From positions 402,001 through 442,041 of the forward strand of contig NW_003134345.1 of the NCBI RefSeq assembly GCF_000003605.2: a stretch of 40,041 nucleotides of DNA. Reading direction: 5' to 3'. Under the pieces are notes generated by a model, which was given only the letters and a program-made list of their open reading frames with translations, was not told the DNA's origin and did no database searches. The DNA is from Saccoglossus kowalevskii (taxonomy: Eukaryota > Hemichordata > Enteropneusta > Harrimaniidae). Both the position numbers and the translations under genes were made by a program. Positions 1-40,041 of the stretch are shown here, piece by piece (within the stretch, counting starts at the first letter, position 1; each line of letters begins with the position of its first letter).

Positions 1-266
1 GTTTGTTAAGAAATTTCCAATACTCTAAATGATGAACGACCTCGTCATTTGTCTGGTCGCTAGAGAACGCGTTCGTGTGCTGTTTTAATTTGCAACTACT
101 ATTTTTGTAATAGACTTGACATTCAGCGCGATGGAGCGAAAATAATCGACGGAACACTCTCACAATACAATGGAATTCTTTTCATCTTTTTCGTAATTTG
201 TCATTGACGATAACAATATTGGGTGTGGCCGACCAGCGCTCTCATACTTACGCAGCGGAACTGACG

Positions 267-1214
267 GTCGTGGTACAATGTCATGTATCGAGCGACGCTG
301 TCCTGCAAGAATGAATCGATGTTGACGGAACTGTCAAATCTGACAGCGTGGTGCTAAATGAGTTCACATCACAGTCTATTAGTGTATCTGTATAGGGTTT
401 TCTCCATGAGTTTGGATAATTTATGGAGCTGCACAATAATTTATAGAGCATTGACCCAGTTAATGCATATCACTCTCTGTCCATCTGAACGCAATTGTTC
501 TATAAGAATGGCCGTAATTGAAACACCACCGTCTGTCCTTTTATGGTCATAATTGTAGAAACTGTCCATATACCCTTATAATGACATGGGTCAAAATACA
601 TTATGTAATTATGATTCTGTAAACAAGAGTTATTCGAGACTGGCTGGTTTTCCACCGGGACTGGTTATTATTACCGAATCATGACACGTGCTCTCGTCAT
701 ACTGGTGAAGGATTTATTAATCTGCATGCAAATGTTCTGTGTCGTGGTACAATGTCATGTATCGAGCGACGCTGTCCTGCAAGAATGAATCGATGTTGAC
801 GGAACTGTCAAATCTGACAGCGTGGTGCTAAATGAGTTCACATCACAGTCTGTTAGTGTATCTGTATGGGGTTTTCTCCATGAGTTTGGATAATTTATGG
901 AGCTGCACAATAATTTATAGAGCATTGACCCAGTCAATGCATATCACTCTCTGTCCATCTGAACGCAATTGTTCTATAAGAATGGCCGTAATTGAAACAC
1001 CACCGTCTGTCCTTTTATGGTCATAATTGTAGAAACTGTCCATATACCCTTATAATGACATGGGTCAAAATACAATATGTAATTATGATTCTGTAAACAA
1101 GAGTTATTCGAGACTAGCTGGTTTTCCACCGGGACTGGTTATAATTACCGAATCATAACACGTGCTCTCGTCATCCTGGTGAAGGATTTATTAATCTGCA
1201 TGCAAATGTTCTGT
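267..1214. repeat. 474-bp tandem duplication (2 copies)
   Basis: The segment 267-740 is repeated at 741-1214 with only scattered substitutions, so the duplication is recent. Both copies start with GTCGTGGTACAATGTCATG and end with AATGTTCTGT. On the minus strand a short open frame in each copy (about 755-937 in the second) reads DVNSFSTTLSDL, followed in another frame by SFLQDSVARY. This faintly resembles the linker between endonuclease and reverse transcriptase of a LINE. The duplication itself is certain; the LINE reading is weak. Confidence 0.85.
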
Positions 1215-1900
1215 GTCCATGATTTATGAAACTGTACAACCCCAAAGATCAAAATACAACACCGTCGGCATATCTGTCATTTATATATATTTATTGTACT
1301 TTTTAAGTACTTTCGGGTCACAATCTTTACTTTTTTGTCTGTTTGTTTGCGAATAACACTGTCAGTACAGTGGCATGTTAATTTATAGTGACTGGTGTTA
1401 TGGATGAAATGAGTACATAACGCTTTTGCCATTCGAGGTCTTTGTGATATGAATATATTCATCAGAGGTGTTCTCATGAGTCTTCGTGATGAACGCAGAT
1501 AGACACATAAATGCCCTCAATTCATGGTTAACGAGATATAAGCTGCATTTTTCTCAATTTTTCCATAATTTTTAAACCAATATAATACTGAGACGAAATA
1601 ACTAGTGTTAGGGGTGCCAAATGAAAACATGTAATTGCAATATATTATGAGGCCATTGTCACAGAAACTTTGAATTCATTAGACATGGCAATTGTATGTG
1701 GGCGTTCATCATTCGCCATGCATTTCGCCCACTACTTGGCGCGATATGTGATCCGAAAGTGGATCTGCTGGGGTGTTTACCGGGCACACACCCTCGCAAT
1801 AATCGCTTTAAACAATTGCTGAGTGACTGTCATGACCCGGAGTCGGCTTCCAACGAGGCAGGGATTATTTGTGTGTCCACTTTCATGTAAGTGTGATCGT
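1215..1900. other. No gene recognised
   Basis: Short frames on both strands have no recognisable motif, no start context worth noting and no convincing paired splice sites. I see nothing functional here. Confidence 0.5.
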
Positions 1901-1909
1901 ATGAACAAG

Positions 1910-2050
1910 TACAATGACTCAAAGCGCGGTGGTCGTCGCGCAGCGCGAGTTCGAATTTCATGAAAATAAACAATGTATTTTACACGCGTTGTATACGTCG
2001 CTATGAGTCCCATATCGAACAGGACGCGGCGCGACGACTGCCGCCCTTTA
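1910..2050. repeat. Foldback repeat with tRNA-like B-box
   Basis: Two arms are imperfect reverse complements: GTGGTCGTCGCGC near 1930 and GCGCGACGACTGC near 2030. They are flanked by GACTCAAAGCG on the left and CGCTATGAGTC on the right. The left arm contains GAGTTCGAATTTC, which resembles a tRNA B-box, so a tRNA-related SINE head is an alternative reading. The GC-rich arms stand out from AT-rich surroundings. Confidence 0.4.
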
Positions 2051-2169
2051 ACTTCAGGTTCTCTAAAATAAAAGGAATCAAACTCATGAATACTGTGGTT
2101 TGCCCGTATAATAGGTGTTATTCAATGATCAGTTTATGACGTACTACTCTGCCAGTGCCGTGAATGCAG

Positions 2170-3066
2170 TATTGTGATTGGACGAGAACTGTTTCAATTT
2201 ATGCAAGCCATAAATATATTTCTGTGATTGGACAAGGCTTGTTTTAATTTATGCAAGCCATAAATATATATGTCTGTGATTGAACAAGGCTTGTTCTAAT
2301 TTATGCAAGCCATAAATATATATTTCTGTGATTGGACAAGGCTTGTTTTTAATTTATACAAGCCATAAATACATTACTGTGATTGGACAAGGCTTGTTTT
2401 AATTTATGCAAGCCATAAATATATTGCTGTGATTGGACAATGTTTGTTTTAATTAGTGCAAGCCATAAATATATATTTCTGTGATTGGACAAGGCTTTTT
2501 TTTAATTTATGCAAGCCATAAATACATTACTGTGATTGGACAAGGCTTGTTTTAATTTATGCAAGCCATAAATATATTGCTGTGATTGGATAAGGCTTGT
2601 TTTAATTTATGCAAGCCATAAATATATATTTCTGTGATTGGACAAGGCTTTTTTTTAATTTATGCAAGCCATAAATACATTACTGTGATTGGACAAGGCT
2701 TGTTTTAATTTATGCAAGCCATAAATATATTGCTGTGATTGGATAAGGCTTGTTTTAATTTATGCAAGCCATAAATATATATTTCTGTGATTGGACAAGG
2801 CTTGTTTTTAATTTATGCAAGCCACAAATACATTACTGTGATTGGACAAGGCTTGTTTTAATTTATGCAAGCCATAAATATATTGCTGTGATTGGACAAG
2901 GCTTGTATTAATTTATGCAAGCCATAAATATATATTTCTGTGATTGGACAAGGCTTGTTTTTAATTTATGCAAGCCATAAATACATTACTGTGATTGAAC
3001 AAGGCTTGTTTTAATTTATGTAAGCCATAAATATATTGCTGTGATTGGACAATGTTTGTTTTAATT
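2170..3066 (+). repeat. ~50-bp satellite, ~18 copies, trimeric higher-order repeat
   Basis: The monomer is about 50 bp: CTGTGATTGGACAAGGCTTG followed by TTTTAATTTATGCAAGCC and ATAAATATATT. From about 2325 on, the monomer joints cycle through three forms in fixed order (AATACATTACTG, AATATATTGCTG, AATATATATTTCTG), giving a higher-order unit of about 152 bp repeated between four and five times. Most monomers hold two overlapping inverted repeats, GGCTTG/CAAGCC and ATTTATG/CATAAAT, that cannot pair at once. Nearly all monomers also carry ATTGG, an inverted CCAAT core. Confidence 0.93.
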
Positions 3067-4524
3067 TCATATTAGAATCAATTTAATTTTACTCCGGTCA
3101 CGTCAGGAATGAGTCGGTGTTATTTTGTTTCCATAATTTAGAGTTTTTTATCACCAATTGTTGGTATTAAATCTTCGGCAACTTGAAAGACTTGAATGGG
3201 TGAATGTCTACAAAAAATTCATGACTGGTTGGTTTTTATAGGTTTACAACATTGTCTATTCAAATCGAACGTTAAATGAAACGGTTGGTATGTTTTATGT
3301 AGCATCATTCGGTCTCACGAGATTTCCTATCTAACGGTAACTCCACTTTCACGTTCACAGACTCTTCGCATCAATGTCATGTTCCCCGTATCGGGGGTAT
3401 ATTTAAATCAAATTAAAATAAACTATATTTAGCAGTATACCCACCTTTAAGTATTTACTCCGTGCGTCATTATTTCCCATGTGAGTTCGTTTTTTTGAAT
3501 GAACAATGTGTGTGTGTACCCTGTGGGGCTGGAATCTAATAAGAGATTGATTTGTTTCACATCCATTGTAATCTTGGCGTTTAGTTTAAAGGTTCTAAAG
3601 AAATGGCTGTCACCAAATATTGTCGCACTTTTACACTCACGGCCTTGGAAACTATCACGTGAAAGAAAAAAGTGTCACATCGTTGCCTAGTTGGTACAAA
3701 AGAACCTATGTTGGGTGCCGCTCTCTTGACATGAATCAAATAGTTTACGGTTAAATGGGCACCATCGTATGGTCACCCTGTATAATTGTAGTTAGCAAGC
3801 TGTATATACAGTGTAGCACACCTTACAACCAACATAAAGTCTGGCTGTAATCTAACTCATGCAGAAATAATGTCCAGTCGTAAAACTGGTTATGCACGAT
3901 GGCGTGTTAATGAATGTAACTAATGTACATTTGATAAGCTGCGTCTTCAAATTATTATGAGTGATCTGAAACAAGTGATACGACAAAATATAGAGTAACA
4001 TTATTTCTTATACCCATGGGGAAATGCATTGAGACTATGAATACCTAATTTCATTGGATGAAAAGTTCATTCTCACACTGTAGATCTAACGAGAGCATGA
4101 GCCAGCCACCTGTTTGAATGCTATTAAAAAACCAAAGAGTGTAGTCACAGGAGATGAAATGACTGTCTTCACAAGACACATATTGTCAGCAGAGAATGTC
4201 GCCGACTCAAGGCTGGACTCACATACCATAGACACGCCTAAAGAAATCCATTCACTTTGGGCTAGTATGCTTAGATCCCTGATTTCAATTAAGTATGACC
4301 CAGCACGTAAGACGACGATTGTTATACTTGTATGCGAACCAACAGAAAGGTGAAATTGAATGAAATGAAATTCTTACCGTTCTTTATTTGTCCCTTCAAC
4401 AGTACTCATTTTATTCTTCAAACACTTAATCCCCTCGAACATATCGGTATGCGTACCCATATATTTTGCTTAAGATACTATTGTGCCATATAACTCAAAT
4501 TATGAAATTTGTTTTGTTACTCAC
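3067..4524. other. No gene recognised; may hold the rest of the secreted gene's intron
   Basis: Open frames at 3499-3690 and 4114-4353 on the plus strand have no family signature and no matching splice context. On the minus strand this could be intron 1 of the gene whose signal-peptide exon is at 4525-4600, but I found no second exon with confidence. Confidence 0.4.
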
Positions 4525-4600
4525 CATCTGCTGCGTGAATTTCCGTTGTGAAAGCAGCCGTCAAGACCACCGCTAAAGCCAGTACTTTCACGACAAACAT
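4525..4600 (-). CDS. Signal-peptide first exon of an unidentified secreted protein
   Basis: The minus strand reads MFVVKVLALAVV...HAAD, 25 codons plus one base, then a strong donor (ATG|GTGAGT). The peptide has a short basic start, a hydrophobic core (VLALAVVLTAAF) and small residues near a likely cleavage site after IHA or HAA, so it is a secretory signal. The exon ends in phase 1, as is usual for extracellular modular proteins and as in the three other secreted or membrane genes here. TTTTATA at 4660-4666 may be a TATA element. Later exons were not found; they may lie in 1-4.5 kb or beyond the left edge. Confidence 0.6.
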
Positions 4601-4659
4601 CTTGATGCCTTGTTCAATTCATACGCATAAACTGAACATGAAAACTTACTGGAATGGTC

Positions 4660-4666
4660 TATAAAA
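4660..4666 (-). promoter_or_regulatory. Possible TATA element of the secreted gene
   Basis: On the minus strand TTTTATA lies 60 bases upstream of the start codon at 4600. That would place transcription start near 4630. It reads as TATAAAA on the plus strand, so its orientation is ambiguous. Confidence 0.35.
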
Positions 4667-4689
4667 GCTCAGCGCTGGCAAATAGTTGC

Positions 4690-6600
4690 TGTGCTGACAA
4701 TAGAACGCACCCCTGTATTCAAATTCGACACACCCACTATAAATTACGCAATGGCAAGCACCAAGGCATCCAACAGTGTCACGCAACTATCTCCATGTTG
4801 GTATGAATATAATTAAGCGTTCTATTGCGTCTTGCCTTGTTTAGTCATAGTAGACATCATTCTACACGTCACTCGAAAGCACCTCTTTAGTCCCTAACCC
4901 GTATTTAATGATACGTAATGGCGATGTGTTTTTAGTTAGTACCTTTTGTTATAAAAAGGTAATGACACCATATTTATTACGACCACATCCTCTCTTAAGG
5001 CGGGGGTGTCGATGCAGAAGGCAATAGCGTGGCCACTTTAGGTTGGGAAGATCGAAATATTTTCTCCTATTGTGTAGCAGGCTTCATTCATACATAGGGG
5101 TAATTGAAAGGCCTTGTGTACACAGTATGTATTTACAAAGGTCATTGGAGAATAGTTAACTGATGAACACAAACACACAAACAACAACTATATTTCTTAA
5201 TTCTTGTGGTTTACTATTTTCATTGCTAGGTCAAGTAACGTGTCAACACTAACACATACCTGTCGCATACTAGTGAAGTTACCAGGCAATCGTCAGCATA
5301 ATTGAATCAACATCGTGAATTGAATAATCAAGCACATTAATCATATCAAAATCTCATACAGTTAATGTGGCACTCTATAATTCTATTCCCTTCTTAGAAA
5401 AAAACCTTCAAACTTAATATTTTAGGTGACTGAAGCGAAATAGTTAAATAGGACAAATTTAGAATGATGTGCCCTATATCTCAGTCTTATGCTTTTGGAA
5501 CATCATCGTCAATCGACCTTTGATTGTAGTATTGTAGGTGTAATTGCGTTCATATTGTATTGGCACCATTATGATTTGTTTACACAATAGCGTCTATCGT
5601 ACTACTTCATCTTGTTCTGGATCATCGGATACGAGGTGCGGTAAAATGTCACCTGATAGCTGGTGTCCTTGAAATGGCTACCAATTAACATTGAAGCCAA
5701 AGAAACCGATATCACGCTACACTCTAGCATTGATCCACTACACAAACACATTGCATGTTTAGCGCTGATCTACTAAAATCTAAACTATTCTGATTTAATG
5801 GCTTTAGACATTTGTTATTAATGGCTTCACCCCTCCCCCTCCCTCAGGGACATACTCTGAGCGACTTGCCATTAAATACCCCGCCCCAAATACATGTAAT
5901 TTTATAATTGACAATTGAATGACCTTCTTCTAGCTCGCCTTTTGGGGCCATGTAATTGGTAAATTTGACAGCTCATGCATAACTAATATTATGATACTAC
6001 CCACTAATAAAACATTGATATATTTGACCGAATATACGATCAATGAAAATGTATCGTGTTTCGATATATTGTAATCACAATTATCATTTTTAATCCAATT
6101 ATATCAGCGATGTTATTTTTCCAAACGAAATTAGAGAAACTTGTTGAACAAAATATTTGTGTCAACGAATTGGTGGAAAAATGGCTCAACCGAAAAAGTT
6201 GCAATAATTTAAATTTGCACGAATGAACACACACAATCTCCAAATATCACAGGAACAAACTTGTGACTAGACAATAAATAATACTAAATTACGCAAAATG
6301 ACAGATATTAGTAATGTTTAATGCTTGTTGTTGTTATTATTCATTAATTTGGGTTGCTCAAACATGCATTTTAAACAAAATGAAACCAATGTTTTTTGGA
6401 AATGTATCGTTACAGAAGCACATCGAAAAATCGGCACTCATGTCTTTCGCAACAATCAAACAGTTATCACATGGTACAATAATTAAATATTCAATTTATA
6501 CAATACCCAATACATACACAAATCGGTGTGCATAAAATTGTTCGTCACTGCACATCATTGCTGATATATTTACGTCTTTTGACACAATGAATGGACCTAT
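4690..6600. other. Intergenic, no gene recognised
   Basis: AT-rich DNA between the 5' end of the signal-peptide gene and the 3' end of the pseudoprotease gene. Short frames at 6040-6243 and 6314-6535 are low-complexity and show no motif. Confidence 0.5.
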
Positions 6601-6611
6601 ATTGACGTATT

Positions 6612-6621
6612 TTTATTTATT
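6612..6621 (-). terminator. Overlapping polyadenylation signals of the pseudoprotease gene
   Basis: Two overlapping AATAAA hexamers lie on the minus strand at 6616-6621 and 6612-6617, about 60-70 bases after the TAA stop at 6683-6685. Their position suits the 3' end of the gene. Confidence 0.6.
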
Positions 6622-6682
6622 CACTAGCCACATCTTTCGTTGTTTGCCGGAAACAATTTGTATTAATAGCGCGTGCTAACAA

Positions 6683-7050
6683 TTACGGTACGACAGTAGA
6701 GAAACTGCCGATAATTCCAGTCAATTCTGGTCTTTCAGTAAACCATTCTAGTACCACTTCATTGCCGGGTGCGATAATACTACTCGGAAGTGAAGAACTT
6801 TCTGTTATGCATTCATCCACTAAGTTGGTTGAACTTCCATTTAAACGGACTCTCAGCTCGGCTTTACATAAAGGACATTCGGGATGAGATGGATCATCGA
6901 AAAAGTGGTCAAAATGTATCTGAATGTTTGTTCCGGGTTCAGTCATCAAATTTAATTGGGTGAGTTTTCTTCGGGAATTGTGATTAAAATACCTCGGTGT
7001 TGAGAACTGTCCATTTCCTAACAAATTGGGATGTATCGTCTGCGCATGTC
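6683..7050 (-). CDS. Pseudoprotease exon 8: CUB-like C-terminal domain
   Basis: Acceptor TTTCAG|GACATG, stop TAA. Features GQFSTPRYF near the start, IQIHFDHFF in the middle, and EVVLEWFTE then GIIGSFSTVV at the end, the usual CUB strand order. Only three cysteines are present, so the standard two CUB disulfides cannot both form. A divergent CUB is the best reading; another beta-sandwich is possible. Confidence 0.6.
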
Positions 7051-10000
7051 CTGAAATAGATAAATGTATCATTAAGTATATAGTAACACTTCCTGATTCT
7101 CCACTACACTGCATTCCAATAACAATGCAGAGTACCCATACGTATCAATGTAAGTAACTTTCCTTCCAGGCTGAATCAAGAAAAGGAAGGCGCCTTTTTG
7201 AGGGGTACTTGATTCGACCACATTCAGCTAGCATACACATGATAATAAAATAAATGAGATTAATTTTCCGATATTTACTATATGGCTTGAAATCAAAGAA
7301 AGAGACAAGGTCGCATTTATTTAATTATCACTAGTACGTCAGCTGACTGTGGTTCCTGGTAGCGTAAATAGACATTCCGTTAAGGCTGCCCGATACACAG
7401 TGCAAGGTGTAAAAAACAGAAGCCGGATTTAATGGCTTATAGAAAATACATGCAAAATGTTCAAAGTATAGAATTTGATATTGCAATCAAAAAAAATAAA
7501 TTAAAAGGACACGTTAAAAAATGGGGAAATTTTCTGAAAGTTGTGGGTTAGACTGATGTAATAAATGTACCTGAGGTCATTAAAGCTAGTTATAAACCAA
7601 GTATTGGAACATATAAATGAGCAAGAAAATACTAGAAATGTAATTTTATTGTGTATTTCAAGTAGTGTAATTCATATGAGATACCCCAATAAAATATCAT
7701 TTAAAAAAAAAAAGGCTGCCCGATACAGTTTTTTTTTTTTTTTACATTTTTCGAATAAGGTTGCTCATTGCTACTATATAGGAATAATGCTAATGGGGCC
7801 ACAGACAAAATGTTTGAGAAAAAACATAAACTCGTATTACTTTGTGTGGATGACGTAGTTAATACACGGGAAAGTAACAAATTAGAAATCTTAGCGATTT
7901 TCAAAAACTTGTCGGTTTTACCAACATCGTTCAAACACAATATGGTAGTAAATGACTGTATAATAGAACAGTGATTAAATGTTTGTTTGTTAATTACATG
8001 ACATGCCTGCGTACTTAGTTCATTTCTGGTCATATTACCTTAGCAATGAATAAATTAGCTCGCGTACCATTTCTTTCATCATATCACCTACCTCCAAATT
8101 CCTGTAACCGAAAATACATTGTTCCTGGCATAGAGACCAAGCTGACTTCTTGGTAGTCTTCAAACCTCAGATCGCATTGTCCATCAGATTTTCTAAACGC
8201 AAACTGGTGGCAGACATAACCATGTGACGTCAGACAGCGGTCGGCACATTCGTCTACGTTAGCCGTCACAATACTTTCTGCTGGTGTATCACTGAATGAC
8301 GTCATGTATGTGGGATTGAAGTACTTTACATGTGCAGCTACAAACATATGTAAACAATATACACGTCATATCAACAACCCATTCAAAGAAACATTATATA
8401 CAGAGGCGGCGGAACGTAATGTTGCATGAGGGGCGAGATCTGAAATCTAGACCCTCTGAAACGATATTTCCTGCATCTTGGGGAACAAATGTTGTGACAC
8501 AAAGGGCTTCAGCTTGTTTTTGGAGGGGCGACGCCCCCACTCTGCCCCCCCCCCCCGTGCCGCCGCCAATGATACAGTAGTCACCCTTGAATGATATCAA
8601 ATAATTCTCTAATTATGGATTTATTTGACCATGAAAAATACGGGACCCGCACCTCCCAATCTGATTAAAATAAGATCACAGTTTGGGCTTTTTTTACCTT
8701 TTTTTTTGTTAATATATATTTTCATATATATATTTTTTTAATTTATTTGCTTGTATTTTTTGTTAAGTTTTGGCGAAAGCCCAAACTAGGATCATATTTC
8801 AATCAGATTCCGCATCTCTCAACCAGGCCACATGGGGGAGTTTTCTTCGCGTTTTGGGTGTTTAGTATGTATCGGGTGTGTTCACCTCAGATCATCGACC
8901 TATTGCTCTTATACACAAAAGCAGCAACCTTGATAGGGTTTTTTGAAAAAAAATTAAAAACTGGTAAAATTCGCAGTGTAGAATAAGACACATACTGATA
9001 TTCCGAGTTTTACCGAAATTGGTCGTAATGTTTTAGTAAACCTCCTCATACTCATATCTTTACTTTTAATAAACACGTGTCTTTTTGTCTTTATGTAACT
9101 TGTAAACCTCTATGGTTGTATTCATCTGCAGAGTGTATATCGCTACATAACTATACATCATTTATACATTGCAATAGACTTTTCCCCTTCAACTGCGAGG
9201 TCTCGTGAGTTGCGTGAAAAACGCGAGCCGAACGTCTGCCGCAAAAACTGAACAATTTGTTTGAACTCGAATTTCGTAGCTCACATGGAAGGCCGATCTT
9301 TGACAGGGGAATATTGTTTTTGAATACCTTTACTTCATTGAAATTTACCATCATCAAATGTGTACAGCACATTATTAAGCATGGAAATATCCCCAAAATA
9401 CTTTCGCGTTTGTCGAATCCCACGCGATGTTTGACGCCACTACGACGCTATGACCTTTGTTTGTTCTGTTTTTACGTTCGATTTTACGCGTAACTCGGGA
9501 TCTCGTGGTGAACGGAAAATGGTAAATCAGACTTTTGCTCCTTAGTTAGTAGTAATAATGCACAGATTTAAAGTACTAACTTGACTATTGAAAAAGTTGC
9601 CCAAGGCAGGGATTCAAATCTACAACATCAACCATAGCACATAGAGCCTCTAACTTCTGGGTCGGCAATACACGCCTTTCAGGGTGTACAGTATAGCCTT
9701 TGTATTTATTTATTTAAATTAATCTTAGTTGCTCACTGTACACTGAGAAAGGTAATTACTGACTGAGTCTTTCAATTTTATCATATTCGCACTTGTACAC
9801 GCCGCCCGATTGCCACCATGAAACACGATTCACCCTTCAAATCAATGACCTCTTGTTCATTTGCATTTACCAATATCAGCAATCCGAGTCGTTGGTCAAC
9901 ATTGGGGTCCACTGAAAATGATTATTCACAGTTCTAGCAATTCGTGCAAATTTATCAAATTTGTAACAAACTAGACTACACTTAGCCGAATTAATGGACC

Positions 10001-13000
10001 CTCCTTTAAAATCCAAAATATAATACGACGAGAGACCTCTTCAAGATTTAACTATAGTAGTTTTCATTACACTATATGCATCCGTGTTACAACTCACCGC
10101 AGTATTTTTCGTCATCGTTACCTAGGCAGAAAGTATAGCCATCGCATCTATAGAGTGATGATATACACTGAGGACTGGCACAACGGAATTCTGTCTCGTG
10201 ATGACAATCAAAACTTCCTATAGATTACAATAAAATGCGAATACAAAGAGTTTTCATGTAAGAATCATTCTGTTGTCAAATATAGTGTTTTGTTATTGAT
10301 GAGTGATGAAAACAACTCAATGGACGGCCTTATTTCCGTCATGTATGCCATACAAGCGATTCGTTGATCAATGGGCGACTTATACAAACAGCGTATATAC
10401 TAAAATACAGTACAGACAGTCAACTTACTAGACAATGGTGTCAAGCCATTCACGGCATTTTCTATAAAATCTGTAAACACAGTCGACATCTTTGTATATA
10501 CGTCTGGAATACCTGGAATAGCGCCACACTTTCCAGATCCAAAACTTAAAATACCACCCAGAAACCAGATACCATCCCTCACGCAGTTCAATGGAGCTCC
10601 AGCGTCACCCTGTGGAAAATAATGTCGTCTGTTAGGGTAGCGGTTAGTAAGTCGCATCTAAACCAAATTGTCCGCTACCAACTCAGTCGCCCGAATACCA
10701 ACTCGCCCGTAACCAACTCGATTTCGTTTTTGACAAAATACTGATATTCAAGTTTGTCGATTTCAATGTAAATAATACCGGTGTTGTCGATTTGTGACGA
10801 TGTGATTTGACACTCTCCGCAGCAGCTACTCGATTTTGGTGATTTTAATATGTTGGGGTATTATCATACATTTCCGGACTGAACGTTCTTATCAGAACCC
10901 CATACTTCTCCCTATTATACCTATTCCAATACTTTCGACTGTGTTCAGTTTGTTTACTGAGATGAATTAACTGACGTTTCTCATGGACAGGTATACCCGT
11001 AATAAGAAAACTGTGTTTTAAAATGTCTAGTGAAATTACCACCCACTACTGTTCACGCTCGTCCTCTTGCTTGTTGTCAGTTTCGTACTGATGCAGTGGC
11101 ACATAAGATAAGGCGGTCTTTCGCGGATAAAGTAAAGATAATGGAGATGTTGAACTGTTCGAGTTACGGACATCGGGTTACGAATAACGAGTACGAAAAC
11201 ATCGACTTACAAAAATGACGCTGCTTTCGAGAAGCCACGTAAATTGTAACTCGATGTCTTCGAGTTACGGGCAATATACATTTTTGTTTTTGTTGAACGT
11301 CCACATTTAGTAACTTGAACGTAAATTAAAAGTTACCCGGATTTCGAGTTACAGACAACATACATTTGTCATTTTGTTTAACGTTAAAATTTAGTAACTC
11401 GAATTTTAATTAATTAACTGTTAACTGAAATTCGAGTTACGGGAAACATAAAACATTAAACAAAATAAAATATATATGTCGCATGTAACTCGAAGATCGG
11501 TTAACTGCTAATTAAATTTCGAGTTACTAAACGTGGACGTTCAACAAAAACAAAAATACAGGTTGCCCGCAACTCGAAGTTCTATTAACTGTTATTTGAA
11601 CTTCGAGTTACAATTTAGGCGTGTTTTTTTTTTCAAAAGTGGGCGTGTTTTTTTAAATATGGGCGTGGCAATTTTTGTAATTCGATGTTTTCCTAACTCG
11701 ATGTTCGTAACTCGAACATTTCAGCGTCTCAAGACAATGCGTGGTACTGTATTGGTATTCGTTATTATTCGAAATAAAATAAGAACTGAAACTTACATGG
11801 CAGGCTCCTATTTGCTCTGTCGGGAAACCAGCACAGATATGATTGTCGGTTATCGGTACGCTCCATTGTTTCCAGATAGAATAACACGTTTCTTTATTGA
11901 CTTGGTCCATTAATGCTTCGTGCATTTTAGATGGGAATGTACCGCCTGTGCGATAATAATAATAATAATAATATTATTGGTAATGCCAAATGTATAGCTG
12001 AGATTTGCGGAAAGTTCCATGTAACAACCATATGAAATTATTCGCTACAACCGTAAATAATGTTCTGTGATGAATTTTACATATTTGTTACAAGGAGAAA
12101 AAAGGCCATGGAGCTCTGACGGAACGTACCGGTAAGCATGGTTTAGATATCAATTGAGGTGGGTAGTCTATATAACGCGGAACCAAAATCGAAATCTGTA
12201 GAGCAACTCAATTAAATTGCAATCCTATATAGGAATGCAATTTAATTACAATATAATTAAACTCAATTAAAATGCTTTAATAACAATGACATTTAATTTA
12301 ACTCAAATGAAATGCGATTCTATATCGGAATGTAGTTTGATTACAGTATGTTTAAACTGTATCTAGGTGAAATATAGTAAATTCAATGACATTCAACTTA
12401 AACTTGTACATGTATTAAATTTAATTTATCGTGTCTTGGAATTAGGATTATGATAAAAAGATATTTAGGTATACTGTATGTCTACCTAAACCGTAAACTA
12501 AATACCAAGACACGTATTTATTTAAATTGACTTTAATATTAATTTTACAGTTTTGCAATTCCGGTTTCGGTTCCGCGTTTCATAGACAACCAATTACCAA
12601 CTGCTCTGCGCATGTTAACGGAGCGGAGTGGTCAATTCCGGTATTGGTGGCTATTTCAGGTTGATAACATATTACGTATTTCGTACAATTTTCACAATAT
12701 CATCCATATTATGTCCACTCATGATCACCACAAATACCGACATAACAAGACACCATTCTGGTCATTCTTACCTGTGATTTGCCCATACCCTGTTAACCAA
12801 CATTCATCAAACGTTGTATAATCAAACGCTTCATCGACAACACATATAGGATCGAAGTTACTGGCGGGAGTTGATAACTTGAGTAAACATGCGTCGTATT
12901 CACGTGTTGCATGGTCAAATAACGGATGGATCATCATTTCTGTCACTCCAAAGGTTTGCTCTATTCCCGTACCATATCCATCCCCCAAAACGACCGTAAA

Positions 13001-14621
13001 TATCGTCGGATCTGTCCATTTTAATCTATACACGGAACAAAATCCTAGTGTCAGTCCATAGTATTCGAAGTGGGTTCTATGCGACATATACAATATGCGT
13101 AAAATACGTTTACGCGAAATTCGAAACTCTCGCTCTAGCAATTTTTAAAGTCAAAATATTGTATTTGTTATAATACTGCACTAGTATTTGTAAAACATTG
13201 TAATTCATGCTTGATCGAGCAAAGTATTCCTGCAGGTCACGGTAATCATTAATCTGTGGCAAAATGTACCTCCAAAGGGATTTGCATTTACATTAATGGT
13301 TATCGAACCTTTTTGGTACAACAGACTATACTTACATGCACTGTGCACTGGTTAACGCCCACATATGATCTACGAGTACGACTGTACATACATCTTGTCC
13401 ACTGAATCGTAAGTGACCGGTCCATTGCCATTTGTATACATCATCAACTACATTGCCGCCGGCTACACGTTTTCTTGTCTCTGAATAACCCGTCTGTGTT
13501 CCACAGTCTGTTAAAACAATCCAGTTGATCGTGACATTGAAATGACGCATTTGTTATCTGTTTATCATGTGACTAATTTTATACGTATATTCATCTATTA
13601 AAGATGCAATATGAACGAAAACATATTTTTTTTAGAAATTGCTGGTTGATATGGCATTCTGTGAACCGAACTGGAGTTTGATTTATTGTCATATAGTATT
13701 TGTTAGATGGAATACGCAGGTGCAGTCACTGTTGTTATATGTAATAATAATATAATATCTTTATTTCGTACTGCGGCCTTATGTACAGATACATATAAAT
13801 ACATAATAAATTAGATTGGAATGGTCGCAGAAATAAGTAAAGAAAAACAACTATAAAATCAGAAAATTTGAATAATTAAGTGTTATATGTATCTAAACAA
13901 TACATGTGTATTGGAGAATCTCATTATGTCATGTTATATGGCGTATATTTATGATAATGGCATAAATACCAGAAAATCGATCAACAGTTATTTTTCTGTT
14001 GTTATGCATGTACGTGTCATGAAATTATCCACTCGGTGAGCGCTCATTTGGTGCCACGTGACAAAGATAATGGTTACTCATTATTACCTGAATTAAACAT
14101 ATGTGTTGATAAGTCAACATGACATGTTCATAGTAAGTTATATAACAGTGGCAGCGGCACGGGGGAGGGGTGCCCCCGAAAAAATGCGCGACCACTACGG
14201 GGCGCAAGGGATGGTGAGCAGATCTCGCCTCCCCATGCATAATTTCGTGCCTCCGCCTCCGCCTCTGTATAACTTAAACTATTATAGAAGTAGTCTGAGG
14301 TTATAACTACCATACTCCGCGACTTTAGACGTACAGGTCATACTAGTTGAACCGCTGACTATTTTGTAAATACGCGTATACTAGTATTAACGAATCTGTA
14401 AACATAAATATACAAGGTATATATTTTATACTGTTGATGATTTCGTAATGTGCAACCCATCTAGTAAAATATCTTGCGTTATTATTTCCATCTTTGAAAA
14501 TATTTTCCGAACAGGTTATCGTGTGAAGAACGTGATTTAAGTTGTTAAAACAGAGCTTACCTGCCGTCGTAGGTGTCAAAAATAGGCACAGACCTCCAAC
14601 CAGAGATAGAATATACCTCAT
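6683..14621 (-). CDS. Secreted serine-protease homologue with LDLa, PAN and CUB-like domains, catalytically dead
   Basis: Eight exons join in frame (14561-14621, 13336-13507, 12772-13025, 11797-11945, 10429-10609, 10098-10217, 8092-8337, 6683-7050), giving 1551 bases and 516 residues. Residues 1-20 are a signal peptide. A light-chain stub carries C22, then R34|VAGG, a typical zymogen cleavage site. The trypsin fold spans 35-272. LDLa is 277-312, PAN 313-394, and a CUB-like domain runs 395 to the end. The triad is broken: His57 is Q76 (TSAQC), Asp102 is D122 (YDACLLKL) and Ser195 is A215 (GDAGAPL). Gly193 and Asp194 positions are kept, and C22 can pair with C139. The protease-fold domain comes first, whereas most mosaic proteases carry it last. 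The protein is probably a ligand, cofactor or decoy rather than an enzyme; its partner is unknown. Domain and splice calls are strong; function is inference. Confidence 0.88.
7172..7217. repeat. Small perfect-stem hairpin in pseudoprotease intron 7
   Basis: GAATCAAG and CTTGATTC form an 8-bp stem around the palindrome AAGGCGCCTT. It sits alone in the intron and has no link to a known element. Confidence 0.5.
7218..8091. other. Pseudoprotease intron 7, short direct repeat
   Basis: GGCTGCCCGATACA occurs near 7386 and again near 7714, beside A- and T-runs. This may mark the ends of an old insertion. Open frames here on both strands lack motifs. Confidence 0.4.
8092..8337 (-). CDS. Pseudoprotease exon 7: PAN/apple domain
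   Basis: Acceptor TGTAG|CTGCAC, donor GGAG|GTAGGT, phase 1-1. Four core cysteines at 343, 347, 355 and 367 (DEC-ADRC, VCHQFAF, GQCDL) with spacing C-x3-C-x7-C-x11-C. This is the same spacing as in the membrane PAN gene at 29364-29618. Confidence 0.85.
8401..8571 (+). mobile_element. hAT-like MITE, copy 1
   Basis: Starts CAGAGGCGGCGGAACG and ends near GTGCCGCCGCCAATG, so the termini are inverted and begin CAGAGGCGG, as in many hAT elements. It has no coding capacity. A related copy lies inverted at 14146-14267, sharing TATACAGAGGCGG and GGCGAGATCTG. It lies in pseudoprotease intron 6. Confidence 0.6.
8655..8812. mobile_element. Foldback element with 34-bp arms
   Basis: The left arm 8658-8691 (AATCTGATT, then AGTTTGGGCTTT) is repeated as its reverse complement at 8776-8809 (AAAGCCCAAACT, then AATCAGATT). 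The T-rich and AT-rich spacer is about 85 bp. It is typical of a non-autonomous DNA element. Confidence 0.65.
9179..9526. mobile_element. Foldback MITE, ~345 bp
   Basis: Arms of about 70 bp pair imperfectly: left TTTTCCCCTTCAAC, then CGAGGTCTCGTGAGTTGCG and CGAACGT; right ACGTTCG, TTTTACGCGTAACTCGG, then GATCTCG and GAACGGAAAA. Short frames inside are by-products of the element. No clean target-site duplication was recognised. Confidence 0.6.
9590..9685 (-). mobile_element. Possible tRNA-derived SINE head
   Basis: On the minus strand the segment has AGTTAGAGGCTC as a weak A-box-like stretch and GATTTGAATCCCTGCC, close to the tRNA B-box and T-arm. A true tRNA is not formed. Confidence 0.35.
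9824..9923 (-). CDS. Possible cassette exon between LDLa and PAN
   Basis: The minus strand has acceptor TTTTCAG|TGGACC at 9923 in the phase needed after the LDLa exon. It reads VDPNVDQRLGLLILVNANEQ and on through EVIDLK to a possible donor G|GTGAAT that would keep the phase for the PAN exon, adding about 33 residues. If unspliced it runs to a stop after ESCFMV...QVRI. The protein is complete without it, so this is a candidate only. Confidence 0.25.
10098..10217 (-). CDS. Pseudoprotease exon 6: LDL-receptor class A domain
   Basis: Acceptor CTATAG|GAAG, donor GCG|GTGAGT, phase 1-1. Six cysteines (277, 285, 290, 297, 303, 312) with FRC, QCI, RCDG and NDDEKYC, the calcium-cage signature. One usual cage acid before the fifth cysteine is F302, so calcium binding may be weakened. 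Confidence 0.9.
10429..10609 (-). CDS. Pseudoprotease exon 5: serine-loop with Ala
   Basis: Acceptor CCACAG|GGTGAC, donor TCTA|GTAAGT. Starts GDAGAPL where active enzymes have GDSGGPL, so the nucleophile is lost and Gly197 is also Ala. It continues ILSFGSGKCG, then PDVYTKMS and the C-terminal helix FTDFIENAV. Confidence 0.9.
10675..10830. repeat. Short degenerate CCAACTC repeats in intron 4
   Basis: TACCAACTC, TACCAACTCGCCCG and TAACCAACTCG follow one another near 10677-10725. This is a small tandem cluster with no coding content. Confidence 0.4.
11156..11718. mobile_element. Large nested foldback MITE rich in CGAGTTAC
   Basis: Outer arms start TGTTCGAGTTACGGACATCG at 11156 and end with the matching reverse complement at 11718. 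A second, inner inverted pair (11258-11314 and 11523-11579) shares TTTTTGTTTTTGTTGAACGT and is nearly perfect over some 55 bp. GTAACTCG/CGAGTTAC recurs about ten times in both orientations. It has no coding capacity. It ends about 80 bases from exon 4 of the pseudoprotease gene. Confidence 0.75.
11797..11945 (-). CDS. Pseudoprotease exon 4: domain middle
   Basis: Acceptor GCACAG|GCGG, donor CCAT|GTAAGT. Encodes the conserved C-x16-C stretch from TCYSIW to HICAGF, ending at GACH just before the serine loop. The residue at chymotrypsin position 189 is Gly, so the specificity pocket lacks trypsin's Asp. Confidence 0.88.
12162..12591. mobile_element. Foldback MITE with GCGGAACC arms
   Basis: The left arm GGTAGTCTATATAACGCGG (12162-12180) is matched in reverse at 12569-12591, where TTCCGCGTTTCATAGACAAC is read. 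Inside, CGTGTCTTGG (12430) pairs with CCAAGACACG (12505). The body is AT-rich with repeated AACTCAATTAAA-like motifs. It lies in pseudoprotease intron 3. Confidence 0.65.
12772..13025 (-). CDS. Pseudoprotease exon 3: Asp-region
   Basis: Acceptor GTATAG|ATTAAA, donor CACAG|GTAAGA. Contains MIHPLFD, then YDACLLKL with the retained catalytic-position Asp (D122), then FDPICV (partner cysteine of the light chain) and CWLTGYG, the usual CWVTGWG strand. Confidence 0.9.
13336..13507 (-). CDS. Pseudoprotease exon 2: zymogen stub and His-region
   Basis: Acceptor AACAG|ACTGTGG, donor TGCAT|GTAAGT. Encodes CGTQ...TRKR|VAGG and ends at TSAQC, where active enzymes have TAAHC. C61 and C77 match the Cys42-Cys58 pair around the catalytic histidine. 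WVLTAAHC is WALTSAQC here. Confidence 0.9.
13738..13850 (-). mobile_element. Possible LINE 3' end fragment
   Basis: On the minus strand GTACGAAATAAAGATATTAT is followed by an ATT-rich microsatellite. An AATAAAGAT-type end with short repeats is common at LINE 3' termini. No reverse-transcriptase sequence is attached, so this is tentative. Confidence 0.25.
14146..14267 (-). mobile_element. hAT-like MITE, copy 2 (inverted)
   Basis: Termini CAGTGGCAGCGGCACG and GTGCCTCCGCCTCCGCCTCTG form inverted repeats. Read on the minus strand it aligns with the copy at 8401-8571 over both ends and GGCGAGATCTG. The flanks AGTTATA and TATAACT extend the palindrome. Confidence 0.6.
14561..14621 (-). CDS. Pseudoprotease exon 1: signal peptide
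   Basis: Reads MRYILSLVGGLCLFLTPTTA plus one base, then donor GCAG|GTAAGC. Hydrophobic core LSLVGGLCLFL; cleavage is likely after TTA. It ends in phase 1. Confidence 0.85.
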
Positions 14622-14761
14622 AGTAAGTACGTATTCCCCAGCCTCCCGATGTCAGATCTGACGATAACTGGCGCAACATCGCATTAAAATATGGATTAAA
14701 TATTGCAATTAGATGAACTAAAAGATGCGTAAACTCATTGGGTAAATAGGCGTGACATTGT

Positions 14762-14774
14762 CACGCATGCGCAG
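14762..14774. promoter_or_regulatory. NRF1-like palindrome upstream of the pseudoprotease gene
   Basis: CACGCATGCGCAG contains GCATGCGC, the core of the NRF1 palindrome, 140 bases upstream of the signal-peptide start codon. No TATA element is evident nearby. Confidence 0.3.
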
Positions 14775-14779
14775 ATTGA

Positions 14780-16230
14780 ACACGACTTTGTCGGGCTACC
14801 CTCGCGTGAGCAGTAAACTTTATACTGCAATATATGATATGAATAAACGGAAACATAAAGGAAAAAGTACAAAAATGATATCATCACCCTATTCCGTCAT
14901 GTATTTTAATTTAGTTTTATGCTGCATACTTTATAGTCAGTGGACCGTTTAACAAAGGTGACCAGGCTGTCGTGTTCTTGGTGGTTATTGTCGTATTACG
15001 ACACGTAGACATATTAATTAGTTAAAGTCGTCAAAAGTCTGATCAGAATCATATGTCGTGACAGTGTAACAGCTTGCTATGAGTCTGGAAAATCTTACTC
15101 CGTTTTCCAAAAGTCACAGTTTATAAATATTCATAATTGAAATGCCCTCGAATACAAAATTATGAGAGCGACGGTTTGCTCTAAGGTACTAACTATTCCG
15201 CGAAGTACTTGGAGTGTAGACAAGGGTCAAATGCACTGTTAATGATTTTCAGTCGTTTGTATTGATTTTATTAAAACTGGAAAGTCACCTTCTTAGAAAA
15301 TATAGGAACAGATTAATGCACACGGGCGATACAAATACAGATTGTACAATTTGAATAAAATAGTAAAAACTTTGCGTACAAGAAACAATAATGAACGAAT
15401 TACATTATATAAATTATGCTGGTATGTTAGCCTCGTTCTCAAATAAGTATTGATTATGTCATAATATATTCATATGTTTAACATGCAAATGTAATGGACA
15501 TTTGAAAAGAGTCGCAACAAAACTATCCATCTGTCGTAGTTGGAATTGCTGTATTCACTAAATGTGACTGTCAGGTGACAAGTTGATACCAGTAGAATAT
15601 TTAATTATATTCATACGTCATGCGCATTAAGAGTATTTAATAGGCACTTAAAAGATGGAACTATTGAATACAGCGTTTTATGATGGAACACACGGTTTTA
15701 ATTGGATTTAACTGCAAATAGCAAATGATGAACCGATTCCAATGGTGATAAAATAGAAAATCTTAGCAATGAAGAAAAACTGATGGTATTGTCAACAAAA
15801 CTTTAAAATCAATGTTGCGGGAGTTATTGTCCTAATTTCCTGTTATGTGTGATTTGGTGATGGATTGACACTGTGTTGAATGTCTGACGGTGGGTGGATT
15901 TCTACTTGTGCATAAATACGTGAAAAATATCGTTATTAAAATGTCACTAAATAAGAACGATCTGCAATGAATTCACATGCAAATGCTCATTAATGTATTG
16001 TTCGCTGTAACCAAAATTCCTGGCTAACAATTCAGTCTAATCACGTCGTCATGAGTGTCGAGACAACATATATCGGTATATTGCATATTGATATGATATT
16101 ATGTTGACTGCAGCACTATTAGTTTCGAAACATGACTTAAAACAATAATGTGTATGATTCAAAATTGATTTATTTTTTTCAACTATCAGTATGGGTTTTG
16201 AAACTTGTTATAAACCTACTATAAGGTCTC
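14780..16230. other. Intergenic, no gene recognised
   Basis: AT-rich, without convincing coding potential, repeats or RNA-gene structure on either strand. Confidence 0.5.
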
Positions 16231-16432
16231 TATTAGCAATTGATTCATGATTTATTCTGTTTTCAGAGACGCATTAGGAAGCCGACCTTTACCAGGTTAT
16301 GGACACGCAGAAATCAGCGTCATATTGAACATCCCTTAACATGCTGTCATCCAGCAGCACCCGACCCTGGTTTGACTGATTCTGAAAAAAATAACACAGC
16401 GAGGATAATTCTAGTTTACTGTAACGTTTGGC

Positions 16433-16437
<5 letters not shown>

Positions 16438-16479
<42 letters not shown>
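16438..16479. repeat. (AT)n microsatellite
   Basis: An uninterrupted AT dinucleotide run of about 40 bases. Confidence 0.95.
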
Positions 16480-16482
<3 letters not shown>

Positions 16483-16734
16483 AATTATTTCCGTTTCAAA
16501 GGCCTTGGCCTGCAAAACATTGGAGTTCAAAGGGTTGTGGTGTGATATTTTCCGTGTATGGCGTTTATTTCAACCGATAATGTATCTTAATTTGTGTGCA
16601 AAAACTTATTTGTAATACTAGTAGACCAGGTACTAGTATAACGTGAAACAAGAACAGTGATATTGTTTGCTAAAGAGAGCAAACGACATATATATATTAG
16701 AATTTTCGACTGATTTTCTCTTTAGTATGTTTTT

Positions 16735-16869
16735 GCCTTACATGGTGTGCTAAGCTGACATGCCTTACATGGTGTGCTAAGCTGACATGCCTTACATGGT
16801 GTGCTAAGCTGACATGCCTTACATGGTGTGCTAAGCTGACATGCCTTACATGGTGTGCTAAGCTGACAT
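16735..16869 (+). repeat. 27-bp minisatellite, 5 copies
   Basis: The unit GCCTTACATGGTGTGCTAAG plus CTGACAT is repeated five times with essentially no divergence, so the array is young. As 27 is a multiple of three, open frames through it are artefacts of the repeat. Confidence 0.95.
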
Positions 16870-16929
16870 CCGCAAAAAAAAACATTGTACAAGTAGTTGA
16901 TAGTTTGCTTGACAATAGAGACAACTGAC

Positions 16930-18310
16930 ACGATCAAGTACGATGTCCCTGAAAAACACGGAGAGTTAATTTTTACAACTATGATCGTTAAAGTAACCTC
17001 ACAGAATATATCGTGCCACCCACATTCATATCAACTTGAAGAATCATAGCCATGGATGTGGGTGGGTGAGAGCATTATAAAACGCACACGAAGAGTAAAG
17101 TTTATTGAAGCGTGAATATTGAAACGCCAAATGAAAGAATCCAGTTTCTTTGTGTAAAACACTATTTTATTTGCATGTATTAAAAACATTACTGAATTGG
17201 GTTGAGCCGGATATAAATATACAATATATAAATATTCTGTGATCGCTGATTTCTCTATTTTGTTGTAACCATGACAGCGAGTGTCATTTATTTGTTACGG
17301 TTGCGGAATGTACGAGGTCGCGATTACTAATTCAATCTTGCATGTACATGTCATTGCTGCTTTGACATTGAATGCGATGCGATTAAAAGGCGGGATGTAA
17401 TTAGTCCTGCTTTTCAAGGTGTTACATTGTCATCTATGGGGAGTTTGCGTGGTTCCTGTAGAATGGACACTGGCACCGAGTGTGCATGTGGCTCTTAGGT
17501 ACACAATATCGCTATGACTAACTCATTCAATAATGCACACATATCTCTTAATTTCGTAAAGTCATTTGAATGAAGCTGTCGAATAACATTCTCGCTATGG
17601 TTCATCCATAGTCATGTGCGTAGTGTTTGTTGTTGAGTTTGTCGAGAGCAAATTGGTGAGCAAAGCATTTTTCAAGTTGGTGAAAACATTATATTCATTC
17701 ACATATCAGTATGTGTGTACATTTTCCCCATATTATACTTCAAAGAACAGACTTACCTGATCAATGTTTTTTTTTTTGTTTTTTTTTTGTGAAATAATTT
17801 TCCTGAAACTCACATGTTGGATTTGATGGCGGAAACGGAAGTATGTTTCAAAGAAGCTTTTTTACAATATTGGTTAAATCATAGACCTTTTTTCCTTTTC
17901 TAAGGTCTATGGTTAAATCTAAAAAAAATATACTAATTCACTCATAACATAGTTTTATAGTGATTTTGATTTGGAATTCGAAACATTATATTATTATTGA
18001 ATCATGTCTGATTCTTCTCCCCACACAACCATCTATCAAATTGTTCTGCTTCCTGTGAAATGTCTGTCATTGAAACTGTACTATCGCATGATGCGTGGGC
18101 AGGTGTCACACCTTGTCACCTGACACCGAAAGGACCAGTCAGACCATGTGTTAAATTCATTGTGAAATGTATTGATTATAAACAACTTTTTTGTTGTCTT
18201 GTAATTTAACACTAGATACATGAGTTCGTAGGTGCCCAGTGTGAAAGTGTGTATTCTATGCCATGTGTCCGCTATCTTAGGCATACACTGAGTTCTACAG
18301 ATACCATCCA
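16930..18310. other. Intergenic, no gene recognised
   Basis: Nothing beyond short poly-T runs near 17767 and a small inverted repeat near 17880-17910 (ATAGACCTT/AAGGTCTAT). Confidence 0.5.
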
Positions 18311-18313
18311 TCC

Positions 18314-19010
18314 CACGTGCGTCTCGATCCCCAAGTCTGACATGTCACTCCGTGCATCTCGGTTCCCAATTCAGACTTGTCACTCCGTGCGTCTCGATCC
18401 CCAATGCTGACATGTCACTCCGTGCGTCTCGATCCCCAATGCTGACATGTCACTCCGTGCGTCTCGGTCCCCAAACTTGAATTCTGACATGTCACTACGT
18501 GCGTCTCGATCCCCAATGCTGACATGTCACTCCGTGCGTCTCGGTTCCCAATTCAGACTTGTCACTCCGTGCGTCTCGATCCCCAATGCTGACATGTCAC
18601 TCCGTGCGTCTCGGTCCCCAAACTTGAATTCTGACATGTCACTACGTGCGTCTCGATCCTCAATGCTGACATGTCACTCCGTGCGTCTCGATCCCCAATT
18701 CAGACTTGTCACTCCGTGCGTCTCGGTCCCGAATTCTGACATGTCACTCCGTGCGTTTCGACCCCCAATGCTGACATGTCACTCGTGCGTCTCGATCCCC
18801 GATGCTGACATGTCACTCGTGCGTTTCGATCCCCGATGCTGACATGTTACTCAGTGCGTCTCGATCCCTAATTCAAACATGTCACTCAGTGCGGCTCGAT
18901 CCCCAATTTTGACATGTCACGCAGTGCGTCTCGGCCCCAATTCTGACATGTCACTCAGTGCGTCTCGATCCCCAATTCTGACATGTCACTCCGTGTGTCT
19001 CGAATTTTAC
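18314..19010 (+). repeat. 35-bp minisatellite, ~20 copies
   Basis: The unit is GTGCGTCTCGATCCCCAATG followed by CTGACATGTCACTCC. Several variants alternate: ATGCTGACATG, ATTCAGACTTG, and a 42-bp form with AAACTTGAATTCTGACATG. Between about 18456 and 18750 one 42-bp and three 35-bp units recur as a block of about 147 bp. The long open frame on the plus strand is a product of the repeat, not a gene. Confidence 0.93.
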
Positions 19011-19673
19011 ATTCCAAAAATTAGCTCATGAAATGTTGCTCTCCTATCGAATTTGCTTGTGTAAAGTGACCTAACCATTTTTATTATTAAACCAGTTTGC
19101 TTTAAAAGTCTATGCACGTTCTGATCCAGGGACAAAAGAACCGAATGGATATTCATCCTTCTATAATTGTGACGTAAGAACATTATTTCAGTATAGCGAT
19201 TGGATTATTTATTAGAGAAGCCAGAACCAAAATTTGGGATGTGACAATAACATCTATGATAATGGGCAACGATATATATTACATGAATGGGTGGTTATTT
19301 AATCCCTTGTAACACTGAGAACAAACAGGCACGTCGTGATGTTCGACAAATAACACTCCAATCATATGTTGACACTGAACAACCAGCAACTAGAACCACT
19401 GTGGCACCCTACTTCCCTGCTTGAAATAACTCCACCTTCTCAACAACAACAACACAGTAACATCCGGGACAGCCGCAGTAAATTTGCAGCGAGTGATTAT
19501 GACCAGTAATACCATGGATTGCTGAGACGCTATCGCCGACATTCACATGGCTGGTGTATAAGGATTAGTATTACAGTGATTAAAACTATGTGAGAAAACT
19601 AAATTCATACCCTTTTGAGCTTTTCAATCATGCGCTTAATCTATATGCTCTGTTTCTATGCCGCTATTATTGA

Positions 19674-19683
19674 TTTATTTATT
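19674..19683 (-). terminator. Polyadenylation signals of the left PAN-receptor copy
   Basis: Overlapping AATAAA hexamers on the minus strand about 30 bases after the stop at 19711-19713; a third lies at 19697-19702. Confidence 0.5.
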
Positions 19684-19710
19684 TCTCATATTCTTGTTTA
19701 TTACAAACTA

Positions 19711-19868
19711 CTACTCCTTGAAAGAAGTGTTACTAATTCCGCCGTTAGCGCCCTCAACGGCTGGTGTGTCGACCTCGTCGACGTGTTGTATGTCTTCCAT
19801 CACGGAGTTCTCATCGGGTTTTGTCTTGTCGGGGTTGAGTTCTTCTAAGAAGGGGTCGGTTAGGCTAA
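19711..19868 (-). CDS. Left PAN-receptor copy: cytoplasmic tail exon
   Basis: Acceptor TTCTCAG|TTAGCC, stop TAG. Reads VSLTDPFLEELNPD, then DENSVMEDIQ, DTPAVEGANGGI and ends SNTSFKE. The right copy has VSLIDPFLEELNHE, DENALLEEIQ, DTPSVEGATGGI and a longer end. Confidence 0.75.
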
Positions 19869-22800
19869 CTGAGAAAAAAATAGAGAATTATTATTACATT
19901 TTATATTTCTTTGTCAATATTTTTGATAGGGGTTGCCAAGCACTAGATTTATTAATTTACATAAAGATGAGACAGCGTCTGAGCTGCTGAGAAAATCGAC
20001 AAGTGAGTATGATTCATTTTACATTCATTTCCAATCGACAATATTTGTGATCATAAGTTGACATGGGCCTTGAAATGTTCTTATTTAACGAAAATAAACG
20101 ATGAAATGAGGTAAACCATATATAATAGTATGTAGTTTTTATATCGGCGCAATCTTCTATGTCTATTTAGAGAAATCAGTATGACTTTTCCTAGCAACGA
20201 AAGATTTGCGTCCTCTGACGACGGTCAGCGAAGGCGCGGTTCATTAAAATTTTAAATTATTCTCGCCGTAAAATACATATTTTTCACATGCTACATATAA
20301 TTTCCAGTTAAACAAGGGGTTGTGCAACAAGATTCGTACCTTTAAAGTGACGTCTGAGTTGAACTTCCCTCTTAGTTATAATATGTATAGCCATACCCAA
20401 CATTGCTACGATAACGACGCCAACAGCGGCGAATACTACGCAGGATATATAGAGAGCGGCTCGCTGGTACTTGAGATCTATTATTTCGTCTTCTTGCTCT
20501 TGACAATTGCTAGACTGGATAGTTACGACTGTATAACAAATATATGAATATTCAAAAATACTGCTTTCAAAAAATAATATTGTTGTTATATGCTCGCACA
20601 TTACCTTCAATGTTTGACTGTGGGATATAGTGTTCAGACATTTTTTGCTATAATAGTATATGTAGCAAACGATCACTATTTTCATTAATATTAGTATTCA
20701 AGACAATTCAACCCTGAGTAAGACAGTTCATGATGATTGTATTTTTCCTGCAGATTATATTTCCCAATCCCTCCGCCGGCAGCAATAATAACACGGTGAG
20801 CAAATATCACTATTTTCATTAATATTAGTATTCAAGACAATTCAGCTGAGTAAGACAGTTCATGGTGATTGTATTTCTCCTGCAGATTATACCCCCCCCC
20901 CGGCAGCAATAATAATACGATGAGCAAACATTACTATTTTCATTAATACTAGTATTCAAGACAATTCAGCTGAGTAAGACAGTTCATGGTGATTGTATTT
21001 CTCCAGCAGATTATATTGCCCCCCCCCCTCCTCCCAGGCAGCAATAATAACACGGTGAGCAAATATCACGTGACCAAAATTGACGCATCACATACCTGGT
21101 ATTCTTGCCAAATCCCAATGTTCATTGTTGTCGCTGTCAGCTGTGATAANNNNNNNNNNNNNNNNNNNNNNNNNNNNNNNNNNNNNNNNNNNNNNNNNNN
21201 NNNNNNNNNNNNNNNNNNNNNNNNNNNNNNNNNNNNNNNNNNNNNNNNNNNNNNNNNNNNNNNNNNNNNNNNNNNNNNNNNNNNNNNNNNNNNNNNNNNN
21301 NNNNNNNNNNNNNNNNNNNNNNNNNNNNNNNNNNNNNNNNNNNNNNNNNNNNNNNNNNNNNNNNNNNNNNNNNNNNNNNNNNNNNNNNNNNNNNNNNNNN
21401 NNNNNNNNNNNNNNNNNNNNNCACAGAGTGTTGGTTATTACACCTGACAAGGGTTACGTTCTGTTGCCAATCCTATACTTTCATTAGATGTCTAGGTTAA
21501 ATAGTGTGTTGTCTTTAGCATATGTTCATTGTTATTTTATATGCAAATTGAAAATAAATATTGAATATAAAGTGTAATTTTGCCACACAAATGCATACTA
21601 GTATTCCATTGTTGGGACTAAGTGACAGTGGTGTTGTCACGGTGTTATCATGAAACCGTAAATTGCATTGCTAAAGTCGAGAAACAGCACAAACTCAACT
21701 ATAAGATAACCCTGAACAACCAAATTTATATATTTATAATTTCAGGAGAGTCTCAACAACTAGCCCAAAGTGCTTTTTATTGAGAATTTTCAGCCTTTGT
21801 TTTCACAGTGAAGGTTGCCAAGTGGTGGAAATGCCCGGATGTCCGCCCCGGGTATTTATGAAAAATATTTGTTTAGAAGATTCATCACCAGAAGCATGGA
21901 GGTGTAAACAGACCTCCATGCCAGAAGCAACGTTTTATGCTGGATTCGAACTCGCAATTTCAACTTGAGCTCAAAAGCATCGTTCTTTAATCTTCTAGCA
22001 ATTCGAGAGAGCAATCGTTTTTCGGTCCTCGTTGCATTCAAAATGTGGTCATCATATGCGAAATGTAACGTCATAGTTGAATGGTATTCCCTGAACCCAG
22101 ACTGACAATTGGTCAACTGGTTATTCTGTTTTAAATAATCACAAATTTGAGAGTTTTGACCCTTTCAATCAATTTAAAAACTATTGGTAAATATGCATCC
22201 AGTGATAGTTGTTTACTTCAGTTTTAATTCCAGATTTATACACAGGAACTACTTTTGCTGATGTTCATTCATTTGCTACTTCCCTACTAGAGAATGTCAT
22301 ATCATTATATACATTGAGGAAGGTGCTATTTTATTTTTTGACCTTTACAAACGGCGACTACTTCTACCAAGACCCGTGGCTATATTCACGGAGTTAAGAT
22401 TTGATAACAGAGGCAATGGTTTTATTAAAGTGAAATACAGAGTCTGACTTTGACAGTGGAATATTCGGCCTACCTGGTAAAACTTCTGGGAGTTCATTTG
22501 CTAATCAAGTACCAATACTACTAAAGAATTGACGGACTAAACTTTATTAATTATGTTATCATTTCTTAAATCTCTCGTGACTGTCGAAATAATTAAGACA
22601 ACCTTTTCGAAGAAGTCATTATTGCAATTCTTCACTTTTCAAAGTAGGCAAATAAAACAGGTCGGTACATGTACATGGTGACCGTCAAAATATTGGGTGT
22701 CAATGTCACATATACATAGGTTAAAGCTCGACTGTGAAGTAATTTGGGAAGGAGTTCTTTAGGGCCCCCGTCCCGAGCCTAAACCCTGACATTAACATTC

Positions 22801-25800
22801 TAGCCCCCAAAGTAATAGTATATGCCCCTTCAGATAACTATACATGACCATGAAAGGGGCGTGTACACTTAAAATGGTAGAGGGGCACTGAAGGGGCAGG
22901 GTTAGTATTAGAGTTATGGGTGAAGAAACTGTGACCGTAATTTGGCTGTGTTCGATAATGAATTCTAAATAACGGCAACTATCCAATTTGATAACCAGGT
23001 CGTTCACAGTTCCTCTATAGAGGGACTGTGAGTCGTCATAGTGCTTTGAGTTCTTGGCACCATCTTGCCGGTTGGTCAGAACGCGGTCACGTGGTGGTGA
23101 ATAAAAGTCAGTTTTGACTCGCGGTCATAATAAAATTCCTCGATTCTTTATTGAGCCTGAGCAGTTTTAGTATTCACAAAAACGTAAAATAAATAAATAA
23201 ATGTTCATTTCAGGTAATTTTAACATATGTTGTGCTTATGTAATCAGTATAATAAAACTTGTAGTTACCTTAATGTCGGTCAATACTCAATTTTATTGGC
23301 TCTCGGGAAATGTTGACCTCGACTGCGCCTCGACTCCCTTTCAGGTCATTACGACTGAATATTAATCTCCTCTTCGGTTATTATTGTATAATATATATAG
23401 GGAATTCGAAGCGCACGCGCACTAAAGTTTTCATTGTTTGCTGCATTTTAAGATAAAATCAAAGCACATTGTTTTTTATCCAAACTGCCTCATTAAAAAG
23501 GTGTCTGTTTGAAAATTTCTACTGCCCCACTGTTGTATTTTCGGACGGACATCCGGGTATTCTCACCACCTGGCAACCATTACCGGTGAAAACAAAAGCC
23601 AACAACTCCCAGGATGCAATACTTTGTGCTAGTTTTGATGAGACTTTCCTAAACAGTGTAACAAGACTACCTCTACCATAACATGTTCAACATATCTAAA
23701 TATGGTTGATGAAGATTACCTCAAAGTTGAGTTTGTGCTGTTTTTCGACTTTAGTTGTTTTCATCGGTTCCTCGACCGGAGTTCCGGGGGTGTACTCCCA
23801 TAGTTAAGGTATGCGTCGCTGTTTTAATCCCCCTTTTTTCGAGCTTTGTCGATCTTCAATTTTAAGATTTTTTGGCGAAAGACGTCAATTTTGAGTCCAA
23901 AAGTGCCCACATCGAGTCAGCGGTCTGTTTAGTCCAGTTTTCAGCTGGCTGCGTTCACTGGTTCCCGGTTTCCCTGCATTCTGAATGACACTTGAGGCGA
24001 GACCAGACAACTGGCTGCGGATCACCAAATATCAAAGTGAGCAGCCCCGGGTTCCACAGCAGCACGCGCAGAGCCTATTGAATACATTGCACAGTGGTGC
24101 GTGTCCAAGCATAACGTTATCTGACTCCGCCCTGAGAATTGATGATTTCCGAGTTACTTCTGCAGAAAGTTTATTCCATTTTCATCGTAATTGGGCGCAC
24201 ACGGCGGGGTCACTATACTTCTGGTTTATCAGTACGCACGGGATATCTTTGGCAAACCTGTATCATTCTCCACCCAAATATTGTTTCGAGTAGTAATTCA
24301 CAATAAATTACATTTTAATTTTCAAATTTGGTTATTGCTGTATTTATACCTATCAAACCAGTTATAAAGTGAAAGTCACACAAACACATTCCGACATCAC
24401 AGTGCTGGTAAACTCTTGTATATCTTTTCGAAATAGGCATTATACTGTGTTATAGTGACACAACTCATATATATTCTTATACAAACCCAGTGAACAATAT
24501 ATAGTCAATATGTATCAATTTTCATTTAATGTAAAGGCTGTTATTTTGCTACATTTCTACAAATCAAATATGTAAACTCGGCGACTCTGTCATCCTCGAA
24601 AAATCTAACATTTAAGAGCAGCAAAATTTGTCATTTTAACTCTCACAAGAATATAAATGCCCATTCACAATATCCTGCTTCTGTACTAGATGGGAAGTCA
24701 TTTCATACTGGTACCATATTTTGCAAAATGCGATAGTGAGTCCTGGCACCGTAAACACTAATGTTAGAAAATGTGTGAAATTAACTAGTTTTAAACAATG
24801 GCGTTGCAACTCAATTAATTCTCATAAATCCGCCGTTTTTTTTATTCCACTGTACGCGAGGTACGAACTGTTCGGAGTCGAGTGAATAACGTGTTTTGCA
24901 GCTCCCTCAACGGCAGAACGGTTCGTTTGAGAGTACTCGGAAAAGTTAAATTGTACGCACAAACCCGATGAAAGCTGGGGAATAATGGATTACAAATCTC
25001 AAACGTGTACTCGCGACAGTATTAGTTAATGACAAACCTCAACCATTGTAAGTTTATAAGATTTAAAAAATTATATTTTCAGTTTACTTACCGCCATACG
25101 ATGTACAGTTAACTAGGTTACCATAGCAACTACATAAGAGAACAAATACAATGGATATTTTCCTCATTTCGTTTGGTGGTGGCAGCTGCAATGGAAGATG
25201 TACAAGTGAGCAAACACGACTCGCATTCGCCATTCTCAAAAACACATAAACTGACTTGATCTTGTTTATAATAGTTTGTACAATCTTGTATACACTTGTT
25301 GCTGGGTGTATGTATATACATATATTGTTTGAAACTGTAATGTTAAAGAACAAATTGAATTATGACTTATCGTTATCTTTTGTAGAACTTGTATGTATAT
25401 TCTTTCGAGAAAAAAACACGCTAATACGTATCTGGTTTTTGCACATTCAAACACAATACGTGCATATACGTATTACAGCATGCCATTGATACATCGAATG
25501 AATACTTAGTACGCGGCAAAAACAATGCATTCAGTTCACGATACATCACAATTCTATGTGCCCAGTACCAAAGAGTAGTGTGGAAAATTATGTGTTCTCA
25601 TATTATGTGGAAATTGACTTCTGAATCAAATAACGTATTACTGTAATGTCAACGTGTTACAGTAATGCCAACGTATTACTGTAATGACAACGTGTTACTG
25701 TAATGCCAACGTATTACTGTAATGTCAACGTGTTACTGTAATGCCAACGTGTTACTGTAATGTCAACGTGTTACTGTAATGCCAACGTATTATTGTAATG

Positions 25801-27034
25801 TCAACGTGTTACTGTAATGTCAACGTGTTACTGTAATGTCAACGTGTTACTGTAATACTCTTGAAATAGCTACATGTCATTTTAGCTATTTTGATTTCAT
25901 GTCTGAATTAGTGGAAACTTACTTGACTAAATTGCCAACAATCACATTGTGAGAATACGCGTTTTATGTTGTTGAATTGGGTCATCTAAGGACTGCTAAC
26001 ATAGTGGCTAAACACTTTACATCACGTTTATAGAAAGATGGTATCAATGGTTATGAGATATGGGAATTATCGATAATAAAACCTTGTTTGTGACGGTCTT
26101 AGCAATTTAGAAGCGCGGCGTCCGTCTGGGAACAGACCATAAAGTATATATAAGCATCAGTCCTGGGCATCGGTTTAATATAAAACTTTGTCCTTCGTAA
26201 ATTGTTGACATTTATGACATTTTATTATTTGAGTTGGTGCACATTTGGGTCAACTCTCGGGGCACGCTGAACATGGTTGTTTCTGTATTTTATTAGAAAC
26301 ATGTAAAAATAATAATGTGTTTATGCGACATATTCGAAACACAGTGACGTCACACCACATACCTACCACGGGTTATCGAGCAGAGAGCCGAGAGAGATTA
26401 AACAACTAACCTAGTTTACTAATGGAGCATCGATGTACCGATGTTGAATAGTTCATCTATGATGGGCGAGGCTATGTGACGTCACGTGCTTAAGCGTTTC
26501 TACTGATATAGATTTATTATTCGTTAGCGGCGCATTACAGTACGACTCTGGCACATCATGATTTTCAGCGACGTATATTAGTTATTTGCTTGTAGAGTTC
26601 AATTTGAAAAAAAAAATGGACGAAAATGATTGAAAAACGCGAATCATATGACCTTTATACTAGTGCAATATATCTTATTTATCGTAATACCGAGATAGTG
26701 GGAAGATAACGATATTTATTATTAATAACTAATCGCATTTCAGGCCGGGCCACCATTGTTCACAATATTTTTGACTGATCCAGAATTTCAATATTATTAC
26801 AAATATAGTTTAACTGTGTTTTGTTGACACAACAAAGCGTACGGGAATCTATCGAGTGTACACATCTTGGATAATGTGGTGTCGTGTATCTATGATCGCT
26901 ATACTAAAGCCATTGATGTTACTGTGTTTATTACGTTACTCGGATTACAACTATGACTTCTAAACACCCTGTGAACACGTATAACTTGAAATACTCATTA
27001 AAGTAATATGTCGAAAAACGTCAGTAAACTTACC
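19711..27034 (-). CDS. PAN-domain type I membrane protein, left copy (partly in assembly gap)
   Basis: Tandem paralogue of the gene at 28227-33215, same exon plan and phases. Exons: 5' untranslated exon ending at 27034; start-codon exon 25092-25167 (18-base leader from 25185); PAN exon with only its end, 21096-21149, visible before the gap; membrane exon 20340-20528; tail exon 19711-19868. Visible parts join in frame with no stop. Expected length is about 225 residues if the hidden exon matches the paralogue. It has a signal peptide (MRKISIVFVLLCSCYG), a single helix (VVFAAVGVVIVAMLGMAIHI), a basic stop-transfer (TKREVQLRRHF) and an acidic tail, 19 residues shorter than the paralogue's from the exon start. 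The paralogue's dileucine motif is absent. Role unknown; a surface receptor or adhesion protein is inferred. Confidence 0.72.
20340..20528 (-). CDS. Left PAN-receptor copy: transmembrane exon
   Basis: Acceptor ATACAG|TCGTAA, donor AAAG|GTACGA; 189 bases, the same length as in the right copy. Encodes a short acidic stalk (CQEQEDEIIDLKYQRA), the helix and TKREVQLRRHF. It is about 96% identical in DNA to the right copy. Confidence 0.85.
20684..21063 (+). repeat. ~128-bp tandem repeat, 3 copies
   Basis: Units start near 20684, 20816 and 20940 with CATTAATA(T/C)TAGTATTCAAG and end with CAGCAATAATAAYACGRTGA. C-runs of varying length sit at the same place in each. The array fills intron 2 of the left PAN-receptor copy, between the membrane exon and the gapped PAN exon; no counterpart is seen in the right copy. 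Confidence 0.88.
21096..21149 (-). CDS. Left PAN-receptor copy: end of PAN exon
   Basis: Reads ITADSDNNEHWDLARIP then donor CCAG|GTATGT. The right copy has LTADTDNNEHWDLARIP with the same donor. The remaining 200 or so bases, including the four cysteine codons, would lie in the gap. Confidence 0.8.
21150..21421. other. Assembly gap (272 N)
   Basis: Undetermined bases. By comparison with the right copy the gap should contain about 200 bases of PAN exon. Confidence 0.99.
21655..21850 (-). mobile_element. Interspersed repeat, copy 1 (inverted relative to 23525)
   Basis: On the minus strand this reads CGGACATCCGGGCATTTCCA and CACTTGGCAACC, later GAGACTCTCCTGAA and GTTGAGTTTGTGCTGTTTCT. The same order occurs on the plus strand at 23525-23760. 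Family unknown. Confidence 0.6.
21851..22210 (-). mobile_element. LINE reverse-transcriptase fragment
   Basis: The minus strand has NCQSGFREYHSTMT then DDHILNA, the conserved stretch between the first two palm blocks of non-LTR reverse transcriptases (Q-GFR--HST--AL--V-DDI). Upstream, in another frame, LFKTE and weak matches to the preceding helix remain, so at least one frameshift is present. The palm YxDD block is not seen. It is an old, 5'- and 3'-truncated fragment in intron 1 of the left PAN-receptor copy; CR1/Jockey-like by motif, clade unsure. Confidence 0.55.
22211..23520. other. Intron sequence, nothing recognised
   Basis: Inside intron 1 of the left PAN-receptor copy. A GC-richer block at 22760-22920 has short inverted CCCCT/AGGGG motifs (GCCCCTTCAG, CTGAAGGGGC). 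No coding exon was found. Confidence 0.4.
23525..23760 (+). mobile_element. Interspersed repeat, copy 2
   Basis: Matches the inverted copy at 21655-21850: CGGACATCCGGGTATTCTCA, CACCTGGCAACC, GAGACTTTCCTAAA and GTTGAGTTTGTGCTGTTTTT. The two copies flank 1.7 kb that includes the LINE fragment, so the whole could be one composite insertion. Confidence 0.6.
23761..24295. other. GC-richer block with an unassigned 102-codon frame
   Basis: An open frame on the plus strand (23985-24293) reads MTLEARPDNWLRITKYQSEQ and on, with no motif I recognise. The block is richer in GC than its surroundings and directly follows an interspersed repeat, so it is more likely part of an old insertion than a host gene. 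Confidence 0.3.
25092..25185 (-). CDS. Left PAN-receptor copy: start-codon exon
   Basis: Acceptor ATTGCAG at 25186-25192, 18-base leader, ATG at 25165-25167, donor GGCG|GTAAGT. Encodes MRKISIVFVLLCSCYG, then NLVNCTSYG. The right copy has the same 18-base leader length, NLVNSVSYS at the end and the same phase. An in-frame upstream ATG exists but lies before the acceptor. Confidence 0.75.
25632..25859 (+). repeat. 19-bp minisatellite, 12 copies
   Basis: The unit AACGTGTTACTGTAATGYC is repeated twelve times. Two variants (GTGTTACTG and GTATTACTG; GTC and GCC ends) alternate for much of the array. It is upstream of the start-codon exon of the left PAN-receptor copy, in its 5' intron. Confidence 0.93.
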
Positions 27035-27140
27035 TAATGTTTGTGAACTTTGTATTATAGACCTGCTAAGTCGTCGATGCTTTTCTTCTTTGTCAATAAA
27101 TTCAGGAAATGAACTTTGAACCCTCAAATATGGGGTGTGC
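27034..27140 (-). other. Left PAN-receptor copy: predicted 5' untranslated exon
   Basis: Donor at 27034 (ACATTAG|GTAAGT). The sequence before it (GAAGAAAAGC, ATACAAAGTTCAC) and after it (TAAGTTTACT) resembles the exon at 33215 of the right copy (GAAGAAAAAC, ACAACAAAGTTCAC, TAAGTTCACT). Both lie about 2 kb upstream of their start-codon exons. The 5' end is unknown. Confidence 0.55.
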
Positions 27141-28000
27141 TTCAAGTTGTCGGTAACAAATTGAAAGAGTAATTTGAAAATAACAAACAACTCATAAATA
27201 TTGTTTTAAATTTGTTTACGCTGGGAAGTATTGAAATATGGCGTGCATTGGTTCTAGCTGGAAGAGCAGTGACGTATAAATAAAGAAATCATTTTGTTGG
27301 GCCCTGGGGTCAAATGTCACTCGTAGACAAGTTGATGATTGTTTAACACTAGGTAGAACCATACTGACTCATGTACGCTCGCGCCAAGAGGTGCGCGGCT
27401 GAACATCTGGATATTGATATTTTATTGAGAGGTGAGAGCAACCCACATTAAGTAATACCACGTAGTAGCCATTGTTATTTTGTTTTATCCCGCCATCTTG
27501 GCTTACTTTTATCATTACCCGTATTATCGACACGAGAAAATATAAAGGGACACATATTTATTCACTGCAGCCGACCTGAAGCATCTATGCCAGAACAAAA
27601 TTATCCAAACTCATATAACTTTAAAACAAATTTAAAACTGATTGTGAATGTTCAACTATATGCAATAATATTATATACTAATATATTATCGCAACGACAA
27701 TGACTTAGGAAAGTAGATGATCGCAAATGTTAAATACAAAGAATTAACAGAGAGAGAGAGACAGAGAAAATACATAACTACAAATACAACAGTTTTAAAA
27801 TTAATAAAATGAAAACAAAATATTTATCTTTCCAGGTGGCGCTTTTTGTGAAAATGTACTTTCTTTCGTGTTCCAGCATAATGTAACTATCTGGTTTTTC
27901 ATGTAGAAACTTTCAATGCCGACGAGGCTCACAACATCATCAAAGGATAACCATCTCTACGCTCATATCAAACACATTTTTCGCAAGATTGTTACTCCTA
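27035..28000. other. Spacer between the two PAN-receptor copies
   Basis: Contains CCAAGATGGCGGG on the minus strand near 27500, a YY1-type motif that may belong to the left copy's promoter. A GAGA run lies near 27751. No gene recognised. Confidence 0.4.
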
Positions 28001-28008
28001 TTAATAAT

Positions 28009-28042
28009 TTTATTGCAATATGGGATTGACCAAGACTTTATT
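28009..28042 (-). terminator. Polyadenylation signals of the right PAN-receptor copy
   Basis: AATAAA on the minus strand at 28037-28042 and 28009-28014, about 185-215 bases after the stop codon. Confidence 0.5.
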
Positions 28043-28226
28043 AAATCTGCCACTGCGGCGCCATCACTAAAACCATCTTTAAATTCAAATCTACCAAATT
28101 CACTGAACTAGTCCCAAATAAAACTGATGTTTCTCTCCTGATGTTTTACACATAACGTGTTACACAACCATTCTCAAAACATAGAGTTGGCCATGTCCAA
28201 TGACGACAATGAGTATTAATAGTGTT

Positions 28227-28441
28227 TTAAAGCGCAACCTTCTCGGGGACATTTACTGATTCAAAATCTTGGACAGCATCATTGCCAATTCCGCCTGTAG
28301 CGCCCTCAACGGATGGTGTGTCAAGGTTGTCGGAATCGTGCTGTTGTATTTCTTCAAGCAATGCATTTTCATCAGTTTCAGATCCGGGTCCATCTGCCTT
28401 CTCATGGTTGAGTTCTTCCAAGAAAGGATCGATTAGACTCA
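28227..28441 (-). CDS. Right PAN-receptor copy: cytoplasmic tail exon
   Basis: Acceptor TCCTAG|TGAGTC, stop TAA. Encodes VSLIDPFLEELNHEKADG, DENALLEEIQ, DTPSVEGATGGI and an end at PEKVAL. Strongly acidic. Confidence 0.85.
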
Positions 28442-31400
28442 CTAGGAACAAAGAAATATAAAACATTATTACAGGGGTTTAGTTTTTTTCTTAATTGAAT
28501 GATTTCCGTGTGAAAAAGTAAATTTAAAAATAATTGAACAAAATAAGAAACATTTTGAAAAAAATATCATCAAATTGCTAATGTTTAGTACGCAACTAAA
28601 TCACTGTAATGTTGACAATTCCCGTATAAATATCCTCTTGTTTGATGTGTGTTATGGGTTTCTAAAAGGCTCGCATACTCGTAAATTCGACGCTGGGAAT
28701 TATTTAATATATTGCGATCAACTATTATATTATACTATTTTTCATTCAAAACCAGGGGCTTGGTTCATGTGATGTTATCAGGTACCAAAGCTAGAATAAC
28801 GGCGAATTAGTTTTGCGTATAGACCATGTAAACACTGGACGTGCAAACAATCGCTGTGCTACTTTGTGAAACTGATGTTTGTTCCATACAATTATCATCT
28901 TTCAAAGAGTGCTTCCGATTGTTTTCCACCTTAAAATGTTTAAAAATAACGCCGAGTCCAATCAGAGGTATACATGTGACCAAAATACCTACCCCCAAAG
29001 TGACGTCTGAGTTGAACTTCTCTCTTAGTTATAATATGTATAGCCATACCCAACATTGCTACGATAACGACGCCTACAGCGGCGAATACCACGGTGGATA
29101 TATAGAGGGCGGCTCGCTGGTACTTGAGATCTATTATTTCGTCTTCTTGTTCTTGACAATCGCTAGACTGGATAGTTACCACTGTATAACAAATATATGA
29201 ATATTCGAAAATCTTGTTTTAAATAAAATATATCTATATCATCCTACCTACAAACATACATAGCCGACAACCACCCACCCACCATTCCGTTCAACCCATC
29301 CACACACTCGAAAACACGTGACCAAAACAGACTTATTCGCTAAATACATCATGCAACACATACCTGGTATTCTTGCCAGATCCCAGTGTTCATTGTTGTC
29401 GGTGTCAGCTGTAAGTTTTGCCGGATATTGTGGAGAGTTTAACACCGTACATGTGTACGTGTCAGCCTCGTAGTCGAACGAATGACACAGAAATCTTTTT
29501 TGGTTTAAGCATAGTTCAGCACAATCTTCTCGTGTTGTTGGTGATGTTATACTCACTATCTCTGATGGATCTTCGATTCTGGAATTGGGCGTAGATTTAA
29601 AAGCCGGCAACGCTCTACCTATAATATATTGTGAAAAACAGATGCGCTGCTGAAAATTACAAATCAAATGTGGGAGAAATGTTTCTATGGCGACTGTCAT
29701 CATATTGAGGTCAATTTTGGGTATATATAAATTAAAAGTTTTAGTTTTTTACAGTTCGACAAAGAAGTCAAAACAGTTGTGGGAGATACTACATAATACT
29801 GACTGAATGATTCCGCTTACATCGCTTAATCAGAACTAAACAATTCAATATTGGTTGCAATAATCTGAATATCTAGACTTGATATCGTGGCAAGATGTTT
29901 TAATGGCCTTCGCGTATTTCGTTTTTGAAAAACAGGTTATAAAAATATTATAAGCTCCGAGTTAAACGTCTACTAAAGAAATAGACCGCAATTGGACAGT
30001 TGGGTAAATACTAAATTGACAAAACCTCGACAGAATATACAAAAAAACTCAAAACATTGAATGAGTATGTGAAGTGCCAAAAGAATGGCATGGAATGAGA
30101 CAATCAAACTATATGTAAGCCCGTTTTATACTTTCGCTGATAGAATAATTTTGAATATATATTTAAGTCACATTGCTTAAAACCGTTTTTTTTATTGGTA
30201 CTTGTGGTGTAGTTAGGCAAGCGTCTGCTTACAGTGCCAGTGAGTTTTGCCGTGGTCGTGAGTTCAATCCATGCTGCGTGTTTATAAGTTACTAATTTAC
30301 CTGTAATTCATTTATGTCTACCACTCCATTATTGTAAGACACAAACTTCCACAATGGGCCACGATTCATGTTCTACTTAAAAAAACAATATTATGTACAG
30401 GTTTCTCACAGCTCACTCTGTATATCTTAATATGGAACTCAGAGATTGAATGTTCCTTTATTGTGTATGCCTGGCTGATCGGATACAGAAATGGACATCA
30501 AACCATAATGCTGTTCGTAAGCTCAGTGAAATCATACAGATAATTCTAAGATTTCGCTCTATGGTGTCAACAAATACAACAAAGCACAACATATGTTATC
30601 AGTGCAAACTTATTACTCAGAATGTACTTCAAACTCTGACTACTGAACACACTGGTAAGCAATATATTTAGTTTTTTAAATATTTTTATTTTTTGGGGGC
30701 CAGTAAAGAATGAAGATCATTCACTCTTAAAATTACACTCTTAGTCACATTATCAATTCTATAAATGAAATTGTGTTCTTAGTAACATTTAGATGATAGT
30801 TATGTTACTGCCTACACTATCACATCATCAATTACGTAATGTGAAGTCTTTTGAAACAAACTTGATTCCTAGTAACAACGATTACAAAAAATATGCAAAT
30901 GAACGAATTGACATCAACTATTATAACGACACTCAAAAATAAAATTGAGAGTAAATAAACTTTATAATAACTGCTAACACTAATAAATCACACAGTTAAT
31001 GGTTTGAAACTAACTTTAGCTAACATTAAATTCAATGCACTTACCACTATAAGATACGGAGTTTACTAGGTTGCAATTGCAAATAAATATGTAAACAGAT
31101 ACAGATACAAAGGTTATCTTCATCATTGTGCTTTGTAATGATATCTGCAATTGAATGTAAACATTTTATATCAAAACACGAAACAGAATCGTTCTCATTA
31201 GTGTTTATAATATTGTGCTTTCTAGTCTAAAACATGATTGCAAAAATAATGGGCGTTTATAATGAATTTTTACACTGAAAAGCTAGTAATGCAATGTACA
31301 CGCATCGACAAATGTCATTAACTCGTCGATTATATAGATATAATATCGAATACGTGACGTACGATCGGATTTGACTCAACTATCGTGGAATAAATATGGG

Positions 31401-33330
31401 TTCTGTGAAATACTTTATTTTACATTGAACTAATTTTCATTGAAACGACATTTTGGCTGTTTTGTTTGAAGTTTATTTTCACTGATTGTGGTGAGTTGAA
31501 AGTAAAATATAGAATCACTAATTCATCCCTTCAGCGAAAATAGTGAAAATACGGTATTTTATTGTATTTCGTGTTACATCACAAGGCCCCAATGCGAGAT
31601 GTTCCACACGTAATACTAATGTGTAATATCGAGTTTTGTCTCTACAATGACTGCTTTATCTGATTAACGACGTTCGAAATGACGTAGGTGGAAGAACCAA
31701 ATATTTGTTAATTCATACTTAGCTTGACGATGTCGCGTGATTTGCGCCCTTCGCGGTGCTCCAAACCCAACACACGCAATTTGTGAGGTCTGATGCCGTT
31801 CGGCCGGCCAGGGCCTACTCAGGCCTACATGTCAGGCTAATTTCATACTGTATGTCTGAGTAATTTGAGATCAACACAACCATGAATGTAGGAAGACAAT
31901 CCGAAAGTATACATAAAACACAACAACTAAAAATATCAATGAAATAACAATTCACAAAGAAATACTCTCGTGTATAAAACACACCCTAGCTTCAAAACTT
32001 TATGTATTTAAATAAATTCTTCTTAAATAATTTGGATTATAATTTAACACGAACTAAAAGCGTTGTTCTTTTAGCACACTAAATGTTCGTTCGATGAAAC
32101 AATAATTACATTTTTTAATACGTATGTGCACGGATTGTTTTTATTTTATATTGCATCTTGATGGCGTGAAACGACCACCTTGGTTCCGCTATCTTAATAT
32201 GTAAATACATGTATAGAAATTCCATACAATGGAGCATATTGTTCGTATTGCTGGTCGTCGTATGAGAACGGTGTCTGACAAGAACATATATCACATTATA
32301 TCGGTTTATGAGACCTTTGCCCTGTATTTTGATGTTTTTATGACATTTTATATTTTGACAAAAGTACTTTGTTTGGATATGGACCTTGAACATTACTCTT
32401 CTTTAAGATTGTCACGAGTTTATTTGAATCATAAAACATCCGATATGAAACGTGATTGGCTTGCTGCGAAACCACGCACCTTGCGGATTTATGGGCGGGT
32501 ATCCAATAAAAACGTTGATAAGACTATTTACCTACGCGATAACAGACACAATAACGCACCTATAATTGGGCGTTTCCGCTCATGTCGACTTATTTGTTGA
32601 AATCATCATGGGTTGTTCCGAGCACAACTTATTACGATGTTCACCGAATTATCATTTTTATCACTAGTATATAGCGTTAAATGTGCAAACCTGTGATGCA
32701 AAAGAAAGTTTTTCAAAACGTCGATGTACCGCTCAACACAAACTCTGAGATAGCGGGAAGAGATAACGCTATTAATGATTAATTGACGGTCATGTTGTCC
32801 AGCCATTTTTATTCGCAGTGGAAAATGCCGGTTTAAATTTATGATTCTTATATACAATTATGTTATAATTCCGTGTTGTTGAAACCATATATGCACTATA
32901 AAACGAGTATCACCCACTTGGTGCTTTCTGTGTTGAGGAAATCCTATATACGCCGGGAAATGGGAATCCATCCCCGGTACCACTTGGTGCCTTACTTCTG
33001 TGTTGGTGTAATCGCATATACGCTGTAAAACGCGCATCCACCATTAGTACCACTTGGTGCCTTACGCTTCTATACCCTATACCCTGGTGCCAGTATGAAC
33101 ACTTTTCTCATTAAATTATTCAGATCTCGTCTATTAATTGATTTGTAAATACACTTATACAGAAAAACAGGATTCTCAAGATTCAAACAAGTGTGAGAAA
33201 AGTAGTGAACTTACTTAAACGGTGGACGTGAACTTTGTTGTATATTAGGAGTCTTCGTACAGTTTTTCTTCAACTTCTTCTTAAGCACGAAATTATGCAC
33301 TGTCAGATCTTTGACCGTATCTATATGTTA
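28227..33330 (-). CDS. PAN-domain type I membrane protein, right copy (complete)
   Basis: Coding exons 31045-31126, 29364-29618, 28993-29181 and 28227-28441 join in phase 1 throughout and give 246 residues; a 5' untranslated exon ends at 33215. Residues 1 to about 22 are a signal peptide. A PAN/apple domain spans about 28-112 (C60, C64, C72, C84; spacing x3, x7, x11). A stalk with one extra cysteine (C121) may dimerise. The membrane helix is about 136-163, then a basic stop-transfer and an acidic 80-residue tail with D199-x3-LL, an acidic dileucine sorting motif. No kinase, ITAM or death motif is seen. PAN domains bind proteins or sugars, so a surface receptor, adhesion or scavenger role is plausible; I know no named orthologue. 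It forms a tandem pair with the gene at 19711-27034 and is divergent from VPS35L. Confidence 0.85.
28993..29181 (-). CDS. Right PAN-receptor copy: transmembrane exon
   Basis: Acceptor ATACAG|TGGTAA, donor GGGG|GTAGGT. Encodes SSDCQEQEDEIIDLKYQ, the helix YISTVVFAAVGVVIVAMLGM and TKREVQLRRHF. Confidence 0.9.
29364..29618 (-). CDS. Right PAN-receptor copy: PAN/apple exon
   Basis: Acceptor ATTATAG|GTAGAG, donor CCAG|GTATGT, phase 1-1. Core EDCAELC, FLCHSFDY and YTCTVL, the four-cysteine PAN pattern. Confidence 0.88.
29782..31030. other. Intron 1 of the right PAN-receptor copy
   Basis: Apart from the SINE-like segment at 30190-30360, nothing is recognised. The frame at 30450-30671 (plus) has no motif or splice support. 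Confidence 0.4.
30190..30360 (+). mobile_element. tRNA-derived SINE
   Basis: TGGTGTAGTTAGG (30205-30217) fits the RNA polymerase III A-box and GAGTTCAATCC (30260-30270) the B-box, at tRNA-like spacing of about 43 bases. The head does not fold as an intact tRNA acceptor stem, and unrelated sequence follows, so this is a SINE or tRNA-derived repeat, not a tRNA gene. Confidence 0.6.
31045..31144 (-). CDS. Right PAN-receptor copy: start-codon exon
   Basis: Acceptor ATTGCAG|ATATCA, 18-base leader, ATG at 31124-31126, donor AGTG|GTAAGT. Encodes MMKITFVSVSVYIFIC, then NCNLVNSVSYS. The second Met is an equal start candidate. Confidence 0.8.
32885..33095. repeat. ~70-bp degenerate tandem repeat, 3 copies
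   Basis: Three units share ATATACGC, then ACCACTTGGTGCCTTAC and TTCTGTGTTG, with 70-80% similarity by eye. They lie in the 5' intron of the right PAN-receptor copy. Confidence 0.7.
33215..33330 (-). other. Right PAN-receptor copy: predicted 5' untranslated exon
   Basis: Donor TTTAA|GTAAGT at 33215. TATAAAA on the minus strand near 33360 puts the transcription start near 33330. Similarity to the matching exon of the left copy (27034) supports it. Confidence 0.55.
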
Positions 33331-33355
33331 CACTGAGAGTATGGATCTGATGAGG

Positions 33356-33364
33356 TTTTATAAA
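33356..33364 (-). promoter_or_regulatory. TATA box of the right PAN-receptor copy
   Basis: The minus strand reads GAGTTTATAAAACC, a good TATA box about 140 bases upstream of the predicted 5' exon donor. The left copy shows no equally clear TATA. Confidence 0.5.
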
Positions 33365-33399
33365 CTCGAACTATCCACTGCTTACCAGTGAAGCTTGCC

Positions 33400-35380
33400 A
33401 GATAAACAGACGACGCGTGTTCTTCCAGTCAATTGATTATTTACAAACGTAGGATAAATAAATTATAAAAAATGACTGTGTTGTCAAGTAAATAAGTGAG
33501 CCTTGGGTCATATTTTGTATAAATAATATTTGTTTTATACGATACTGACTCATTTCTCAAGCTGAATACACACACTTGGTTAAAAACAATATGAGTTTTG
33601 TAGAGAAATGTAAAAGTCAAAATTAGGCTGAACTTTGTAAAGTATAGACAGGTCCAAAATGCCTATGGATAGAGTTAGAAAATTTTATCCCAGATCAGTT
33701 TACTGATTTAAGAAAACTTCGTATATCATTTACAGTCAATTAAAATATTATTTCAGATAACTTTAAGTATTTTGATCTTCTGTACATATTTTCTTCTTTA
33801 TTTCATCTTGATGAAACATTATAGTATAATTATCTATAAAATAAAACCCCTCTTTTGGCACCATACATTATTCGTTCGTTGAAATACTGGAACACTCTAA
33901 TGAGCATGTGTCTTGGATTTACCTATAAGTAGCTCGCAAATGTACAGGTTGTAAACAAACTCTTGTTTCCAGTAGTTCATAGAAAGAATACTTCTCTGTA
34001 CAGCCAAAATGCAATATCAAACACAAATTGAGAAACATGATTTCCGAAATACCTATTATTTCAGGCAAATAGAAATTCTAGCTATCGCAAAAGGGATGAC
34101 TCAGTGGAAATAAAATCCATCAAATATACCCTTTTCCCATATTTTGTATTCAACCCTCAAAAATCAGTGAAATAAATTCCATACAACACACCCAAAAAAC
34201 TTTTTCAGCAAAAATTAATTGTAAATTATTGTTTACTAAAAATAACAGCATATCGAACTTTCCGATATAAAATTATAAATATCTGCCTCGAATGCCTCAT
34301 TTATTTGTGACAAATTCCCCCTTTTTATCAACAATCTGACACTGCGGGCGTACTCTGGACAAGTAACAACGAACAAACAAACTGTGAAAGGCTACACTTG
34401 TTTTATTATAAATTATGTATTATACTGGTTACGAATAACAAATATGGCTGATACAAACTTACAAAAAACAACTTTCCAAATATTACTATAAAATCACAAT
34501 CAAGGAAAACGCCCATATGCAACTGAAATATAGCTTCCTCGCCGTGAAGGACATTGACTTGTTTCTGCTCGAATTTATAAAAATCCGTTTAAGATTAAGA
34601 GAATTCGATGTGTGCCGTGGAAGCTACCTATTAACTTATTAAAAGTTTTGAATTCAATTTGTTAAAATGCCCTGTTTGGGATCATCTTCCTGAATAATCA
34701 CAAGATTTTGATGAAATTAATTATATCACCTCTATAGAAACCCCGAGTTGTATTCTGGCGAACTATAAGTTTCAATATCTTCCTCCCCCTTCAATCCCCC
34801 CTCTTTCCCAGGCATCACACTAATATAATCTATATAAGTAGCCATGTGCCCAGCATTGTGACGTATACGTTGCATGGGACACACAACGAACACAACACGG
34901 TGTGTCGACTGAGGCGCAATAAATGTCAGAAATGTCTCAAAGATCTGAATCAACCACACTTACACTGGCAACTTGAACATTAGAAAGGGCTACCCTGCCC
35001 GGGGGTAGGAATGAAAACCACTAAAGTCACACAAAAAATACAACTCTTTTGTTTCTGATATCATAATTAATAATATTCGTTTCATAATTGTAGTGTGAAA
35101 CCTAGAGATCAGGGAAGTACGGTTTTGGAGTTTTGCTGAAGCGCCCCCAACGTGCTTTTATAGCGCTCGTGGAAACAACCATTTCCTTGCTGCTAATCTA
35201 TCGATTTTCTAGTTTATGTTTAACTACTAGCAAACACTTCACAGTCTGTAACTTGAAAAATACCTAAAATTTAAATTATAGATTGCGTATCTGACATTAA
35301 ATAAAACTGATTATGTGAGGTACTGTTTAAAAAGAACGTCACAAATAACGTACCACCCTTTGGTTGAAATGGTTTCGTCA
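33400..35380. other. Divergent intergenic region
   Basis: Lies between the TATA box of the right PAN-receptor copy (minus) and the VPS35L start (plus). No gene recognised; the minus frame at 34732-34959 has no motif. CTTTTATAGCGC near 35156 is a possible VPS35L promoter element. Confidence 0.45.
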
Positions 35381-35387
35381 GGGTTGT

Positions 35388-35401
35388 TCCAAGATGGCGT
35401 C
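35388..35401 (+). promoter_or_regulatory. VPS35L: YY1-type motif at the VPS35L start codon
   Basis: CCAAGATGGCGTCC overlaps the start codon and matches the YY1 consensus (AAGATGGCG). The same arrangement is common in animal housekeeping genes and also gives a good initiation context. Confidence 0.5.
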
Positions 35402-35410
35402 CTACGAGTG
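35394..35410 (+). CDS. VPS35L: VPS35L exon 1
   Basis: ATGGCGTCCTACGAGTG then donor GTGAGT. Encodes MASYE and two bases of W. Confidence 0.9.
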
Positions 35411-38400
35411 GTGAGTGACACACCTCCTGGATTTGTCTTTGTTTCTTTTGAAATGCTATTATATAAGACTCGTTTAATGCTCATATTTTAACCATGTTAT
35501 TACTATTCCATGTATGTAGTAAGTACCTGATCGGCCATCGTAAACTTAAATGAAAATGACCAAGTGCTGCCACTGTGAATGTAGTCGGTGACATGACTTG
35601 GAAATCGTGGAATTCGATACCGTACCCCTAACAAGTTGCCCCACTCTGGGACACGGTTAGAATTATTATGATTACATAAATATTGTATTATTGTAGACAT
35701 AATTAGCTCGGATCTTCTGTGCTATGAAATTCAGTTTTTAGCAAAACTATTGTGATAGTAACAACGGTATATCATCAACAATCGAATTTTATTTACTTTT
35801 TAAAATTCTACTTACTAACTTGTTATATTTTATTTTTGTGTATTGATTAATTTTACTATTGCTATGTACTGAAAAATGTGTATTTCTAAAGATGCAATAA
35901 ACAATTATTATTGTATTATCGAATTCATGTTTCTAACCTCGCTACAATTGTGTACTCCCGGTAGTGTGACGTGAAGATAGTAGGCGTATGATAACATTAT
36001 GAATACACCAGTGTCTGTCCATCATAGTCCATGGATACACCAACACATCTTTGATTGTGTGAATCATTTAATTTACAAACTATTACTATGACAATATGAT
36101 AATATTAAGATAATTGTATTTTCTTGTAGGCATGCCTGTGCTCGTAAATATGAACAGGAGAAGAGGGAGATACCAAAAGAATATGTTTTGGATCATCCAT
36201 TGAAGTCAAAGATGGTATTAAAGTAGTACTGAGTAAAATGTTGCTATTCATTTAACAAGGAAACTTCACTTCAAGTAATGAGTAGAGAGTAAATGTGTGA
36301 CAGCCAATAAAACATTTAAATAAATCATAATAAAAGATTATAACCACATGTTACAAATATCATTACTTGTTTTGTTTGCAGATTGTTGTCACTGAAAGTA
36401 AAATTAAGAAAACTGGAAAGCAGGGAAGTGTATCGGATACGATAGCGATGGATCCTTTATCATCGGCTCTTGAGGGATGTGATCCATTGTCTGAAATGGC
36501 AGCTTCAGTACATCAAGATCCCTTGTCACAGGCTGCTGCTGAATTAGCCATGTCTAAAGTAATTAATCATTTATCACACATTCATTGCTTGGAAAAAGTT
36601 GTGCGAGACTTCTTGTTTATAGAGCACCACACTGGTCTTTAAGCCCTGTTGTATATGGTATCGGTAAAAGTGAATGAATGAGTGAATAATAAAAAAACAA
36701 ATAAACATTACTAAACATATCAGGATTGGGTGAATTGGCACAACATGAGAATATTTGGCATCGTAACTTCATTATAACAGCAATACAAATATTCATTCCG
36801 ATGTGTTTTTTCACTTTTATTTAAGACACAAACTGATTCTAAGCCTAAGAAATCTGTTGGTGTTCTTGGTGATGACTTTGAACCATGGTCTGCCAAGAAA
36901 GCTGGTATTCTTAGTCAATATACTACGTCAGAAAAGCTCTCTATTACAACGGTAGGAATTATTATGATTTATATTTAAAAACATGACTTGTTCAAAATGC
37001 TATGCTTGACATCAAAACATTTTACTCATCTGATTTAAATAATTTCATTTATGACTTCTCTCTTTCAATTAATGCTCTGTTTGCATTTATAGAGTTTTCT
37101 GTCGGCTGCTGACAAGGAGAAAGGTAAGTGACCTTTGTCTTTGTTGTTCACCTTTAACCTGCTGCCCCTTTCTACGCTACTGGTGTCTAATCTGCAGGTA
37201 GTTTAATATTCCAATACACATATACCGGTAATCAGTATTTGAACTGATCAGTATTTACTGTAATTGTATCTGTAACAGTTTTACATATCACAAAAACACC
37301 AGTATCACTAGCAAACTCACCATGTTACTTTGCTTTTACCTTTTTGTCAGAATTAGAAATTATGATATAATGTCATTTGTAATTGATGCTATCACCTCTG
37401 GCGACTGTGATGTTTTTCTTAGTGACTATCATTCAGTACATTGCTATGAGCATTGTTGCTGGATGCAGCGAGAGCGCTAAATACTACTGATAAATATGAC
37501 CAATCAGAGATCGGTAACAGAAATAGGCTGCCTATCAGTTTCAGGGCACCAACTTTATTACTGTTTGATTGTGTTCTTGTTTTGGAGTTTTCACAAACTC
37601 AATAGTGTAGTTTTTTGTATTGTTCCAAACTTTAGTCAGTTGACAATAAACTTTGTTTGACGAGTTACGTACTACGAGACATTGCGTTATCCATAAGTCT
37701 ACAAATTGAACCTGCTCGGCGACGCCTGAAAAAATACAGCTCAGTCGTCAAGCCACAAGTGTGTTGTCATGATTACTAAATATTTCTAAAAATAGAACTG
37801 ACACCACCATAGGACGTTGTTCAGTGTGTAAAACAGATTCAATTTGAGCAGGTGACATAACAATGTTCAGCTCCAACTGTGTTATGTATCACGACTTTTC
37901 AGTCATTTGTTATGAATTCTAATTTAATTTAATTGACTACTTGTACAATGACAATGTAAAGTTATTACAATGCCACAACTGTTGCTGCTATTCTAATTTT
38001 TGCTCGTTTTGCTTTTTTTTAACTCATTGTTCCAAATCAAATGACCTCATGCATATTATGAGGTGATGATATAACTCAAACCAATGCTATTCATTAGTTT
38101 GTGACTTCATATGTAGTTATGATGCATCCCAGCACAACTACAATCATCTCCACAATAGTCATATTTCATGCAAATTTTAGGTTGTATAATTTGTACAGGG
38201 TGTCTTAAGATGGTAAATACAGATACCTAGAATTTATTCACTTTGCAATAAATTGTACTCCTGGGCAATACAAGGATATTAACCTAAAAATGATGGTTGT
38301 ATTAATAATAGATAATGGCCATTTTGGTGGTATTATAACGCTTTTACTTTAGGTTTGTATGGCAGAGATGCCATATCTCAAATTGTAGGCTTGTGATATA

Positions 38401-40041
38401 GGATGAAAAAGTCCTATATTATGAATAATGGAGTACCTTTTGTTTTTCTGAATTATTTCAATAATAATAATGGATTTTAGCAAGTGTCAGAAAATGCAAT
38501 TTTGCAACATTGTATTCTATGAAATTATTCTAAAAATAGCGATTTTTGAAAAATATTAGGACAAGTTTCTCAAAATATGTCACTGTAAAAGAATGCCATG
38601 GAACAATAGCTTCATGCACATAATAAACCACTGAACATTGTGGTGCGATTTTTTATGACCAACTTTCTCAAAAATTATGAGTAGGGATCTCTATCTTAAG
38701 ATAGAGTTTATAACAATTATATGGTGCTCATCAAAACAAATCTTGTCTTTTGATAATGCCTGAAGTGTGAAAAATATTTCACAAAAAACAAACATTTTTT
38801 TTTAGCTTCCCTCAGGAAAATTTAACCTGAGTGAATTGTTTATGTATAATCAATCTTAACAGGACAGCAAATTGCTCGCTTTCAATCGCTCTTAAAAGGA
38901 AAGGTCTGTAAAAAGTTACATTTATATCCGATATTTTTATCTGTTAAAAACATATTTAATATATGAATTTACTTGACAGTTGTAGTGAAAACACAAGTAG
39001 CACAGAGTACAATGTCTGATAAAGTGAAGCATAGACTGGAACAGTTGGATGACTTTGAAGAGGTTTGTTCTAAAATTATTTAAAATTCTCTCTAAAGAAA
39101 ACTTTACATTAGATTAATGTTGTTAATGGTAATGACCTGAGGTAAATCTTACGACAGTGTTGATGTTTTACTGAATCATTTTATTTTGTATTTGTGGTAT
39201 CTGCTGAAGTTCAATAAAACATAATCTTATTTTAGTGCTTCACATTACAGAACCCTATTTCATTCAGTATACTCTATGAGGGCGCTACTTCTTAAGTTTT
39301 ACTGCTGTTTTACTGTTTTTAGGGTTCAGTAAAAGAAATGTTAAACTTGAGTCAACAAGAATATGTACACAGAATTGATGAATTAAACCAAGCATTGGTG
39401 TTGGCATGGGAACAAGATCAAAGAGTCAAGACATTGAAAATTGCCATACAGGTAAATTAAGTGTATTTTTATGCTTCCAGAAATGTTCAGTTATTCTTGG
39501 TTTGTGAAAGCATGTAGGTTCATCTTTCATGAATTTAATAATAGTTGCTATTTCCTTTTATTTTTTCACCAAAGATTTAATTTTAAAGTAACTTTTCATT
39601 AACTTCTGGATTTGTTGGATTTTAGTAGTTACTTTGTATCAATTGGTCCACTTAAGGTAGAGATGCAGTTTATTTGGCTTGCTTTTTAATTAAGTAATTA
39701 GACAATGAAGATGGTATTATATATCCAGCATGTTATATATTTTCTGAAAGCTTATTATACAAACTTTGTAAAACTTTATTTTAAATATCCAGAATGCGTT
39801 TTTGATTTTGGGTCAAAAATATGCTTTTTTGGACAAAAGTGGTTTAAAAAAAATTAGCTCAAAAACTTCAAGTCCGTTTGTGGGTAAAGTTACATCACTG
39901 GATACCTTGGTATACTACTAATTCAAATGCGTCCACTCATCTCTCTAACGGCTTTCAAAGTCGCACAGCATGACCTCAAAGTTCACTCTTTTCTATTTTT
40001 GCATAAATTATATATCCATGTTACCGGTAATTGTGGACTTG
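35394..40041 (+). CDS. VPS35L: VPS35L (Retriever subunit), 5' part, runs off the right edge
   Basis: Seven constitutive exons (35394-35410, 36130-36214, 36382-36558, 36826-36951, 37093-37123, 38980-39062, 39323-39451) encode 216 N-terminal residues; the family is about 960 long. VPS35L with VPS26C and VPS29 forms Retriever, which works with the CCC complex and SNX17 to recycle membrane proteins from endosomes. Recognised by MASYEW at the start, [72 protein letters not shown] and [14 protein letters not shown], all close to the human protein. Phases agree when the small exon at 38868 is skipped. The visible part is the disordered N-terminal belt and the first helices of the solenoid. It is divergent from the PAN-receptor pair. 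Confidence 0.95.
36130..36214 (+). CDS. VPS35L: VPS35L exon 2
   Basis: Acceptor TTGTAG|GCATGC, donor AAGATG|GTATTA. Encodes [20 protein letters not shown] then DHPLKSKM. Confidence 0.9.
36382..36558 (+). CDS. VPS35L: VPS35L exon 3 with three DPLS motifs
   Basis: Acceptor TTGCAG|ATTGTT, donor CTAAA|GTAATT, 59 codons. Starts [10 protein letters not shown] and holds [17 protein letters not shown] and DPLSQAAAE. Confidence 0.95.
36826..36951 (+). CDS. VPS35L: VPS35L exon 4
   Basis: Acceptor TTTAAG|ACACAA, donor ACAACG|GTAGGA, 42 codons. Encodes [20 protein letters not shown] then SEKLSI. Confidence 0.93.
37093..37123 (+). CDS. VPS35L: VPS35L exon 5 (31 bases)
   Basis: Acceptor TTATAG|AGTTTT, donor GAAAG|GTAAGT. 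Encodes [10 protein letters not shown]; the human protein has NLFMGSEKGK here. Confidence 0.85.
38868..38903 (+). CDS. VPS35L: Possible VPS35L cassette microexon
   Basis: Two tandem acceptors (AACAG|GACAG|CAA) precede a donor AAAG|GTCTGT. Use of the first gives 41 bases and breaks the frame; use of the second gives 36 bases, keeps phase 1 and adds 12 residues ([12 protein letters not shown] after joining). It is not needed for the conserved protein. Confidence 0.3.
38980..39062 (+). CDS. VPS35L: VPS35L exon 6
   Basis: Acceptor TGACAG|TTGTAG, donor GAAGAG|GTTTGT. In phase 1 it reads [20 protein letters not shown] then QLDDFEE. Confidence 0.92.
39323..39451 (+). CDS. VPS35L: VPS35L exon 7
   Basis: Acceptor TTTTAG|GGTTCA, donor ATACAG|GTAAAT, 43 codons: [20 protein letters not shown] through [15 protein letters not shown]. 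Starts the helical solenoid. The intron after it continues past the window end. Confidence 0.95.

Follow-up and report, generated by a model that had tools for sequence, protein, structure and literature searches.

A catalytically dead serine protease homologue with an unusual trypsin fold–LDLa–PAN–CUB arrangement, and its paralogue, in Saccoglossus kowalevskii

The window, that is the whole 40,041-nucleotide stretch of Saccoglossus kowalevskii DNA analysed here, carries a gene for a serine protease homologue (SPH) which keeps the fold, the standard cysteines and the activation parts of a trypsin-like protease, lacks the catalytic His and Ser, and has three binding modules following the protease fold. 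Its class is ordinary and its arrangement unusual, as the comparisons below confirm. By analogy with arthropod SPHs, we think it probable that this presumably secreted protein acts through binding, not cutting, and that it serves an extracellular proteolytic cascade as a cofactor, scaffold or decoy gated by cleavage.

The gene model comprises eight exons, their borders picked by hand, which run on the minus strand from 14621 to 6683 and join into a single 516-residue open reading frame whose sole stop is the terminal one. All seven introns are GT-AG, with phases in order of 1-2-1-0-1-1-1, and the encoded domains are, from N- to C-terminus, a signal peptide, a trypsin fold, LDLa, PAN and CUB. 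The signal peptide is a by-eye call, and the protein is probably secreted. The exons, all on the minus strand, are as follows:

14561..14621, minus: exon 1, which holds the start codon and the predicted signal peptide (residues 1–20), phase 1 donor (exon model)
13336..13507, minus: exon 2, with Cys22 of the light chain, the cleavage site TRKR34|V35AGG, Cys61, dead-His motif TSAQC (Gln76) and Cys77 (model and alignment)
12772..13025, minus: exon 3, YDACLLKL (Asp122 kept, extra Cys124), Cys139 as light-chain partner, Cys153 (model and alignment)
11797..11945, minus: exon 4, Cys183, Cys200 and Gly-Ala-Cys211-His ahead of the oxyanion Gly (model and alignment)
10429..10609, minus: exon 5, GDAGAPLNC (Gly213, Asp214, Ala215, Ala217, Cys221), Cys240 and the end of the protease fold (model and alignment)
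10098..10217, minus: exon 6, LDLa with six Cys, phase 1-1 (Pfam 27.6 bits, cut-off 24.1)
8092..8337, minus: exon 7, PAN with four Cys, phase 1-1 (Pfam 31.4 bits when the exon is scored by itself, cut-off 21.4)
6683..7050, minus: exon 8, CUB with three Cys, and the stop codon (Pfam 18.2 bits, under the cut-off; paralogue; predicted fold)

An additional phase 1 exon in the LDLa–PAN interval (about 9783–9911, minus strand) was considered and rejected: it has no Pfam match, its best match to the paralogue has E 0.41, and no good donor was seen by eye.

The protease fold is well marked, scoring 109 bits against the Pfam Trypsin cut-off of 20.6 in the whole protein, which places it in the S1 (chymotrypsin) fold, and aligning to enteropeptidase, TMPRSS6 and plasminogen over approximately residues 20–263 in a comparison with solved proteases. 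In that alignment catalytic His57 is replaced by Gln76 (codon CAG) and Ser195 by Ala215 (GCT), while Asp102 is kept as Asp122; with two of the three residues of an active S1 protease gone from an S1 fold, the protein is an SPH. The second Gly of GDSGGP (Gly197) is likewise changed, to Ala217 (GCT). Oxyanion Gly193 (Gly213), the Asp194 equivalent (Asp214) and the activation site R34|VAGG are all kept, as are ten standard disulphide cysteines (22/139, 61/77, 153/221, 183/200 and 211/240, assigned by alignment, with the pairing inferred).

Among the binding modules, LDLa clears its Pfam threshold, and so does PAN_1 (26.4 bits in the whole protein). Calcium ligands of the LDLa module appear by eye to be partly lost in both gene copies, and the paralogue's LDLa scores 16.2 bits against the cut-off of 24.1. 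The CUB assignment is weak by sequence, scoring 14.2 bits in the full-length protein and 18.2 when its exon is taken separately, against a cut-off of 21.4, and is supported by a predicted fold and by the paralogue, whose CUB exon alone is above that cut-off (24.5 bits) and slightly below it in the whole protein (20.9). The predicted CUB fold has a pLDDT of 83.0 and a pTM of 0.80, and the CUB exon modelled by itself was poor (pLDDT 52.0). Foldseek matched the predicted fold best to C1r CUB2 (E 1.5e-5, TM 0.68) and MASP-1 CUB1-EGF-CUB2 (E 1.9e-5, TM 0.62); in the best 50 rows only four are non-CUB proteins, at ranks 40, 46, 49 and 50.

An earlier note, made from the letters alone, had placed the gene at these coordinates and read from it a Gln-Asp-Ala triad, a kept zymogen site, oxyanion Gly and light-chain disulphide, a protease fold–LDLa–PAN–CUB order, and binding modules on phase 1 exons. 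The alignment to solved proteases bears out the triad and the kept elements (the disulphide through its aligned cysteines), and the order stands, its CUB by way of fold and paralogue with a profile score below cut-off. Phase 1 introns do precede each of the three binding modules, a pattern that the protease exons do not follow.

Another locus of this genome (G000:C1728) further strengthens the case for a dead protease, a zymogen site and this domain order. It has the identical trypsin fold–LDLa–PAN–CUB order, equal intron phases at all six comparable introns, and 214 of 482 aligned residues identical (44%), and it too is dead, by other residues (His to Leu, Ser to Arg), while it keeps KR|VVGG and the GD ahead of residue 195. 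Identity by codon position between the two genes is 61/65/35%, with pS 0.805 (saturated) and dN 0.51. A six-frame comparison of both loci gave strong matches at exons 2–8 and at one dispersed repeat; the paralogue's exon 1, with its light-chain Cys, was not found by tblastn, and a 50-base gap lies just ahead of its exon 2. Because the second locus shares order, phases and identity across saturated synonymous change, yet is dead differently, the two form a maintained two-gene set of SPHs. The divergence between them follows a pattern of purifying selection, an argument from two sequences only that cannot alone show present-day constraint on the window copy. By module, identity is highest in the protease fold (48%), followed by LDLa (45%), CUB (43%, or 44% in an alignment of 111 residues) and PAN (35%); that the protease fold is the best-kept module suggests that the dead fold itself has a role.

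The earlier note had also called the domain order reversed, and this claim needs to be divided. The order is unusual in this genome: among the matches listed, seven trypsin clusters have a same-strand CUB 2.3–6.9 kb upstream and none has a CUB downstream within 10 kb, in a scan that scored 150 of 402 CUB candidates and whose list does not include the CUB exons of our two genes. PAN matches number at least 52, and those listed share only two contigs, C2596 and C1728, with trypsin matches. Searched against the whole genome, the CUB exon has two places at E <=1, its own gene and the paralogue. The search for a still active relative that carries this C-terminal module set covered 27 trypsin last-exon matches and the 30 loci L033–L062. 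The 27 last exons, a lower bound for the genome, were all fetched and read at their Ser195 position, and the last exons at C4527:7449 and C1270:18181 lie outside this set; Ser195 is present in 23 of the 27 and lost in four (Asn at L052, Gly at L055 and L058, Val at L059), and a stop falls within 16 residues past the matched domain in 17, with the frame open for 19–64 residues in the other 10. A tblastn search of the 30 loci with six modules from both genes gave a single match at E <0.01, LDLa-like and downstream at the trypsin-type gene L048 (E 4.6e-4, with another at 0.15), these being candidate modules of the same gene; the other rows were weak and at chance level. Against a claim of strict novelty, L048 may thus be one precedent, and others are OVCH2, with tandem CUBs at its C-terminus (PMC10850435), and the nudel-like honey bee protein SP20, with LDLa repeats C-terminal to its protease domain (PMC1761132). 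In the open-access text that our literature search covered, no protein is described with a trypsin–LDLa–PAN–CUB order. Elsewhere in the assembly, contig C4830 looks mitochondrial: AAA occurs at otherwise invariant Lys sites, which speaks against the echinoderm code, ATA occurs at sites where Ile is usual, and COX1 is on the opposite strand from ND1 and COX2.

Several other explanations deserve weight. That this is a pseudogene or an assembly error, with errors in the triad of a gene whose protease was once active, is highly improbable: one-base steps would suffice for His to Gln and for Gly to Ala, but the reading frame and splice sites are intact, the paralogue has lost catalysis at these very sites through different residues, and synonymous change between the two is saturated while their proteins keep 44% identity. 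Because the triad-region changes (CAG, GCT, GCT) would require three separate errors, and given that paralogue, sequencing error in particular seems very unlikely. It is also unlikely that we are looking at an egg-coat, sperm or reproductive-tract protein of ovochymase-like design, in which the C-terminal CUB docks on a gamete surface. OVCH2, with its C-terminal tandem CUBs, is needed for mouse male fertility; as far as that description goes, however, it makes no mention of LDLa or PAN, and the paper's title states that OVCH2 does not need its CUBs in order to function (PMC10850435).

An HGF-like ligand, in which cleavage would yield an extracellular signal for a cell-surface receptor, engaged through the protease-like face and PAN, is a quite unlikely reading. 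The protein is like HGF in its PAN module, in the loss of catalysis from its protease fold and in having an R|V site for cleavage. The cut site of HGF is R|V, and its catalytic His and Ser are replaced by Gln and Tyr; a literature search on the two replacements returned no paper. HGF has a PAN or N domain, four kringles and an SPH domain without enzymatic activity, and requires cleavage (PMC10784391, PMC9348577). No kringle was matched in our protein by Pfam. The binding modules here are C-terminal to the cleavage site, where HGF has PAN and kringles N-terminal to it, and the protease fold is not C-terminal to the modules as in the plasminogen/HGF design. No HGF chain appears in the best 60 of 507 solved-structure matches. 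None of the 86 kringle matches listed falls on the same contig as any trypsin match listed, both lists being lower bounds and the contigs fragments, so the genome gives no evident sign of a plasminogen/HGF gene. HGF therefore serves as a loose analogy only, since cleavage here would free no module.

Our preferred reading, a binding SPH gated by cleavage, could work as follows. A trypsin-like or proprotein-convertase-like enzyme would cut after KR34, where the site is basic and the new N-terminus is a small hydrophobic residue; cleavage by furin is uncertain because the P4 residue of TRKR|V is not Arg. The 14-residue light chain would remain joined through Cys22–Cys139, and Val35 would insert against Asp214, reshaping the former active-site loops so that partners can dock there. 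The LDLa, PAN and CUB modules, on the same chain and C-terminal to the cut, would anchor the protein to surfaces or to its partners. The cascade may be immune, clotting-like or other, as for arthropod SPHs, and membership in it is proposed by analogy. The closest analogues of tested function are the mosquito SPHs, which are non-catalytic and cleavage-activated (PMC6901238). More tentatively, the two genes could belong to a family, so far undescribed, of pseudoproteases that act as ligands or cofactors once cleaved and that arose independently of HGF and clip-domain SPHs, with a dead fold at the N-terminus, three adhesion modules after it and at least two members that died through different residues and kept the switch. 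The gene alone does not establish a new class of system; what it contributes is a domain order that is unusual among pseudoproteases. The paralogue pair, with unlike dead residues and a common switch, offers a clean test of why non-cutting proteases keep a zymogen switch.

Known systems share parts of this design. Enteropeptidase, TMPRSS6 and plasminogen, which the protease fold matches best by sequence, are active enzymes with a C-terminal protease domain, and the matched chain positions agree with that placement. Arthropod SPHs (clip-domain SPHs, masquerade) are like our protein in having an S1 fold with lost catalytic residues and a kept cleavage site, and clip SPHs have no catalytic activity and depend on cleavage for their function (PMC6901238). 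In contrast to clip-domain SPHs, our protein has no clip domain (no clip family is listed at E <=1 in the whole-protein Pfam search, and only 14 residues separate the inferred signal peptide end from the cleavage site), its fold is N-terminal and its binding modules are C-terminal. HGF and HGFL (MST1) are similar in combining PAN with a dead protease fold and activation cleavage ahead of that fold (PMC10784391, PMC9348577), and differ in their four kringles, in modules N-terminal to the cut and in serving MET and RON as ligands; our protein shows none of these features. Honey bee SP20 is similar in its LDLa repeats after the protease domain, and the Tequila-like SP23 in holding LDLa, PAN-apple and protease within one protein; both are far larger and have other orders, with the protease domain last in SP23 (PMC1761132). 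Ovochymase 2 also has CUB at the C-terminus of a protease protein, and differs in that its CUBs are tandem and, in the cited description, LDLa and PAN go unmentioned (PMC10850435). A protease domain followed by a C-terminal CUB thus gives our protein an ovochymase-type layout, a statement of layout only and not of descent, with LDLa and PAN as extra modules between.

In the 572-Mb genome searched (G000, within which the window is C2596:402001-442041), the putative secreted serine protease homologue (SPH) comprises eight exons, running from 14621 to 6683 on the minus strand with borders chosen by hand, that join across seven GT-AG introns into a 1551-base frame of 516 residues with a terminal stop. 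Pfam assigns four modules to the protein:

Residues 45-259, trypsin (S1) fold
Residues 277-312, LDLa
Residues 325-389, PAN
Residues 407-500, CUB (weak)

Introns of the protease part have phases 1, 2, 1 and 0, as in trypsin-type genes, and the three that surround the modules are all phase 1. The earlier note described a dead triad behind an intact zymogen site, and alignment to enteropeptidase, TMPRSS6 and plasminogen bears this out: Gln76 (TSAQC) occupies the catalytic His place, Asp122 (YDACLLKL) the Asp place and Ala215 the Ser place, with Ala217 two residues on (CHGDAGAPL), and the three altered places are encoded by CAG, GCT and GCT. R34|VAGG, Gly213 and Asp214 are retained. All ten standard disulphide cysteine places are filled (22/139, 61/77, 153/221, 183/200 and 211/240, paired by analogy), while an additional Cys124, and Gly at specificity place 189 (alignments read by eye), are common to this protein and a paralogue.

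The protease part has 22 matches in the genome: its own four exons, three at 49-57% identity on contig C1728, and others that are weaker. The C1728 contig carries, across two 10-kb stretches, the complete module set in the same order: a cleavage site (KR|VVGG), Leu in the His place (VTSVLC), the shared YDACLLKL, GDRGSPL with Ser replaced by Arg and Gly by Ser, and then LDLa, PAN and CUB. Seven exons give an open 494-residue frame, with GT-AG at six of six introns and the same phases as the window gene. Exon 1 was not found on C1728, where a 50-base gap abuts the start of readable exon 2, and the light-chain cysteine is therefore unseen. The two proteins share 214 identical residues over 482 aligned codons (four of these misaligned at the N-terminus), with 61, 65 and 35% identity at codon positions 1, 2 and 3, a saturated pS of 0.805 and a dN of 0.51, a pattern that we read as the mark of long purifying selection. 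Conservation is highest in the dead protease fold (48% identity), followed by LDLa (45), CUB (43) and PAN (35). Six-frame comparison of both loci recovered exons 2-8 together with a single dispersed repeat; a few further matches were weak (E 0.001-0.007), and no additional exon was acceptable. A dispersed repeat at 9181-9523 is ~85% identical to copies in L029 and in another protease locus, L052; ~320 bases within 11258-11611, in the fourth intron, match their own reverse complement at 77%.

Against a Pfam cut-off of 21.4 bits, the window CUB scores 18.2 as an exon and 14.2 in the whole protein, and the paralogue's passes as an exon (24.5) and just fails in the whole protein (20.9). AlphaFold2 modelled the window CUB at pLDDT 83.0 and pTM 0.80 with a two-sequence alignment, and at pLDDT 52.0 without it. 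The top solved Foldseek match to the predicted CUB is C1r CUB2 (E 1.5e-5, TM 0.68, rmsd 4.0), and MASP-1, Neto2 and further CUB proteins come next; among the best 50 rows, non-CUB proteins occur only at ranks 40, 46, 49 and 50. Three cysteines lie in the window CUB versus six in the paralogue exon, which suggests that the window protein has lost the first disulphide typical of CUB modules.

The trypsin family has at least 106 exon matches in the genome, and the window gene is absent from those listed at E up to 0.001. Among the matches listed, seven trypsin clusters (on C3976, C614, C2858, C1058, C2182, which has two, and C2346) show the usual order, with a same-strand CUB lying 2.3-6.9 kb upstream. 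The sole listed CUB less than 15 kb downstream of a trypsin match lies 10.4 kb off, nearer to, and upstream of, the next protease gene. CUB scoring covered 150 of 402 candidates and its list lacks the CUB exons of both genes, so downstream CUBs similarly diverged would escape. Among the PAN matches listed (at least 52), those on contigs with a trypsin match are confined to C2596 (two in the window, one of them in a neighbouring gene) and C1728; none of the kringle matches listed (at least 86) lies on a contig where a trypsin match is listed. Of 27 other trypsin last exons, four have lost Ser195:

L052, GDNGGP
L055, GDGGGP
L058, GDGDGP
L059, GDVGSS

Dead proteases are therefore not rare in this genome, and more pseudoproteases are likely. 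L048, a GDSGGP protease, has downstream LDLa-like matches (E 4.6e-4 and 0.15). On contig C3233 of G000 (136650-144356, minus strand), an uninterrupted reading frame 2656 codons long holds many CUB matches in succession. Other features of the window are:

28230-29748 and 19640-21430, minus, two related PAN-transmembrane genes or copies; 28981-29230, in which a membrane-like segment was judged by eye, matches 20328-20576 at 91.6% identity
29251-29748, minus, PAN exon (PAN_1, 1.2e-9); that of the 19640-21430 copy seems to enter an N gap (21150-21421)
36334-36639, plus, an early portion of the coding sequence of VPS35L, a Commander complex gene, by match to PDB 8p0v (E 6.2e-6)
2157-3067, 18316-19003, 267-1217 and 25632-25856, arrays of tandem repeats, and a tandem duplication of 474 bases at 98.3% identity

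Stretch L069 (contig C4830) is probably mitochondrial; COX1 lies on the opposite strand to ND1 and COX2, and AAA occurs at Lys sites that we take to be invariant and ATA at sites presumably usually Ile, an odd combination of codon usage and strand for an animal mitochondrion.

The exact order S1-LDLa-PAN-CUB was not found in the open-access text searched, where OVCH2 has C-terminal tandem CUBs (PMC10850435), honey bee SP20, grouped with nudel, has 3LDLA-SP-3LDLA-pSP and more, SP23, grouped with Tequila, ends in LDLA-PA-2LDLA-SP (both PMC1761132), and Schistosoma mansoni SmSP1 is ordered CUB-LDLa-protease (PMC3967958). Judged from its sequence, the window gene is real, dead and cleavage-competent and, on the evidence of the paralogue, maintained; it belongs to the already known SPH class as a variant form. 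We propose that cleavage would occur after KR34, that Val35 would insert beside Asp214, that the reshaped non-catalytic face would bind a partner and that LDLa, PAN and CUB would act as a tether; the parts of this switch are there to be read, and cleavage, insertion, partner binding and tethering are what we infer. Because the cut precedes the protease fold and the modules follow it, cleavage would alter shape and free only a 14-residue peptide, which would remain disulphide-tied.

HGF, the analogue suggested in the earlier note, is described in two papers as carrying its high-affinity receptor site in an alpha chain of PAN and kringles and a second site in a beta chain that is a dead protease (PMC10784391, PMC9348577). 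In the window protein, by contrast, the modules follow the cut. The likeness to HGF is loose; nothing in the evidence requires an HGF-like ligand, which is a less likely reading but not a discounted one. The better precedent for function is the mosquito clip-domain SPH, which is non-catalytic and requires cleavage for its role in melanisation (PMC6901238).
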